A stretch of 64,000 bases of DNA from an uncultured Bryobacteraceae bacterium. GTDB taxonomy: Bacteria; Acidobacteriota; Terriglobia; Bryobacterales; Bryobacteraceae. Shown here one piece after another: positions 1 to 64,000 of this stretch (its first letter is position 1; each line of letters begins with the position of its first letter). Made by a program: the position numbers and the translations under genes. The notes below the pieces were generated by a model. The model ran no database searches, was not told the origin of the DNA, and saw nothing but the letters and a program-made list of their open reading frames with translations. The DNA is taken from positions 1-64,000 of the forward strand of contig CALJAM010000022.1 of the NCBI GenBank assembly GCA_938027685.1. The letters run 5' to 3'.

Positions 1-248
1 CGCAGGCTCAGATCGGCCAGCGCCACCTGCTCGATGCGGTTCGCCGTGTAGTTGGCCAGATACGCCACCCCCCGCCGCTCATCCAGCGCCACATCCGCCA
101 GCTGCCCGCCCACCCGCACCAGGCGCCCAAACGGCGCAGCGGTGATTGCGGCTGGAAGCAGGCACGCCAAGATAACCGTGAGCTTTTGGACAGCTCGAGA
201 CGGCACGCGGCCCAGCGATTCGTTCGGAGACACAAATGTCGTGCGCAT
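1..248 (-). CDS. Secreted beta-propeller-like protein, N-terminal part only
   Basis: The frame starts at an ATG at 248 and stays open to the window edge, so about 82 residues of the N-terminus are visible. Residues 1-37 look like a long signal peptide with a hydrophobic core (KLTVILACLLPAAITA). They are followed by GGQLADVALDERRGVAYLAN, which resembles the strand pattern of YVTN/NHL-type propeller blades in secreted acidobacterial proteins. The family call is an inference from one blade-like stretch. The gene lies downstream of the anti-sigma/DUF3106 pair on the same strand, separated by about 90 bp that contain an inverted repeat. Confidence 0.55.
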   Translation of the reverse strand, partial: MRTTFVSPNESLGRVPSRAVQKLTVILACLLPAAITAAPFGRLVRVGGQLADVALDERRGVAYLANYTANRIEQVALADLSL

Positions 249-304
249 AATCGGCTATAGGCAATCTCCCCTAACCGGTGACCGAAGTCAAGATTGCCAT
301 TCGG

Positions 305-334
305 GAGGGTAGTACCGTTAGTACTAACTCCCTC
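305..334 (-). terminator. Imperfect hairpin between DUF3106 gene and the secreted protein gene
   Basis: Arms GAGGG/CCCTC and TAGTAC/GTACTA flank a 5-nt loop, with a 3-nt one-sided bulge. The hairpin begins just after the DUF3106 stop codon on the minus strand. No T-run follows it, so it is at best a weak or Rho-assisted terminator; it could instead be an operator for the downstream gene. Confidence 0.3.
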
Positions 335-339
335 TAAAT

Positions 340-903
340 TCACTCATCGGAAAGCTGATCAGGGCTGTTCGCCGCCTTGGAGGCGGGGCCGTCGTGCTGG
401 CCGCTTTCTTGGGGAAGAAGCTCGATGTACTCCTTCAAAATCCGACTCTCCATGCTCGAGTAACGCTTCCGGACTTCCGGACTCTCGATGCGTGCGCGGC
501 GTTCGGCCGGTGGGAGCGTGCGGAGCGCCTGGAACTCCTGATGCAGTAGCTTCCTTCGATCCTCGGGGAGGGCCGTGTAACGCCGGAATAAGCGGCGAGC
601 CGCGTCTTGTTGCTCGGACGGCAGCCTGAGGAAGTGTTCCAATTGTTCGAGGAGGCGCCGACGCTCGTCCGGCGGCAGAGCGTTGTAACGCTCGAGACGT
701 TCCTCGAGTCGCCGGCGGCGTTCGGGCGGGAGGTGTTCCAGGAGGCGCTTCCGCTGTTCAGGGGGCATGCGGCTGAGCCGGTCCAGCGCGCGCCCGGGCG
801 AGGGTGAGCCTTGCGCGCCGCTCGGCGGCTGTGCCGGCGCCCCGTCTATCAGCAACAGGAAGCCGACCAGCACCGCCGTGAGCAGCTTATCCAGCGCAGG
901 CAT
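340..903 (-). CDS. DUF3106 family exported protein
   Basis: A 187-residue protein with a signal peptide (about residues 1-24) followed by repeated Leu-Pro-Pro-Glu-x-Arg segments typical of DUF3106: MPPEQRKRLLEHLPPERRRR, then similar blocks starting ALPPDERRR, RLPSEQQ, ALPEDRR and TLPPAERR. The protein is highly charged and probably helical in the periplasm; no biochemical role is known to me. It starts 6 bp after the stop of the anti-sigma-like gene, so the two are co-transcribed. In acidobacteria this pair often follows an ECF sigma gene, which is absent here. Confidence 0.75.
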   Translation of the reverse strand: MPALDKLLTAVLVGFLLLIDGAPAQPPSGAQGSPSPGRALDRLSRMPPEQRKRLLEHLPPERRRRLEERLERYNALPPDERRRLLEQLEHFLRLPSEQQDAARRLFRRYTALPEDRRKLLHQEFQALRTLPPAERRARIESPEVRKRYSSMESRILKEYIELLPQESGQHDGPASKAANSPDQLSDE

Positions 904-909
904 TAGCTC

Positions 910-1383
910 TCACATCGTATCAACGCGCGGCAACTGAGCGCGGGCCGTCAGTTCGAGAGTGCGCAACAGCTCGATATCTTCGAGAGCAGCCTCGGCGCTG
1001 TCCACCTCCGCCGGGCCGGCGAGCTCGGGTGCCGGATGCAGAGAGGTCGGCAAGCGCACCAGCATCAGCGCGCCCAGCAATATCGAAGCCACGGCCAGAG
1101 GGACTCTCAAGGCTCGCCAGAGGCCGCGGCTCTTGAGGTGATCGCCCTGCTCGGCAAATCGGATCCTTTGACGGACCCGCGCGTCGAAGTCCTCCGAAAC
1201 GGCAAGGGCGTCCCAGTAATCGAGGGCTTCCCAGACGGCCGCCTGTTGTTGGGCGATGCTGCGGCATTGCGGGCAGAGGTCCATGTGGCGTTCGAGCCAT
1301 GCCCTGGATTCCTCATCCAGCCGGCGGGCACAGTAAGCCAGCAGCAGTTCGGCCCCTTCCCCATGCTGAAGAGGGCAGGACAC
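910..1383 (-). CDS. Zinc-finger anti-sigma factor-like membrane protein
   Basis: A 157-residue protein. Residues 33-40 read HMDLCPQC, the His-x3-Cys-x2-Cys zinc-binding (ZAS) motif of anti-sigma factors, and residues about 94-112 (PLAVASILLGALMLV) form one transmembrane helix. By family it should bind and hold an ECF sigma factor at the membrane. A GTG at 1383 is chosen over the upstream GTG at 1401 because AAGGGGGAG lies at ideal spacing before it. No sigma factor gene is adjacent: upstream is gpsA. It may therefore act on a distant sigma factor or be an orphan. Confidence 0.75.
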   Translation of the reverse strand: MSCPLQHGEGAELLLAYCARRLDEESRAWLERHMDLCPQCRSIAQQQAAVWEALDYWDALAVSEDFDARVRQRIRFAEQGDHLKSRGLWRALRVPLAVASILLGALMLVRLPTSLHPAPELAGPAEVDSAEAALEDIELLRTLELTARAQLPRVDTM

Positions 1384-1451
1384 CTGCTCCCCCTTTGACA
1401 CTGTTAACCCAGGGTTCTGGCCCGAGGTTGCGCAAAGGCGCCTTTGTGTCT

Positions 1452-2468
1452 CTATTCCTCCTTCAAGGAGCGCTCCATCAACTCGCGCACGGCGCGGCCC
1501 GGTTCTTTGCCCTCGAAGAGGACGGCATGGACCTGCCGGCAGATAGGGAGGTCGACATCGTGTTGAGCGGCCAGCAGCAGCGCCGCGCGAGCGGTATTCA
1601 CTCCTTCGGCGACCGTGCGGCGCGAGGCAAGGATCTCCTCCAGCCGCCGTCCGCGGGCCAGCTCGATCCCCAGTGATCGGTTGCGGCTGAGCGTGCCGGT
1701 GCAGGTGAGAACGAGGTCGCCCAGACCCGCGAGGCCCGCGAGCGTCGAGGGCTTGCCTCCCATTGCGAGGGCAAGTCGCGTGATCTCCGCCAGACCGCGT
1801 GTCACCAAAGCAGCCAGCGTGTTCCCTCCGAGTCCCAGGCCGTGGGCGATGCCGGCGCCGATGGCGATGACGTTTTTCAAAGCCGCGCCCAGCTCGACGC
1901 CGACCGGATCCGCGTTGCGATAAAGCCGGAGCGTCGGACCCGAAAAGGCCGCCTGAAGCGAGGCGGTCAGAGCCGCGTCGTGGGATGCAACCACCAGCGC
2001 CGCTGGGTCACCCCGTGCGACTTCGGGTGCGAAACTCGGGCCTGAAAGCACTGCCACGCGAGCGTGCGAACTGCCGTCGATGACATCCTCGATGACCTGG
2101 GAGATTCGCAGCAGGGTATCCAGTTCGAGTCCTTTGGTTGCGCTCACCAGCGCCGTCGCCGGTTGGAGGTGGCGCGCCATGCGGCTCCATAGCGCGCGGG
2201 CCGCATGCGACGGCATCGCGCCGACCACGACGTCCGCCTCTTCGAGGGCCTCACTCAGCTCAGCCGTAGCCTCGACGTTATCGGGGATTCGCGCCCCTGG
2301 GAGGTAGAGATCGTTTTCGCGGATTTCCCGGATGCGCCGAGCCAGATCGCTTTCGTACACCCACAGGCGAACACGCTCGAAGCGCGGCGCCAACACGATC
2401 GACAGCGCTGTTCCCCACGCGCCCGCGCCGATGACCGCCAGACGTCTCAGCTCCGGCGCCCTTTCCAC
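1452..2468 (-). CDS. gpsA: NAD(P)H-dependent glycerol-3-phosphate dehydrogenase
   Basis: Reduces dihydroxyacetone phosphate to sn-glycerol 3-phosphate, the backbone for phospholipid synthesis. The 338-residue length fits the family. The Rossmann motif AVIGAGAWGTAL is at residues 11-22, and the substrate-domain segment ELGAALKNVIAIGAGI carries the conserved lysine. The start is taken as a GTG at 2468, a few codons before the Rossmann fold; the frame is open far upstream but only overlaps plsY there. The gene overlaps the plsY 3' end by 22 bp, so the two are likely translationally coupled. Confidence 0.93.
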   Translation of the reverse strand: MERAPELRRLAVIGAGAWGTALSIVLAPRFERVRLWVYESDLARRIREIRENDLYLPGARIPDNVEATAELSEALEEADVVVGAMPSHAARALWSRMARHLQPATALVSATKGLELDTLLRISQVIEDVIDGSSHARVAVLSGPSFAPEVARGDPAALVVASHDAALTASLQAAFSGPTLRLYRNADPVGVELGAALKNVIAIGAGIAHGLGLGGNTLAALVTRGLAEITRLALAMGGKPSTLAGLAGLGDLVLTCTGTLSRNRSLGIELARGRRLEEILASRRTVAEGVNTARAALLLAAQHDVDLPICRQVHAVLFEGKEPGRAVRELMERSLKEE

Positions 2469-3055
2469 GAGAAGACGTTCTCCGTACCTGCTCGTAGCCG
2501 CCGGATGTTTTCCTTGTGCCGCCAAATGATGAACGCGCCGCTCAGCGCTGCCGCGGCCACGACGACCCAAGGGGGATGCACGATCAGCCAGACCGCGAGC
2601 GGGAAGGTGCCCGAGGAGACGATGGAGCCCAACGAAATGTAACGCGTTTTCCAGACTACGATCACGAAGACCAACAGCGCGGCGAGTACGGCAGTCGGGG
2701 CAAGGTACAGGAACGCGCCAAGGAAGGTGGCCACCGCCTTGCCCCCCCGAAAGCGCAGGAAAACCGGGAAGCTGTGCCCCGCCATGGCGGCCAGCGCCGC
2801 CCCGCTGAGCACGGACGGGGAGGCGTCCACGAGGCGGGCGGCGATCCAGACTGCGGCGTAGCCCTTGGCGATATCCAGCAGCAGCGTTACGATTCCCGGC
2901 AAGCGGCCTGTCGTCCGCAGCACGTTGGTGGCCCCGATATTGCCGCTGCCCATGGTACGCACGTCCTGCCCCGTGCGCCACTTCACCATCAAGTAACCGA
3001 AGGGAATGGCGCCGAGCACGTAAGCCAAGACCAGGGCCGCCAGGGCTTCGATCAT
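2447..3055 (-). CDS. plsY: Acyl-phosphate:glycerol-3-phosphate acyltransferase
   Basis: A 202-residue multi-span inner-membrane protein that makes 1-acyl-glycerol 3-phosphate from acyl-phosphate and G3P, the step after GpsA. Diagnostic blocks are GAIPFGYLM near the N-terminus, GSGNIGATNVLR around residues 37-48, and KGYAAVW and GHSFPVFLRFRGGK further on, which are the conserved cytoplasmic-loop motifs of PlsY. It overlaps thpR upstream by 4 bp (ATGA) and gpsA downstream by 22 bp, giving a compact phospholipid-synthesis operon. Confidence 0.95.
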   Translation of the reverse strand: MIEALAALVLAYVLGAIPFGYLMVKWRTGQDVRTMGSGNIGATNVLRTTGRLPGIVTLLLDIAKGYAAVWIAARLVDASPSVLSGAALAAMAGHSFPVFLRFRGGKAVATFLGAFLYLAPTAVLAALLVFVIVVWKTRYISLGSIVSSGTFPLAVWLIVHPPWVVVAAAALSGAFIIWRHKENIRRLRAGTENVFSWKGRRS

Positions 3056-3603
3056 CCCGTGAATAAGAACTCCGAGAGCTTAGTATAGACGGAGCCCGTC
3101 GGCCGCAGCTCACTGAGATACAGGTAAAAGCGGTCCGCTTCGAACTGGCCGAACTCGACCGACTCGAGCTTCGCAATGGCCTGCCGCAGCGGCCCCAGCG
3201 GGACCGGTTCCTTGATGCGGGCCAGTGTCAGGTGCGGTGAAAACGGCCGCGTTTCGGCGGGCACGCCGAGGCGCGCCAACGCGGCGTCCGTGCGCCGCGC
3301 CAGTTCGGCCAGCGCCGGTCCGGCCTCCACGCCCACCCAGAAGACTCGAGGAGCGTGGGAGTTCGGGAAGAACCCGAGGCCTCGCAGGGCGATGGGAATG
3401 GGCTCGAACCGCCCGAGGTCACGCAAGGCCGCTTCCAGTTCGGCGCGCCGGGTCTCGGGCCATTCGCCGATGAACTTGGTCGTGATGTGAAGGTTCTGGC
3501 GCGGGCTCCATTTCAGGCGCGCAGTGGGCTTCAACCGCTCGAGCAGCCCCTCGAGGGTATCGAGCACCGTGCTCGGCAAGTCGATGGCGGTAAACAGGCG
3601 CAT
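3052..3603 (-). CDS. thpR: RNA 2',3'-cyclic phosphodiesterase (2H family)
   Basis: A 183-residue 2H phosphoesterase. The two catalytic HxT motifs are visible as H39-I-T41 and H124-L-T126, and the N-terminus MRLFTAIDLP is typical. It hydrolyses 2',3'-cyclic RNA ends and was formerly called 2'-5' RNA ligase. It is the first gene of the thpR-plsY-gpsA run. Its ATG at 3603 is only 33 bp from the start of the divergent DNA glycosylase, so both promoters lie in or beside coding sequence. Confidence 0.92.
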   Translation of the reverse strand: MRLFTAIDLPSTVLDTLEGLLERLKPTARLKWSPRQNLHITTKFIGEWPETRRAELEAALRDLGRFEPIPIALRGLGFFPNSHAPRVFWVGVEAGPALAELARRTDAALARLGVPAETRPFSPHLTLARIKEPVPLGPLRQAIAKLESVEFGQFEADRFYLYLSELRPTGSVYTKLSEFLFTG

Positions 3604-3635
3604 TGTATCTTAAGGGTAAGCCAAAGCAGCCTGTC

Positions 3636-4253
3636 ATGCAGTGGCGCGACCGCGTGCCCTTGGAACAGCTGGAAGTCGAGACGGAGATCCTTCCCGAAGA
3701 CTTTTTCGCCCGCCCGACCGTCGAAGTCGCGCCTGATTTGTTGGGCAAGCTCTTAGTGCATGGGCGCACGGCGGGCATGATCGTGGAGGTCGAAGCGTAC
3801 CTTGGCCGGGAAGACCGCGCCGCGCACGCATCGCGCGGCCTGACCCCGCGCACCCGCGTGCTCTTCGGCCCCCCGGGCCGCGCTTACGTATATTTCATTT
3901 ACGGCATGCACGAGTGCCTGAACATCGTGGCCGAGCCCGACGGCGTGCCCGGCTGCGTGCTCATACGCGCGCTCGAACCGCTGGCGGGCATCGCCGAAAT
4001 GAAACGGCGTCGCCCCGCCGCGCGTTCGCTCGTCGAGCTGACCTCGGGCCCGGGGAGGCTGACCGCCGCGCTCGGCATTACGCGACGGCACTATGGGACC
4101 GATTTGACTCGCCCGGGGCCCTTCACCGTGCGGCGGTGGCGGCGCGAGCCGCAATTCGAGATTGCGCGGTCGGCCCGCATCGGGATCCGCCATTGCACGG
4201 ACTGGCCGCTGCGTTTCTACATCGTAGGCAACCCGTTCGTCAGCCGTCCCTGA
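3636..4253 (+). CDS. 3-methyladenine DNA glycosylase (AAG/MPG type)
   Basis: A 205-residue base-excision repair enzyme removing alkylated purines. Conserved AAG segments are LLGKLLVHG, the catalytic-site block IVEVEAYLGREDRAAHASRG, YVYFIYGMHECLNIV and LTSGPGRLTAALGI. An ATG at 3636 is used. An in-frame TTG at 3603 would add 11 residues but would overlap the divergent thpR start. No clear Shine-Dalgarno sequence is seen. Confidence 0.92.
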   Translation: MQWRDRVPLEQLEVETEILPEDFFARPTVEVAPDLLGKLLVHGRTAGMIVEVEAYLGREDRAAHASRGLTPRTRVLFGPPGRAYVYFIYGMHECLNIVAEPDGVPGCVLIRALEPLAGIAEMKRRRPAARSLVELTSGPGRLTAALGITRRHYGTDLTRPGPFTVRRWRREPQFEIARSARIGIRHCTDWPLRFYIVGNPFVSRP

Positions 4254-4268
4254 GGCCGCCGCTTGGGA

Positions 4269-4274
4269 TATGCT
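4269..4274 (+). promoter_or_regulatory. -10-like hexamer for the phosphomutase gene
   Basis: TATGCT ends 14 nt before the ATG at 4289. No Shine-Dalgarno sequence lies between, so the transcript would have a very short leader. No convincing -35 is seen. Confidence 0.3.
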
Positions 4275-4288
4275 GAAAACGACGGGCC

Positions 4289-5656
4289 ATGCTGAAGTCG
4301 ACCATATTCCGCGAATACGATATCCGTGGGATTGCAGATGTTGATTTACAGGATGCCGACGTCGAGCTGCTGGGCAGGGGAATCGGAACTTATCTGGTGC
4401 GGCGTGGCGCGCGCCGCATCTCGCTGGGCACGGACGTGCGGCTTAGTTCAGATCGGCTGCGCCGTGCGCTAAGCCGCGGGCTGGCAGCCACGGGGCTGGA
4501 GGTCATCGAGCTGGGTACGGTGCCCACGCCGCTCCTTTATTACTCGGTATTCCATCTGAAAACGGACGGCGGGGTGATGATTACCGGCAGCCACAACCCG
4601 CCGGAATATAACGGGTTCAAGATCATGTCCGGGACCTCGACGATTTACGGCGCTGAAATCCAGCGGATCCGCGAGCTCATCGAGGGTCGGGACTTCGAGG
4701 CCGGCGAGGGCTCCACCCGCTCGTTCGACATCGTCACCCCCTACGTGGAAGAGGTGGCCGGACAGTTCCGATGGCCGCGCCGGATCAAAGTGGCGCTCGA
4801 CGCCGGCAACGGGACTGCGGGTCCGGTCCTGCATCGGATCATCGAGAAGCTAAACGTCGAAGCGATCGAGCTGTTCTTCGAACCGGACGGGCGTTTCCCC
4901 AATCACCATCCTGATCCCACCGTCGTGGAGAATCTGGAAGCGCTGAAATCCGCGGTACGCAGCGCGGGCGCCGACCTGGGCGTAGCTTTCGACGGGGACG
5001 CCGACCGGCTGGGCGCTATTGATGAGCGCGGCGAGGTGCTCTGGGGCGATCAGCTCCTGCTGATCTTCGCCCGTGAGATCCTGCAGCGCAAGCCCGGCGC
5101 CACGTTCATCGGCGAGGTGAAATGCTCACAGGTCATGTATGACGAGATCCGCCGGCTGGGGGGCAACGCCATCATGTGGCGTACCGGCCATTCCCTGATC
5201 AAGGCCAAGATGAAGGAGACCGGCGCTGCGCTGGCCGGCGAGATGAGCGGCCACATGTTCTTTGCCGATCGCTACTACGGCTACGACGACGCGATTTACG
5301 CCGCCCTCCGATTGATGGAGATCGTGGCCCATTCCGGCCGCCCACTTTCGGCGCAACTGGAGGGCCTGCCACGCATGGTCTCGACGCCGGAAATCCGCGT
5401 GGACTGCCCGGATGAAATCAAGTTCCAAGTCATCGCGCGGGTGGCCGAGCAGTTCCGCGGTCGTTACCAGGTCATCGATATCGACGGCGTGAGGGTTCTG
5501 TTCCCGAACGGTTGGGGACTGGCCCGCGCCTCCAACACGCAGCCCGTGCTTGTGCTGCGCTTCGAGGCGACGGACGAAGACAACCTCGAGCGATACCGGC
5601 AAGAGATCGAACAGGCGGTGGCCGAGGCGAAAGCCGCTCTGGGCGTGAGGGTTTGA
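4289..5656 (+). CDS. Phosphomannomutase/phosphoglucomutase
   Basis: A 455-residue alpha-D-phosphohexomutase interconverting hexose 1- and 6-phosphates, feeding sugar-nucleotide and exopolysaccharide synthesis. The FREYDIRG start is typical of the PMM/PGM (AlgC/ManB) group. The phosphoserine loop TGSHNPPEYNGFK has the catalytic serine at 101, the metal loop DGDADR is at 235-240, the sugar-specificity loop is GEMSGHMFF, and the phosphate-binding loop RASNTQP is near residue 417. It converges on the response-regulator gene with only 6 bp between stops. Confidence 0.93.
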   Translation: MLKSTIFREYDIRGIADVDLQDADVELLGRGIGTYLVRRGARRISLGTDVRLSSDRLRRALSRGLAATGLEVIELGTVPTPLLYYSVFHLKTDGGVMITGSHNPPEYNGFKIMSGTSTIYGAEIQRIRELIEGRDFEAGEGSTRSFDIVTPYVEEVAGQFRWPRRIKVALDAGNGTAGPVLHRIIEKLNVEAIELFFEPDGRFPNHHPDPTVVENLEALKSAVRSAGADLGVAFDGDADRLGAIDERGEVLWGDQLLLIFAREILQRKPGATFIGEVKCSQVMYDEIRRLGGNAIMWRTGHSLIKAKMKETGAALAGEMSGHMFFADRYYGYDDAIYAALRLMEIVAHSGRPLSAQLEGLPRMVSTPEIRVDCPDEIKFQVIARVAEQFRGRYQVIDIDGVRVLFPNGWGLARASNTQPVLVLRFEATDEDNLERYRQEIEQAVAEAKAALGVRV

Positions 5657-5662
5657 GAGCCG

Positions 5663-6373
5663 TTAGCCTACGAACTTATAGCCCAGCCCACGCACCGTGA
5701 GAATGAACTGCGGGTGCTTGGGGTTCTCCTCGAGTTTCTGACGCAACCATGCGATGTGAACGTCTACCGTCCGCGTCGTGGTGCCGGGCTCGTAGCCCCA
5801 GACCTTTTCGAGCAGCTCCTCACGCGAAAGCGCCGCGCCCCGATGTTCGACCAGGTAGCGAAGGAGCGCGAACTCGCGTGCGGAGAGATTGACGGGGCGA
5901 CCGTCCTTATAAACCTCCGCCTTGCGGAAATCTACTTCGATGCCGGCGAAACGGTAGGTTTCGGCGAGCTTGGGGCTGCGCGCGGGAGCGCGCCGCAGCA
6001 GCGCTTCGATGCGCGCCAGCAGCTCCATCATGTCAAACGGCTTGGTGACGTAATCATCGGCTCCGGTTTTCAGTCCGACGACCTTATCCACCACCTGGCT
6101 GCGCGCCGTCAGCATGAGGATGGGAGTTTCCACGCCCGCCTGGCGGAGGCGCCGGCAAACCTCGAAACCGCTCAGGCGCGGGAGCATGACGTCCAGGATG
6201 ATAAGATCGAAGCCGCCTTGCGAGGCCTTGGCCAGGCCCTGCTCGCCGTCGGCGGCGGTTTCAACGACGTAGCCCTCGCCGGCCAGACGATCGGCGAGCG
6301 TGAGCACCAGTCCCGGTTCGTCTTCGACGAGCAAGATGCGCGGCTCGACGACCGGTTCGCTATTGACCCGCAT
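5663..6373 (-). CDS. OmpR-family response regulator
   Basis: A 236-residue regulator. The receiver domain covers residues about 11-125, with acidic pocket ED near 18-19, phospho-acceptor D61 in IILDVMLPR, T89 and K111 in TKPFD. The C-terminal winged helix shows LSAREFALLRYLVEHRGAALSR and TVDVHIAWLRQKLE. It should be phosphorylated by the kinase encoded immediately upstream on the same strand, whose stop codon overlaps this gene's start by 14 bp. The regulated genes are not evident here. Confidence 0.94.
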   Translation of the reverse strand: MRVNSEPVVEPRILLVEDEPGLVLTLADRLAGEGYVVETAADGEQGLAKASQGGFDLIILDVMLPRLSGFEVCRRLRQAGVETPILMLTARSQVVDKVVGLKTGADDYVTKPFDMMELLARIEALLRRAPARSPKLAETYRFAGIEVDFRKAEVYKDGRPVNLSAREFALLRYLVEHRGAALSREELLEKVWGYEPGTTTRTVDVHIAWLRQKLEENPKHPQFILTVRGLGYKFVG

Positions 6374-8126
6374 CCCGTTCTCCCCCAGGGGCCGCGGGTA
6401 GGCGGATGATAAACGTCGCGCCCTGGCCCTCCCGGCTCTCCACGCGGATCGTGCCGCGATGAGCGAGCACGATGCTGCGTGCCAGGCTGAGGCCCAGCCC
6501 AGCCCCGCGAACCTGGATCTCGGCCGCGTTGCGCCCGCGGTAAAACGGCTCGAAAATGTGAGGAATGTCAGAGGCGGCTATGCCGGGGCCGCGGTCTGCC
6601 ACGCGGATCTCCAGCCAGCGGCCCGTCTCCGCAGGCGCCGCGCTCAGACCGATCCATCCGCCCGAGGCGGCGTACTTCAGCGCATTCTGGACGAGGTTTC
6701 GCAGCGCCTGCGCGAGAGCGGCGGGATCGGCTAGAACCTTGGGACAACCCTCTTGCACGCGCGTTTCGATCCGGACCCCGGCCTGCGCCGCTGCCCCCTG
6801 GCAAGCCTCTGTTACCTGACTGATCAGGTCCCGGGCCTCCATCGGCTGGAAGTTGTATTTCATCCGTCCTGCCTGCGTGCCCGCGAACGCCAGGACCTGC
6901 TCGACCATTTCCGCCAGGCGCCGGCCCTCCGTGCGAATGAGCGCGCCGTAACGTCGCGCTTGATCGCTGTTTGCGATGAGTCCGTCGGCTAAGTTGTCTC
7001 CCGCCGAGCAGATCACGGCCAGCGGTGTGCGCAGCTCGTGCGAGACGCCGGCGACGAATTCCATTTGCAGGCGCGCGAGTCGGTGGGCGCGCTGCGCGTA
7101 AACGATCAAGGTCGCGAGGCTCGCCGCCATCAGCGCCAGGATGGCGGAGCTGAGGGCCAGGTTCCGCCGTCGTAGCCTGCCGATGGCAGCCTCGAGGGAG
7201 CCTGCCCGATGTTTGACCAGCGCTTGCCATCGACCTTGCGCTTCCAAACGGAGTGGGCCGCCTGGTCCCGGGGGCAACTCTCCGCCAGGCCCGGCGACCT
7301 CGTTGGCCCAGCGGAGCACCACCGGACGCCATTCCAGCAGGCCTGCCACAGCATCCGGCGAAGCCATGGGCTCGTCCGGTAGGGACGGATCCGAGCGATA
7401 GAGCACGCGTCGGTCAGCGCGTCGTACGATCTGCAACTGGAAGTCGAAGCCCTCCGTGCGGCGGAAGTGCCGATCCACCAGCTCGGGCAGCACGACGTTG
7501 ATCAGCACGTCCGGATCGAGTTCCGCGATCAGCCAGCCGTCCAGCCCTTCTGCGCGTTCAGGACGCCAGCCTGGTCGACGAGCGTCGCGGAAGGTCGCTC
7601 GCCACCGCGGCGCGATGAGCGCGTAGACCTCCTCGTCGATCCAGGCGCGCGGGCCGAGGAGTATGCCGCGTCCGCGCTCGGCTGCCCGGAGCCCAATCCG
7701 CGCGCGCACAGGGCGGAGTTCCTCCGGCCATTCCACGCGGTCGAAGCCGCTGCCGTCGGTCCTGCAGACGAAAATCTCTTCGGCGCCGTCGTCGCCTCCG
7801 CGAGTGACGTAGAGGCGGCGGAGCAACTCGGGATAGGGCGCCGACTGCTTCCAGGCCTGCCAGCGTTCGGCCAACTCCTCGAACGGGCGATCCGGGGGCG
7901 ACGCTCGGAGAGCGAAAAACATCGTGGGGATGCGAGCCACCTCGGCGTTGAACTCTTGCGTAAAGCGAAAGAGGGCGGCGCGCAGATGCATGCGCAAGCG
8001 TTCGCGTTCGGCCTCCCCCAACTGTCCGATCCACTGGTATTGCAGAAAGGCGAGCACCCATAGCAAGCCGGCCGCCCCGCCCATCACGATGAAGGAGGTA
8101 GCCGAGCGGTCGCGCCACGGCCGCAT
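6360..8126 (-). CDS. Membrane sensor histidine kinase
   Basis: A 588-residue kinase. Transmembrane helix 1 is at about 11-30 and helix 2 at about 323-344; between them lies a periplasmic sensor region of nearly 300 residues without a recognised domain. HisKA has H363 in VSHELRTPLAV. The ATPase has N-box LRNLVQNALKYA and glycine boxes VADRGPGIAASD and GAGLGLSLARSI. The ATG at 8126 is preferred; an upstream in-frame ATG at 8180 would run into the divergent gene's start region. No clear Shine-Dalgarno sequence is seen for either. It partners the OmpR-type regulator downstream. Confidence 0.9.
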   Translation of the reverse strand: MRPWRDRSATSFIVMGGAAGLLWVLAFLQYQWIGQLGEAERERLRMHLRAALFRFTQEFNAEVARIPTMFFALRASPPDRPFEELAERWQAWKQSAPYPELLRRLYVTRGGDDGAEEIFVCRTDGSGFDRVEWPEELRPVRARIGLRAAERGRGILLGPRAWIDEEVYALIAPRWRATFRDARRPGWRPERAEGLDGWLIAELDPDVLINVVLPELVDRHFRRTEGFDFQLQIVRRADRRVLYRSDPSLPDEPMASPDAVAGLLEWRPVVLRWANEVAGPGGELPPGPGGPLRLEAQGRWQALVKHRAGSLEAAIGRLRRRNLALSSAILALMAASLATLIVYAQRAHRLARLQMEFVAGVSHELRTPLAVICSAGDNLADGLIANSDQARRYGALIRTEGRRLAEMVEQVLAFAGTQAGRMKYNFQPMEARDLISQVTEACQGAAAQAGVRIETRVQEGCPKVLADPAALAQALRNLVQNALKYAASGGWIGLSAAPAETGRWLEIRVADRGPGIAASDIPHIFEPFYRGRNAAEIQVRGAGLGLSLARSIVLAHRGTIRVESREGQGATFIIRLPAAPGGERDAGQ

Positions 8127-8188
8127 GATTTCATTATCGCGCCCTGTCACGGTTTGCGGCCCAAGGGAATTGACGCACAATAGGGCTG

Positions 8189-9619
8189 ATGGGTGGCTCG
8201 CCGGCGCGGGTGTTGATCGTGGATGACGAGGAGAACCAGCGCAACGGGCTGGCGGCCATAATCTCCACCTGGGGCTTCGTCACCGAAACGGCTTCTGACG
8301 GGTTGGAGGCCTTGGAGAAACTGGCAGCGGCGCCGGTGGACGTGCTCGTTACCGACCTGATGATGCCGCGCATGGACGGCTTCGAACTGCTGCGCCGGTT
8401 GCGCGCACAGGGCGGCGGGCCGCCGGCCATCGTGATCACCGCCTTTGGAAGCGTCGAGACCGCGGTTGCCACGGTCCATGACCTGGGCGCTTTCTGGTTC
8501 CTGGAGAAGCCGATTCAGCTTCAAGCGCTGCGCTTGCTGCTGGAGAGAGCAGCCTCGCAAAGACGGCTGGCGCAGGAGGCCGAACGACTCCAGCGGCAGT
8601 TGAGCTACCAGGGCGTGCTCGGTGAACTGACGGGCCGCTCGCCGGCCATGCAGCGTGTTTTTTCGCTCATCCGCCAGGTAGCGCCCACACGAGCCGCCGT
8701 CTTGGTCACGGGCGAAAGCGGGACGGGCAAGGAGCTGGTGGCGCGCGCCATCCATGCTCTCAGCCCGCGGCGGGAGGGACCGTTCGTGGCAGTCAACTGC
8801 GCGGCCATGCCTGAGACGCTCATGGAGAGCGAGCTCTTCGGTCACGAAAAGGGCGCCTTCACGGGGGCCTTCGAACGGCGCGTGGGATGCTTCGAACTGG
8901 CGCACAACGGCACGCTGCTGCTGGACGAGATCGGCGACATGCCGGTCGCGACGCAGGCCAAGCTGCTGCGCGTGCTCGAGGACTCGCGCGTGCGGCGTCT
9001 GGGCGGACGCAACGAGATCGTGGTGGACGTGCGCGTCATCGCCTCGACCAACCGTCCGCTCGAAGAGGCGCTGCGCAAGGGCGCACTGCGGGAAGACCTG
9101 TACTTTCGGCTCAACGTGATCCACATCCATCTGCCTCCGCTGCGCGAGCGGCTGGAGGACCTGCCGTTGTTGGTCGAGGCGCTGCTGGCCGATTTGAACC
9201 GCAAGCACGGGACGCGCGTGGCCGAGGCCGCGCCCGAGGTGATGGAAATCTTCAGCTCCTACGGCTGGCCGGGAAACGTGCGCGAACTGCGTAACGTGCT
9301 GGAGCGCGCGGTCATTCTGGCCGGCGAGGGCGTCATCCGCCGCGAGCACCTGCCGTGGAACTTTCCGCCCGGAGGCCGCGAACTCAGCAAGCCGGTTGTC
9401 GAAGACCCGGGCGCCGTGCGCGTGCCGCTGGGCGCGACGCTGGAAGAGGCCGAGAAGGCGCTCATCCTGCGCACCCTTGAGTACACCCGGAACAACAAGA
9501 CGCGCGCGGCCGAGATCTTGGGCATCAGTCTGAAGACCCTGCACAACAAGCTCAAGGAGTACGCCTCCCACCCGTCGGGCAACCGTGAGGGCAGCGCGGG
9601 AGCGCAGCATGAATCCTGA
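8189..9619 (+). CDS. NtrC-family sigma-54-dependent response regulator
   Basis: A 476-residue activator with three domains. The receiver has phospho-acceptor D56 in VTDLMMP and K107 in LEKPIQ. The AAA+ domain has Walker A GESGTGKE at 175-182, the sigma-54 contact loop GAFTGA at 222-227, and Walker B LLLDEIGDM. A Fis-type helix-turn-helix (NNKTRAAEILGISLKTLHNK) is at the C-terminus. GAFTGA shows that it acts on RpoN promoters. It overlaps the following kinase by 11 bp, so the two are a pair. It starts 62 bp from the divergent kinase start. Confidence 0.95.
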   Translation: MGGSPARVLIVDDEENQRNGLAAIISTWGFVTETASDGLEALEKLAAAPVDVLVTDLMMPRMDGFELLRRLRAQGGGPPAIVITAFGSVETAVATVHDLGAFWFLEKPIQLQALRLLLERAASQRRLAQEAERLQRQLSYQGVLGELTGRSPAMQRVFSLIRQVAPTRAAVLVTGESGTGKELVARAIHALSPRREGPFVAVNCAAMPETLMESELFGHEKGAFTGAFERRVGCFELAHNGTLLLDEIGDMPVATQAKLLRVLEDSRVRRLGGRNEIVVDVRVIASTNRPLEEALRKGALREDLYFRLNVIHIHLPPLRERLEDLPLLVEALLADLNRKHGTRVAEAAPEVMEIFSSYGWPGNVRELRNVLERAVILAGEGVIRREHLPWNFPPGGRELSKPVVEDPGAVRVPLGATLEEAEKALILRTLEYTRNNKTRAAEILGISLKTLHNKLKEYASHPSGNREGSAGAQHES

Positions 9620-11558
9620 AGGACAGGGTGACGGCGGGCCGGCCGCGGGCCGCGCCAGGCAACTTCGCGGCGCTTCTTACTCGCTAAAGGCTCGGCTACG
9701 CCTGGCAATCGTCGCGCTGATCGTGCTCGTCGTCAGCGCCGTCTCGTGGTTGCACCTCAATCGGCTGACGGAGACGCGCTTTGAAGACTTCGCCCAGCGG
9801 GCGCGCATGGCAGCCCAACAAATCAAGACATTTTTGATTTATCGCGTCAGGGAGCTGGCTACGCGACACATCCCGGGGCCCGCCACACTCGAAGAAGCCG
9901 TCGCGCTCTGGGAGCAGATGGTGGGGGAGGACGCGGAGCTGGCCGCCATGCTGGATTCCACGGTGGCCGGAGCGCGGGTAGTGGTCGAAATCCTGATTAC
10001 CGACCGCACCGGTCGCGTGCTGGCCGCCTCCAATCGGGCCCGCATCGGGAGTGTGCATGCGGCCCTGGCGGATCTAAGCACTTGGCAGGGGCGCAGTCCT
10101 TGGCAGAAACTGCGGCAAGTCCTTTCGCGCCGCGAGGATTACCAGACGACGGTGGCGCTCGGGTTGCCCGGGCGGGCGGAGCCGATCTTCTCGATTCACG
10201 TCGTGGTTTCCTCCATCCTGCTGCGCGAGGAGCTCATTCCTCTGCTCACGCGCATTGGTCTGATCTTTGCCGCCTCCCTCGGGCTGTCTTTGGCCCTGGC
10301 GGTGATGGTCTCCAATTGGAGCCTGCGGCCGCTGGCCCGCATCAGCGAGGCGATCGAAAAGATCACGCGCGGCGAGTACACGCCCGCACCCGAGGACGGC
10401 GCGGCCGAAGCCGCGGAAGTGGCCGCAGTGCGCAGCAAGTTGAACCTGTTGGGGGAGCAGTTCCGCGGGGCGCGCGAAGATGCCGTGCAACTCAGATCCA
10501 ACATCGAGCGGCTGCTCGAGCAGCTCCGCGAAGTCGTTCTCCTGTTCGATCGACACGGCCGCCTCGTGCTGGCGGGCCGCGCGGCGGAGGAATTGCTGGG
10601 CCGCGCCCGCTGGGAGCTGTTGGGACGCACCTGGCGTGAGTTGTTCCCACCGCAGACGCCGCTGGGCGCCGCGCTGCGCTCAGCGGTCGAGCAGCGACGC
10701 GTGCTGCGCGACCACGCTGCCCTCCTCGAGCGCGAAGGACAGCCTCCCGCGCGGCTGCTCGTCAACGCGGATCCGCTCGAGGCTTTCCCGGATCGCGAGC
10801 CTATGGGGCTGCTGGTGACGTTGCGCGATGCCGAATCGCGGCAGCAGCTCCGCTCGCAACTGGACGTGTCCGCGCGCCTGGCGGCCATCAGCCGCCTGAC
10901 CGGAGGCGTGGCGCACGAAATCAAGAACCCGCTCAACGCCATCGCGGTGCATCTGGAAGTATTGCGTTCAAAACTGGGCGACGGAGGCCAAGACGCCTTG
11001 CCGGAAATCGAAACCATCCAACGGGAGATCACTCGCCTGGATCGCGTGGTCAAGACCTTTCTGGATTTCACTCGGCCCATCGAACTGCGCATGGGGACCG
11101 TCGAGATGGTGGGCCTCCTTCGGGAGATTCTGGCACTGGTCGAGCCGGCGGCAGCGCAGCAGGGCATCCAGATCACGCTCGCGGCAGAGCCGGAGGAGAT
11201 CCTGCTGGAAGGCGATCGCGATCTGCTCAAGCAGGCCATTCTTAACGTGGTGGTCAACGCCGTCGAAGCCATGAAGGATGGCGGTTGCATCCGGGTCCGC
11301 GCACGGCTCGAGGGCGACGATTGCTCAGTGGAGGTAGCTGACGAAGGGCCCGGAATTCCGGAGGAGATCCGTGACCGGATTTTTCAGCTTTACTTCAGCA
11401 CCAAAGGGAAGGGCTCAGGGATAGGGCTTGCGGTAGCCTTCCGGGTGGTGCAGTTGCACAATGGTACGATTGAGTTCACCACGGAAGTGGGGCGGGGCAC
11501 GACGTTCCGTCTTCGTTTCCCCGCCCGCCGGCAGGCGCCGGAGGCGGCGCCGCTTTGA
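9609..11558 (+). CDS. PAS-containing sensor histidine kinase (NtrB/AtoS-like)
   Basis: A 649-residue kinase. Transmembrane helices lie at about 32-48 and 216-236 around a periplasmic sensor region, followed by HAMP (SNWSLRPLARISEAIEKI), a PAS region (about 300-410, VVLLFDRHGRLVLAGRAAEELLG), HisKA with H436 in GGVAHEIKNPLNA, and an ATPase domain (ADEGPGIPEEI, GSGIGLAVAFRVV). The ATG at 9609 is chosen because GGGAG lies 6 nt before it; a GTG at 9585 is in frame but deeper in the preceding gene. It should phosphorylate the NtrC-type regulator encoded upstream. Confidence 0.92.
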   Translation: MNPEGQGDGGPAAGRARQLRGASYSLKARLRLAIVALIVLVVSAVSWLHLNRLTETRFEDFAQRARMAAQQIKTFLIYRVRELATRHIPGPATLEEAVALWEQMVGEDAELAAMLDSTVAGARVVVEILITDRTGRVLAASNRARIGSVHAALADLSTWQGRSPWQKLRQVLSRREDYQTTVALGLPGRAEPIFSIHVVVSSILLREELIPLLTRIGLIFAASLGLSLALAVMVSNWSLRPLARISEAIEKITRGEYTPAPEDGAAEAAEVAAVRSKLNLLGEQFRGAREDAVQLRSNIERLLEQLREVVLLFDRHGRLVLAGRAAEELLGRARWELLGRTWRELFPPQTPLGAALRSAVEQRRVLRDHAALLEREGQPPARLLVNADPLEAFPDREPMGLLVTLRDAESRQQLRSQLDVSARLAAISRLTGGVAHEIKNPLNAIAVHLEVLRSKLGDGGQDALPEIETIQREITRLDRVVKTFLDFTRPIELRMGTVEMVGLLREILALVEPAAAQQGIQITLAAEPEEILLEGDRDLLKQAILNVVVNAVEAMKDGGCIRVRARLEGDDCSVEVADEGPGIPEEIRDRIFQLYFSTKGKGSGIGLAVAFRVVQLHNGTIEFTTEVGRGTTFRLRFPARRQAPEAAPL

Positions 11559-11573
11559 AGGAAGGGCCTGCGA

Positions 11574-12182
11574 GTGGGTACGGGAGCGAGGCGACGGGCG
11601 CTGGCGCTGGCCCTCATGCTGGCGCTGGCCGGGCCGAGTTGCCGATGGTTCCGGCGCGCACCAAAAGCCGCGCCGGCCCCGGGGCCCGTGGTGAGCAAGC
11701 CCGCCCCCGTGCCTGAACCCAAACCACCCGCCGTGCCCGAAATGCCGGAGCCGCCGCAGTGGCCCGCAGGACAGCCGCCTGTGCCGCCGCCGCCTGTCGC
11801 GATGCCGAAACCTCAGCCCCCGCGCCCGCCGCGGCGGGCGCGACCCCTCCGTAAGAGCGGGCCTGCTCCCGGGCCGATCCCCGATGCTGCGCCTGAGCCG
11901 CCCAAAGCAGCCACGCCGCTCCCGCAGTTGCGGCAGATCTTGACGCCCGAAGAACAGCGCGAAGCCATGCGGGCGTGCGAAAGGGCCGAGGCGCGCGTAG
12001 AGCAGGTGCTTGCCCTCTTCCGTCAGCGGCGGCTGACGGCCGAGCAGCAGACTTCGATCACTCGGATCCGGGCCTTTCTCGAGCAGGCTCGCCAGGCGCG
12101 CGCCGCCGATCTGCTCACCGCGCGGGCGCTGGCCGAGCGAGCCGTCGTGCTGGCCGAAGATCTGCTCAAGACGCTGCGGTAA
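11574..12182 (+). CDS. Proline-rich probable lipoprotein
   Basis: A 202-residue protein starting at a GTG 15 bp after the kinase stop. A short basic, hydrophobic N-terminus ends at a cysteine near residue 23 (LALAGPSC), an imperfect lipobox. Residues 30-120 are extremely rich in proline and alanine. The C-terminal 85 residues (LTPEEQREAMRACERAEARV onward) look like a helical or coiled-coil bundle. The layout suggests an envelope protein whose proline linker spans the periplasm. No family was recognised. Position suggests co-transcription with the NtrC/kinase pair. Confidence 0.65.
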   Translation: MGTGARRRALALALMLALAGPSCRWFRRAPKAAPAPGPVVSKPAPVPEPKPPAVPEMPEPPQWPAGQPPVPPPPVAMPKPQPPRPPRRARPLRKSGPAPGPIPDAAPEPPKAATPLPQLRQILTPEEQREAMRACERAEARVEQVLALFRQRRLTAEQQTSITRIRAFLEQARQARAADLLTARALAERAVVLAEDLLKTLR

Positions 12183-12321
12183 CCGGGTTACGGGCGATAC
12201 ACGGTGGGCCGCTTTTGCGCGAAACTGGTGATTTGAGGGACGCCAGTGTGCGAACCTCAGCGACTGACGCGGTGGCAGCCGCGGCGGAAGATTTCACCCT
12301 TCGAAGGAGAGCACCGACTTT

Positions 12322-12576
12322 ATGGCATACGTAATCATCGACACCTGCACGAAGGACATGGCTTGTGTAGACGCATGCCCGGTGGATTGCATTCACCCCA
12401 AACAGGACGAGCCCGACATCGATTCGGTCCCGCAGCTTTATATCAATCCCGATGAATGCATAGACTGCGGCGCCTGCGTCCCTGTCTGCCCCACGAACTC
12501 GATCTTCGTCTTGGAAGAGCTGCCTGCGGACAAGGCGGAGTTCGCCGAGATCAACGCCAAGTACTTCCGCAAGTGA
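12322..12576 (+). CDS. fdxA: 7Fe-type ferredoxin
   Basis: An 84-residue small electron carrier. The second half has a complete [4Fe-4S] motif CIDCGACVPVCP. The first half reads CTKDMACVDACP, with cysteines in a C-x5-C-x3-CP pattern lacking one cysteine of the usual CxxCxxC, as in ferredoxins that hold a [3Fe-4S] cluster there. Length and the C-terminal tail FAEINAKYFRK match FdxA. GGAGA lies about 12 nt before the ATG. It is monocistronic; the partner reductase is not in the window. Confidence 0.9.
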   Translation: MAYVIIDTCTKDMACVDACPVDCIHPKQDEPDIDSVPQLYINPDECIDCGACVPVCPTNSIFVLEELPADKAEFAEINAKYFRK

Positions 12577-12613
12577 GGCCCGGCGCGCGGATCAGCGTGC
12601 GCCGCGCGCCCTC

Positions 12614-13018
12614 TCATTCCGGCAGGGCCAGGAAAACTGCCCAGGCGTGGGCGTGTTCCTCGCCGCGAGAATTGACGAGCGCGGCCTCGGTCAGGATTTT
12701 TCTTCGTTGCCGGTCCGCCACCCAGGCGCGCACCTGCAGGGTTTCACCCGGCGCTACGTGACGGCGCAGCCGCACTCGTAGCTCACAGGTCAGCGCGGGC
12801 CACCCGCGGGCGCTCACCGCCTGCGACATGGCCTCGTCCAGCACGGTCGAGATGATGCCGCCGTGGATGATGCCCTTAAAGCCCTCCCAGTCGCGGGTGG
12901 GGGTCCACTCGGCCGCGACGACGCCGTCACTCAGACTATGAAAGCGCAGCTTCAAGCCTCGCGGGTTTTCCGGGCCGCAAACGATACATGCAGGGTTGAG
13001 CAGCGCCTGTAGGTTCAA
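12614..13018 (-). CDS. PaaI-family hotdog thioesterase
   Basis: A 134-residue hotdog-fold acyl-CoA thioesterase. The central helix motif FKGIIHGGIISTVLDEAM contains the HGG signature, and ALTCELRVRLRRHVAPGETL forms the characteristic beta sheet. The substrate is unknown. The start is a TTG at 13018, with AAGGAG about 11 nt upstream. It converges on fdxA. Confidence 0.85.
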   Translation of the reverse strand: MNLQALLNPACIVCGPENPRGLKLRFHSLSDGVVAAEWTPTRDWEGFKGIIHGGIISTVLDEAMSQAVSARGWPALTCELRVRLRRHVAPGETLQVRAWVADRQRRKILTEAALVNSRGEEHAHAWAVFLALPE

Positions 13019-13077
13019 GGCCGGTGTGGCTCCTTTCCTGAAAACTGGCTTTGCTTCGGAATCAAATCAATCGTTCG

Positions 13078-13086
13078 ATGATAGCC
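13078..13086 (-). promoter_or_regulatory. -10-like element for the thioesterase gene
   Basis: On the minus strand the site reads GGCTATCAT. The GCTATCAT core recurs upstream of the genes at 32326 and 43448. It would give a 5' leader of about 55 nt that includes the AAGGAG site. Confidence 0.35.
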
Positions 13087-13343
13087 CGAGCCTGGCCTCC
13101 GCCTCAACCCGGCGGCTTCTCGCAGGTTTGCGAGAGGTACCTTGGCGCCGTAGTTGCCTTGGTGGGAATCGGGCCGCACGCCAGGTTTCGGATTGCGCGC
13201 CGCTTCGATCTTACCCGGCGCAGTCGTACGCAGCGCGTTCTCGGAAGCCTCCCGGCCAGGGCGAAATCTCAGGCCCTCGGTGGCGGCCGCCGAGGCCGTG
13301 CGTCCGTGCCCCCGACCCGAGCCGCCCGGCACGTCGAATCGGG

Positions 13344-13373
13344 TTGACTCATGAAAATGCGACGCCCTAGAAT
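13344..13373 (+). promoter_or_regulatory. Sigma-70-type promoter of the TonB receptor gene
   Basis: TTGACT (13344-13349) and TAGAAT (13368-13373) are separated by 18 bp, each one or two mismatches from consensus. Transcription from about 13380 would give an 80-nt leader ending in the strong ribosome site AAGGAGGGAG before the ATG at 13459. Confidence 0.6.
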
Positions 13374-13458
13374 GATGGCGGACGGGCAGACGAGGGGAAC
13401 GCCCGGACCGGGGTCGCAAGATGTCTCCTGATGAGTTTTCCAAGGAGGGAGTAACGAA

Positions 13459-16400
13459 ATGAGCCGAGCAAGATCGTTTGCGGGCTTGGTCCGCACCGTG
13501 TCCTTGGCTTTGTTGTTTGGCGGACTCGGATGGACGCAGGAGCCGCGCGGAACCATCTTGGGCCGCGTGGTGGATCCCAGCGGCGCCGTGATCCCGAACG
13601 CCTCCGTGAAAATAACCAATACGGCCACCGGCGTCACCATCACCGTCGTGACCAATGCGCAGGGCAACTACGTCGCGCCTTACCTGATTCCGGGTACGTA
13701 CCGTGTGGAAGCGGAGGCCGCCGGCTTCAAGCGGATCGTTCAAGACGGGCTGGAGCTGCGCGTGAACGACCGCCTGGAGGTGAATCTCACCCTGGAAGTG
13801 GGCGCCATCACCGAGCAGGTAACTGTGGTGGCTGAAACTCCCCTGCTGGACACAACCAGCGCCTCGATGGGCTCGGTCGTCGACGCCCGTCGCGTGGCGG
13901 AATTGCCTGTTCCGCACGGCAACCCGTACCATTTGATCCAGCTTGCTCCCGGTGTGGCTTTTGCCCGCAGCATTACGCTGGATCGCCCCTTCGAGCCCAC
14001 GCACATTGTGGGATACGTCATGGACGGCGCCCGGGCCAATCGGAGTGAGGTGACTCTGGATGGCTCGGTCAACACGGCCTCCGGGAACACAGGGACTCGC
14101 AACGAGCTCATAGCCTCGTGGGTGCCGCCCGCGGATCTGGTAAGCGAGTTCAAGGTTCAAACCGCCCCGTTCGACGCCACCGTAGGCCAGACGGAGGGCG
14201 GCGTCGTCAACGTCAGCCTGAAGTCCGGCACCAACGCGCTGCACGGAACGGCTTACTACGTGAAGATGGCTCCGGAGCTGACCGCCAACCTTTTCTTTTC
14301 CAACCGCAACAATATCCCCCGTGGCAACTTCACTTATAACCGCTGGGGAACTTCGGCCAGCGGACCGGTGTACTTGCCGAGACTCCTGGACGGTCGCAAC
14401 CGGACCTTCTTCACCTATGGCTACGAAGGAATCCACGAGGAGCGCCCGCGCGGCACTACTCTCACGGTCCCTACGGCCAAGCAGCGCGAGGGAGATTTCT
14501 CCGACCTCCTCAAGTTGGGATCCCAGTACCAGATTTACGACCCCTTCACGCGCCGGCCGGCGCCGGGTGGGCGCTTTCAGGTCGACCCGCTTCCCGGCAA
14601 CATCATTCCGCCCAACCGCATAAGCCCCATTGCCAAGAACATCCTCAGTTACTATGCGCTGCCCACGGTACCGGGAACCGCCGACGGCCGCAATAATCTC
14701 CCCCTTCCCAATGAGCCCGAGCCCATCACCTATTACACGCATGCTTGGCGCGTGGACCACAATCTGAGCGCCAGCCATCGGATATTCGTTCGCGCCAACG
14801 TGTACAAGCGTGACAGCCATTACAACGACTGGTTCAAGAGTGCGGCCACGGGCCAGTGGTTTCAATTTTTAGCCCGGGCGGCGGGTTTTGACGATGTCTA
14901 CAGTTTCTCGCCGACATTGGTCATGAATGTCCGGTACGGTTACAACCGTTTCATTCGCACATACGACGGCAATCCCAAAGGGCGGGGATTCGATCTGACG
15001 ACGCTGGGATTTCCGGCTTCCTACAACAACGCCATAGACCCTTCGATTCGGCGGTTTCCGGTGATCTCGATCGACGGCTACGCGGGCACGTACAACGGCT
15101 GGCTGTGGCGTCCCACCGAGACGCATCAATTCGCTGCCGCCGTGGATAAGGTACACGGTTCGCATACCTTCAAGGTCGGCATGGAGTTTCGCGCGTATCG
15201 GGAAAACCAATACAACCCCGACCACGTCTCCACCGGGCAGTTCACCTTCGGAACCGCGTGGACGCGCGGGCCGTTCGACAACTCCCCGGCTGCCCCGATC
15301 GGCCAGGGTTTGGCCTCGATGCTGTTCGGCCTACCGACTTCGGGTTATGTGGATCGCCGGGCCAGTTACGCGGAGCAGTCCACCGTGTGGGCCGCATATC
15401 TGCAAAATGACTGGAAGATCACCCGGAGACTGACCATGACCTTGGGCCTGCGCTACGAGGTCGAGGGGCCGCTCACGGAGCGGTTCAACCGTTCGGTGCG
15501 CGGATTCGATTACGAAGCGGTCTTGCCGATCGAACCCCAGGTCAAGGCCAATTACGCCCGGAATCCTACGCGTGAGGTGCCGCCGGAGCAGTTCAGGGTG
15601 CGCGGCGGCTTGACCTTCGCCGCCGTGGGTGGTCTGCCGCGGACGCTCTGGGAGCGGGACGCCAATAACTTCATGCCGCGCGTAGGTCTGGCGTATAAGC
15701 TGACCGAACGAACGGTTCTGCGCAGCGGCTACGGGATCTTTTTCGGATTTCTGGGAGTGCGGCGCACCGACGTGATTCAGACCGGCTTCAGCCAGACTAC
15801 GCAGCTGATTCCTTCGCTGGACGGCGGTTTGACGTTCCGCGCGACGCTCGCCAATCCCTTCCCCGACGGCATCCAGGAGCCGTTAGGGGCGGCGCTGGGT
15901 CCCATGACTTATGTAGGGCAGGCCATCTCGTTTTTCAACACCAAGCCTCTGGCGCCCTACATGCAGCGGTGGCAGTTCAACATCCAACGGGAGTTTCCCC
16001 ACCGCGTAGTCCTGGACGTGGCGTATGTGGGCAACCGTGGAACTCACATCGAGACCTCACGTAATCTGAATGCACTGCCCGTAGTCTATCTCAGCCGCAC
16101 GGGCGAGCGGGACCAGCCGCTGATCGACTATCTGAGCGCCAACCTGCCGAATCCCTTTTATCCCCTCTTGCCCGGCACCGCGCGGGCAGGCTCGTTGATC
16201 AGCCGCGCCAGCCTGCTCACGGCCTATCCGCACTTCACCACGGTTTCCACGACGACCAACGAGGGTTATTCATGGTATCACGCCTTACAGGTGAAGGCCG
16301 ACAAGCGCTTCTCGCGCGGTTACACTGTGCAGGTGGCTTACACCTGGTCGAAGTTCATGGAGGCCACGGAGTTCCTGAACGAAGGAGATCCGGCCCCTGC

Positions 16401-16956
16401 GAAGTGCGTCTCAGACCAGGACTATCCGCACCGTCTGTCGCTGAGCTGGATCTGGGAGCTACCGTTCGGCCGCGGGCGTAAGGTGCTGGCCAACGCTCAC
16501 CCGGTGGTTTCGGCGATCGTCAGCGGCTGGCAGGTCCAGGGCATTTACGCCGCGCAGGCCGGTCAGGCCTTGGGCTTCGGCAACGTCATCTTCCGGGGAA
16601 ACCTTAAGGACATTCCGTTACCAAAGAAGCAGCGCACGCCGGACCGCTGGTTTAACATCGATGCCGGATTCGAGCGGGACAGCCGCAAGCAGCTCGGCTA
16701 TGCGGCGCGCGTGATGTCGTTCCGCTTCAACGGAATCCGCGGGGACGGCATCAACAACTGGGACATCTCTGCGATAAAAGACACGCGCATTCGCGAGGGC
16801 ATGAAGATTCAGTTCCGCGCCGAATTTCTGAACGCATTCAACCACGTGCTGTTTTCGAACCCGAACACCAGCGTGACCAGCACGGCCTTCGGGATGATCA
16901 CGTCCGAGAAGGGTTATCCGCGGCGAATTCAGCTTGGTATCAAGCTCATTTACTGA
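13459..16956 (+). CDS. Oar-like TonB-dependent receptor with carboxypeptidase-regulatory domain
   Basis: An 1165-residue outer-membrane receptor. A signal peptide at 1-27 is followed by a carboxypeptidase-regulatory-like beta-sandwich (GTILGRVVDPSGAVIPNASV to VNLTLEVGAITEQVTVVAET), a plug region (about 115-240, LPVPHGNPYHLIQLAPGV, SGNTGTRNE, GGVVNVSLKSGTN), then a large beta barrel ending RRIQLGIKLIY. Its likely substrate is an oligosaccharide, judging from the glycosidases and sulfatase next door; that is inference. It has its own promoter and a strong ribosome site. Such receptors are heavily expanded in Acidobacteriota. Confidence 0.9.
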   Translation: MSRARSFAGLVRTVSLALLFGGLGWTQEPRGTILGRVVDPSGAVIPNASVKITNTATGVTITVVTNAQGNYVAPYLIPGTYRVEAEAAGFKRIVQDGLELRVNDRLEVNLTLEVGAITEQVTVVAETPLLDTTSASMGSVVDARRVAELPVPHGNPYHLIQLAPGVAFARSITLDRPFEPTHIVGYVMDGARANRSEVTLDGSVNTASGNTGTRNELIASWVPPADLVSEFKVQTAPFDATVGQTEGGVVNVSLKSGTNALHGTAYYVKMAPELTANLFFSNRNNIPRGNFTYNRWGTSASGPVYLPRLLDGRNRTFFTYGYEGIHEERPRGTTLTVPTAKQREGDFSDLLKLGSQYQIYDPFTRRPAPGGRFQVDPLPGNIIPPNRISPIAKNILSYYALPTVPGTADGRNNLPLPNEPEPITYYTHAWRVDHNLSASHRIFVRANVYKRDSHYNDWFKSAATGQWFQFLARAAGFDDVYSFSPTLVMNVRYGYNRFIRTYDGNPKGRGFDLTTLGFPASYNNAIDPSIRRFPVISIDGYAGTYNGWLWRPTETHQFAAAVDKVHGSHTFKVGMEFRAYRENQYNPDHVSTGQFTFGTAWTRGPFDNSPAAPIGQGLASMLFGLPTSGYVDRRASYAEQSTVWAAYLQNDWKITRRLTMTLGLRYEVEGPLTERFNRSVRGFDYEAVLPIEPQVKANYARNPTREVPPEQFRVRGGLTFAAVGGLPRTLWERDANNFMPRVGLAYKLTERTVLRSGYGIFFGFLGVRRTDVIQTGFSQTTQLIPSLDGGLTFRATLANPFPDGIQEPLGAALGPMTYVGQAISFFNTKPLAPYMQRWQFNIQREFPHRVVLDVAYVGNRGTHIETSRNLNALPVVYLSRTGERDQPLIDYLSANLPNPFYPLLPGTARAGSLISRASLLTAYPHFTTVSTTTNEGYSWYHALQVKADKRFSRGYTVQVAYTWSKFMEATEFLNEGDPAPAKCVSDQDYPHRLSLSWIWELPFGRGRKVLANAHPVVSAIVSGWQVQGIYAAQAGQALGFGNVIFRGNLKDIPLPKKQRTPDRWFNIDAGFERDSRKQLGYAARVMSFRFNGIRGDGINNWDISAIKDTRIREGMKIQFRAEFLNAFNHVLFSNPNTSVTSTAFGMITSEKGYPRRIQLGIKLIY

Positions 16957-17628
16957 GGCCAAAAAAGAACTTCTTGGGCCGGACGTATTCAGCACAAGCG
17001 GGAGTTCCTTGCGTCGGGAGGCGTCCTCCGGGCAGAGTTGGGCTGTCGCCGGCGGCGACCGTCTTCCGTGTAGCGAGCCGTGATTTGCGTCTCACCCTCG
17101 CTGAGTGCAGCGCTTAGCCGCGAGGGTGAAGGTCCACATCGTTCCGGCAGAGCAGTACGTTGCCTTTGTCTTCAAGGAGGCGGCCTCGGCGCCCTTTGTC
17201 GGCGATCGAGGCCGGAGCAATGCGCCGGGCGCGAATTCCAGAGGCTCTTCGTCGGAGTGCGCGGGAGGTCGGCGGTCCGGGTCCTTGCCGCGCGGGGCCC
17301 GTGGCTCGACCGCCGCGCATTGGGCTGAAGTCGTTCGAACGCACCGAGAATCCTTTTGGCTCCGCGGCCTGGATACTCTGTTCCCGCCTGTTTGGTTCCT
17401 CCTAGTAACGGCTGTTTCCGACGATTGGCACAACCGGTAAGGACGGCCTCACCGGGACGCAACCCGTGAAGGGCAGCGGTCGTGCCTCGGAAACTGGTTG
17501 AAAAGGTTGTTCGGATAGGTCGGGTTGCCGAGGAGAAGTGTTCAACGAACTTCAGTAGCCTGCCATGCGATTTATCTCTGGCGGCGTAAGTTTGGCGGCC
17601 TGACGAACGGACCGCCCGCCGACTGTCC
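16957..17628. other. 672-bp gap between convergent TonB receptor and glycosidase genes
   Basis: Apart from the hairpins at 17045-17129, no gene was recognised. A plus-strand reading frame around 17105-17440 begins with a protein-like stretch (RVKVHIVPAEQYVAFVFKEA), but the rest is low-complexity and matches no family I know. It could be the remnant of a decayed gene. Confidence 0.4.
17045..17129 (+). terminator. Two hairpins downstream of the TonB receptor
   Basis: A short hairpin GTCGCC-GGC-GGCGAC near 17045 is followed by a perfect 10-bp inverted repeat (TCACCCTCGC at 17092-17101, GCGAGGGTGA at 17120-17129) with an 18-nt spacer. There is no T-run, so termination would not be of the classical intrinsic type. 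The 10-bp arms could alternatively be a protein-binding site. Confidence 0.35.
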
Positions 17629-20600
17629 TCAGTCTAGTGCGAGGATCCGCACCGGGCCTTCGAGTCCGTTCGGCCGGATCCAGTCGAGCCTGTCGCGTTC
17701 GGTTTCGAACTTCAGGCCCCAGCTGCCCCTGGGGTAAATCGTGTCGCCCTGCGCCAGCCGGCCCGCATCGGAGTTGGCCACGCGGATCACGAGGCGATTC
17801 TGCTGGCGGACCAGGCCGGTGATCTCGAAACGGAACGGGCGCCAGGCGCGCACACCCAGCGGTCGGCCGTTGAGCCACGCTTCGGCTGCCACTCCCACTC
17901 CGCCGAGGTCGAGGACCAGGCGTCGCCCCAACCAGGCGACAGGCAGCTCGAATTCGATTTCGTACAGAGCCGTACCGGAGTAATGCCGCAGGGCAGAATC
18001 GGTCCACGAGGCCAGCGTGAACTTGACCGGTTCGGTACGGAAGACGACGGGCGCCTCCGGGATTCGTTCGACGGCCAGCTCGATGCTTCGTGCGCCGGCT
18101 GGCAGCACTGCATCTGCGAATTCGCCTTCCAACCCGACCGCGCCGGGAGGGACCTCCACGCTCAGACGCACCGGCGACGCGGGCTGCGCGGGCGGGAGCT
18201 TGCGCCGGGGTGCGAATACGAGGTCGTGGAGGGTGCGTCCGTCCTCGCCGGTCAGTCTGAGCGAGAACGCCGTGGGGACGGACAGACTGGGTCCGACTTT
18301 CACGAGGAGCCGGTTCCAGCCGCGCCGTACCTGGACATCCGCCGTGCGCGCCCACGCGTCGCGCAGCAGCAGCCACTTCGGATGCTGGTGAACGCTGAGC
18401 ACCTGGCGTCCGTTCCACCACACGCGCAGGCTGTCGGCGAAGGCGGTCACGATCCGAGCTTTGCGGGCCACGGGAGAGTACACATAGACGAACGCGTAGT
18501 AATTGCCGAAGCGCCGATCGCCCGGCAACTGCAAGAGCTCGGCGGGGGCGATGCGGTAACCAGGCGCTTCGATCCAACGCCAGCGCACCTTACCGTAAGC
18601 TCCGGCGTACTCGGCGCCGGGCCGAAACCGCCGCTCCGGCGGAAAGGCGCTGAAAAATCCCTGATGGTCGTTGTACGGGAAGGGGCCGATCAGCCACCAG
18701 CGGCGGAGGCCCCCGCGCTCGGGCGCCAGCCAGACGTGTTCGCCCTGGGGCGTCCGCGCGTACGGCACGGCGACTCGTCCGGACTCGATCGTGAGCCGCC
18801 ATCCTCGATCCGGCAGTTGAAGCAGCAATTTTTCGCAAGAAGGGTCGCAAGGGGGCGCAGCCGCGCCTGCATGCCGGACGAGGAAGTGCGCGTCCCACGG
18901 CCCCAATCGGAGCACGACCACGTCGCCCTCCGCCAAAGTGCACCGGTCGCCGGTCGCCGCGTCCCACTTCTCCCAACGGGCGGATATAGGCATGCGCACT
19001 CGCAGCCTGCGGGACTCCGGGCTGTCATTGACTACCCAGAACCATTCGGCTTCGTCGGTCGCGCGCCGCGAAAAATAAAAGTGTGCCGGGTCGCCGTCCA
19101 GAACGCGCACGGCGGGCGGTTCGAGCGTTTCCAGCGCGCGCACGAGCGGTCGTAGGTCCTCGCGCACGGCTTCCGGCGCCGCGATGGTTCGTGTGTAGTC
19201 CAGCCGATGCATGTAGGGCGCGTGCCGCCGGACGGCGAACCGCCGCAACGGCGCTCCGTTGAGCACGGCTGGTTGTTCGCCCAGCGCGAGCACCTTTCCG
19301 CCCGCTGCGATGAATGCAAGTACCTTATTGGCCGCCGCCTCATCCATATGCGTCATGGGCGGAAGAATGAGCACTCGGAACTGCTCGTCCCGCAGGCGGA
19401 GTGCGCCCTGCTCGATGGTGGCCTTTTGCAGGTAGTGGCGATCCAGGATGTGAAAGTCCCAGCCGCCGCGCGCCAGCTCGAGTTGGAGCGCGCTGTAGAA
19501 GTTTTGCACCTGGTCTACCCGGTTGTTCCACACCAGGGGTCGGGCACGCTTGGAGAACAGGGCGGTGGAACCGGCGAAAACGCTCTCCAGGGGATAGTAG
19601 ATGGCTAAGGGCGCGATGTGGCGTCCCTGCGCGTTCATATACTGGGCGCGCCGCACGTAATCGGCGTAAGCCCGGAAGTATCTCCAGAAAGGCTGGCCTA
19701 GAAACCATTGGGGAGGCCAAATAATCTTGTGCGAATCGTAGTCAAAATAGGGTACGAGTAAGTTGGCGCCCCAAAGTAGGGCCATGTTGGTGCCGAGCCG
19801 CATCTTTTCCGGGCTGAGGAATGAATCGTGGCCTTGCAAACCCTGGTTTTCGACTACGAGCGGGATCCCTTCCAGGTGCGCCACCGTCACGGCTTCCTTG
19901 AAGTCCAGCGGCATGTGCGATCGCTCGAGGAGGGCGTCGATCATGACGAACGTACCCGCGCGCCAGTGAGCGAACATGTCCCCGGCCAGGCCCACCTGGA
20001 ACCAGAACTGCTCTTCGTAGAGCGAGGTGGCGTGGCCGAGACGGCGGCGGCGGCACCACTCCGTGACCTGACGGGTGAAGGCCTCCACGTAGAAATCGGA
20101 GACGAGTTGCAAATAATGCGTGCGAACCTTGGATGCCGCGCCTTCTTCTACGGACTCGTTAACGAGCAGGGGTAGCGCCGATCTGAGATCGTAGCCGTAG
20201 CGCCGCTGAAATTCATCGAAGAGGCGCGGAGTCCAAGCGATCGGCTCTCCGTAAGCGCCCTCGTGATCGGCGATGGTCAACTTCAAAGTGCTGCCGAGGT
20301 GCTCGGGGAAACGGCGCGCGAGCTCCTCGTAGACGAGATCGAGGTAGAGGCGTACGGCCTGCGGGTTGAGCAGGTCCACGCGCGTGTTGTGCGCTCCGAC
20401 GGCAGGAACCAGTCGATACAAGGTGAGGAGCCAGCGACCCGCAGGCACGTGAAACCGCAGCTCGCCACGGACCGGCTCGATCAACCGAAGGGTGGATGCC
20501 TCGAGCTTGCCCTCGCGTTCTTGCCGCGCGACGACGGCGAAGCAGGCCGGGGGCTTGGGCTTCATGCGCCATCGCCGCGGGCCTTCCAGCACGTGTTCCT

Positions 20601-21021
20601 CGTAGTCGAGGCGACGCATGCGGAACTCGGGGCGCTGCTCGAGTACGCGGCTGAGCTCCGGTCCCCCTTCGGGCCGCCAGGCGTGGCCGCTCGGCCAGTT
20701 CAGCTCGTCGGCGAGGTTGAGCGTGAAGCCCAGCTCGCGCGCGGCTGCGAGCGCGGCGCCTAACTGCCGCCAGTACTCTTCGGACAGGTACGCGGGCTCC
20801 ATGCCGTCCCAGGGGAACACCACGGCTTGGTAGACCCCCTGTCGGATCATCTCCTCGATTTGCCTTCGCGTTTCGCTTTCCGTGACGCGGCCGTTCCAGA
20901 ACCAGTAGGGCATCAGCGAGAAGCGGCGCGGCGGGTCGCGGAAAGTTTCCGCCAGATCGCCCGCGGATACGAGGGCTGCCAGCAGGGCCTCTGCTAAGAT
21001 GACTCGGAGGCGGACGCGCAT
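17629..21021 (-). CDS. GH106-like glycosidase (putative alpha-L-rhamnosidase)
   Basis: An 1130-residue secreted enzyme with signal peptide at about 1-22 (VILAEALLAALVSAG). The N-terminal block FRDPPRRFSLMPYWFWNGRV followed by QIEEMIRQGVYQAVVFPWDG and NLADELNWPSGHAW matches the start of GH106-type (beta/alpha)8 barrels. Acidic candidates lie in TIADHEGAYGEPIAW. The C-terminal ~110 residues form a galactose-binding-like beta sandwich (LVLDLGGVGVAAEAWLNGRP). It is paralogous to the gene at 39686, which has exactly the same length. The ATG at 21021 shares a CATG with the divergent gene; an ATG at 21036 is the alternative. Confidence 0.75.
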   Translation of the reverse strand: MRVRLRVILAEALLAALVSAGDLAETFRDPPRRFSLMPYWFWNGRVTESETRRQIEEMIRQGVYQAVVFPWDGMEPAYLSEEYWRQLGAALAAARELGFTLNLADELNWPSGHAWRPEGGPELSRVLEQRPEFRMRRLDYEEHVLEGPRRWRMKPKPPACFAVVARQEREGKLEASTLRLIEPVRGELRFHVPAGRWLLTLYRLVPAVGAHNTRVDLLNPQAVRLYLDLVYEELARRFPEHLGSTLKLTIADHEGAYGEPIAWTPRLFDEFQRRYGYDLRSALPLLVNESVEEGAASKVRTHYLQLVSDFYVEAFTRQVTEWCRRRRLGHATSLYEEQFWFQVGLAGDMFAHWRAGTFVMIDALLERSHMPLDFKEAVTVAHLEGIPLVVENQGLQGHDSFLSPEKMRLGTNMALLWGANLLVPYFDYDSHKIIWPPQWFLGQPFWRYFRAYADYVRRAQYMNAQGRHIAPLAIYYPLESVFAGSTALFSKRARPLVWNNRVDQVQNFYSALQLELARGGWDFHILDRHYLQKATIEQGALRLRDEQFRVLILPPMTHMDEAAANKVLAFIAAGGKVLALGEQPAVLNGAPLRRFAVRRHAPYMHRLDYTRTIAAPEAVREDLRPLVRALETLEPPAVRVLDGDPAHFYFSRRATDEAEWFWVVNDSPESRRLRVRMPISARWEKWDAATGDRCTLAEGDVVVLRLGPWDAHFLVRHAGAAAPPCDPSCEKLLLQLPDRGWRLTIESGRVAVPYARTPQGEHVWLAPERGGLRRWWLIGPFPYNDHQGFFSAFPPERRFRPGAEYAGAYGKVRWRWIEAPGYRIAPAELLQLPGDRRFGNYYAFVYVYSPVARKARIVTAFADSLRVWWNGRQVLSVHQHPKWLLLRDAWARTADVQVRRGWNRLLVKVGPSLSVPTAFSLRLTGEDGRTLHDLVFAPRRKLPPAQPASPVRLSVEVPPGAVGLEGEFADAVLPAGARSIELAVERIPEAPVVFRTEPVKFTLASWTDSALRHYSGTALYEIEFELPVAWLGRRLVLDLGGVGVAAEAWLNGRPLGVRAWRPFRFEITGLVRQQNRLVIRVANSDAGRLAQGDTIYPRGSWGLKFETERDRLDWIRPNGLEGPVRILALD
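20992..21000 (+). promoter_or_regulatory. Extended -10-like element for the gene at 21020
   Basis: TGCTAAGAT, an extended -10 form, lies inside the divergent glycosidase coding sequence and ends 19 nt before the ATG at 21020. It overlaps the alternative ATG at 20999, which argues for the later start. Confidence 0.35.
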
Positions 21022-22669
21022 GAGGAAGCAACTCATTATCCCAGCCGTTTTGCTGGCGGCGCTGGGCGCGGCGGCGGAGGACCCCTTCGTCCGGGCCCGC
21101 GAAAACGGCCTTCGCTGGGAGGAAGCGGCGGCGGCCGCGCGGCGAGTGCTGCACGCCTGGCTAAAACATGCCGACCCGAAAACGTTGCTTTTGCCCGATC
21201 GCCTTCCGGGCGGCTCGCGCGGCCTCAAGCCCGGCGCGCCCCGTGTCTACACGCCGCACAATTCGGGTGCGGATCTATATCCGTACCTCATCCTGACCGC
21301 GCATCTCACGGACCCCGAACTTTACGAGGGCCGCATGATGGAAATGCTGCGCAACGAAATCCGCTATACGACCGCGCAGGATTCCATCCCCGCCGATCTG
21401 AACCTGGACACCGGCGAGCTTGGCCCGCCCAGTCTGTTCGGTGCGGGCGAATACGCCAAGGACGGTCTGGTCGCCGTGACCGAGCGGCTGGGACGTACGC
21501 CCTGGTTTTACCGCATGACGGACATGGTCGCCGACGCCATGCACCGCGCGCCGGTGCCTTCGATCTTCGGCAACTTGCCGGCCTCGGATTCCGAACTGAA
21601 CGGCGACTTCCTGCAAGTGCTGGTGCGACTCTGGCCGATGACGGGCGACTCCCGTTTCCGCGAATGGGCTCACCGCATCGGCGACGCTTACGTCGACGAA
21701 GTGCTCCCGGGCAATTACGGCCTGCCCAGCACCAAATGGGACTTCACCGCGCACAAGGGCGACACCCAAGTGCGGTTGCGCGATCACGGAAACGAGATCG
21801 TCGTAGGCTTGGCGCTGCTGTACGCCCTGGAGCAAGAACAGAGGACGCCGCGCGCTGCCCGCTACCGTCCCGCGATCGCGCGCATGCTCGATCGCATTCT
21901 CGAGTCGGCCAACCCGGACGGCATGCTGTACAACGTCATTGACGCGGCTACGCTTACGCCCATCAACAAGGGCCTCTCCGACAATTGGGGCTACGTTTAC
22001 GGCGCCGTCTACGCCTTCTATCAGGCGACCGGCGAGACCAAATACCGGGAGGCCGTTCGCCGCGTGCTCGCGAACCTTGTCAAGTACCGCAATTACGATT
22101 GGGAAAGCGGCTCCTTCGATGGTTACGCGGATTCGATTGAAGGCGCCCTGTATCTGGTAGCGCGGGAACCCGTCCCCGAGGCTCTGGACTGGATCGAGTC
22201 CGAGATCCGCACGATGATGAGGATGCAGCAGCCTTCCGGCCTGATCGAGCACTGGTATGGGGAGGGAAATTTCAATCGCACGCTGCTGCTCTACATGGAC
22301 ATGAAGAGTCAGGGCTGCCGGCCCGATCGCTGGGTCCCCGGTTTGAGGCTGGGAGCGGTGCGCGAAGCTGACCGGTTGTACCTGAGCCTGGAGGCGCCCA
22401 AGGGCTGGCAGGGCCGCGTACGCTTCGACTACGCCCGCCACCGCCGCGTGCTCAACTTCCCGATGAATTACGTACGGTTGAACGAATTCCCCGAGTGGTA
22501 CGCGGTGGACGAAAATACCCTCTACCGCGTGCGCTCTGCGGCGGGGGCCGAGCGCATTCACCTGGGATCGGAGTTGATTGCAGGCGTGCCGCTGGCGCCC
22601 GGTAACTGGGTTATCGAACCGTTGGGCAAGCCGCCTTACGGGCCCGCTCATGCAGCGCCTGCGAAGTGA
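21020..22669 (+). CDS. Secreted protein of unknown function, probable alpha/alpha-barrel
   Basis: A 549-residue protein with a clear signal peptide (KQLIIPAVLLAALGAAA). The middle is mostly helical with recurring hairpin-like motifs (DNWGYVYGAVYAFYQATGETKYREA, split across helices, and YADSIEGALYLVAREPVPEA), as in (alpha/alpha)6 glycoside hydrolases or lyases. The C-terminus looks like a beta-sandwich. I do not recognise the family. The ATG at 21020 has GGAGG 9 nt upstream, so it is preferred over the ATG at 20999. The head-to-head glycosidase suggests a shared carbohydrate substrate. Confidence 0.7.
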   Translation: MRKQLIIPAVLLAALGAAAEDPFVRARENGLRWEEAAAAARRVLHAWLKHADPKTLLLPDRLPGGSRGLKPGAPRVYTPHNSGADLYPYLILTAHLTDPELYEGRMMEMLRNEIRYTTAQDSIPADLNLDTGELGPPSLFGAGEYAKDGLVAVTERLGRTPWFYRMTDMVADAMHRAPVPSIFGNLPASDSELNGDFLQVLVRLWPMTGDSRFREWAHRIGDAYVDEVLPGNYGLPSTKWDFTAHKGDTQVRLRDHGNEIVVGLALLYALEQEQRTPRAARYRPAIARMLDRILESANPDGMLYNVIDAATLTPINKGLSDNWGYVYGAVYAFYQATGETKYREAVRRVLANLVKYRNYDWESGSFDGYADSIEGALYLVAREPVPEALDWIESEIRTMMRMQQPSGLIEHWYGEGNFNRTLLLYMDMKSQGCRPDRWVPGLRLGAVREADRLYLSLEAPKGWQGRVRFDYARHRRVLNFPMNYVRLNEFPEWYAVDENTLYRVRSAAGAERIHLGSELIAGVPLAPGNWVIEPLGKPPYGPAHAAPAK

Positions 22670-22778
22670 TCCCCGCGAGAGTGCGCCAGAGCGCGGCCGC
22701 GCCTTCAGAACCCGACGCTGCGAACCGAGGGGATCCTCGCATCCGACGACGCCCACGCAGAGCTCCGACAGGTCCTCA

Positions 22779-24575
22779 TCAGCCCTTGGCCCGCTCCAGG
22801 GCTCGCCGGACCCAGGGCGTCGGCTTCTCGATCTCTTCGGCCGAGCGAATGGTGATCGTCGGCACCGCGTTGTGCTCTTCGTGGATTCGGGCGCGCAACT
22901 CCTCGGCGGCGTCGCGGCCGCCCAGACGCGAATAGCCGAAAGAGCGGCAGATTCTGCCGAACAGGAAATCGTTCAACGCGCAGCCCCCCGTGCGTTCCAG
23001 GCCCTCGATGTTGCTGTGCCCGCTGCGGAATAAATGCACCTGCGCGAAGGATAGGCCCTGCGCTATGATTTCGTTCAGCCCTTCGCCCCCGACGCTGAGA
23101 CCGTCGCCGATAGCGCCGACTTCGTGAATGAGCCGGTTGATCCCTTCCGAGCTGGTCAGGCCTTCGACCAGCGCGTTGTGCAGGTTGGCCGTCACTAGCG
23201 TCACGTCCAGGAAGACGGCTTCCAGATTCAAAGCACGGACGTTCTCCTCGATTCGTTCACACAGCAGCGAACGCCACATCGTGAGTCCAGGGTGGATTTT
23301 CACCATCACCTTCTTGTCGCGGTGACGCAGGCGCGCCGAGTTGGATTCCGGAACGCCGATGTTGCGCTGGTTTACCCAGCTCCAGCCGTAGAGTTTTTTG
23401 GTCTCCACATCGCGGTATTGAAAGTCGCGCACCTGCGTGTAAACCGGATGATTCGGATCCACCTCGAGACTGTTGAAATGGGGCATCACATGAAAACCGA
23501 GCTGCCGCGCCCGTGTCAGAAACTTCTTTGCGGCTTCGTTCGGGGTGTAAGTGGGGTAGTTCTCGTCATAAGGATCGGTGCGCCAGTTAGGAAGATGAAT
23601 CAAGACGCGGGCCGGGTTGACCCTGCGGGCGAGGCTCTCGAGCACCGCTGTATCGGTCGGGCACCAGGCGATCGCCATAGCGATTTGGTGGATCCAGGGC
23701 GCCCGGCGTTGCTCTTCGGCCGCCAAGTTGTAAGTTCTCCAGAGCCAATCGCGGTAGCGCCCGGCCGGCGTTTGCCAGCCGCCCTGATAGACGTTCACGC
23801 GCCAGGCGAGACCTCCGGCCGCCAGATTATCGTCAATCGGCCCGTAGGCCTCGGCATCGAAGCAAAGCGCGTAGGGGTCATCGGGGAGACCCACTCCCAG
23901 CGCTTTGTAGCGGTAGCGGCCATCCTGCGCATGCACCCAGAAACCGCTGTTCGCGCCCTGAAGAATCGCCAACCCGGCCTCCCAGCCCTGGGGCCACAGC
24001 CAGTGCGAACCCCGAATCAGCGGATCACTGAGTTCGAGGGCGATGCCCTGATAAAAGGGCGCCACCAGGCGCAAGTCCCGCCTGATTCCGGCGATCACAT
24101 AACGGCAGGCGCGCACTCCCGGTCGGGACGAATAGCCCGAGGGCTCCAAAATCAGATCCCCGGACACGGGGTCCACTGAAACACGCAGCACTCCGTCTCC
24201 GTTCCAGTTGTGAAAGCGTAGTTCGGCGCAGGCAGGCGTGATCTGACGGGCCACGACGTCTCCGAAGAGCCGCTCGCCGAGATCGACCGTTTCACGGCCC
24301 CGATAGACCAGCCGCAGGGCGTCGAACCGCGTGCGGTCGAAAGGCTCGATGAACTTCTCGCCCGTGAGCTTGCTCTCCAGCGCGGTCAGAAAGCCCTTTT
24401 CCAGGGTTGCCCGCAGCGTCGAGGATTCCACGCGGATCACCGCGTCTTGTTCCACGCGCACCTGAGCTACGGTCGGCTGCGAAACCAGCAGCCGGAGCGG
24501 GGCCGCCACGGCGGCTCGCAGGCCGGCGGCGCTCGCGAGGAATTCGCGACGGGAAACTTCCGGTCCGCGGTGCAT
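22779..24575 (-). CDS. Tat-exported DUF6259-like glycosidase-type protein
   Basis: A 598-residue protein with a twin-arginine signal (SRREFLASAAGL, residues 8-19). An N-terminal beta-sandwich (about 40-260) is followed by a TIM-barrel-like half with phrases such as VLIHLPNWR, GFHVMPHFNSLEVDP and NLEAVFLDVTL, reminiscent of DUF6259 and related glycoside-hydrolase-like proteins. The enzymatic activity is unproven. AAGGAG lies 7 nt before the ATG, and a TGGTAGAAT -10 lies about 37 nt upstream. It converges on the gene at 21020 and diverges from the sulfatase. Confidence 0.65.
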   Translation of the reverse strand: MHRGPEVSRREFLASAAGLRAAVAAPLRLLVSQPTVAQVRVEQDAVIRVESSTLRATLEKGFLTALESKLTGEKFIEPFDRTRFDALRLVYRGRETVDLGERLFGDVVARQITPACAELRFHNWNGDGVLRVSVDPVSGDLILEPSGYSSRPGVRACRYVIAGIRRDLRLVAPFYQGIALELSDPLIRGSHWLWPQGWEAGLAILQGANSGFWVHAQDGRYRYKALGVGLPDDPYALCFDAEAYGPIDDNLAAGGLAWRVNVYQGGWQTPAGRYRDWLWRTYNLAAEEQRRAPWIHQIAMAIAWCPTDTAVLESLARRVNPARVLIHLPNWRTDPYDENYPTYTPNEAAKKFLTRARQLGFHVMPHFNSLEVDPNHPVYTQVRDFQYRDVETKKLYGWSWVNQRNIGVPESNSARLRHRDKKVMVKIHPGLTMWRSLLCERIEENVRALNLEAVFLDVTLVTANLHNALVEGLTSSEGINRLIHEVGAIGDGLSVGGEGLNEIIAQGLSFAQVHLFRSGHSNIEGLERTGGCALNDFLFGRICRSFGYSRLGGRDAAEELRARIHEEHNAVPTITIRSAEEIEKPTPWVRRALERAKG

Positions 24576-24611
24576 GTGAAAACTCCTTACGGCATCAAAA
24601 CTGCGCCCGGT

Positions 24612-24620
24612 ATTCTACCA
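24612..24620 (-). promoter_or_regulatory. Extended -10-like element of the DUF6259-like gene
   Basis: Minus strand TGGTAGAAT. A start about 7 nt further gives a leader of about 30 nt that carries AAGGAG (24588-24583), a normal ribosome site. No clear -35 is seen. Confidence 0.4.
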
Positions 24621-24734
24621 CCACCCTCCCGGCGTACTTCGCGCGGGCCACGGCACGAGAGAAAAGGGTCCCCGGAGGTAGCATCCATTGCGGGCAGAGC
24701 CGCCGGAGGGCGGGCGGCCGTCATGCGCCTGACG

Positions 24735-24740
24735 TATAAT
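24735..24740 (+). promoter_or_regulatory. Consensus -10 hexamer of the sulfatase gene
   Basis: A perfect TATAAT ends 12 nt before the ATG at 24753, leaving a leader of about 5 nt with no Shine-Dalgarno sequence. It lies downstream of the in-frame ATG at 24723, so it supports the later start. The -35 position has no good match. Confidence 0.45.
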
Positions 24741-24752
24741 CATTCGGACGTC

Positions 24753-26174
24753 ATGCAGCGGCGACTGTTTCTCGCTTCGGGCATTGCCGCCTTGCGGCGG
24801 CTGGAGGGCGCATCCGCGCAGCAGCGCCCCAACATTCTCCTTTGCATCGCCGATGACTGGGCCTGGCCGCACGCCTCGATTTACGGCGATCGCGTCGTGC
24901 GCACCCCTACGTTCGACCGTGTGGCCCGTCAGGGAGTCCTGTTCACCAACGCCTTCTGCGCCGCGCCTTCCTGCACGCCCTCGCGCGCCGCCATTTTGAC
25001 CGGGCAGGCTCCCCATCGCCTGGCCGAGGGCGGCAACCTCTGGGGATTTCTGCCCGCGCGCTTTGCCGTGTACACGGATCTGCTCGAGCAGGCCGGCTAC
25101 TTCGTGGGCTTCACGCGCAAGGGCTGGGGGCCGGGGGATTTCAAGGCGGGTGGTCGCAGCCGCAATCCGGCCGGCAACGTCTTCAAGAGCTTCGAGGAAT
25201 TTTTCGCCGCCGCGCCCGCGGACCGACCGTTCTGTTTCTGGTTCGGTAGTAACGACCCGCACCGGCCCTATGAACCGGATTCCGGGCTGAAATCCGGCAT
25301 GCGGACCGAGGACGTGGTCGTCCCACCTTGCTGGCCCGATGCTCCCGAGGTCCGGCGCGACATACTCGACTACTACTTCGAAGTCCAGCGCTTCGACCGC
25401 GAAGTGGGCGAAATTCTCACCAGGCTGGAGAAGGCCGGGAGGTTGGAGAACACTCTGGTCGTGGTTACCAGCGACAATGGCTGGCCGTTCCCGCGCGCGA
25501 AAGCCAATCTTTACGACGGCGGGACGCACATACCGCTCGCCATCGCCTGGCCGGCGCGCATCCGCGGCGGCCGCACGCTGCGCGACTTCGTGAACCTGGC
25601 CGACCTGGCGCCTACTTTCCTCGAGGCTGCGGGACTTAAGCCCCTACCGGAAATGACCGGCCGGAGCTTGATGGGCTTGCTGCTCGGCCAGGAAAAACCC
25701 GGATCGCGCCGCGAAGTCTTCCTCGAACGCGAACGGCACGCCAACGTGCGCCGCGGCAACTTGAGCTACCCTGCGCGCGCCATTCGTACGGCTGATTATT
25801 TATACATTCGCAATTTCCGCCCGGACCGCTGGCCGGCGGGGGACCCGGAACTTTACTTCGCGGTAGGGCCGTTCGGCGATTGCGACGAGGGCCCCACCAA
25901 GCGCTATATTCTCGAGCGCCGCGAGGATCCCAAATTCGCTCGCTTCTTCGAACTCTGCTTTGCAAAACGGCCGGCCGAGGAGCTCTACGACCTGCGCAAG
26001 GATCCCCACCAACTGAACAACGTCGCCGGCCGCGCCGAATATGCCGCGGTCCAGCGAGGCCTTCGCGAGCGACTGGAGCGGTGGATGAAGGACACCGGCG
26101 ATCCGCGAGCCACGGTGGATGACGACCGCTGGGACCAGTACCCGTACTTCGGCCAGCCCGCCAAGAAAGCTTAA
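24753..26174 (+). CDS. Exported arylsulfatase-family sulfatase
   Basis: A 473-residue type I sulfatase. The formylglycine motif CTPSR is at residues 74-78, within FCAAPSCTPSRAAILTGQ. The metal-binding DD is in CIADDWAWPH (34-35), and VVTSDNGWPF supplies further metal ligands. A short signal (RRLFLASGIAALRRLEGASA) precedes it. It should remove sulfate esters from polysaccharide fragments after maturation by a formylglycine-generating enzyme not seen here. The in-frame extension upstream to 24447 overlaps the divergent gene and is rejected. Confidence 0.9.
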   Translation: MQRRLFLASGIAALRRLEGASAQQRPNILLCIADDWAWPHASIYGDRVVRTPTFDRVARQGVLFTNAFCAAPSCTPSRAAILTGQAPHRLAEGGNLWGFLPARFAVYTDLLEQAGYFVGFTRKGWGPGDFKAGGRSRNPAGNVFKSFEEFFAAAPADRPFCFWFGSNDPHRPYEPDSGLKSGMRTEDVVVPPCWPDAPEVRRDILDYYFEVQRFDREVGEILTRLEKAGRLENTLVVVTSDNGWPFPRAKANLYDGGTHIPLAIAWPARIRGGRTLRDFVNLADLAPTFLEAAGLKPLPEMTGRSLMGLLLGQEKPGSRREVFLERERHANVRRGNLSYPARAIRTADYLYIRNFRPDRWPAGDPELYFAVGPFGDCDEGPTKRYILERREDPKFARFFELCFAKRPAEELYDLRKDPHQLNNVAGRAEYAAVQRGLRERLERWMKDTGDPRATVDDDRWDQYPYFGQPAKKA

Positions 26175-26185
26175 ACCGACTGAGC

Positions 26186-27022
26186 TCAGGCCCGAGCACG
26201 CCGCTCGATCGGCTTTTGGCCGCGAGGCGCTGGGACGAACAGATCGCGGCGCGTCAGGCCGAGGCGCCGCGCCGCTTCGATGCAATAGTCCAAGCGCCCC
26301 ACTTCAGGGCCGTGAATGTTCGAGCCGAAGGAGAACTTCAATCCGGCCCGCTGCGCCATCCTCAGGAAGGGTTCCTTAGGGATCCGGTAGCGCGCATTGA
26401 TTTCGATGGCCACTCCGTAGCGTGCAGCCGCCTCGATAATTCTTTCCATGCGCTCGCGGGTCCAAAGGGTGTCGTAATCCTTTTCGAGGGCTGAGGGCAG
26501 GAATGTGGGATTGGCTAAGATGTCGATCGGCGCGCGGCGCATCAGTTCGACGTGGAAATCCACGTAGCGCTCCATGAATCCCTCGGGGTCCTCGATGTTT
26601 TTGGCCGCCCCGGTCCAAAGTTTGATCAACGGCTCGTCGCCCCCCGCGCCGCGGAGGACGCGTTGGGGCACCGTAAGCGCATCCTGCAGAACGTAATCGA
26701 GCTCGGCCACCAGCGTAGGCGAGAAACACTCCATCCAATCCAGGCCTTCGGCCTGGATGCCGCGGTAGACGGGCTTGTCGGCCAGCTTTTCCAACCAGCG
26801 GCGCAGGTCCGCATCGTGGCAGAGCATACCGCGGTAGCCCAGCTCCGGTTTGCCCGCGTGCTCTACGATGCCGAAACGCACGCCTCGTCGGCGCGAGATT
26901 TCGAGGGCTTTCTCGAGCGTGATGTGCTCGTCCAGGTGAACGTGGTAGTCCACCACCGGCAAATCGTCCTCTGCAAACGCGGCGCCGGCGAGAGCCAGGC
27001 CGAAGGTCCGACGAGTGATCAT
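26186..27022 (-). CDS. Exported PHP-domain phosphoesterase-like protein
   Basis: A 278-residue protein with a Tat-like N-terminus (TRRTFGLALAGAAFA) followed by a PHP domain: D25-Y-H27-V-H29 is the first metal motif, then FGIVEHAG. DILANPTFL and FSFGSNIHGPEVGRLDYCIE resemble the final barrel strands. PHP proteins include histidinol-phosphatase-like enzymes and other metal-dependent hydrolases; the substrate is unknown. It overlaps argR by 4 bp (ATGA), so it appears to be the last gene of the arginine operon despite being exported. Confidence 0.8.
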   Translation of the reverse strand: MITRRTFGLALAGAAFAEDDLPVVDYHVHLDEHITLEKALEISRRRGVRFGIVEHAGKPELGYRGMLCHDADLRRWLEKLADKPVYRGIQAEGLDWMECFSPTLVAELDYVLQDALTVPQRVLRGAGGDEPLIKLWTGAAKNIEDPEGFMERYVDFHVELMRRAPIDILANPTFLPSALEKDYDTLWTRERMERIIEAAARYGVAIEINARYRIPKEPFLRMAQRAGLKFSFGSNIHGPEVGRLDYCIEAARRLGLTRRDLFVPAPRGQKPIERRARA

Positions 27023-27455
27023 GGGGATCCTCCCAACAGCTCTAGGAGCTTGGCGCGCACACGGCGGGCCGTACGCGCATCCGGGGTGACGACCAGGATC
27101 GTGTCGTCGCCCGCCACCGTTCCGACGATTTCCGGCCAGTCCTCGCGATCCAGAGCCACGGCAACCGTATTGGCGTGTCCCGGCGAAGTCTTCAGCACCA
27201 CGAGGTTCTGTGCCGCGCGGACCTCGTGTAGGAACTCAGCCGCCAGTTGCGCCAGTTTGGGTCCCCCGGGCGCTGGGGCGAGCTGGCGGTAGCCCTCTGG
27301 CGTTTTCACCAGGCCCAACTCCCGGATGTCGCGCGAGAGCGTCACCTGCGTGGCGTGGATCCCTGCCTTGCGCAGTTCTCGGGCCAGCTCCTGCTGCGTA
27401 CGGATGGCGCGCGTACGGATGAGCCGCAGGATCTGGCCCTGCCGGTACGCCTTGT

Positions 27456-27459
<4 letters not shown>
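27019..27459 (-). CDS. argR: Arginine repressor
   Basis: A 146-residue regulator. The N-terminal winged helix reads RTQQELARELRKAGIHATQV and TLSRDIRELGLVK, and the C-terminal oligomerisation and arginine-binding domain contains TVAGDDTILVVTPD. With arginine it binds ARG boxes. Two box-like sites lie at the head of this operon (31044-31077), so feedback on its own transcription is likely. It overlaps argH upstream by 4 bp and the PHP gene downstream by 4 bp. Confidence 0.95.
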
Positions 27460-28853
<1,394 letters not shown>

Positions 28854-28862
28854 GGAGCCGCC

Positions 28863-30068
28863 TCACTTGGCCTTTAGGGACGCGCGCACCCGGACCGGCA
28901 GACCGATGAGGTTGATGAAACCTTCCGCGTCCTTCTGATCGTATCCCGCGCCCATGGTGAAGCTGGCGATGTCCACGGCGTAGAGCGAATTGGGCGAGCG
29001 GCGCGAAACCGGCTCCACATTGCCCTTGAACAGGCGCAGCGTGACTTCCCCGGTGACGCTCTCAGCGGCCTTCTCGAAGAAGGCATCCAGCGCCTCGCGC
29101 AGCGGGGTGAACCAGAAGCCGTTGTAGACCAGCTCGGCGTAGTCCAACGCCAGGCGCTGCTTGTAGTGCATCAGGTTGCGGTCGAGCGTCAGCGCCTCCA
29201 GCTCCCGGTACGCCGTCGTGATCAGCGTGCCGCCGGGCGTTTCGTAGCAGCCGCGGGATTTCATCCCGACGAATCGGTTCTCGACCAGATCGACCCTTCC
29301 CACGCCGTGCTCGCCGCCGATGCGGTTCAGCGTCTCGACGATGGCCACCGGTCCCAGGCGCTCGCCGTTCACCGAGACAGGGCGGCCCTGCTCAAAGCCG
29401 ATTGCGACTTCGGCCGGTTGGTCGGGGGCTTCGCGCGGGCTGCGCGTGATCATCCAGACGTCTTCCGGCGCCGGATTGGCCGGATCCTCGAGCGGGCCTC
29501 CCTCGTGGGAGATGTGCCAGAGGTTGCGATCGCGGCTGTAGATCTTCGTCGCCGTGGCCGCCACAGGGACGTTATGGCGCGCCGCGTACGCCAGCGCGTC
29601 CTCGCGCGACCGGATCTCCCATTCGCGCCAGGGCGCGATCACGCGCAGATGGGGCGCCAGCGCCTTGTAGGCCATCTCGAAGCGCACCTGGTCGTTGCCC
29701 TTTCCCGTGCAGCCGTGCGCCAGGCCGTCGCAGCCGGTCTTGAGGGCAATCTCCACCTGCGTCTTGGCCAGAAGCGGCCGGGCGATCGAGGTGCCGAGCA
29801 GGTACTTATGCTCGTATACTGCGCCGGAGCGCACCAGCGGCCACAGGTAGCCGGTGACGAATTCCTCGCGCAGATCCACGATGTAGACTTCGGAGGCGCC
29901 CGTGCGCCGCGCCTTCTCCTCCAATCCGGCCAGCTCCTCGTCGCCTTGCCCGATGTTCCCGCAGACGGCCACGACTTCGCAGCCGTAGTTCTCTCTGAGC
30001 CAGGGAATGATGACGGATGTATCCAGACCGCCGGAATAGGCCAGAGCCACCTTTTTTGGTCTATCCAT
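28863..30068 (-). CDS. argG: Argininosuccinate synthase
   Basis: A 401-residue ATP-dependent ligase joining citrulline and aspartate. The PP-loop motif [17 protein letters not shown] is at the N-terminus. Other family blocks are [26 protein letters not shown] and the C-terminal [17 protein letters not shown]. It sits between argF (36 bp upstream) and argH (9 bp downstream). Confidence 0.97.
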
Positions 30069-30104
30069 AACCTTGCGAATTCTATCAGGCGCGCACCGCT
30101 CGCG

Positions 30105-31061
30105 TCAGTCGAGCATCATCAGCAACAGCGCCTTCTGCGTGTGCAGGCGGTTTTCGGCCTGTTCGAAGACCAGCGAACGCGGCGACTCGATGACCTCGTC
30201 GGTGACCTCCGCGCCGCGTTTGGCCGGCAGGCAGTGCAGAAAAACCGCGCCCGGGGCCATTTCCATCAGTCGCTGGTTCACTTGGTAGGGCTGGAAAACG
30301 CGCCGCCGCTCCTCGGCCTGGTCTTCGAAGCCCATGCTGGTCCACACGTCGGTGTACACAGCGTCGGCGCCGCGCAATGCCTCGGCCGGTTCCGAAGTGA
30401 CGGTGAGCGAGGTCCCTGAGGCCGCGGCCAGCCCCGCCGCCACGGCGGCGATCTCGGGGTTCGGAGCGTAGCCGGGCGGCGTGGCGACGGCCAGATCCAC
30501 GCCCAGCCGTGGAGCGGTCAGCATGAGCGAGTGGGCCACGTTGTTGCCGTCGCCGACGAAGGCCAGCTTGAGGCCGCGCAATTGGCCAAAGTGCTCCTTC
30601 AGGGTGAAGACATCGGCCAGCGCCTGGCAGGGATGATAAAGATCGCTCAGCGCGTTGATCACGGGCACGGACGACCAGCGCGCCAGCTCCTCGATGGTCT
30701 GTTGCGAGAAGACGCGGGCCACGATGCCATGCGTCCAGCGCTCAAGGTTGCGGGCGACGTCTTTGAGCGGCTCGCGCTCGGCGATGAGTCCGTTGGAAAA
30801 GACCGCGTCGCCGCCCAACTGCTTGATGGCCAGCTCGAAGGTGAGCCGGGTGCGCAGCGAAGGCTTCTCGAACAGCAGACTCAGGTAGCGGCCTTCCAGG
30901 GCGCGAGCGTAAGAGGCGGGCGAACGCTTGAGCGCCGCGGTCAGCTCGAGCAGTTGCACGAGCTCGTCCTGCGAGAGATCGAGATCCCAGGCGAACCGGC
31001 GTAGCGAGGCCTTGGGCCGGACGCTCGGCGCGGCCGGCAGCGCTGAATTAATATTCATCAT
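30105..31061 (-). CDS. argF: Ornithine carbamoyltransferase
   Basis: A 318-residue transferase making citrulline from ornithine and carbamoyl phosphate. The carbamoyl-phosphate site KPSLRTRLTFE, HPCQALADVFTL and the ornithine loop FLHCLPAKRG are visible. It is the first gene of the argF-argG-argH-argR operon. Codons 2-6 lie within an ARG-box-like palindrome, and the predicted promoter places transcription start at or within a few bases of the ATG. Confidence 0.96.
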   Translation of the reverse strand: MMNINSALPAAPSVRPKASLRRFAWDLDLSQDELVQLLELTAALKRSPASYARALEGRYLSLLFEKPSLRTRLTFELAIKQLGGDAVFSNGLIAEREPLKDVARNLERWTHGIVARVFSQQTIEELARWSSVPVINALSDLYHPCQALADVFTLKEHFGQLRGLKLAFVGDGNNVAHSLMLTAPRLGVDLAVATPPGYAPNPEIAAVAAGLAAASGTSLTVTSEPAEALRGADAVYTDVWTSMGFEDQAEERRRVFQPYQVNQRLMEMAPGAVFLHCLPAKRGAEVTDEVIESPRSLVFEQAENRLHTQKALLLMMLD

Positions 31062-31077
31062 AACGAATAATCACACA
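31044..31077 (-). promoter_or_regulatory. Tandem ARG-box-like operators
   Basis: Box 1 (31044-31057) is TGAATTAATATTCA, an exact match to the enterobacterial half-site pattern TGAAT-N4-ATTCA. Box 2 (31064-31077) is a weaker copy (CGAAT-N4-ACACA). Their centres are 20 bp apart, close to the spacing of paired ARG boxes. Box 1 covers the argF start region and box 2 the -10, so ArgR binding would block initiation. Confidence 0.65.
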
Positions 31078-31577
31078 GCCGCCGCGGCGCTGTCAAGTCT
31101 GCCCGATTCTGCGCCCGGGCGCCTCTCGGCCTCCGGGACGCGGACGGCCGGCCTGCGCCCGCGCCTGCCTTGCCCGGCCCAGCCCTAATCCGTGCGCAGC
31201 GTTGGGGCCCGACGCGCGTCGGCCTTGCCGGACCGCGCACGGCAGCGTCCGGTGAGCCGGCAAGGTGTGGGCTCCGAGCGCTCGATGCTTGTGGTGTTCG
31301 CATGGCCTTTGCTCTATGGCGGTTCTGCTACTGCCGCTCCACGGGCCCGGCCGAGTGCCGGCGTGACCGCGGCCGGCAAGCGGGCTGCAGCTCGCCCGGG
31401 AGCTCGGACTGCCTTGCGCCGGTATGGCAAGCCGCCTCCAAAGTCTCTCCTGCCCCCGCGTTCTGGGGAGGGCGCCTGCGGGTTCCGTGGTTTGTTTGTT
31501 GGGGATGAATAGTGCTCGCCGTTGCTGAATCCAACTAGCGGTTAAAAGAATCCTAAAATCCGGATAAAGGTTTGCAG
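31062..31577. other. 516-bp divergent intergenic region, argF / peroxiredoxin
   Basis: The argF side holds the promoter and ARG boxes. The peroxiredoxin side has TAAAAT at 31554-31559 and AAAGG just before its ATG. The 430 bp between are very GC-rich; I see no gene, RNA or clear repeat there. Confidence 0.45.
31067..31096 (-). promoter_or_regulatory. argF operon promoter
   Basis: On the minus strand a perfect TTGACA (31096-31091) and GATTAT (31072-31067) are separated by 18 bp. The -10 ends only 5 nt before the argF ATG, which implies a leaderless or nearly leaderless transcript, and it overlaps ARG box 2. Confidence 0.5.
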
Positions 31578-32249
31578 ATGGAAGAAACTACCTACCGGCT
31601 ACCGTTGATCGGCGAGGATGCCCCCGCATTCGAGGCGGAAACCACGCAACGTCACATCCGATTCCCGGATGACTTCCGCGGCAAGTGGGTGATCTTCTTC
31701 AGCCATCCCGCGGATTTCACCCCTGTGTGCACGACCGAGTTCAAGACCTTCGCATCCATGCAGGACGAGTTCAAGGCTCTGAAGTGCGAGCTGCTCGGCC
31801 TGTCGATTGATAGCAACTACAGCCACATTGCCTGGCTGCGCACCATCAAGGAAAAAATCGAGTTCCGTGGGATGAAGGGCGTCGAGGTGCGTTTCCCGGT
31901 GATTGCCGATCTGACCATGGACGTCGCGCGCAAGTACGGCATGATCCAGCCTGCTGCCAGCACCACGCACGCCGTTCGGGCGGTATTCATCATCGATCCC
32001 AAGGGAAAGGTGCGGGCGATCCTGTATTACCCGCTTTCCGCCGGAAGAAATATGGAAGAGATCAAGCGGCTGCTGATCGCCCTCCAGACGGCGGACGCGC
32101 ACGGAGTGGCCACGCCCGCCAACTGGCAGCCGGGGGAGGAAGTCATTCTGCCGCCCCCGGGTTCCTGCGGAGCGGCCGAGGAGCGCCTTTCGCAGGCGGG
32201 CGAGGGCGTACGGTGCGTCGACTGGTTCCTCTGCTTCAAGCGTTTGTGA
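31578..32249 (+). CDS. Peroxiredoxin, Prx6-type with C-terminal cysteines
   Basis: A 223-residue thiol peroxidase. The peroxidatic cysteine is C51 in HPADFTPVCTTEF. C213 and C219 in RCVDWFLCFKRL match the C-terminal cysteine pair of archaeal-type Prx6 thioredoxin peroxidases, where they resolve the sulfenic acid. It reduces hydrogen and alkyl peroxides in the cytoplasm. The ATG at 31578 has AAAGG at about 7 nt; an in-frame TTG two codons earlier is less likely. Confidence 0.93.
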   Translation: MEETTYRLPLIGEDAPAFEAETTQRHIRFPDDFRGKWVIFFSHPADFTPVCTTEFKTFASMQDEFKALKCELLGLSIDSNYSHIAWLRTIKEKIEFRGMKGVEVRFPVIADLTMDVARKYGMIQPAASTTHAVRAVFIIDPKGKVRAILYYPLSAGRNMEEIKRLLIALQTADAHGVATPANWQPGEEVILPPPGSCGAAEERLSQAGEGVRCVDWFLCFKRL

Positions 32250-32303
32250 GAAGGACTTTTGGGGCAGGCGAGGCACGCCGTCTCGGGCCGCGGCGCCCTC
32301 GGC

Positions 32304-32312
32304 TGCTATCAT
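32304..32312 (+). promoter_or_regulatory. Extended -10-like element of the Oar-like barrel gene
   Basis: TGCTATCAT ends 13 nt before the ATG at 32326 and contains the first base pairs of the alternative ATG at 32311. No Shine-Dalgarno sequence follows. The same 9-mer lies upstream of the DUF2784 gene on the minus strand. Confidence 0.4.
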
Positions 32313-32325
32313 GGTTTTTTTTGCC

Positions 32326-34896
32326 ATGCTTCGCCTGCCCGCCCTGCTGGCGGCTGCAGCGTCGGTCGCGGCAGCCCAGCAAGCTGCCCCGCGAGCCGCA
32401 GCGCCTAAGCCCGCTCAGAGGGTCGAGCGTCTCGGCTCGGCCGCCCAGCGCAACGAGAACATCCAGGTCCACCGAATCGACAACGACGCCATCAAGGAAG
32501 CCAACATCCGGCTCGGCACCAATGTCACCGCCGTGACGGAGCCCACCGCCGAGGCCGGCTACTTCGCGGCCGAGCACGGCCGCGCGCCTTTCCGGCCGCC
32601 GCTGCTAGGCAGGCGGGCCCTTGTGAATCGCTGGCACGGCGAGCTGTTCGAATGGCATCAGAATAGCGTCTTCAACGCTCGCACGTTTTTCCAGGTGGGG
32701 CCGGTCCAGCCTTCGCGACGCAACCATTATGGCTTGCGGGCCACCGGCGGGCTGGGGCTGGCGGGCAACCTCAGCGTTGCCGCTTCGCAGCGCAAGGTCC
32801 GCGGCATGGTCAACGGCAACGTGCTGGTGCCGCTGCCCGAAGAGCGCACGCCGCTGGCGATCGACCCCGCCGTGCGCGCTCTCGTCAGCCGCTGGCTCGA
32901 AGCGTACCCTCCCGTTGCGCCCAATCGCCCCGATTTCGATCCTCGCGCCCTGAACACGAACGCTCCGCAACGCATAGACGAGAGCGATCTCGAGGTGCGG
33001 CTGGATCGCGACCTGAGCGCAGGCTCGCGCTTGGCTCTCTCGCACGCCCTCAGCCGTCAGCGGGAGGCCGCGTTCCAGCTTGTGGCGGGCCAGAATCCGG
33101 ATACCGACATTCACGCCCATCGCAGCCGCTTGACGTGGCGCTGGAGCCCCTCCGAAGCAACCGAGCTGGCGGCCGGTCTCGCCTTCGATCGCGTGCGGTC
33201 CTGGCTGCGTCCGGAGCCGCGCGCCGTCGGGCCCCGTATCCGCATCGGCTTTCAGATCGAAGAGCTCGGTCCCGACAGCATGTTCCCGATCGACCGCGCC
33301 CAGAACAACTGGCGCGCCGCCCTGCTGGTGAGCCGGCAGGCGGGCGGCGTCCGTCACCGTCTGATCGCGGGCGGGGATCTGACGCGCATGCAACTGAATG
33401 GCGTCGAAAGCAACAACCAGCGGGGCTATTTCCAGTTCACCAACAATTTCGGGCGCACGGCGGTAGAAAACTTCCGCCTAGGCGTGCCCACGACCTATGA
33501 GGTCACCGTCGGCGAACTGGCCCGCGGATTCCGCAACTGGATGCTCAACGCTTTCGTCGGGGACCGCTGGAGCGTCGCGCCGCACCTCCAGATTTCCTTC
33601 GGCCTGCGGTACAACGCGCTGACCGCGCCCGTCGAGGTGCGGGGGCTGAACGTGGTCCCCTACGGATGCGACTGTAATAACGTCAGCCCGCTCGTGGGCA
33701 TCGCATGGGGTCTCGGCTCCTGGACCCTGCGCACGGCCTACACGGTTTCCTTCGGCGAGATCCTCCCCGTAACCTACCAGCAGATCCGCAACAACCTTCC
33801 GCACGTGCGCTACGTGCAGGTGCAGAACCCCGACGTGCTGGATCCCCTACGCGGTCTCCGGCTCGACAATACCGGGGGCCGATCCTCGCCCACGTGGCTG
33901 TCGTCGGATCTGGTCTCGCCGTACGCGCATCAGTACACCCTCGTCCTCGAAAGGCGCCTTGCCGCGGGCGCCATCCTGCGCGCCGGCTACGTGGGAAGTC
34001 GCACCATCAAACTGCTGAACGTTTTCATCCAGAACCGGGCTGAACCTGTTCCGGGCATCCCCCTGACGACCGGCACGGTGGACCAGCGCCGTCCCGACCC
34101 GCGCTATTACGAAACCAAGCTCATCGTCAACGCGGGCATCGCTTATCTGGACGCCGCGCAGTTCGGCCTCGATCTGCCGCTCCGGCGCGGCTTCACCGGC
34201 GGGCTCCGCTACACCTTCGGCAAGGCCATCGACGAGGGCGCTGACTATGCCTCGACAGCCGCGAACGCCGACATCCTGCGCGGCCGCAGCCAGTGGCAGT
34301 ACGATCAGTTCCGAGACCGCAAAGGGCTGAGCAACTTCGATTCGCCCCACGCCCTCGAACTGCACGCCGTTTGGGATCTTCCTTCGCGGCGGGGGCGGCA
34401 TGGCGCCCGCGGGCATCTCTTCCACGGCTGGCAGCTTTCCACCGCCGTGCTGATCAAGACCGGAACGCCCTTCACGCTCTACGTGGGATCGGACGCGCCG
34501 GGCTTCGGCAACGTGGACGGCGGGCCCGGCGACCGCCCCCATATCCTCGATCCTTCCATCCTGGGCCGCACGGTGGACGATCCCAACACTTCGACCTCCA
34601 TCCTGCGGCGCGATCGCTTTGCTTTCATTCGGCCCGGAGAGCGGCGCGGCAACCTGGGGCGCAACACCTTCCGCAAAGACGGCATCGCCAATATCAATGC
34701 CGCGGTCGGCAAGCAGTGGCGCTGGAGCGGAAGCCGCGAGTGGACCCTGATGTTGCGCGCAGAAGCTTATAACCTGACCAACCACCCGCAGTTCGACGAG
34801 CCGCAGCGCAACCTCAGTTCGCCCTCGTTCGGACGGATCACGAACACGTTGAACTACGGGCGCGTCTTTCAACTAGGGTTGAGGCTGTTGCTGTGA
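32326..34896 (+). CDS. Oar-like outer-membrane barrel without N-terminal plug domain
   Basis: An 856-residue protein with signal peptide LRLPALLAAAASVAAA. The C-terminal ~650 residues follow the acidobacterial Oar-type barrel pattern (SVAPHLQISFGLRYNA, GAILRAGYVGSRTIKLLNVF, FRKDGIANINAAVGKQW, final strand VFQLGLRLLL). The carboxypeptidase-regulatory domain and canonical plug seen in the receptor at 13459 are absent; instead there is a ~60-residue Ala-rich segment and a short N-terminal region. It may be a channel or adhesin rather than a true TonB receptor. An ATG at 32311 is an alternative start. Confidence 0.75.
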   Translation: MLRLPALLAAAASVAAAQQAAPRAAAPKPAQRVERLGSAAQRNENIQVHRIDNDAIKEANIRLGTNVTAVTEPTAEAGYFAAEHGRAPFRPPLLGRRALVNRWHGELFEWHQNSVFNARTFFQVGPVQPSRRNHYGLRATGGLGLAGNLSVAASQRKVRGMVNGNVLVPLPEERTPLAIDPAVRALVSRWLEAYPPVAPNRPDFDPRALNTNAPQRIDESDLEVRLDRDLSAGSRLALSHALSRQREAAFQLVAGQNPDTDIHAHRSRLTWRWSPSEATELAAGLAFDRVRSWLRPEPRAVGPRIRIGFQIEELGPDSMFPIDRAQNNWRAALLVSRQAGGVRHRLIAGGDLTRMQLNGVESNNQRGYFQFTNNFGRTAVENFRLGVPTTYEVTVGELARGFRNWMLNAFVGDRWSVAPHLQISFGLRYNALTAPVEVRGLNVVPYGCDCNNVSPLVGIAWGLGSWTLRTAYTVSFGEILPVTYQQIRNNLPHVRYVQVQNPDVLDPLRGLRLDNTGGRSSPTWLSSDLVSPYAHQYTLVLERRLAAGAILRAGYVGSRTIKLLNVFIQNRAEPVPGIPLTTGTVDQRRPDPRYYETKLIVNAGIAYLDAAQFGLDLPLRRGFTGGLRYTFGKAIDEGADYASTAANADILRGRSQWQYDQFRDRKGLSNFDSPHALELHAVWDLPSRRGRHGARGHLFHGWQLSTAVLIKTGTPFTLYVGSDAPGFGNVDGGPGDRPHILDPSILGRTVDDPNTSTSILRRDRFAFIRPGERRGNLGRNTFRKDGIANINAAVGKQWRWSGSREWTLMLRAEAYNLTNHPQFDEPQRNLSSPSFGRITNTLNYGRVFQLGLRLLL

Positions 34897-36189
34897 CGGT
34901 CCGGCAGCCGGAACCGACGCGTCGCCCGGCGGAGCCGGTGGCGCAGCGGCGGGCGGCGGAGCAGTTGCCGGCGAAGCGCGCGGCGCAGCCGCGGCCCCCT
35001 TGCGCCCCGGACGAAGCTTCTCGAAATCGGCGCCGTTGATCACGTAGTACCAATCCGCAAACCGCTGGTTGAGTTCGCGCGCTCGCCGCTCGCCCGCGGA
35101 GCCATCGCCTCCGTACTTGCTCGCGCGCGCCGCGTCGGAGCTCACCGTAACCATCAGATAGCGATTCTCGCCGCGCCCGCCGGCGGACTTCACCTCGCCG
35201 CCGCTCGTGGCCACCTCGCCAAAGCGCAGCACGTAGACTACGCCGTCGGCCGTTTCCGCGCTAAGTTCCCCCTCCTTGGCCAGCAGGCGTCCCTGCGGCG
35301 TGAGGAAGAATCCGTACTGCCGGAAGGAGAGCGCGCTTTCCAGCGAAAGCCGGACCTGGCCTGCACGCAGGTCCTGCGCGACCGTGGGCGGCTTGGGCCG
35401 CACATCCACGATGCGCAGCCGTTCCAAGGTATCGAGCAGAGGTTGCAAGGATCCCGGGGGCAGCTGCTCGGCGCCGCTCCAGCCGCCTTCCTGCCGTACC
35501 AGCGCAATGGTTTCCGAGCGGGTGACGCGGCCGAACGTTTCGTCGATGGCGTACATGTGGAGAACGACGCGGCGCAAGGCAGAGGCCGAAAGGCGCAGCA
35601 GGTTGGGTTCCACCCAATCGGCTAGGCGCGCGGAGGGATCGACATCCGTACGTACGATGTAGGTGCGCTTTCGTCCCGGGATTCGCACGTAGCGATAGCC
35701 GGGCTTGCCTTCGACCTGCTTGCCGAAGATGTAGTCGGCCAGCACGTCTCCCCGCTCGTCGCGCAACGTCACGCGCTTGCCGCGGCCGGCGAGCGAAGCC
35801 ACACGGGTGTCGAGCGGGTCGATGACCCCGAACTGCGCGTGATCGTCGGCCGAATCCGACCGCACCATTTCCTTGCGCAGGTCTACCAGGCCCGCGGCGT
35901 GGCGCACCAAGCGATCGCCGAGCTCGACCGGATAGTTATGGTGCGAGCTGACGATCCAGCGTCCCCGGCGAAACTCGATCTTCAGGGGCCGGGCGGTGGC
36001 CGTGGCCTCGTCGTAGTCAATGACCTCGATGACGCGCGCTTGTTGAGGATCGCGGAAGGCGGGGTAGAAGAGCTCGCCCTGATCGCTGAGTATCTCGGGT
36101 GTGGCCCGCTCCGGCTCGGTGACGGCAGCCAGGATCGCCATCAGAGCGGCCGCGGCCAGCCAGGTTGCGGTCTTCAGGCTTTCACGCAT
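34873..36189 (-). CDS. DUF4340 protein, Gld-type ABC system component
   Basis: A 438-residue protein. One N-terminal membrane anchor (TATWLAAAALMAILAAV) is followed by repeated DUF4340 units (FRRGRWIVSSHHNYPVELGD; IVRTDVDPSARLADWVEPNL; VRQEGGWSG). The last 40 residues are Ala/Pro-rich and end QQQPQP. The ATG at 36189, with GGGGGTGG upstream, is preferred to a GTG at 36198. It overlaps the permease-GldG gene by 8 bp, and such trios are common. Its 3' end overlaps the convergent barrel gene by 24 bp. Confidence 0.8.
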   Translation of the reverse strand: MRESLKTATWLAAAALMAILAAVTEPERATPEILSDQGELFYPAFRDPQQARVIEVIDYDEATATARPLKIEFRRGRWIVSSHHNYPVELGDRLVRHAAGLVDLRKEMVRSDSADDHAQFGVIDPLDTRVASLAGRGKRVTLRDERGDVLADYIFGKQVEGKPGYRYVRIPGRKRTYIVRTDVDPSARLADWVEPNLLRLSASALRRVVLHMYAIDETFGRVTRSETIALVRQEGGWSGAEQLPPGSLQPLLDTLERLRIVDVRPKPPTVAQDLRAGQVRLSLESALSFRQYGFFLTPQGRLLAKEGELSAETADGVVYVLRFGEVATSGGEVKSAGGRGENRYLMVTVSSDAARASKYGGDGSAGERRARELNQRFADWYYVINGADFEKLRPGRKGAAAAPRASPATAPPPAAAPPAPPGDASVPAAGPSQQQPQP

Positions 36190-38815
36190 CGGCGCCACCC
36201 CCTGCGCGCGGCGCGGCCAGCCGGTCGGTAGGGATGGCCAGCCGTTCGCGCCTGAGCTTGCGCACGGAAATGACCACGAAGAGCAGGAAGGCGGGCACGG
36301 GCGGCAGCGCCACCGCCAGCAGCTTGATCGTGTTCTGGATACGCCGGATGGCGTTCTCCATCTCGGCGCGGCTGTTTTCGATCTGGCGCTGTTTTTCGTC
36401 CTCGATGTTGGCCCGCGCCACCTGCAGGCGCCGGTTCTCCACCGCCTGAACGTTGGCGATCATGATCCGGCGCGTTTGCTCGTCCAGATCGGTGCGCTGC
36501 TCGATCTCGCGCACCGCCCGTTCCAGCCGCGCCTGCGCCTCCTTGAGCCGCTGTTCGGCGATGGCTTCGGCCGCCTGCGTCTCGCGCAGCCGCTGGGCTT
36601 CGTAGACGCGCGTCCGGGCCTCCACCGCCTCCAGCGTGCGGTGCCGAGGACGGCGCTTGCGCAAAGCGATGAACGCGGGGTCGCCGGCCAAATCGTCCAC
36701 GGCGTTCAGCAAGAAGGTCACGTTGTCGAACTGGAGCTGTTCGACGCCGCGGCGGCGCAATTCGAAAAACTGCTCGCCCATCAGATCCACGTCCGCGATG
36801 ACGATGGCATTGACCCCGCCGGCGCCTTCGCCCTGCACACGGGCCGCTAGAACCTGCCGGGCGTTGCCGGGGGTATGCGGAAGGTTCTGGTTGATCGTCA
36901 CTCCAAAGATCGTTCGGGCGACCAGGTCCTCCCAACGGACCGTGCCCGACTCGGTCGTGGTTTCCAGCAGGGGCGTGAACCGCGTCCCGCCGCGCGGCCG
37001 CAGCACGCCGGGATAAAGCAGGACCACTTCCTGGAGTCCCGCCGTCACGCGGTCCTGCGCGTTGAAACCGTCGCGGGCGACGAAAACAAATTCCTTTGGC
37101 AGCGTTTTAAGCTGAGGATGCGGATTGTAGCTGTCCCAGGCGATGCGGTTCGAGGGCCAGGCAATCCCCAGGGCCTCCAGCAGGCCGCGTACATCGGCCC
37201 GCGCCGCTGCAGGCGCCGGCGGGACGAGCGCGAGACCCGCTTGCGGAATCTCGTGCGGGGCAAGGTTCAGGTCGAAGGCTGGCATGGGATCCAGCAGCAC
37301 CAGCACGGGACGGCCCTGGCGCACGTAGGCCGTCAGGCGGTCGACTTCGGCCTGCGAAAGCGTCGAAGGCAGCGCGGCCACGAGCGCGTCCAGATCCTGC
37401 GGGTATTCGGCGTCGGGCGGCACTCTTACTACCTCGTACTGCTTGCGCAGTTCGGCCACGATGGACCATTCGTTGGTCTGGATGCGGTTCTGGAAATCGA
37501 AGCCGCCGAAGAGCCGGGCGCGCGTGTCCAGCACCCCCACCTTCTTGCGGCGCGCGTGCGAGACCACCCGTACCGACCGCATCAGCTCGTATTCGACCGG
37601 GAGGCCGCGATCGAAGAACGGGATGACGAATTCTTCGCCGCCGCAGGTGAAGGCCAGCCCGAGGAAGATCTCGTTCGACGCTCGCGCGCTCTCCTCGCCG
37701 GCGGGCACGCGGTAGGGACGGATGCCCCACCGCTGCTGCGCCTCCCGTGCTTCGGGCGAATACTTCAGCGTTTCGATGATTCGGACGTGCACCGCCTCGC
37801 CGCCCACGGCGTCGAACTCCCGCAGCATGTTGACCAAGTTGGTGCGCACGTCCAGGTAAGTGCGGGGCACCTCGGGGCTCAGGTACGCGTATATGAAAAC
37901 CGGTTGACGGGGCGAGAGGCCGACCAGCAGAGCTCGCGTGTCGGGGGCCAGCGAGTGCAGCTTTTCGGCCGTTACGTCCAGCCGTAAACGGCTGTGCGCA
38001 GCCAGCAAGGTTCCGCTGGCTACCATCACGGCCGCCGCCAGCGCGCGCAGGGCGACATGTCGGCCCAGCCGCGGCGCCTTGGGGCCGTCCGGCCAGCGCC
38101 TGCGGCCCAGCAGGGCGACGTTCAGGTAAAAGGCGGCCAACGCGACGCCCGCAAAGTAAACCAGCGAGCTGAGCGTGATGACGCCGCGGGACAGATCCCG
38201 AAACTGCTCGACCACCGACAACCGCTCCGCCAGCCGCTGGGGCGCGCCACTCAGGATCGTGCCTGCCCGCTCGGCAAACACCGGCGCCGCGCAGACCACA
38301 GCGCCGAGGATGAACGCCACGGTGAGGTTGTCCGTGCACTGGGAGGCCAGCATGGCCAGCCCCAGTAACGCCGCGCCCATCAGCCAGTAACCGAAGTAAG
38401 TGGCTGCCATCAGTCCGGGATCCGGATCGCCCAGCCAACACAGCACGATCACGTGGCTGAGGGAGAACACGAGCGCTACGCTGTAAATGGCCAGACCCGC
38501 CAGATACTTGCCCGCCACGATTTCCAGATCCGTGGCCGGCAGCGTGAGCAACAGTTCCTCAGTGCCCTGCTTCTTTTCTTCCGCCCATAGCCCCATGGCG
38601 ATGGCGGGAACCAGAAAAACCAGCAGGTAGGGGATGACGCGGTTGAGCTGATCCAGATTGGCCAAGTTGGCTGCGAAAAAACGTTCCTGCCAGAACGCCG
38701 CCATGGCGCTGAGGAAGACGAAAAGCGTGATGAAAACGTAGCCGGTGGGCGTGCCGAAGTAGCTGCTGACCTCGCGGAGGAAAACGGCCAGGATCACGCG
38801 GCGCCGTCTGCGCAT
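36182..38815 (-). CDS. ABC-2 permease fused to GldG-type auxiliary protein
   Basis: An 877-residue fusion. The first ~240 residues are a six-helix ABC-2 permease (SSYFGTPTGYVFITLFVFLSA, MGLWAEEKKQGTEELLLTLP), like GldF/NosY. From about residue 255 a new membrane anchor starts a GldG-type (ABC_transp_aux) soluble domain (KLHSLAPDTRALLVGLSPR; RPVLVLLDPMPAF), which ends with a long Glu/Arg coiled coil (about 740-830) and a final transmembrane helix. In many bacteria these are two genes. With the ATPase it should form a membrane complex; the cargo is unknown. Confidence 0.85.
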   Translation of the reverse strand: MRRRRRVILAVFLREVSSYFGTPTGYVFITLFVFLSAMAAFWQERFFAANLANLDQLNRVIPYLLVFLVPAIAMGLWAEEKKQGTEELLLTLPATDLEIVAGKYLAGLAIYSVALVFSLSHVIVLCWLGDPDPGLMAATYFGYWLMGAALLGLAMLASQCTDNLTVAFILGAVVCAAPVFAERAGTILSGAPQRLAERLSVVEQFRDLSRGVITLSSLVYFAGVALAAFYLNVALLGRRRWPDGPKAPRLGRHVALRALAAAVMVASGTLLAAHSRLRLDVTAEKLHSLAPDTRALLVGLSPRQPVFIYAYLSPEVPRTYLDVRTNLVNMLREFDAVGGEAVHVRIIETLKYSPEAREAQQRWGIRPYRVPAGEESARASNEIFLGLAFTCGGEEFVIPFFDRGLPVEYELMRSVRVVSHARRKKVGVLDTRARLFGGFDFQNRIQTNEWSIVAELRKQYEVVRVPPDAEYPQDLDALVAALPSTLSQAEVDRLTAYVRQGRPVLVLLDPMPAFDLNLAPHEIPQAGLALVPPAPAAARADVRGLLEALGIAWPSNRIAWDSYNPHPQLKTLPKEFVFVARDGFNAQDRVTAGLQEVVLLYPGVLRPRGGTRFTPLLETTTESGTVRWEDLVARTIFGVTINQNLPHTPGNARQVLAARVQGEGAGGVNAIVIADVDLMGEQFFELRRRGVEQLQFDNVTFLLNAVDDLAGDPAFIALRKRRPRHRTLEAVEARTRVYEAQRLRETQAAEAIAEQRLKEAQARLERAVREIEQRTDLDEQTRRIMIANVQAVENRRLQVARANIEDEKQRQIENSRAEMENAIRRIQNTIKLLAVALPPVPAFLLFVVISVRKLRRERLAIPTDRLAAPRAGGGADA

Positions 38816-39564
38816 GGAAACCTCACCTCCGGATTCGCCTGAGTTAGGGCCTGGAAGGCGTCTTCCAGCGAGGCGTAACCGGCCTTCATTTCATCCGGAG
38901 TACCGTCGAAAACGATGCGTCCGCGATCGATGAAGATGATCCGGTCGGCCATCGCTTCCACCTCTTGCAGGATATGGGTGGAAAGCAGGATCGTCTTGGT
39001 GCGGCCGAGCTCTCGGATCGTTTGTCGCACCTCGCGGACCTGGTTGGGATCCAGGCCGCTGGTCGGCTCGTCCATGATCAGCACGTCGGGCTCGTGCAGC
39101 AACACCTGCGCCATTCCGACCCGTTGGCGGTAGCCTTTCGAAAGCTTGCGGATCGTCTTCTCGAGCACCGGCGCCAGGCCGCAAAGCTCGGTGACCGCCT
39201 CGATGCGTTGGCGAAGACGCGCTCCGCTGAGACCGCGGGCCCGCCCGAAGAACTTCAGCAACTCGAGCGGTGTCATCTCCGGGTACAGCGGCCCGTTTTC
39301 CGGCAGGTAGCCCAAGCGCTCCGCCGCAGCGATGCGGTTGCCGTTCACGTCCAGACCCGCGATCCGGGCCTGTCCCGCGCTGGGCGCCAGGTAGCCCGTG
39401 AGGATCTTCATCGTCGTGGACTTGCCCGCGCCGTTCGGACCCAGGAAAGCTGCAACCTGACCTTGCGGCACCGAGAAGCTGACGTCCCGAATGGCAGCGA
39501 AATCGCCGTAAAACTTGCTCAGCCCGATAGCCTCGATCATGGCCGGAGCGCCGGTCGTGTTCAT
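38794..39564 (-). CDS. ABC transporter ATP-binding protein (GldA/CcmA-like)
   Basis: A 256-residue ATPase with Walker A GPNGAGKST (42-50), ABC signature LSKGYRQRVGMAQ, Walker B VLIMDEPTSGLDP and switch histidine in LLSTHILQEVE. It overlaps the permease gene by 22 bp and heads a three-gene operon with the permease-GldG fusion and DUF4340. An ATG at 39540 (MIEAIGLSKFYG) is an alternative start. A minus-strand TGCTAAATA at 39625-39617 may be its -10. Confidence 0.93.
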   Translation of the reverse strand: MNTTGAPAMIEAIGLSKFYGDFAAIRDVSFSVPQGQVAAFLGPNGAGKSTTMKILTGYLAPSAGQARIAGLDVNGNRIAAAERLGYLPENGPLYPEMTPLELLKFFGRARGLSGARLRQRIEAVTELCGLAPVLEKTIRKLSKGYRQRVGMAQVLLHEPDVLIMDEPTSGLDPNQVREVRQTIRELGRTKTILLSTHILQEVEAMADRIIFIDRGRIVFDGTPDEMKAGYASLEDAFQALTQANPEVRFPCADGAA

Positions 39565-39667
39565 GGCGAGTGACGCGGTGACAAAGTAGGTCGCGGATGC
39601 GGGTGATTCATTACGTTATTTAGCATCAGTCCGCGCGGGCTTGCAAACCGGCGCATCCCGCTGCTCC

Positions 39668-39676
39668 TGCTATGCT
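39668..39676 (+). promoter_or_regulatory. Extended -10-like element of the second GH106-like gene
   Basis: TGCTATGCT ends 9 nt before the ATG at 39686, so transcription would begin within about 3 nt of the start codon. No Shine-Dalgarno sequence is present. Confidence 0.4.
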
Positions 39677-39685
39677 GACTGCGAG

Positions 39686-42600
39686 ATGAAAACTGCGACA
39701 CTGCTCATGCTTTCGCTGGCGGCAGCAGCCGCCGATCCCCTTCATCAGGCCTTTCGCGATCCCCCACGCGAGTACTCGATGGAGCCGTTTTGGTCCTGGA
39801 ACAGCACGCTGGTTCCCGAGCGGCTTCGCCGGCAAATCGATCAGATGCTCGACAAGGGCATCTACGGGGCGTACATGCACGCGCGGGCCGGCCTGGACGA
39901 GAGCGCCACGCCGTACTTCTCCGACGGGTTCTGGGAAGCCGTCCGGGTGAGCGTCGAATACGGCGCTCAGCGCGGCTTCCGCACCTGGATTTACGACGAG
40001 GACAAGTGGCCGAGCGGGGCGGCCGGCGGTCGAACCATCGCCGCCAATCCGGAGCGTTTCCGCGCGACGGGCCTCCAGCACCGCACTCAGACCGTGCGGG
40101 GCCCCGCCGGTGTCAGGATCCACTTCCCCGACGCGATCTTCGTCATCGCCGCCCGCGCGGCCGGCCCGGGCCGCATCGCTTCCGACAGCCTCACCGACCT
40201 GACCGAGATCAACCGCCGGCGTGGGACCTGGCAGGCGCCAGACGGCGATTGGGTGATCTCGATCTTCGAGCCCGTACGCGGGCGGGAGAATCTGCCCAAC
40301 TATCTGAACCCTGACGCGGTGGCCGAGTTCATCCGCAATACCTACGAGCAGTACGCCGCCCGCTTCCGACAGCACTTCGGCAAGACGATCCCCGGATCGT
40401 TCTTCGACGAAATCTTCAACCTCAAGCTGGCCTGGGATCCCCTGCTGGAAGAGCGCTTCCGCGCGCGCAAGGGTTACGAACTGCGCAAAGTGCTGCCGCT
40501 CCTGTTTCTGGACGCGGGACCGGAGACGATCAAGATACGCTGCGACTACTTCGAGGAGTTTACCCGCCTCTATGAAGACGCCTGGTTCCGCCAGCTTTCT
40601 TCATGGTGCGAACGCCACAATCTGAAACTTACCGGTCACACCAACGAAGGACTTTACTCCATCCAGGACCAGGGAGATTATTTTCGAACCTGGCGGCATC
40701 CTCAGATCCCGGGGACCGACAACGAGGATTTCCGGTACACGTTCCCGCGCGTGATCGGCTCGTGGAAACCCAAGCAACTGAGCTCGGTAGCCCACGTCTA
40801 CGGCAAACCGCGCGCCATGGCCGAGGCCCTGGGAGGGGCGGGCTGGACGATCACGCTGGAGGAAGCCCGCTACGGCGTTAACATGCTGGCGGTCTACGGA
40901 ATCAATTACTTCATTTTCCACCTGTTCCATTACGCCATGGATACGCCGCTCAGCATGGACGACTGGCCCAATTCCTGGTTTTACGAGAATCCTTACTGGA
41001 AATATTTCAAGAAACTGGCCGATTATATCCGCCGCATCTCTTACCTTACCGCCCAGGGATCCCACGTAGCGGACGTGGCCGTCTTGTATCCCGTCGAAGA
41101 GGTCTGGAGCCAGGGGATGAAGAATCCGCCGCCGGGCCAGCCGCCCGTCGTGGAGCTGGTGGACCGGCTCGTGCGCGAACCGATCGATTGCGATCTGGTG
41201 GACACCGACAGCATCGTACGGGGCGAGTCGGAGCCTGGAGGCCGGGCGCGCATCGGGACCGAGTCTTACCGCGTGCTCGTTCTGCCGCGCGCCGAGACTG
41301 TGTCGTTGGCGGCCTACCGGAAAATCGCGGAGCTGGCAGGCAGGGGACTTGCGGTCGTGGCGCTGGGCGCGGCCCCCCGCCACTCGGCCGAAAACGGCGG
41401 CGACGATCCCGAGGTAGCCCGGATTTCCCGGGAACTGTTCCCCCGGGGTGAGCGTGTTTTCATGGACAGCGACGGACTGGTGCGATGGCTGCGCGGGCGG
41501 TTCCCCGTCGACGTCGAGATTCTCGACGGGCCCGCCGGTGTGCTCCGCTACCTCCACCGGACGGTGAATGGGCGGCATGTGTACTTCTTCGCAAACTCGG
41601 AGCGGCGTCCTGGACGCTGGCGCGTTCGTTTGCGGGCGCGGGGATCGGCCGAGAAATGGGATCCGGAGACTGGCGCAGCCACGGCATTGCCCGCCCGTGA
41701 AGGCGTGGCGGAGCTCGAATTCCTGCCCTGGCAGGCCTACTTCGTGGTGATCGGTCCGGGCGGAGTAGCGCCCCAGCGGCCGCTGCGCCGCGCTGCGACT
41801 GCAATCGAGCTCGCCGGCCCCTGGTTCATTCAGCTCTGTCCGACCGAGTTGGACTATGCGTGGAAGCCGGACCCCGGTCCCACACGCGTCGAAGTGCCGG
41901 TGGTCGATTTCCGCTTCGAGCGCGAAGGTGTGCAGCCCCCGTGGCGCCGCCTCAAGATCCACGACTCGCTGAACCCAAAACAGGGCGTGTCGCGTTACCT
42001 TTCGAACTGGGACGCGTCGTGGATCACGCGCTACGTCTACCGGCGGCACTTCGGGGAGACGGGCGGTCCGCGGCTGCGATTCAGCAAGGAGCTGGAACTG
42101 CCCTTCGATCCGGCACGGTCGCGGCTGGCCGTCGTGGCCGACGGCCGGTTCGAGCTCCAGGTGAACGGGACGCCCGCGGGTTCGGGCGATGCCATGTCGG
42201 CCCGAGCCTTCACGGGATTGCCTCTGAAACGTGGCCGCAACGCGATCACAATCGACGTACAGGGCGAGGGTTACCTGCTGGCACAAGGCGAAGCGTGCCC
42301 GGCAAGCGGCGAATGCATCGCCATCTACACGGGTCGGGACTGGCGGGTGAACTCACCCGGCGAAGAACCGCGCGAGGCGTTCGAATTCGCTTATCCCCCC
42401 TTCGGCCGCTGGGGCGAACCTGAGCTGCCTGGAGCCACACAGGGGCTTCCCCGTGCGGTGTGGTATCGGGTCGTCATCCCGCCCGGGTCCCGCAGTCTGG
42501 AGCCGCCGCGCGTGCAGGGCGATTACGAACTTCTCGTCGATGGTCAACCGGTGCGCCCCTCCGGTGCGAACCGGATCCCGCTGCTGCTGGGCCGCGAACT

Positions 42601-43078
42601 GCACCTTCGGGTCCGCCTGAGGAGCGCGCGCGACGGTCTGCTCGCGCCGCTGGTCTTCCACGCAGGACCGACGCCGGGCTCGTTGGGTGATTGGCGACGG
42701 ATGGGGCTGGAGTGGTTTTCGGGGCGGATGCTTTACCGCACCCGGTTCCAAGTGCCCGACGAGTTCCGCGGCGCGCAGATCATGCTCGACCTCGGCGACC
42801 TGCGGTACACCGGTGAAGTCTGGCTGAACGGGCGCCTTGTCGACACGCTGATCTGGCCGCCTTACCGAACCGACATCACCGAGGCGGTCCGCAGCGGCGA
42901 GAACGAGCTGGTGATCGTGGCCGCCAACCTGCTCGCCAACCAGATGCGCTGGAACATCTTCGATTCTGCGATCCCCAATCTCATTAGCCGCTGGTGGCAT
43001 GACGGCAACATCCTGCGCGAGGCAGACAAGCTCACCTCCGGACTGATCGGTCCGGTGCGCCTCGAGGCGTGGCGCTGA
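39686..43078 (+). CDS. GH106-like glycosidase (putative alpha-L-rhamnosidase), second copy
   Basis: An 1130-residue secreted enzyme with signal peptide TATLLMLSLAAAAA. It opens with FRDPPREYSMEPFWSWNSTL, then QIDQMLDKGIYGAYMHARAG and TWIYDEDKWPSGAAGGRT, a strong GH106-type barrel signature. Candidate catalytic acids lie in GSFFDEIFNLKLAWDP and TGHTNEGLYS. C-terminal beta-sandwiches include MLDLGDLRYTGEVWLNGRLV. It is paralogous to and exactly as long as the gene at 17629, but diverged, so the linkage specificities probably differ. Its 3' end overlaps the convergent DUF2784 gene by 47 bp. Confidence 0.8.
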   Translation: MKTATLLMLSLAAAAADPLHQAFRDPPREYSMEPFWSWNSTLVPERLRRQIDQMLDKGIYGAYMHARAGLDESATPYFSDGFWEAVRVSVEYGAQRGFRTWIYDEDKWPSGAAGGRTIAANPERFRATGLQHRTQTVRGPAGVRIHFPDAIFVIAARAAGPGRIASDSLTDLTEINRRRGTWQAPDGDWVISIFEPVRGRENLPNYLNPDAVAEFIRNTYEQYAARFRQHFGKTIPGSFFDEIFNLKLAWDPLLEERFRARKGYELRKVLPLLFLDAGPETIKIRCDYFEEFTRLYEDAWFRQLSSWCERHNLKLTGHTNEGLYSIQDQGDYFRTWRHPQIPGTDNEDFRYTFPRVIGSWKPKQLSSVAHVYGKPRAMAEALGGAGWTITLEEARYGVNMLAVYGINYFIFHLFHYAMDTPLSMDDWPNSWFYENPYWKYFKKLADYIRRISYLTAQGSHVADVAVLYPVEEVWSQGMKNPPPGQPPVVELVDRLVREPIDCDLVDTDSIVRGESEPGGRARIGTESYRVLVLPRAETVSLAAYRKIAELAGRGLAVVALGAAPRHSAENGGDDPEVARISRELFPRGERVFMDSDGLVRWLRGRFPVDVEILDGPAGVLRYLHRTVNGRHVYFFANSERRPGRWRVRLRARGSAEKWDPETGAATALPAREGVAELEFLPWQAYFVVIGPGGVAPQRPLRRAATAIELAGPWFIQLCPTELDYAWKPDPGPTRVEVPVVDFRFEREGVQPPWRRLKIHDSLNPKQGVSRYLSNWDASWITRYVYRRHFGETGGPRLRFSKELELPFDPARSRLAVVADGRFELQVNGTPAGSGDAMSARAFTGLPLKRGRNAITIDVQGEGYLLAQGEACPASGECIAIYTGRDWRVNSPGEEPREAFEFAYPPFGRWGEPELPGATQGLPRAVWYRVVIPPGSRSLEPPRVQGDYELLVDGQPVRPSGANRIPLLLGRELHLRVRLRSARDGLLAPLVFHAGPTPGSLGDWRRMGLEWFSGRMLYRTRFQVPDEFRGAQIMLDLGDLRYTGEVWLNGRLVDTLIWPPYRTDITEAVRSGENELVIVAANLLANQMRWNIFDSAIPNLISRWWHDGNILREADKLTSGLIGPVRLEAWR

Positions 43079-43448
43079 GCCTGCGTTCGGAACGCGCACG
43101 TCGCCAGTGCCGCATGTGCAGCCACAGGTTGGCAGCACAGACGGCGATCGTGAGAGCGATCAGCGAGGAGGCGGGCAGGTCCGGGTACACGAGCTCTTCG
43201 AGATAGTGGGCGAGGAATCCGGTGCGGTAGGGCTCGCGCCCGGCACGCTCGAGAAAGTACTGCTCGGCGAGGGTGAGCGGGCAAGGCCACGGGCCTACCT
43301 GAATGACGACCGCGTAAGCCAACGAAGCCAGGTGCGCGCGGGCGAGCCATTCCCTGCGGCGCGCCGCGAGCAGGCCACCCAGCGCTACCCATGCAATGAA
43401 CATGAGGTGCGCCGTCAGCGCGACCAACGCCAGCCCTTCAAACAACAC
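43032..43448 (-). CDS. DUF2784 family membrane protein
   Basis: A 138-residue protein with three or four transmembrane helices. The conserved DUF2784 centre GPWPCPLTLAEQYFLERAG followed by YRTGFLAHYLEELVYPD is clear. The function is unknown. The start is a GTG at 43448, just before the first helix (LFEGLALVALTAHLMFIAWV). The last ~15 codons overlap the end of the convergent glycosidase gene. Confidence 0.8.
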   Translation of the reverse strand: MLFEGLALVALTAHLMFIAWVALGGLLAARRREWLARAHLASLAYAVVIQVGPWPCPLTLAEQYFLERAGREPYRTGFLAHYLEELVYPDLPASSLIALTIAVCAANLWLHMRHWRRARSERRLSATPRGAPDRSVRR

Positions 43449-43467
43449 GCCGCCCGCCCCTGGCGCG

Positions 43468-43476
43468 ATGATAGCA
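43468..43476 (-). promoter_or_regulatory. Extended -10-like element of the DUF2784 gene
   Basis: Minus strand TGCTATCAT, identical to the 9-mer before the gene at 32326. It lies 19 nt from the GTG. The opposite strand carries GATGAT ending 6 nt before the GTG of the divergent gene, so both promoters may overlap in about 10 bp. Confidence 0.4.
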
Positions 43477-43478
43477 TC

Positions 43479-44150
43479 GTGCCCCGTACTGTGCTGTTGG
43501 CCCACGGCTGGCGCCTCGAGGTCTCCGGCGAGATCCCGGCCGCCCTGGTGCGCGATTACTTTCGACCCGCCGTGCGCGCGGTGCCCGCCGCTATGGCCGT
43601 CCGTACGCGGATCCGAAGGGTCTTCGTTGCACCCACACTCGATGATCCGGGCGCCGCTTCGCGCTGGCGACGCGGTCCGGAGGGGGCCGAGGTGTGGGTA
43701 GCGGCGGAAGGAGACCCGCACGATGCGACCATGGAGTTGCTGCTCTGCGTGGGACAGATCCTCTGGCAGGAAACCGGCGACGAGGAACGCCGCCGCTGGC
43801 TCGAGCTGCTACGCGCCGAAATCGAGGCGGGCGTAAGCGGCGAAATCGACGAGCGGACGTTGGAGGCCAAGGCCCGACTGCTCACCAACCCTGCCGCAGC
43901 GCGCAGCATCCGACGGCTGCAAGAGTATGCGCGTGAGTCTTTCGCCTCTACCGCGGCCGAGTACGTGCACTGCCTGTGGCACGATGTGACGATTCGGACC
44001 GGGCCGGAGCACTTGCCTGCCCCCTGCCTGCGCGCGCGGCTGGAGCTGTTCCGCCGGTGGTTCCCGCCCAATCCCGGATATCGGCTGTACGCCGCCCAGC
44101 CTCAGCGCGGCACGGGGAGCGGAGGGGCTTCCGAGGCCAGCCCGGCGTAA
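43479..44150 (+). CDS. Hypothetical cytoplasmic protein
   Basis: A 223-residue protein with no signal peptide or transmembrane helix. The frame is open for 370 bp upstream, but codon content and the overlap with DUF2784 favour the GTG at 43479 (PRTVLLAHGWRLEVSGEIPA). A central alpha-helical stretch ATMELLLCVGQILWQETG is followed by charged helices. The pattern recalls acidobacterial hypothetical proteins, but no family was recognised. The final 49 bp overlap the convergent BamE-like gene. Confidence 0.6.
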   Translation: MPRTVLLAHGWRLEVSGEIPAALVRDYFRPAVRAVPAAMAVRTRIRRVFVAPTLDDPGAASRWRRGPEGAEVWVAAEGDPHDATMELLLCVGQILWQETGDEERRRWLELLRAEIEAGVSGEIDERTLEAKARLLTNPAAARSIRRLQEYARESFASTAAEYVHCLWHDVTIRTGPEHLPAPCLRARLELFRRWFPPNPGYRLYAAQPQRGTGSGGASEASPA

Positions 44151-44896
44151 GTCTCCTTGACGCGGACCACCTTGTTGCCCTCGAAAGTGACGAACACGAT
44201 GCGGCCGGGCGCCTGGCCGTAGATCCAATCCTCCAGCTCGCGGCCGTCCACCGTTTCGCGCACTTTGCGGACTGGGCGGCCGAGGGCGAGCAGGACCTGA
44301 TCACGATCCATGCCCTCTACGGCGCGCTTTTCCTGGATGGCCTGACGGATGGGTTCCGGAAGGGTTTCCACATACTGCTCGGTGGCGGAGCGCTTCTCGA
44401 AATCCAGCAACGGAGCGAGTAGTTTCTTCACCTCCGCCGCCTTCATGGGGGGCAAACGCCGGTTGAAAACCAGCGCGAGCGTGGTTCCCCCGGGCGCCAC
44501 GGTGTGCTGGCTGCCGGCCAACGGAACGGTGCGCGTGCCCATGCCGCCGCTGATCTGGATCCGCTCGTACCACTTCCGCCCGCCGCGAAAGCCCCCGTTG
44601 ATCTCGAAGACAATGCGGTCGTTCTCCAAGGAGACTTTCGTGATCTGCACCAAGTCCCCCACCCGCGCCGCCGGGCCGTGCTCGCGAGCCAGCGCCTGCC
44701 ACTCGTTCTTGTCGTAGGTTCCGTCGAGATCCACCGTCAGAGCTTTCTTGGAGCGGGGCAAGGCGACTTTGGCTGTGGCGTACTCGGCGGTCAGACCCCG
44801 GATCAGCTCGATGCGCTCTTCGGGGGTCAGAGGCCGAGGTTTTTCCTGGGCGACGGCAATCGTCACGGCCAATAGCCACCACCATCGCCGCGACAT
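44102..44896 (-). CDS. Exported protein with BamE/SmpA-like C-terminal domain
   Basis: A 264-residue protein with signal peptide (WWWLLAVTIAVAQ). The C-terminal ~65 residues (MDRDQVLLALGRPVRKV, ELEDWIYGQAPGRIVFVTFE, NKVVRVKETYAGL) follow the BamE/SmpA-like pattern; the first 170 residues are unassigned. The strong ribosome site AAGGAGG sets the ATG at 44896, which overlaps the CPBP stop codon by one base, so the two are co-translated. Its end overlaps the convergent hypothetical gene by 49 bp. Confidence 0.7.
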   Translation of the reverse strand: MSRRWWWLLAVTIAVAQEKPRPLTPEERIELIRGLTAEYATAKVALPRSKKALTVDLDGTYDKNEWQALAREHGPAARVGDLVQITKVSLENDRIVFEINGGFRGGRKWYERIQISGGMGTRTVPLAGSQHTVAPGGTTLALVFNRRLPPMKAAEVKKLLAPLLDFEKRSATEQYVETLPEPIRQAIQEKRAVEGMDRDQVLLALGRPVRKVRETVDGRELEDWIYGQAPGRIVFVTFEGNKVVRVKETYAGLASEAPPLPVPR

Positions 44897-45747
44897 CAGG
44901 CCTCCTTGCGGGCCGCAAGCAGGAACGCCGGTTGGCGCCCGATCGGGAGCTTGCCGAGCAGGAAGAACAGGACGATCAGCACCGCGCTCGTCAGAATGCT
45001 TCCTTCCAGCCCGTATTCGCCCCCGCTCCAGAGCGGCCCAGCCTTCCAGCGCACCGCGTAGCCCGTCAAGTTCATTGTAAACCCGCTGAGCGGCACGCCG
45101 GCCAAAGGGAGCGCCCAGTTCCAGCCGGCGTGGAGCCCTATGGGCAGCCATAAGTCCCCGCTTCGCCAGAACGCGTAGCCTAACAGCACGCCCCAGGCGA
45201 ACGTGTTGACCAGGCCCAAGGCATTGATATTCAGGTTGCCGGTGTGCGCGAGCGCGAACAACGCGCTTACGGGGAGAATGGCCTTCCACGGCCCCAGCGC
45301 GGCCAGCAGGACCTGAAAGCCGTAGCCGTGGAATAGCATCTCCTCGCCTGCGGCGCCTAAGGCCAGAAGTACGATGACGAAGACCGTCCCCTGCCAGCCC
45401 GCGGTCTTGCCGGCGGCTGCATCCCATTCGGCCGCGGGCGAGGCGACGGCGCCGGCCAGCAGCACGATCGCTGCACCGGCGCCTCCGGCCAGCCCGAGCA
45501 GCAAATTGCGGCGTCCTGCTCGCGTCCAGGCGAACCCGACTGCGGCCAGCGGCGCGCCCTCATAAATCCGCATGAGGAAGGCGTTCGCGAGCGCAGCGGC
45601 CCCGAACACGCTCACGGTGCTGGTGAACAGCAGGTTGCCGGTAAGCCAGTAGACCGCCGCCCCGAACAGCCGCAGTCCCAGCAGGCTTAGCACGAGGAAG
45701 ACGATCAGGCGGATCGCCACCTGCACGGCTCGCTGCCACGCGCGCAT
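44896..45747 (-). CDS. CPBP-family intramembrane metalloprotease
   Basis: A 283-residue protein with about seven or eight transmembrane helices. The CPBP/Abi catalytic region is GEEMLFHGYGFQVL (E135, E136), followed by LFALAHTGNLNINALG (H168) and PIGLHAGWNWALP. The usual EExxxR arginine is replaced by His140. The substrate is unknown. It sits upstream of and is coupled to the BamE-like gene. The divergent deformylase start is 50 bp away. Confidence 0.85.
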   Translation of the reverse strand: MRAWQRAVQVAIRLIVFLVLSLLGLRLFGAAVYWLTGNLLFTSTVSVFGAAALANAFLMRIYEGAPLAAVGFAWTRAGRRNLLLGLAGGAGAAIVLLAGAVASPAAEWDAAAGKTAGWQGTVFVIVLLALGAAGEEMLFHGYGFQVLLAALGPWKAILPVSALFALAHTGNLNINALGLVNTFAWGVLLGYAFWRSGDLWLPIGLHAGWNWALPLAGVPLSGFTMNLTGYAVRWKAGPLWSGGEYGLEGSILTSAVLIVLFFLLGKLPIGRQPAFLLAARKEA

Positions 45748-45758
45748 GGGAAGCGACT

Positions 45759-45764
45759 ACTATA
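45759..45764 (-). promoter_or_regulatory. -10-like hexamer of the CPBP gene
   Basis: Minus strand TATAGT, preceded by GC, ends 11 nt before the ATG at 45747. No Shine-Dalgarno sequence lies between. Confidence 0.35.
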
Positions 45765-45783
45765 GCGGAGCCCGGCCGGGTTG

Positions 45784-45789
45784 TAGGAT
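45784..45789 (+). promoter_or_regulatory. -10-like hexamer of the deformylase gene
   Basis: TAGGAT ends 7 nt before the ATG at 45797, implying a leaderless transcript. A similar TTGTAGAATG context occurs before the next gene at 46311. Confidence 0.3.
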
Positions 45790-45796
45790 GGTGGCG

Positions 45797-46327
45797 ATGC
45801 CCGCCCGAAGGATTCTCCAGCTCGGCGATCCCATGCTCCGGGAGGTTTCCCGCCCGGTAGGATCGCCTTCCGAGGTTCGTCTCATCCTGCGCGATCTGCG
45901 CGCCACGCTGGCCGAATTCCGGCGCACCCACGGCTTCGGCCGGGGCATCAGCGCGGTGCAGATCGGCGAACCGGTGCGCGTGATTTACCTCGAGTTCGAG
46001 GGGACGCCCTATTCGCTGATCAACCCCGAGTGGGAGTTTTGGAGCGAGGAAAAAATCAGACTCTGGGACGATTGTTTTTCCTTCCCCGATCTTCTGGTCT
46101 ACCTGGAACGCTCGCGGCGGGTGGCGCTGCGCTACACCGACGAGCAAGGGAATGCTCGGCGGCTGGAGGCCGAGGGCGCGCTGGCCGAGCTCCTCCAGCA
46201 CGAGATGGATCATCTGGAGGGCGTTCTGGCCGTGGACCGTGCGCTCGATCGGATGAGTTTGGCCACGCGCAGCGAGTGGGAACGGCGTTATCGCACGCGC
46301 TCGCCGGTTGTAGAATGTAGGCCATGA
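45797..46327 (+). CDS. Divergent peptide deformylase
   Basis: A 176-residue metalloenzyme of the deformylase family. Motif 3 is intact (H135-E-M-D-H139). Motif 2 reads DDCFS around C93 instead of EGCLS, and motif 1 reads GRGISAVQ instead of GxGxAAxQ. The metal ligands (C93, H135, H139) and the catalytic E136 are all kept, so activity is likely, but it may be a second, specialised copy. Its stop overlaps the next gene's ATG by 4 bp. Confidence 0.8.
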   Translation: MPARRILQLGDPMLREVSRPVGSPSEVRLILRDLRATLAEFRRTHGFGRGISAVQIGEPVRVIYLEFEGTPYSLINPEWEFWSEEKIRLWDDCFSFPDLLVYLERSRRVALRYTDEQGNARRLEAEGALAELLQHEMDHLEGVLAVDRALDRMSLATRSEWERRYRTRSPVVECRP

Positions 46328-47073
46328 AAATCACGCGCAGGCATCTTCTGCTCTGTTCTCCCTTGGCCGTGATGCTTGTCGCTTACCAGGCCGCGACGCG
46401 GCAGAAAGCGGCAGCGCCGGCCGACCCGCTCATCGAGGGATTCAGGAAGGTGACGGTGGCGTCGGTGGCCGATGCCGTTGATCAGGTGGTGGGCAAGCGC
46501 GGCTTTTTGTCTCACGACGTGCGTCCGCAAATCCCCGGAGCCATCGTGGGGCGCGCCACTACGGCCTTGCTGAGACCCGCTCCTCCCGAGAAAGCCACTC
46601 CGGCCCTTAGCGCGCGGCACTCGATCGAAATGATCGATCGTGCGCAACCGGGCCAGGTCGGCGTCATTGTAGTCGAGGGCACCTTGGACGTCGCCGGTCT
46701 GGGCGGGCTGATGGGCACGACGGCGAAGGCGCGCGGCATGGCGGGCGTGATCATTGACGGGAGCGTCCGTGACGTCGCCGAGCTGCGTGCGCTCGGCCTG
46801 CCGGTCTACGCGCGCGGCGTGGTGCCTTCCTCCAGCGTGGGCCGCTACGCCAGCGTGGGCCGCGATATCCCGGTGGAATGCGCGGGCGTGACGGTTCGGC
46901 CCGGCGACATCATCGTGGCCAACGAGGACGGCGTAGTAGTGGTCCCCGCCGAAAAAGCTGAAGAAGTACTGAAGCGCGCCCGGGAAATCGACGACCGGGA
47001 GAGCAAGATGGTCCCCCTAATCAAACAGTACAAGTCTCTTCAAAAAGTGGTGGAAATGTTCAATCGGATCTAG
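46324..47073 (+). CDS. Tat-signal RraA-family protein
   Basis: A 249-residue protein. A twin-arginine-like leader (TRRHLLLCSPLAVMLVAY) precedes an RraA/HMG-aldolase-like fold: SVADAVDQVVGKRGFL, GGLMGTTAKARGMAGVIID, GSVRDVAELRALGLPVYARG and ANEDGVVVVPAEKAEEV. Cytoplasmic relatives are 4-hydroxy-4-methyl-2-oxoglutarate aldolases or RNase E inhibitors; an exported form is unusual. It overlaps the deformylase stop by ATGA, and a TAGAAT at 46311-46316 could give a separate leaderless transcript. Confidence 0.82.
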   Translation: MKITRRHLLLCSPLAVMLVAYQAATRQKAAAPADPLIEGFRKVTVASVADAVDQVVGKRGFLSHDVRPQIPGAIVGRATTALLRPAPPEKATPALSARHSIEMIDRAQPGQVGVIVVEGTLDVAGLGGLMGTTAKARGMAGVIIDGSVRDVAELRALGLPVYARGVVPSSSVGRYASVGRDIPVECAGVTVRPGDIIVANEDGVVVVPAEKAEEVLKRAREIDDRESKMVPLIKQYKSLQKVVEMFNRI

Positions 47074-47106
47074 GCGTGCTCCGAGGCCGTTCTCAGCACT
47101 CTTTCG

Positions 47107-47115
47107 TGCTAAAGT
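47107..47115 (+). promoter_or_regulatory. Extended -10-like element of the PilZ gene
   Basis: TGCTAAAGT lies about 30 nt before the ATG at 47146; the leader includes a GGGGGTG ribosome-site-like run. Confidence 0.3.
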
Positions 47116-47145
47116 CTGGCCGCAGGCGGCCGATGTTGGGGGTGT

Positions 47146-47520
47146 ATGCAGGAGCGCCGCGCTGAACCGCGCATGCTGTGCGCCGATCTCATCCAGGTCT
47201 CCTGGACGGACGAATCCGGCCGTCAGCACGAAGCGGTGGCCAACCTCGAGGACATCTCTCACTCCGGAGCGTGCCTGCAACTGGACGTGCCGATACCGGA
47301 GCAGACGTTGCTCCACCTTTCCCATCCCAAGCTCGAGGTCGCGGGGCGCGTGCGCTACTGCATCTTCCGGGATACCGGCTTTTTCCTCGGCATTCAGTTC
47401 GAGCCCGGCTACGCGTGGTCCGAGCGCCGTTTTCGCCCCAAGCACATGCTGGATCCCCGCAGCCTGTTTGGGCGTAGCGGCCGCGGCGGGTCAGGCTCAC
47501 GAGGCGGCGCGGTGCAGTGA
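47146..47520 (+). CDS. PilZ-domain protein
   Basis: A 124-residue single-domain protein. The c-di-GMP-binding motifs are RxxxR at R5-R9 (RRAEPR) and DxSxxG at D36-G41 (DISHSG), in the right order and spacing for PilZ. FFLGIQFEPGY is the usual late strand. It should act as a c-di-GMP receptor, partner unknown. The Gly/Ser/Arg tail (GRSGRGGSGSRGG) is probably disordered. Confidence 0.88.
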   Translation: MQERRAEPRMLCADLIQVSWTDESGRQHEAVANLEDISHSGACLQLDVPIPEQTLLHLSHPKLEVAGRVRYCIFRDTGFFLGIQFEPGYAWSERRFRPKHMLDPRSLFGRSGRGGSGSRGGAVQ

Positions 47521-47893
47521 ACCCGCGGGACCGTTTCTTAGGAGCTCGCGCCGAGCGGCCGAGAGTGCCGGGGAAGCAGAACCTCGCGATGCCGCGCGGC
47601 GGCACGGCTGCGGCCTCCGGGCGTGCCTCTCCGCGGCGCGGCAGCAAGGCGCGTTCCGGTCAGGCAGCGCAGTCCGAGCGGCAAGTGACCGTCCGCCTGT
47701 CGCAATCGCAGGCGGGCGCCAGGCCGAGCCTCAGACATTCGCAGCGCACCTTGTTGCTGAAGCCCGTCGGCCACGACGCCGCGAGCCATGAGCGGGTCGG
47801 GCGATTGATTAGGTGTCGGGGGAGCCGGCGTCTGGGGGGCAGCCCGCCGATGTCGACCGGCCGGCGTTGACCACGGCTGGGCGTTAAGCCGGT
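47521..47893. other. 373-bp gap between PilZ and E1-beta genes
   Basis: A GTG-started plus-strand frame (47517-47870) overlaps the PilZ stop but encodes only Arg/Gly/Ser-rich sequence without a recognisable pattern, so I do not call it a gene. No RNA or repeat was recognised. Confidence 0.45.
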
Positions 47894-48865
47894 TCAATAA
47901 GCCAGCAGCCGGCGCGCCTTCTCGAGCACCCGCTGCGCATTCGGCAGATAGGCCTGCTCGAGCGGCGGGCTGAAGGGAACGGGCGTATCGGGAGCCGCCA
48001 CGCGCACCACGGGCGCATCCAGGTATTCGAAGGCTTTCTCAGCGATGCGGGCTGCGATCTCGCCACCCACGCCTCCAGTCAGACTCGCTTCGTGCAGCAC
48101 CAGCGCGCGGGAAGTCTTGCGGACGCTGGCCAGAATGGTCTCTTCATCCAGTGGCGCTAACGTTCTGACGTCTACGATCTCGACCGAGACACCCTCCTTG
48201 TCGAGCACTTCCGCAGCCTCCTGCGCGACCCACACCATCGCGCCGTAGGTGATGATCGAGAGGTCCCGTCCTTGGCGGAAAACGGCGGCCGGGCCGATCG
48301 GCACGATGTAATCGCCCGCGGGGATTTCCTCCTTGATGCGCCGGTAGAGCGCCTTGTGCTCGAAGTAGATCACCGGGTCGTTGTCGCGGATCGCGGCTTT
48401 GATCAGGCCTTTGGCGTCGCGCGGCGTGGCGGGCATGACGACCTTCAGACCGGGCGAATGTACGAACCAGGCCTCGTTGCTCTGCGAATGGAACGGACCG
48501 CCGTGGACGCCCGCGCCGCAGGGCGCCCGCACGACCATAGGCACGGCCGCGCCCCAGCGGTAGCGGCACTTGGCGGCGAAGTTCACGATCTGGTCGAAGG
48601 CACAGGAGAGGAAGTCCGCGAATTGCATCTCCGCGATGGGCCGCAGGCCCATCAGCGCCGCCCCGATCGCCGCTCCCGCAATGGCCGCCTCCGCCAGCGG
48701 CGTGTCGATCACGCGCATGGGGCCGAACCGCTCGAGCATGCCCACGGTGATCTTGAACGGGCCGCCGTAGACCGCGACGTCCTCGCCGAGAATGAACACG
48801 TCCGGATCGCGCTCCATCTCTTCCCAGATGCCCTGGCGGATGGCTTCCAGGTAGGTGACCGGCAT
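47894..48865 (-). CDS. 2-oxoacid dehydrogenase E1 component, beta subunit
   Basis: A 323-residue transketolase-like subunit. Typical blocks are VFILGEDVAVYGG, RVIDTPLAEAAIAGAAIGAA, MQFADFLSCAFDQIVNFAAK and PCGAGVHGGPFHSQSNEAWF. With E1-alpha it decarboxylates pyruvate or a branched-chain 2-oxoacid using thiamine diphosphate. The sequence alone does not settle the substrate. It follows E1-alpha by 3 bp. E2 and E3 genes are not in the window. Confidence 0.93.
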   Translation of the reverse strand: MPVTYLEAIRQGIWEEMERDPDVFILGEDVAVYGGPFKITVGMLERFGPMRVIDTPLAEAAIAGAAIGAALMGLRPIAEMQFADFLSCAFDQIVNFAAKCRYRWGAAVPMVVRAPCGAGVHGGPFHSQSNEAWFVHSPGLKVVMPATPRDAKGLIKAAIRDNDPVIYFEHKALYRRIKEEIPAGDYIVPIGPAAVFRQGRDLSIITYGAMVWVAQEAAEVLDKEGVSVEIVDVRTLAPLDEETILASVRKTSRALVLHEASLTGGVGGEIAARIAEKAFEYLDAPVVRVAAPDTPVPFSPPLEQAYLPNAQRVLEKARRLLAY

Positions 48866-48868
48866 GAC

Positions 48869-49888
48869 TCAACTCTGTTCGTAAACGTTGGCGGTCAGCT
48901 CGGAGGGATCCGGGAAGGGACTGTTCTCAGCCCATTCGACAGCCTCGTCGATCTGTCGCCGCAGCGAGGCATAGAGGGCCTCCAGATCGCTGGCGTCGGC
49001 CCAGCCTTTCTCGATCAGCAGCCGTTCGATCCGTTTGATCGGGTCCTTCGCCGCCCACTCCTCGAATAGGTGCTTGGGGACGTACTCAGCCGCGTCGTGC
49101 GCGGAGTGGCCCGACATGCGGAACGTCTTGCACTCCACCAGATACGGCCCCAGGCCGCGGCGCGCGTGCTCGGCGGCGCGGCTCACGGCGTGGTAGACGG
49201 CGAAGGCGTCGTTGCCGTCGACGATCTCGGCCGGGATCCCGTAGCCGGGGCCGCGGTCGGCCACGTTCGCGCAAGCCATCTGAAGCTCCAATGGCGTCGA
49301 GTACGCGTATTGGTTGTTGTTGCAGACGAGCACCAGCGGCAACTTCTGCACGGCCGCAAAATTCACGCCTTCGTGAAAGTCGCCCCGGCTGGTGGCCCCG
49401 TCGCCGAAGAACACGTAGGCGATGTTGCGCGAGCCCCGGTACTTGAGCGCCAGGGCGGCTCCGGCGGCCACGGGCAGGGAGGCGCCGATCGAGCTGATGA
49501 TGGCCACTAGGCGACGTTTCATGTCGCCCATGTGCATGTTGCCGTCCTTGCCCCGGGTCAGCCCGCCCACTCGCCCCATGTACTGGGCGAACACTTCGCG
49601 CGGATGCACGCCGCGGATGAAGTAAAGGGCCAAGTCCCGGTGGCAGGGAAAGAGTACGTCTTCGGGTTCAGCCGTCAAGCCTGCGCCCACCGAGATGGCT
49701 TCCTGCCCACGCCCCGAGTAGACGCCCCCCACGATTTTGCCTTGTCGGTAGAGCTTGCGCTCGATGCGGTCCTCGACCTCGCGCATGAGGAACATGTAAT
49801 GGAGGAAACGCCAGGCGAGGTCGGCTTCCGGATTGGTCCCCTCCGTCTCCGGCGGGGCGGGCAGAGGTGCAGTTCTCACGGCGGCCAT
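48869..49888 (-). CDS. 2-oxoacid dehydrogenase E1 component, alpha subunit
   Basis: A 339-residue subunit. The thiamine diphosphate motif runs from GDGATSRGDFHEGVNFAAV to VLVCNNN. MREVEDRIERKLYRQGKIVG and GRGQEAISVGAG are the N-terminal blocks, and RMSGHSAHDAAEYVP is the phosphorylation-loop region. GGAG lies about 8 nt before the ATG, and GCGTATACT (49938-49930, minus strand) is a good -10 giving a leader of about 35 nt. It is paired with E1-beta downstream. Confidence 0.93.
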   Translation of the reverse strand: MAAVRTAPLPAPPETEGTNPEADLAWRFLHYMFLMREVEDRIERKLYRQGKIVGGVYSGRGQEAISVGAGLTAEPEDVLFPCHRDLALYFIRGVHPREVFAQYMGRVGGLTRGKDGNMHMGDMKRRLVAIISSIGASLPVAAGAALALKYRGSRNIAYVFFGDGATSRGDFHEGVNFAAVQKLPLVLVCNNNQYAYSTPLELQMACANVADRGPGYGIPAEIVDGNDAFAVYHAVSRAAEHARRGLGPYLVECKTFRMSGHSAHDAAEYVPKHLFEEWAAKDPIKRIERLLIEKGWADASDLEALYASLRRQIDEAVEWAENSPFPDPSELTANVYEQS

Positions 49889-49987
49889 GGGCGTGCTCCA
49901 GTCGTCAGAGAATCACCGACCCAAAGGCTGTAGTATACGCTATCCCGCCCACGCCGAACGGCCGCCTTCCGGAGATCGATAGAGAGC

Positions 49988-50866
49988 TCAGAACGGCAGG
50001 TCTCGTCTGGGCGGAGCCACCAACGAGCTGCGCAAGTAAGTGAACGGGTTGACGGGGTTCCCGGCGATCCGGACTTCGTAGTGCAGGTGGGGAGCGGTCA
50101 CCCGCCCTGAGGTCCCGACTCCGCCGATGATTTCACCGCGGCGCACCTCCTGGCCAGGGATCACCGAGATCCGGGACAGGTGGGCGTAAACGGTTTGGAG
50201 CCCGTTCCCATGATCGACCACCACTAGGCGGCCGTAGCCGCTCATGTAGCCGGCCTGAACGACAACTCCGTCGGCCGTCACCCGCACGGGGCTGCCATAT
50301 GGCGCCGAGATGTCGACGCCCCGGTGAAAGCTACCTTCCCCAGAGAAGGGGTCGATGCGCATGCCGAAGGATCCTTGCAGCCGGCCCTCCACTGGCCAGA
50401 TGTTGGGTCGCGAGTTCGCCCGCCATCGCGGACTGAAGTTCCGGAACCGGGAGAACGTAGTCGAGCGAAGAAAATTGTATTCCTGCAAGGTCTCCTGGTA
50501 GGTGGGGATGAGGCGGCCTTCGCCCGAGATATCCGCCGGTCCCTCCAGCTTCTGCTTGATCCCGTAAGCCACCGAGACCTGACTGGCGAACAACTGTAGG
50601 GTGGCGAGCTGATCGTGAGTCTCGTGGGCCTCCCTTTGCAGGTTCTCGTACTGCGCCCGCAACGCCCGCACCTCTTCGCGCAGCGAATTGTAGTGCACGA
50701 CCTTCCAGGCCATGCGCACGTAGCTCGAGACGAATCCGAACATGGAGACGCAGCCGAGCAGGGCGAAGGCCAGGATCAGGTAAACAACCCGTTGCGGGAC
50801 CTGGAACCTGCGGAGCCTGCCGTGCAGCGAATGCGCAAGAACGACGACGAAGTACGGCTGCTGCAT
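49988..50866 (-). CDS. Membrane-anchored M23 (LytM-type) peptidase
   Basis: A 292-residue protein with an uncleaved N-terminal anchor (residues 27-50), a periplasmic coiled coil (about 60-100, SLREEVRALRAQYENLQREA) and a C-terminal M23 domain with zinc ligands H181 and D185 in HRGVDIS, and H262 in HLHYEV with H260 and H229 near the site. All catalytic residues are present, so it should cut peptidoglycan cross-links. GVDISAPYGSPVRVTADGVV is the standard M23 core. Confidence 0.92.
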   Translation of the reverse strand: MQQPYFVVVLAHSLHGRLRRFQVPQRVVYLILAFALLGCVSMFGFVSSYVRMAWKVVHYNSLREEVRALRAQYENLQREAHETHDQLATLQLFASQVSVAYGIKQKLEGPADISGEGRLIPTYQETLQEYNFLRSTTFSRFRNFSPRWRANSRPNIWPVEGRLQGSFGMRIDPFSGEGSFHRGVDISAPYGSPVRVTADGVVVQAGYMSGYGRLVVVDHGNGLQTVYAHLSRISVIPGQEVRRGEIIGGVGTSGRVTAPHLHYEVRIAGNPVNPFTYLRSSLVAPPRRDLPF

Positions 50867-50958
50867 GGAGTTCTCTCGTTACCGGTGCGGGCCGTACACG
50901 ATGGCACTCCACCCGCCGCTTTTTGTCCTTCGGTCAACAACCTGGAAACGAATCTGTG

Positions 50959-50988
50959 AATCTACCAAGCCGCGGGGGTCCCTGTCAA
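50959..50988 (-). promoter_or_regulatory. Promoter of the M23 peptidase gene with overlapping inverted repeat
   Basis: Minus strand TTGACA (50988-50983) and TAGATT (50964-50959) are separated by 18 bp, giving a leader of about 85 nt. A GTCAAG-GCGA-CTTGAC inverted repeat (50984-50999) overlaps the -35 and could bind a regulator. Confidence 0.5.
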
Positions 50989-51029
50989 GGCGACTTGACC
51001 CCGCGCCGGGGCGCCGACCTGTCCGGAGG

Positions 51030-52700
51030 CTAACCCCCTGAGCCGCCGTCGGCAGGCCAGGCCGCAAGCACCTGCGCCAGGACGATCTTGACGATCGTCG
51101 CCAACGGGTAGACGGAGGCGTACGCCACGTTCGGAGTTTCCGAGCGGCTCTGATCCGTAGCGTACGCAAGGCACGCCGGTTGAGTCTGGATCCCGGACAT
51201 CAGCCCCATCAGCGTGTCGTAGGGAATACCGAGCCCCTTGTAGCCCACAATCATGGTCGCCAGCGTGACCCCGAAAGTGACCGCCGCCCCGCCCGCCACC
51301 AGCCCAAGCCCGCTCTGCGCCACCGTGTGGCCGAACTGGTATCCCGCGCGCGTGCCGATGCCCGCCATGAAAAGCAACAGCCCGATGCGCCGCAGCGTGA
51401 GATTCGCGCTGACGGGAATGAGCCAGCAGATGTCGCCCGTGCGCTCCCAGTGACCCAGCAACAGCGCCACCAGCAGCGGCCCCCCGGCCAGCCCCAGCCT
51501 CACCGTATGGCCGCCCGGCAGTGGGATGGGCATCATGCCGACGAACACCCCGATCACCATGCCGAGGGCGATGGAGCCAAAATCGGTCTCCGCGGTGCCT
51601 CGAATCGAGTCTCCGAAGAACTCCCGCACGGCTGCGAAATTGTCCTTGCGAGTCAACACCCGCACCTGGTCGCCCAGCTCCAGGCGCGTTTCCGGCGCGG
51701 GCACCAGATCCACATCCCCCCGCCGCAGGCGCGTGATCGTGGCGTGCAGACGGTTGGGCAGATCCAAGTCGCGGATGCGCTTGCCGACCACCTGCTTGCT
51801 GGAAACAAAGACGCGACGGTAGTCCAGCTCGCTGCGGTCGACTTCGATGTGCGCCTCGGTGGGTTCGCCGAAGATCTGCTCGGCTCTCTCGAGGGCCGTG
51901 GCATCGCCAACCACCACCACGAGATCCCCTTCAGCCAGGCGCATGGCCGACGATGCGATGTCAGTGCGGCCTTCGTGGCGGATCCGGCTGACCACGAAAC
52001 CAACGTCCTTATGCACGCGCAGCACGTCGCCCAGCGTGCGCCCGATCACACCGGGATTCTTCACCACGAAATTCTTCACCTGGATCTCTGGGGCCTCCTC
52101 CCGGGGTGCGAATTCCGGCTTCCAGAATCGCCGGAGCAGCTCGAAACACAGGAGCACGCCGAGCACGCCCAGTGGATAGGCCAAACTATAGGCCACCACG
52201 GCGTCCTCGGCCTCCCGCGTCGCCTGCTCGGCGCTTTTGCTGCGTGCCGGCGCCCGATCCCTCAGCTGCTCGCGCACCGCCGCCAGCGCAGGCGTATTGG
52301 TCAACGCTCCGCAGAACAACCCGGCCGCCCGCGGGGCGGGCAGGGAAAGCCAGCGCGCCACCCCAAGGGCCAGCGCGGCTCCGAACACGAGCACTCCTGC
52401 CGCCAACAGATTGTCGCGCCCTCCCTGCCGGCGCAGCACGTCGCGCAACGCCGGGGCCGAGTGGATGCCTACGGCATAAACGAATATAATGAGGCCGAGC
52501 GCGGGGATGACTTCCGGCAGAGCCACCGACGGGTCGAGTGCTCCCACTGCCAGACCCACGAACAGCACCCCCGCGATTCCGAACCGGAAACCCAGCAGGT
52601 TGGTCTCGCCAACCAGGTAGCCGAGGCCGATCACCACGAACAGCGTGAGAATAGGGTAGTTCGCGAGTAGCGCGACGAGTTCGTCCCGCATGCGGTTCAA
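51030..52700 (-). CDS. AspT/YidE-type transporter with two RCK-C domains
   Basis: A 556-residue membrane protein of the aspartate:alanine exchanger family. The two membrane halves are similar (ILTLFVVIGLGYLVGE; VIPALGLIIFVYAVGIHSAP; SIALGMVIGVFVGMMPIPLP; ILVGYKGL-type ends), separated by two TrkA-C (RCK_C) ligand-binding domains (about 200-370, NFVVKNPGVIGRTLGDVL; YRRVFVSSKQVVGKRIRDLD). The substrate is unknown. It overlaps cvpA by 4 bp and is the last gene of purC-cvpA-transporter. Confidence 0.88.
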   Translation of the reverse strand: MNRMRDELVALLANYPILTLFVVIGLGYLVGETNLLGFRFGIAGVLFVGLAVGALDPSVALPEVIPALGLIIFVYAVGIHSAPALRDVLRRQGGRDNLLAAGVLVFGAALALGVARWLSLPAPRAAGLFCGALTNTPALAAVREQLRDRAPARSKSAEQATREAEDAVVAYSLAYPLGVLGVLLCFELLRRFWKPEFAPREEAPEIQVKNFVVKNPGVIGRTLGDVLRVHKDVGFVVSRIRHEGRTDIASSAMRLAEGDLVVVVGDATALERAEQIFGEPTEAHIEVDRSELDYRRVFVSSKQVVGKRIRDLDLPNRLHATITRLRRGDVDLVPAPETRLELGDQVRVLTRKDNFAAVREFFGDSIRGTAETDFGSIALGMVIGVFVGMMPIPLPGGHTVRLGLAGGPLLVALLLGHWERTGDICWLIPVSANLTLRRIGLLLFMAGIGTRAGYQFGHTVAQSGLGLVAGGAAVTFGVTLATMIVGYKGLGIPYDTLMGLMSGIQTQPACLAYATDQSRSETPNVAYASVYPLATIVKIVLAQVLAAWPADGGSGG

Positions 52701-53263
52701 AGCGGCTGGCCCGCGATATCCTTAGGGTGGCCGGGCAGGACGGACTCCCCCAATTCCCGAAGGCGCTCGTAACTTTGCTGGAATCCCTGTCGCACCTCGT
52801 AAGGAGCAGCCGCGACGATCCAACGCGCCGCCTCCAGCACGTAGGGAGCCAGGCGCGATCCGACGACCGCGCGTGGGGGCGGCTTGGGCGCGAAGGCCAT
52901 GATCGCCACCAGCAGAGCGGCGGCCGCCAGGGCGCCGCGCGCCAACCCGAATCCCCCGCCTAGCAGGTGATCGAGCCAGCTCAGATGCGCCCGCTTGAGC
53001 AACCGCGCCGCCAGCGCGGCCAGCAGCATGCCGACGACTACGATGCCCAGGAAGATCAGAAGAAAGCCGAGCAGATGAGCCAGCCGCCGCGAGCTGAGGT
53101 ATTCGTAAAAGAATGCTCCCACCACGCCGTAAAACCAGAGCGCGCAAAGGAAACCCGCGATGACCGCCGCCAGACCGATGAGCGAACGCGCCAGGCCCTT
53201 CCAGAGCCCGGCGATCACCGAGCCCGCCACCAGCGCGAGCAGGACGTAATCCAGCCAGTTCAC
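52697..53263 (-). CDS. cvpA: CvpA family membrane protein
   Basis: A 188-residue protein with four transmembrane helices in the first ~130 residues. The N-terminus NWLDYVLLALVAGSVIAGLW followed by KGLARSLIGLAAVIAG is the CvpA signature, and LDHLLGGGFGLARGALAAAA the later conserved block. In enterobacteria cvpA lies with a purine gene (purF); here it overlaps purC by ATGA, the same functional association. Its exact role in envelope homeostasis is unclear. Confidence 0.88.
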   Translation of the reverse strand: MNWLDYVLLALVAGSVIAGLWKGLARSLIGLAAVIAGFLCALWFYGVVGAFFYEYLSSRRLAHLLGFLLIFLGIVVVGMLLAALAARLLKRAHLSWLDHLLGGGFGLARGALAAAALLVAIMAFAPKPPPRAVVGSRLAPYVLEAARWIVAAAPYEVRQGFQQSYERLRELGESVLPGHPKDIAGQPL

Positions 53264-54153
53264 AACGATCTGCCCGTCAGTGCGCGATAGGCTTCACGAT
53301 ACTTTTCGGCCGTCCTCTCGGCCACTTCCGGCGGCAGCGGCGGCGCCGGCGGCTGCTTGTTCCAACCGACGGATTCCAGGTAATCGCGGACGTACTGCTT
53401 GTCGAAGGAGGGTTGCGGTCCTCCCGGTTGGTAGCCCTGGCGCGGCCAGAAGCGTGAGGAATCGGGCGTGAGGACTTCGTCAGCCAGCACCAGTTCGCCG
53501 TCGACGAGGCCGAACTCAAACTTGGTGTCCGCGATGATGATGCCGCGGCTTTCGGCGTACTCGGCGGCTTTCCGATAGATGCGCAGCGTGAGGTCGCGCA
53601 GCCGCCAGGCCAGGTCGCGGCCCACCAGCACCTCGACATCTTCCATGGAAATGTTTTCGTCGTGGCCGCTCTGCGCCTTGGTGGCCGGCGTGAAGATGGG
53701 CTCGGGCAGTTTTTCGCTCTCTTTCAAGCCGGGCGGCAGCGGGATTCCGCAGACGGCGCCGGAGCGCTGGTAGTCCTTCCAGCCCGAACCCGCAAGGTAA
53801 CCGCGCGCCACGCATTCCACTGGAAGCATCTGGGCGCGCCGCACCAGCATCGAGCGCCCTTCCAGTTGCTCGCGGTAGCGCGGTAGGGGTTCGGGATACT
53901 CTTCCACGTCGGCCGTCAGGAAGTGCACCGGAACGATATCGCGAAGAAACTCAAACCAAAATATCGAAAGCTGCGTCAAAACCCTTCCCTTGTCGGGAAT
54001 GCCCGTGGGCAAGACGTAGTCGAACGCGGAAATGCGGTCCGTGGCCACGATCAACAGGCGGTCACCCAGATCGTAGATATCCCGCACCTTGCCCCGCGCC
54101 AGCGGCCGTAGGCCGGGCAGATTCGTCTCCAGCAGCACCTTCGCGCTCGCCAT
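53260..54153 (-). CDS. purC: SAICAR synthase (phosphoribosylaminoimidazole-succinocarboxamide synthase)
   Basis: A 297-residue ATP-dependent ligase of purine synthesis, of the longer type. Visible blocks are GKVRDIYDLGDRLLIVATDR, ISAFDYVLPTGIPDKGRVLT, VECVARGYLAGSGWKDYQ, GHDENISMED, and DTKFEFGLVDGELVLADEVL, followed by TPDSSRFW. The ATG at 54153 is preferred to one at 54162, because a TACAAT -10 overlaps the latter and ends 7 nt before the former. It is the first gene of a three-gene operon. Confidence 0.95.
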   Translation of the reverse strand: MASAKVLLETNLPGLRPLARGKVRDIYDLGDRLLIVATDRISAFDYVLPTGIPDKGRVLTQLSIFWFEFLRDIVPVHFLTADVEEYPEPLPRYREQLEGRSMLVRRAQMLPVECVARGYLAGSGWKDYQRSGAVCGIPLPPGLKESEKLPEPIFTPATKAQSGHDENISMEDVEVLVGRDLAWRLRDLTLRIYRKAAEYAESRGIIIADTKFEFGLVDGELVLADEVLTPDSSRFWPRQGYQPGGPQPSFDKQYVRDYLESVGWNKQPPAPPLPPEVAERTAEKYREAYRALTGRSL

Positions 54154-54160
54154 CGCCGTC

Positions 54161-54166
54161 ATTGTA
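54161..54166 (-). promoter_or_regulatory. -10-like hexamer of purC
   Basis: Minus strand TACAAT ends 7 nt before the ATG at 54153, which implies a leaderless purC transcript. No -35 or Shine-Dalgarno sequence is clear. Confidence 0.35.
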
Positions 54167-54206
54167 CGACAGCGTCAGCGCGGCCAGAGCCCGTGCGCGG
54201 ATTCCT

Positions 54207-54212
54207 TATACT
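54207..54212 (+). promoter_or_regulatory. -10-like hexamer of the glycosyltransferase fusion gene
   Basis: TATACT ends 12 nt before the ATG at 54225, leaving a leader of about 5 nt. Confidence 0.4.
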
Positions 54213-54224
54213 GGGGTATTTCCC

Positions 54225-55637
54225 ATGAAGCTCTCGATCCTGATGCCGGTTTACAACGAGCGCACCGTGGTCGAGCGCTGCCTTCAGCAGGTGCTTGCCG
54301 CGCCGCTGCCCGAGAACATGGATCGGGAGATCATCATCGTCGACGATTGTTCTACCGACGGCACGTGGGCGATTCTGGAGCGCATGGCGGCCGCGCATCC
54401 GGAGATTCGCCTGTTCCGGCACCCCGTCAACCGCGGTAAGGGCGCCGCCGTCCGCACCGCCATCCAGCAGGCCACCGGCGACTTTTGCCTCATCCAAGAC
54501 GCCGACCTCGAGTACGATCCCAACGAGTACCCCCGCCTGCTGCGTCCCTTGCTGGACGGCCACGCTGACGCCGTCTTCGGCTCCCGCTACCGGGGCAGCG
54601 AGCAGACGCGCGTGCTGCCCTTCCGCCACTCGATGATCAACAAGTTCCTCACGCTGGTCTCCAATTTGTTCTCCAATCTGAATCTCACCGACATGGAGAC
54701 CTGCTACAAGGTCTTCCGAACCGACCTGCTCAAGAGCATCCCCATCCGCTCGGACCGCTTCGGCTTCGAGCCCGAGATCGTCATGAAGTCGGCCAAGCGG
54801 AACTTCCGCATTTACGAGACGCCCATCAGCTACCACGGCCGCACCTACGAAGAGGGCAAGAAGATCGGTTGGAAGGACGGGCTGCAGGCGCTGGCGACCA
54901 TTGTGCGCTTCTGGCTGATCGACGACCTGTACGTAGAGCCATACGGGCGCGGGCTGCTGAACAACCTCACGGGGACGCCGCGATACTTGAGCTGGATCGC
55001 GCAGCTGCTGCGGCCGCACGTGGGCGACAGCGTGCTGGAGGTGGGCGCCGGCATCGGTCACATGACGGCGCGGCTGATGGGGCGCAAGCTGCGTTACGTC
55101 GCTACCGAGCGTGATCCCCTTTACCTGCACGCTTTGAATAACCGGTTCTTGCGCACCCCCAACGTCGAGGTGCGGCCACTCGACCCCGCCCGGCCTGAGG
55201 ACTTCGTGGAGCTCGGTCAGCGCTTCGAAACCGTCCTCCTCATCAACGTGCTCGAGTTCCTCGAGGATCCCTCCGCCACCGTGCGAGCGGCTGCCGACGT
55301 GCTCGAGCCGGGCGGCGCCATGCTGGTGCTGGTTCCGCAAGGGCCTTCCCTTTATTGCGGCATCGACCGCCGCCTCGGCCATCGCCGGCGCTTCCGGCGC
55401 GAGGAGCTGAGCACGATGATGGAGGCTGCGGGCCTATGCGTCGAACGGGCCTGGCAGCTCAACCGCGTCGGCGCGCTGGCTTGGAAGGTCTACGGAGGAC
55501 TGTTCGGCCGGCAGTCCATCCACAAACTCACCCTGAAGATCTTCGACAAGACCGTGTGGTTGTGGCGGCGTGTGGACGCTTTGCTTCCGTGGCGCGGGCT
55601 CACCCTGATCCTGCTGGCTCGCAAGCGCAGGCGTTGA
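54225..55637 (+). CDS. Glycosyltransferase family 2 fused to SAM-dependent methyltransferase
   Basis: A 470-residue two-domain protein. Residues 1-240 are a GT2 enzyme like dolichol/undecaprenyl-phosphate mannosyl- or glucosyltransferases (ILMPVYNERTVVERCLQQVL, IIIVDDCSTDGTW, QDADLEYDPNEYPRLL, METCYKVFR, FGFEPEI). Residues about 260-470 are a class I methyltransferase with motif I VLEVGAGIGHMTA and INVLEFLEDP. No transmembrane helix is obvious. It probably acts in lipid-linked sugar or surface glycan synthesis. The start at 54225 avoids overlap with purC. Confidence 0.88.
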   Translation: MKLSILMPVYNERTVVERCLQQVLAAPLPENMDREIIIVDDCSTDGTWAILERMAAAHPEIRLFRHPVNRGKGAAVRTAIQQATGDFCLIQDADLEYDPNEYPRLLRPLLDGHADAVFGSRYRGSEQTRVLPFRHSMINKFLTLVSNLFSNLNLTDMETCYKVFRTDLLKSIPIRSDRFGFEPEIVMKSAKRNFRIYETPISYHGRTYEEGKKIGWKDGLQALATIVRFWLIDDLYVEPYGRGLLNNLTGTPRYLSWIAQLLRPHVGDSVLEVGAGIGHMTARLMGRKLRYVATERDPLYLHALNNRFLRTPNVEVRPLDPARPEDFVELGQRFETVLLINVLEFLEDPSATVRAAADVLEPGGAMLVLVPQGPSLYCGIDRRLGHRRRFRREELSTMMEAAGLCVERAWQLNRVGALAWKVYGGLFGRQSIHKLTLKIFDKTVWLWRRVDALLPWRGLTLILLARKRRR

Positions 55638-56328
55638 AGAAATCGGCATTGGTTCCCGGCGGATCATGTTCGCAACCAGCCTTTTGCGGTGACATCGGGG
55701 ACTGGCAGCCTCGGCCGGGCGGCGAGTCCCCGGTAAAACGCGGAACCGAACGGTTCGCCGAGTCTACGCCGCACTTTGCACGGGTTCGGCGACCGAGAGG
55801 CGGATCCCGCGCCAGGATCTGCGCGCTGCGCCTCCGGCAGCAATCACGGAACAAGCCTCTCCGCAGCGAGCCAGCCGGGGATTGACACGGTTTTCGGGGG
55901 AGGGCGCATAGGGAGGGCAGGGAGGGAAGGGCAGGGAGGGAGATGCCAATGCAGGCCTCAAGCCGGCAGCAGAGCAGCGCCCCTCCCGCAGGAAAAGCAT
56001 CGCCTTGGCGATTCTCGCCTCTCTGTCGGCCGTCGTCCCGCTTTGGCCCGCGCCGGAATGCATCTACAGTGCCGACGCCCCGCTGTGGCGGGTCGCGTGT
56101 TCCGAAGGTTGGTCCTGTAGCTCCGAGACGTGTTGACCCTGTCCGGAGTGCATCTCGTACTGTGCCTGCGACCAAATCGCGGCTTGTCTTTGCGACGGTT
56201 TTTGGCTCGAACTGAATAGCTGCTGGACCCAGGGTCGCGAGGGCATCGGTTCCGGCGGCCCCGCGGCGAACCGGGAAGCTGTCCTCGCCGGGAAGGCGAG
56301 CGTTCGCTGAAGTACAAGGCGGTGAGTT
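55638..56328. other. 691-bp region with G-rich repeat and decayed-looking cysteine-rich frame
   Basis: No intact gene was recognised. It contains a short palindrome (GAACCG-AA-CGGTTC, 55743-55756), TTGACA at 55882-55887, a 30-bp G-rich tract (55911-55940) and a plus-strand frame (55990-56310) that encodes a signal-peptide-like stretch and many cysteines but has an in-frame TGA at 56134 and no usable start codon. It may be a decayed gene. Confidence 0.4.
55911..55940 (+). repeat. G-quadruplex-forming tract
   Basis: Seven runs of GGG are separated by only 1-2 nt (A, CA, A, AA, CA, A), the canonical pattern for a stable intramolecular G-quadruplex. It lies 24 bp after a consensus TTGACA, so it could sit at the start of a transcript. 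Confidence 0.7.
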
Positions 56329-57469
56329 ATGTGGCGCTTGCTTTCCCTTCTCACTGTAACGCCGGCGGCGCCTGGCCGGGAGTTTCGTCTGGAAACGGTC
56401 TGGACGACGGCCATCGGTCCGCTTTCGCCCCAGTCCTTCTTCAGGGGCGCGGCTTGCCCCGACGGTTCCGTGGTGATCACAAACGGCGGCGAGCTCAGCC
56501 TGTTCGGACTTGCGACTCGTGGCGCGGCACCGTGGACACGAAGTTCTCGAGGGTGCAGCGGTAGCGGGCTGCCACGCCGAGCATGCGTATCTGACGGGCG
56601 CCGATGCAGGGTGGCTGCACGCCGTCAAAGTGGACCAAGGCGGAATTTCGATGGCGTGGAGTCGTTATCTGAGCAGCGCCACCATGCGTGTGCTCGTCAC
56701 GGACGGGCAGATCTGGGTGCTCGGCCTGGCCCGCACGGGAGACTCCCATGCAGCCCTCAGACGCTTCCGGGTCGACGATGGCAAGCCGCTGGGGCCGCCG
56801 CGGTTGGGTTTGCCCCCATTGGTGGTAAGCTCGACTGCTGCACGCTTCTTTCGCGAGGGCGTACTGCTGCGGCGCAGGGGGGACATCCTGTTCCTGCCCG
56901 CCAATCCCCTTCAGTTGTGGCGCTTCGCTCCACGGGGAAAATTCCTGGATGTGAAGCGACCCGCCGGAACCGGGCTCGGCGAAGTGGAGCTACAGTCCGT
57001 TTGGTACGGACAAGCGCAACGCCGGACCGCCTATGACAGGATCCAGAACGGCGCCACCCTGCCGGACGACACGGTCGTAGTGCAAATCATTGCCGGCCTG
57101 CGCCCAAGGGCTGACCGTTCCTGGCTCGAAGTGATCGCGCCAGACCTGCAACGGGCAGTCGCGCGCATTCCCGTAACCCGGCCGTTCGGCATTCTGCTGG
57201 GCAGCGACCGCGAAGGCTATCTCTTCTCGTCAGACCGCTATATCGAGTCGGCGACCTTGGTCGAATCCCGCTTTGACACGCTAGCACGCAGCCGGCCACG
57301 CCTGTCGATGCCTGTGGTGGGCCTGGTCGCCGCGGCTGCACCCGGACAGACCGCATGGCGCGGATCGGCTGCGCGACCAGGCGGGCGGCTGCACGTAAGC
57401 GCGGACTGGCCGGCGGGGGATCGTGTCCGGTTCGGCGGACGCCGTCCCGGAGCACGGGACGCGAGCTGA
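56329..57469 (+). pseudogene. Frameshifted secreted beta-propeller-like gene
   Basis: The first ~65 codons (from ATG 56329) encode a signal peptide (WRLLSLLTVTPAAPG) and FRLETVWTTAIGPLSPQSFF, then GGELSLFGLA. From about 56510-56570 the sensible sequence continues in a second frame to the stop at 57469 (AEHAYLTGADAGWLHAVKVD, VLVTDGQIWVLGLARTGD, GVLLRRRGDILFLPANP, FGILLGSDREGYLFSSDRYI), which has the blade-like periodicity of a propeller. One frameshift would restore a protein of about 380 residues. It may be true decay or a sequencing/assembly error. Function unknown. Confidence 0.65.
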
Positions 57470-57551
57470 CCGGACGCCCTCGAATGCCTCCCGATCGCCC
57501 CATGGGGGGCTCAGGTGCGGAGGCCGCTGGAGACCCACTACGGCGAACCGC

Positions 57552-57557
57552 TAAACT
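57552..57557 (+). promoter_or_regulatory. -10-like hexamer of the isomerase gene
   Basis: TAAACT, preceded by GC, ends 8 nt before the ATG at 57566, implying a leaderless transcript. Confidence 0.35.
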
Positions 57558-57565
57558 GTGTTGAT

Positions 57566-58399
57566 ATGTCGTACGTCTTCAAGCATGCCACTTGCAACGA
57601 AGGCTTCAAGGACTGGGACTTTGCCCAGGCGGCCAAAACCATTCGCAAGATCGGTTACACCGGCATCGAGCTGGCGCCGTTCACCCTTGCCGAGGACGCC
57701 ACCACGGTGCCTGCCGACAAGCGCCGCGAGTACCGACGGATCATCGAGTCCGAGGGTCTGACTTTCGTCGGCCTGCACTGGCTGCTGGTCGGCCCCAAGG
57801 ATATCCACGTCACCACGCCCGACCGCGCCATTCGCGAGAGAAGCTGGCAGTACGTACACGGGCTGATTGACCTCTGCGCCGACCTGGGTGACGGCGGCGT
57901 GATGGTGTTCGGTTCGCCCAAACAGCGCTCTGCGACCGGCGGTCTGTCGCCCGCCGAAGCCAAGAAGCACTTCGTCGAGGGCCTCGCCGGGCTGGCCGAG
58001 CACGCGGCCCAGCGCGGCGTAACCGTGCTGGTGGAGGCGCTCTCACCCGATCAGACCGATGTCGTCACGTCGCTCGCCGAAGCGGTGGAGGTGGTCAACA
58101 CGATCAACCACCCGGCCATCCGCACCATGTTCGACACACACAACGCCGTAGCGGAGACGGAGCCGCACGACGTGCTCGTCGACCGGTACTTCGATCTGAT
58201 CCGTCACGTGCACGTGAACGAGATGGACGGCCGTCGCCCGGGTCTGGGCGATTACGACTTCAAGCCTGTGCTGCGCGTGCTCAAGCGCCGCAACTACCAG
58301 GGCTGGGTCTCGCTCGAGGCTTTCGACTTCACGGGCGGACCCGACAAGGTCGTGGAAGAATCGCTGCGCTATCTCGAAGAACAGATCGCTCTGCTCTGA
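57566..58399 (+). CDS. Xylose isomerase-like TIM-barrel sugar isomerase/epimerase
   Basis: A 277-residue member of the AP-endonuclease-2/xylose-isomerase-like superfamily. Barrel strands and metal residues are seen in GYTGIELAPFT, LTFVGLHWLLVGP, GGVMVFGSPKQRS, GVTVLVEALSP (Glu ligand), TMFDTHNAVAET, HVHVNEMDGRRPG and GWVSLEAFDF (final Glu). It probably isomerises or epimerises a keto-sugar; hydroxypyruvate isomerase-like or tagatose 3-epimerase-like enzymes are alternatives. The epimerase gene follows 17 bp later, so they are probably co-transcribed. Confidence 0.85.
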   Translation: MSYVFKHATCNEGFKDWDFAQAAKTIRKIGYTGIELAPFTLAEDATTVPADKRREYRRIIESEGLTFVGLHWLLVGPKDIHVTTPDRAIRERSWQYVHGLIDLCADLGDGGVMVFGSPKQRSATGGLSPAEAKKHFVEGLAGLAEHAAQRGVTVLVEALSPDQTDVVTSLAEAVEVVNTINHPAIRTMFDTHNAVAETEPHDVLVDRYFDLIRHVHVNEMDGRRPGLGDYDFKPVLRVLKRRNYQGWVSLEAFDFTGGPDKVVEESLRYLEEQIALL

Positions 58400-58416
58400 G
58401 CGGAAGAGCCATCGTA

Positions 58417-60694
<2,278 letters not shown>

Positions 60695-60698
60695 GGCC

Positions 60699-61251
60699 AT
60701 GCCAGGGGCGACGCGGCCCGCCGGCATCGACTTCTTGCGATGCGTGACCGTGCCGACGGAGACCCGGGTATGAACTCGCGAGCCCGCTCCCGCGCCGCGC
60801 CCCATCCAGCAACGCGCCCGCAGCTTCATATTCAGGGCTCGGACCTCCCTGATCGGACCCGACGAGGCGACCACGCGGCGCAAGCTCGGACCGCCCGCAG
60901 CGGTCGAGCGCGAGAAATGGCCCCATGCGCACGTGGCGTGCCAGGGGAACGAGCTCTACAGGCTGCTTTACGACGGACTGTTCGTCAGGCGCCTGCGCGT
61001 ACAGCCGCAAGGGGAGCCGGCGCGCGAGTTCACACTCGAGGTGCTCGTATGGTCGGATCGCCGGCGCTTCACGCAAGGCTTGAGCGTCGGCCTGCCTGCG
61101 GCGGACATCGTGTGTTTGCTCGGTCCTCCCCACCGAGCAGACGCCGGAATACCTGCGCTACCGCAACCATGAGGGTTATGAAGCCGCAGTGACCTTCGGC
61201 CTGCGGGACGGGCGCGTAGCCGCGATCCGCCGGGAGATCCCGGTGGATTGA
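60699..61251 (+). pseudogene. Broken hypothetical gene (in-frame stop plus frameshift)
   Basis: From ATG 60699 the frame reads PGATRPAGIDFLRCVTVPTE, meets TGA at 60771, then continues sensibly (SFIFRARTSLIGPDEATTRR, ELYRLLYDGLFVRRLRVQPQ, FTLEVLVWSDRRRF, GLPAADIVCLLGPP). At a C4 run (61128-61131) the frame breaks; dropping one C joins it to EYLRYRNHEGYEAAVTFGLR and GRVAAIRREIPVD before the stop at 61251. The ending looks faintly BamE-like. It is either a decayed gene or a real gene hit by sequencing errors. Confidence 0.55.
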
Positions 61252-61276
61252 GCCGCGCTATGGGCGGCTCTGCCGC

Positions 61277-63358
61277 TCACCTCTTCAGGTGTTTCTCCAA
61301 CCAGGCGTGAACTTCCTGGTAGAAAAGTCGGCTGTCTTCGGCCCGGGTGATCCAGTGATTCGCCTCTTCGAAGACGATGAGGCGGCCGGGAATGCGCAGC
61401 CGCTGGAGCACCGTCCAGGCTTCGAGCGTCTGGTTGAGCGGCACGCGGTAATCACGCTCGCCGACGGTCAGCAGCATGGGCGTGCGGAAATTCTTCGCGT
61501 AACGGATGGGGTTCTGCTCGCGCCACACCCGCCCTCCTTCCCAGGGAGGTCCGCCCGCAGCCACCTCGCGATGATAAACCATGTCGGAAGTGCCCCACTG
61601 CGATTCCAGGTCGATCAGTCCCGCGTGGGCGATGAGGCAGCGGTAACGGGTCGTGGTCGCCTGCATCCAGTAAGCCAGGTGCCCGCCGTAGCTGGCTCCC
61701 GCCGCCGCCTGGCGCGACCCGTCAATGAAGGGGAAGCGCCGGATGGCTTCGTCCGCTGCCTGGTTGATTTCCTCGGCAGGCCCGCGGAAGGGATCGCCCT
61801 GGATGGCCTGCGCAAAAGCCTCGCCGAAGCCCGTCGACCCGGTGTAGTTCGTCATCAGCACGACGTAACCTGGCGCGGCCAGAAGGTGGTAGTTCCAGCG
61901 CAGGAAGAAGTGGTCGCGCCACATGGTATGCGGTCCGCCGTGCATCAACACGAGCAGCGGGTATCTTTTGCTTTCATCGAAGCCGGCCGGCAAGGCCATC
62001 CAATTGTGGATCTGTTTGCCCCGGCGGCTCGTGAACCAGAACTGCCGTAACGGTTGCCAATCCAGGCCCGCGGCTCGCTCGCGGTTGAACTCGGTGAGAG
62101 CCGAGTGCCCGCCGCTGAGCTCGATGCGCACGATCTCCGGCGGCGAGACAGCGCTTTCCCAGTTGGCGAAAAGCAGCGTCTGCGGCGCCTTGGCTGGAAC
62201 GGCGAGTCGCGTGTAGCAGCCGTTGGTCACTCGGAATAGCGGCCGCACGGGGCCGCCCGCAGCGGAGACGGCGAACGGCTTTTCATGGCCGGCCTCCTCG
62301 GCCAGCAGGTAGACCGTGGCGCCGTCCGGGCTGACGGCGAAAGAGGTCACCGAGCGGTCCCATCCCTCGGTGAGAATACGGGCCGGGCCCGAGAGGGGCC
62401 AATCGAATCGCGCCAGCCGCACCAGGTTGTAGGTCTTGTCCGTGTGGGGCTCGTATAGCGCGTACAGCGCCTTGCCGTCGGGACTGAAGAGCGGGCGGCG
62501 AAAGCTGTCGCGGCCGCTGGTGAGCGCGCGCGGCTCGCCACCCTCGAGCGGCACCTGGTAGAGGTGAGTCGGGACCCACGAGTAGGCAGCAGCGTGTGCC
62601 TGGGTCGTGGCCACGAAGATCAGCGAGCGGCCGTCCGGCGCCCACGCAGCATCGAGTGACTCCCCACCCTCCGGCTCCCTGCGCCCGCGGAAACCGGTTT
62701 CGGCCGCCAGCTTGGTGCCGGCCAGCAGATCGCGTGGCCTAGCCCCTGGGACGGCCTCCTGAACGAACAGGTGCGGCCGCGTATCCTCGATCCACCGATC
62801 CCAGAAACGCACCGGGAACGTTTCGTAAATCCGCGCCCGCGCCTTCCGAGCCTTCCGCTCTGCCGCAATCTTGCGGTTGGACTCTTCATCCGTAGCGCCG
62901 GGATAGACCAGCGAAGTGAACGCAAGCAGTTTACCGTCCGGGCTCCAGCGCGGCGCCGAGGCACCCATCGTGAGCGACGTCACACGAACGGCATCGCCTC
63001 CCGCCAAATCCAGCACGTAAATCTGGTTGGCCTCGTCGCCTTCGCGGCGCGCGGAGAAAGCCAGGCGACGACTGTCCGGGCTCCAGGCTGGGTCGCTCTC
63101 CGGACCGCGCGTGGCCGTCAGGCGGCGCGGCGGACTGCTGCCGTCGGCGGCCACGATCCAGAGGTCGGAGACCTGCTTGGCTTCATCGTAAGCCGGCTCC
63201 ACGAGCGTGAATACGACCCAGCGGCCGTCAGGACTGGGGACGGGAGCCCCGACCCGCTTCATCAACCATATGGCTTCGTGCGTAATTGGGGTCTTCTGCG
63301 CCGCCAGCGGCAGCGCCGCCGCTACAAACACGATGCCCAGCGTCGCGCGCCCGCGCAT
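61277..63358 (-). CDS. Secreted S9 family prolyl oligopeptidase-type peptidase
   Basis: A 693-residue exported serine peptidase. Signal peptide at about 1-20 (LGIVFVAAALPLAAQ). A TolB/WD40-like propeller (about 35-400, with repeated SPDGRWVVFT, SPDSRRLAFS, SPDGKLLAFT and SPDGKALYAL blades) precedes an alpha/beta-hydrolase domain with nucleophile S556 in GASYGG, D636 in GERDYRVP and H668 in EEANHW. It is an acylaminoacyl- or dipeptidyl-peptidase type enzyme. It starts 9 bp after the M28 gene on the same strand, so the two form a peptide-degrading operon. Confidence 0.93.
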   Translation of the reverse strand: MRGRATLGIVFVAAALPLAAQKTPITHEAIWLMKRVGAPVPSPDGRWVVFTLVEPAYDEAKQVSDLWIVAADGSSPPRRLTATRGPESDPAWSPDSRRLAFSARREGDEANQIYVLDLAGGDAVRVTSLTMGASAPRWSPDGKLLAFTSLVYPGATDEESNRKIAAERKARKARARIYETFPVRFWDRWIEDTRPHLFVQEAVPGARPRDLLAGTKLAAETGFRGRREPEGGESLDAAWAPDGRSLIFVATTQAHAAAYSWVPTHLYQVPLEGGEPRALTSGRDSFRRPLFSPDGKALYALYEPHTDKTYNLVRLARFDWPLSGPARILTEGWDRSVTSFAVSPDGATVYLLAEEAGHEKPFAVSAAGGPVRPLFRVTNGCYTRLAVPAKAPQTLLFANWESAVSPPEIVRIELSGGHSALTEFNRERAAGLDWQPLRQFWFTSRRGKQIHNWMALPAGFDESKRYPLLVLMHGGPHTMWRDHFFLRWNYHLLAAPGYVVLMTNYTGSTGFGEAFAQAIQGDPFRGPAEEINQAADEAIRRFPFIDGSRQAAAGASYGGHLAYWMQATTTRYRCLIAHAGLIDLESQWGTSDMVYHREVAAGGPPWEGGRVWREQNPIRYAKNFRTPMLLTVGERDYRVPLNQTLEAWTVLQRLRIPGRLIVFEEANHWITRAEDSRLFYQEVHAWLEKHLKR

Positions 63359-63367
63359 GGCTCGGCC

Positions 63368-64000
63368 TCAGTTCGACGCCGTCGGTTTGGCGGGCTCGGT
63401 CCGTTTGGCCGGCGGAAGCGGCAGAGGCTTGCGCGGCATCAGATCGGGCCGCGTGGCCGCGTGATAAACGCAGGAGGCAATCACGGCCGAAGCCTGCATG
63501 AGATCGCCCCGCGGCAGCCGGTCGTAGACGTCCATGTTGGAGTGGTGTACCCGGCTCGAGTAATCGAGCGGGTCCTGCAGGAACTGGAAACCGGGCAGCC
63601 CTACGGCGTCGAAGGAAAGGTGATCGGTCCCGCCGGTGTTGGCGATGGTTACAGTCGTCACCCCGAGATCACGGAAGGGTGCGAGCCACGCCTCGAAGAT
63701 GGGGCGTGCCATGTCATTGCCCTGCAGGTAGACGCCGCGGATCTTGCCGCCGCCGTTGTCGAGGTTGAAGTAGACCGAGAACTTGGGGAAGTCTTTCTTG
63801 AGCGCCATCGTCTCGCGATCCGCGAGATATTCCTTGACGTAAGCTCGCGAACCGAGAAAGCCCAATTCTTCGCCGTCCCAAAGCGCCATGCGAACGGTGC
63901 GATCCATCTTGAGGCCCAGCACCTTCAGGATCCGCATGACTTCCATCATCACGGCGCAGCCGGCGGCGTTATCGGCGGCTCCCGTGCCCCCGTGCCACGA
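63368..64000 (-). CDS. M28-family zinc aminopeptidase, C-terminal part only
   Basis: The gene enters from beyond the window; 210 codons to its stop are visible. The first metal-ligand region is [12 protein letters not shown], the catalytic/metal Glu pair is [22 protein letters not shown] supplies an Asp region, and the last zinc histidine is in [14 protein letters not shown]. It ends with a Lys/Pro-rich tail. The N-terminus, presumably with a signal peptide, is not seen. It lies directly upstream of the S9 peptidase gene. Confidence 0.9.

Follow-up and report, generated by a model that had tools for sequence, protein, structure and literature searches.

Among the described systems that come close to the region analysed here are the polysaccharide utilisation loci of Bacteroidota, in which a receptor lies near glycan-degrading enzymes and a sulfatase, and which are recognised by the SusC/SusD pair. 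GH106 has been placed within a putative ulvan locus (PMC13050008), and in Verrucomicrobiota sulfatases reportedly surround rhamnosidases (PMC8857213). Sulfatases of the S1_8 type act on galactose, glucosamine and xylose, and the xylose of ulvan fragments bearing rhamnose sulfate is reportedly a target of S1_8 enzymes (PMC8360166).

The window, a stretch of 64,000 nucleotides from an uncultured Bryobacteraceae bacterium, contains the following features.

13459 to 16956, plus strand: TonB-dependent receptor, matching PF25183 (OMP_b-brl_4, E 3.3e-203) and CarboxypepD_reg (E 4.6e-21)
17629 to 21021, minus strand: GH106a, PF17132 at 84.6 bits (cut-off 29), C-terminal GH2-type sugar-binding domain, signal peptide by eye
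21020 to 22669, plus strand: AA21, predicted alpha/alpha toroid protein, signal peptide by eye
22779 to 24575, minus strand: DUF6259 protein, PF19773 at 53.8 bits (cut-off 28.7), SRREFL twin-arginine motif
24753 to 26174, plus strand: type I sulfatase, PF00884 (E 8e-38) and SGSH_C, CTPSR formylglycine motif at residue 74, Tat-like signal by eye
26186 to 27022, minus strand: PHP-like protein, without a match in Pfam and with sub-cut-off matches in NCBIfam, N terminus twin-arginine-like
32311 to 34896, plus strand: outer-membrane barrel, PF25183 (E 4.3e-98), no CarboxypepD_reg match
39686 to 43078, plus strand: GH106b, PF17132 at 132 bits (cut-off 29), Ram106B-type active-site pattern

The components named in a first-pass annotation of this DNA are all present, their reality as genes being supported by family matches, and a signal peptide or Tat motif can be seen by eye in each of them, from which export may be predicted; this includes the DUF6259 protein, annotated as Tat-exported. 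The first receptor is presumably Oar-like. The annotation had read positions 13459 to 26174 as a putative region for the import and degradation of one glycan. The glycan genes, the receptor and the export signals agree with that reading, but the five genes are not one conserved locus: their strands alternate, two of them are absent from these sites in the sister species RSWS6, and listed relatives of the other three and of DUF6259 are scattered in other genomes of the family. The region resembles the Bacteroidota loci in content and differs in having no SusD family among the genes of 13459 to 27022 (Pfam scans), as had been noted, no operon in the window and a grouping that is little conserved.

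Comparison with RSWS6 separates a core from its surroundings. Positions 17648 to 22647 and 24768 to 26965 of the window align with RSWS6 DNA at 76-79%, so that GH106a, AA21 and the sulfatase are kept together, with the PHP-like gene as a conserved neighbour. The receptor is missing from the corresponding site, and so is the DUF6259 gene, which in the window lies between AA21 and the sulfatase. Both differences are clean single-gene presence/absence segments, with no terminal repeats of note as insertion scars at their flanks. The stop codon of AA21 and the start codon of the sulfatase overlap by 4 nt (GTGA) in RSWS6, an arrangement like that of an operon, which the DUF6259 gene interrupts in the window. 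The start codons of AA21 and GH106a in the window overlap in a common CATG. The DUF6259 protein itself has no PDB relative and no relative in viral contigs, no literature on it was found, and its single-sequence model (pLDDT 34) is useless.

We propose, with confidence that goes halfway and no further, a small glycan-degrading cluster at the genus level, with GH106a, AA21 and the sulfatase as its core. The receptor and the DUF6259 gene would each have been added singly, unless RSWS6 has lost them. So far, one close relative is the only other place where the grouping has turned up. The family memberships, the predicted fold of AA21, the RSWS6 overlap, and the maturase and rhamnose-isomerase-like genes of the genome are observed; how such a cluster might work, from export and catalysis to the order of steps and any shared substrate, we infer. 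The receptor would let oligosaccharides into the periplasm, where the sulfatase, matured by the anSME that the genome encodes (over cut-off), would strip sulfate from a sugar, with C2 as the probable position; glycosidic bonds would then be cut by AA21, for which an (alpha/alpha)7 enzyme fold is predicted, and by the PF17132 enzyme. The L-rhamnose isomerase-like gene scores 512 bits against TIGR02635, just under the cut-off of 531, and no isomerase of the RhaA type was found. The retained core, the GTGA overlap, the maturase, the AA21 fold, an esterase-like domain (PF05448 over cut-off) fused to one AA21 relative and the enrichment of receptors described below bring this explanation to about even standing; against it are a core found together only in RSWS6, AA21 relatives with no dominant partner elsewhere, receptors and sulfatases that are abundant and show no clear pairing across the genome, and a GH106a in which the columns aligned with the known catalytic residues hold other residues.

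The alternative that survives best, although we consider it unlikely, is that chance largely accounts for the five genes lying side by side, given how many receptors, sulfatases and sugar enzymes the genome encodes, and that every one of the five serves a substrate of its own. The genome (3.93 Mb) encodes at least 65 PF25183 receptors and at least 44 sulfatases, and both occur in 3.2% of random stretches of 12.7 kb. Genome-wide pairing of the two was considered and not established: 12 of the 44 sulfatases lie less than 5 kb from a receptor where 8.4 are expected (p 0.12), and nine lie within 2 kb (5.0 expected, p 0.06). The alternating strands also suit a chance assembly, as does the scatter of relatives in other genomes of the family, where those of AA21, GH106a, DUF6259 and the sulfatase lie, among the matches listed, on separate contigs and once 520 kb apart. 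Only one of 80 named AA21 loci, that of RSWS6, combines AA21 with a neighbouring GH106a and this sulfatase, although at some of the 80 a contig end truncates the flanks. Weaker sulfatase matches (23-47% identity, some fragmentary) in the flanks of 13 of the 80, L059 aside, may speak for the cluster. In other phyla, 79 proteins of 180-920 aa, taken two genes either side of AA21 relatives at 27 of 30 non-acidobacterial loci, included no Pfam family more than three times; the sulfatase is one of the families with three, and SusC-sized receptors are left out by the length range. What chance explains poorly is the shared core of RSWS6 with its operon-like overlap, and the position of receptors. At 20 loci of the family, PF25183-type receptors fill 6 of 40 slots adjoining AA21 against 6 of the 213 remaining slots (p 0.005). 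A receptor of this type also stands directly in front of GH106a relatives at three of seven loci (3/14 slots against 1/52, p 0.03), with one ORF between at one further locus; these tests are small, the loci are not fully independent and the gene caller was home-made.

AA21 is by sequence without a family in the Pfam and NCBIfam libraries: no Pfam family exceeds its cut-off, a weak GH88/GH127/GH76/GH47 signal staying below threshold (PF07470, for GH88, 20 bits against 26.6; PF01532, for GH47, 14.2 against 22.9), and no NCBIfam family reaches E <= 0.01. Sequence searches of the PDB gave weak repeat-type matches, the best to a designed PPR protein (E 0.002). The first-pass annotation had called it an unrecognised probable alpha/alpha-barrel protein, and the predicted model, a 14-helix toroid with pLDDT 96.3, bears this out. 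Should the "second barrel" of the annotation have meant another such protein, AA21 is the only match that the genome search gave at E <= 1e-10. Like the (alpha/alpha) toroid enzymes (GH47, GH88, GH76 and 2-epimerases) and LanC-like proteins, AA21 would have a toroid fold, but its sequence is only some 8-14% identical to those of its fold matches. Its relatives are present in 32 of 121 genomes of the family, its own included, and extend across Acidobacteriota, Bacteroidota, Planctomycetota, Verrucomicrobiota, Omnitrophota and other phyla; no match was found on plasmids. An open reading frame of 493 aa on the minus strand (21275 to 22756), antisense to AA21, was rejected because it has no family match while the AA21 frame has these relatives.

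It is rather unlikely that AA21 is no hydrolase and instead acts as an epimerase or a lyase, or has the toroid fold without being catalytic. Many toroid families score alike against the model. The best Foldseek E-values are a mix of GH88, 2-epimerases, GH76, GH47 and PL2, of which PL2 and GH88 are not among the best 50 matches of VIA-align, although both stay candidates. In VIA-align a thioredoxin-type protein of Brucella, itself uncharacterised, scores Z 22.3, level with GH47 (Z 22.5, 371 residues, 3.5 A), and epimerases and LanC-like cyclases follow near Z 20-21. The signal peptide seen by eye, the esterase-like fusion, and conserved acidic residues that the relatives and the model place close to where the inner helices begin argue instead for a hydrolase.

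Both large enzymes had been predicted to belong to GH106, and both exceed the PF17132 cut-off. GH106b has the pattern described for Ram106B (PMC6828813): in a phmmer alignment with BT0986 (5mwk), D458 is kept and followed by E, E538 is replaced by H, E561 by D, and E593 is kept. It fits the pattern of this characterised rhamnosidase and may be an alpha-L-rhamnosidase. GH106b is, however, outside the cluster, from which argH, argG and other genes separate it, and the barrel at 32311 to 34896, which we took to be the "second barrel" of the annotation, is likewise unlinked. By its sequence, GH106a is a divergent PF17132 clade with DHEG and VENQG motifs. Unlike in the Ram106B type, its catalytic glutamates appear shifted in alignment. 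D458 is retained, with D-H-E-G in place of the canonical D-S-x-E; the acid column (E461) holds G in phmmer and a gap in MAFFT, with Glu one position earlier. In V-E-N-Q, the base Glu also stands one position earlier than in canonical proteins, and the base column (E593), judged through the canonical row L001 without BT0986 itself, holds N; one row in the wrong frame (L150) was left out. At this low identity the alignment is uncertain for both motifs.

The type I sulfatase has both the PF00884 domain and the C-x-P-x-R formylglycine motif, as predicted. Its best PDB sequence matches are S1_8A (9bb9, 147 bits) and N-sulphoglucosamine sulphohydrolase (4mhx, 137 bits), but N-acetylglucosamine-6-sulfatase (5g2v, 123 bits) is close behind, and we call it S1_8/SGSH-like, with several candidates for subfamily and substrate. 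A sulfated, rhamnose-bearing substrate, as the annotation suggested, is possible: the family memberships, the anSME and rhamnose-isomerase-like genes and the published ulvan and rhamnosidase contexts fit, but the apparently shifted Glu of GH106a, the several sugars of S1_8 and the surroundings of a receptor relative do not favour it. The least probable alternative is an unsulfated pectin-type glycan (rhamnogalacturonan) with an incidental sulfatase. In its favour, a single called ORF separates the nearest receptor relative whose flanks can be read (81%, G019) from a GH28/rhamnogalacturonase-type gene, the GH106 enzyme BT_0986 acts on a rhamnogalacturonan II fragment (PMC6828813), one GH106a relative (L207, G002) adjoins a polysaccharide deacetylase, and S15/S9 esterase- or peptidase-type genes lie next to three more. 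Against it, the formylglycine motif of the sulfatase is intact and its gene overlaps that of AA21 in RSWS6, a sulfatase lies two genes from a further GH106a relative (L208), and the receptor may be a newcomer at this site.

Clusters of this kind seem little described in Bryobacteraceae. Literature searches combining the family name with sulfatase, TonB-dependent and polysaccharide, or Acidobacteria with receptor terms, found nothing, and Bryobacteraceae with sulfatase and rhamnosidase returned work on another family only. The other members of the cluster are ordinary and mostly of known kinds. AA21 may represent a new enzyme family, and this can be tested: one genome scan gave 412 stretches encoding a relative, and the gene overlap in RSWS6 points to the sulfatase as its partner for testing. 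We suggest, somewhat tentatively, that exported (alpha/alpha)7 CAZymes of a so far unclassified family, with AA21 as its founding member, occur across phyla, and that in this genus AA21 is translationally coupled to an S1_8-like sulfatase, beside an unassigned DHEG/VENQG clade of PF17132.

The first-pass annotation read 13459-26174 as a putative region importing and stripping a sulfated, rhamnose-bearing glycan; taken as a single locus with that substrate, this is only partly borne out. Its gene list was correct: family matches place the components where it had them, on alternating strands, and by profile both large enzymes belong to GH106:

13459-16956, +, TonB-dependent receptor (PF25183 and a CarboxypepD_reg domain)
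17629-21021, -, GH106a (over the PF17132 cut-off)
21020-22669, +, AA21 (family scans without a match over cut-off)
22779-24575, -, DUF6259 protein (over the PF19773 cut-off)
24753-26174, +, type I sulfatase (PF00884, SGSH_C and a CTPSR motif)
39686-43078, +, GH106b (over the PF17132 cut-off)

The genome that contains the window (3.93 Mb in 45 contigs) has eight PF17132 matches spread over six proteins. Directly behind the cluster, argH and argG and, by eye, an argF-like gene (27456-31061) stand between it and GH106b. At 34873-39564 a DUF4340 protein adjoins a large ABC permease-like and an ABC ATPase-like protein, both recognized by eye, which is perhaps a gliding-type ABC system. The RraA-like protein at 46324-47073 (PF03737) is possibly exported because its N terminus looks twin-arginine-like by eye; export is unusual for this family.

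The five genes are for the most part not a single locus. Among 121 genomes of the family, the window's own counted in, matches were found to AA21 in 32 (E <= 1e-10), DUF6259 in 16 (E <= 1e-20), GH106a in at least 14 (E <= 1e-40), the sulfatase in at least 52 (E <= 1e-80) and the receptor in at least 80 (E <= 1e-200), the last three being lower bounds as part of the candidates per genome was scored. Among the places listed outside the own genome, the same-genus G010 and one pair in G100, no contig is shared by AA21, GH106a, DUF6259 or sulfatase matches; in the G100 pair, 520 kb separates AA21 from a weak DUF6259 match. Receptor matches lie on AA21 contigs in G043 and G012, on one contig with a GH106a relative (G002:C50), 14 kb from a DUF6259 match in G096 and 6 kb from a sulfatase match in G064. 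We surveyed 80 named AA21 loci (the best 80 of 412, with flanks up to 10 kb, some ended early by contig ends). Only L059, from the sister species RSWS6, has GH106a and a window-type sulfatase near AA21; L136 has a GH106b-like neighbor, 13 further loci have a weaker sulfatase match in their flanks, and none of the 80 has DUF6259. The proposed grouping holds in the sister for GH106a, AA21 and the sulfatase; in the other family genomes the listed matches to these lie on separate contigs, and L059 lacks the receptor and DUF6259 segments.

DNA alignment of the window with L059 yields blocks at 12304-13006, 17648-22647 and 24768-26965. Where the window has about 4.6 kb with the receptor, L059 has about 160 bases; where it has about 2.1 kb with DUF6259, L059 has about 40. 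In L059 the AA21 gene runs to 11596, past the sulfatase start at 11593; the shared bases are GTGA, a type of stop/start overlap that is a typical sign of translational coupling. Insertion of DUF6259 in the window's species seems more likely than deletion in the sister, since a deletion happening to leave this overlap seems less likely. With start codons picked by eye, GH106a and AA21 share CATG at 21019-21022, nearly as in the sister, leaving no room for promoters between them; these would thus lie inside the neighboring gene, or the start calls are wrong.

The company of receptor and sulfatase in a region chosen post hoc is, taken alone, weak evidence, because both are abundant in the own genome (at least 65 PF25183 receptors, 65 of 107 candidates scored; 44 sulfatase genes, from 45 matches with one split pair merged), a receptor and a sulfatase fall together in 3.2% of its random 12.7 kb stretches, and genome-wide there is no clear pairing either way. 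Receptors occupy 6 of 40 slots adjoining AA21 versus 6 of 213 others (20 loci from 18 genomes; p 0.005), 3 of 14 adjoining GH106a relatives versus 1 of 52 others (p 0.03), and 0 of 12 adjoining DUF6259 versus 4 of 63 others. In L208, L209 and L211 a GH106a relative lies directly behind a TonB receptor and on its strand, likely as an operon; a GntR/FCD regulator precedes the pair in L208.

A sulfated rhamnose-bearing glycan, pectin fragments and separate substrates for each gene are all possible. In the PDB, the sulfatase matches S1_8A and an N-sulphoglucosamine sulphohydrolase best. S1_8 activity is reported on glucosamine N-sulfate (PMC10154612), on galactose 2-sulfate (PMC12549532) and at the xylose of ulvan tri-/tetrasaccharides bearing rhamnose 3-sulfate (PMC8360166), a putative ulvan locus of Pseudoalteromonas includes GH106 (PMC13050008), and sulfatases surround rhamnosidases of Verrucomicrobiota (PMC8857213). 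By analogy, these precedents speak for the sulfated substrate first proposed, as do a sulfatase maturase found by profile search in the own genome and an L-rhamnose isomerase match just below the family cut-off; against it stand the shifted Glu residues in the GH106a alignment and the receptor's 81% relative, which lies near a GH28-type gene. The own genome also has FGE-family matches, and the profile search found no RhaA in it. A TonB C-terminal domain protein is encoded directly ahead of the isomerase-like gene (L226:5797-9327).

Aligned with BT0986, a characterized GH106 enzyme (5mwk), GH106b matches the active-site pattern reported for the characterized Ram106B rhamnosidases (PMC6828813). 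GH106a, whose clade carries ADHEGxYG-like and ENQ motifs, aligns with one Glu one residue ahead of the acid column and another one ahead of the base column. It may use these shifted residues in catalysis, but its rhamnosidase activity is not assured.

AA21 matches no Pfam family over cut-off and no NCBIfam family at E <= 0.01. Its predicted model (40 aligned sequences, pLDDT 96.3) shows, by our count, 14 main helices and, after them, a small beta portion; we interpret this as an (alpha/alpha)7 toroid. In VIA-align the top rank goes to GH47 mannosidases (Z 22.5, 371 residues, 3.5 A), level with an uncharacterized Brucella protein of thioredoxin type (Z 22.3, 317 residues, 4.1 A), then come LanC-like proteins, epimerases and GH76; Foldseek puts GH88 first by E-value. 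The invariant acids (D64, E123, D127, E171, E238, D350, E353 and E389) and the nearly invariant D234 and D300 would lie at or near the starts of inner helices, as we assign these in the model. A genome scan found 412 stretches encoding a relative. By record titles, the best 80 come from Acidobacteriota, Bacteroidota, Planctomycetota, Verrucomicrobiota, Armatimonadetes, Omnitrophota, KSB1 and Glassbacteria, the closest named ones being from Bryobacteraceae and other Acidobacteriota, the group to which the window's genome is accordingly assigned. In one copy from a planctomycete, AA21 is joined to an esterase-like domain. Some family-genome copies (L011, L028 and L031) have one in-frame stop inside the match, so some may be decaying. 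The part of the region worth following is AA21 together with its coupled sulfatase.
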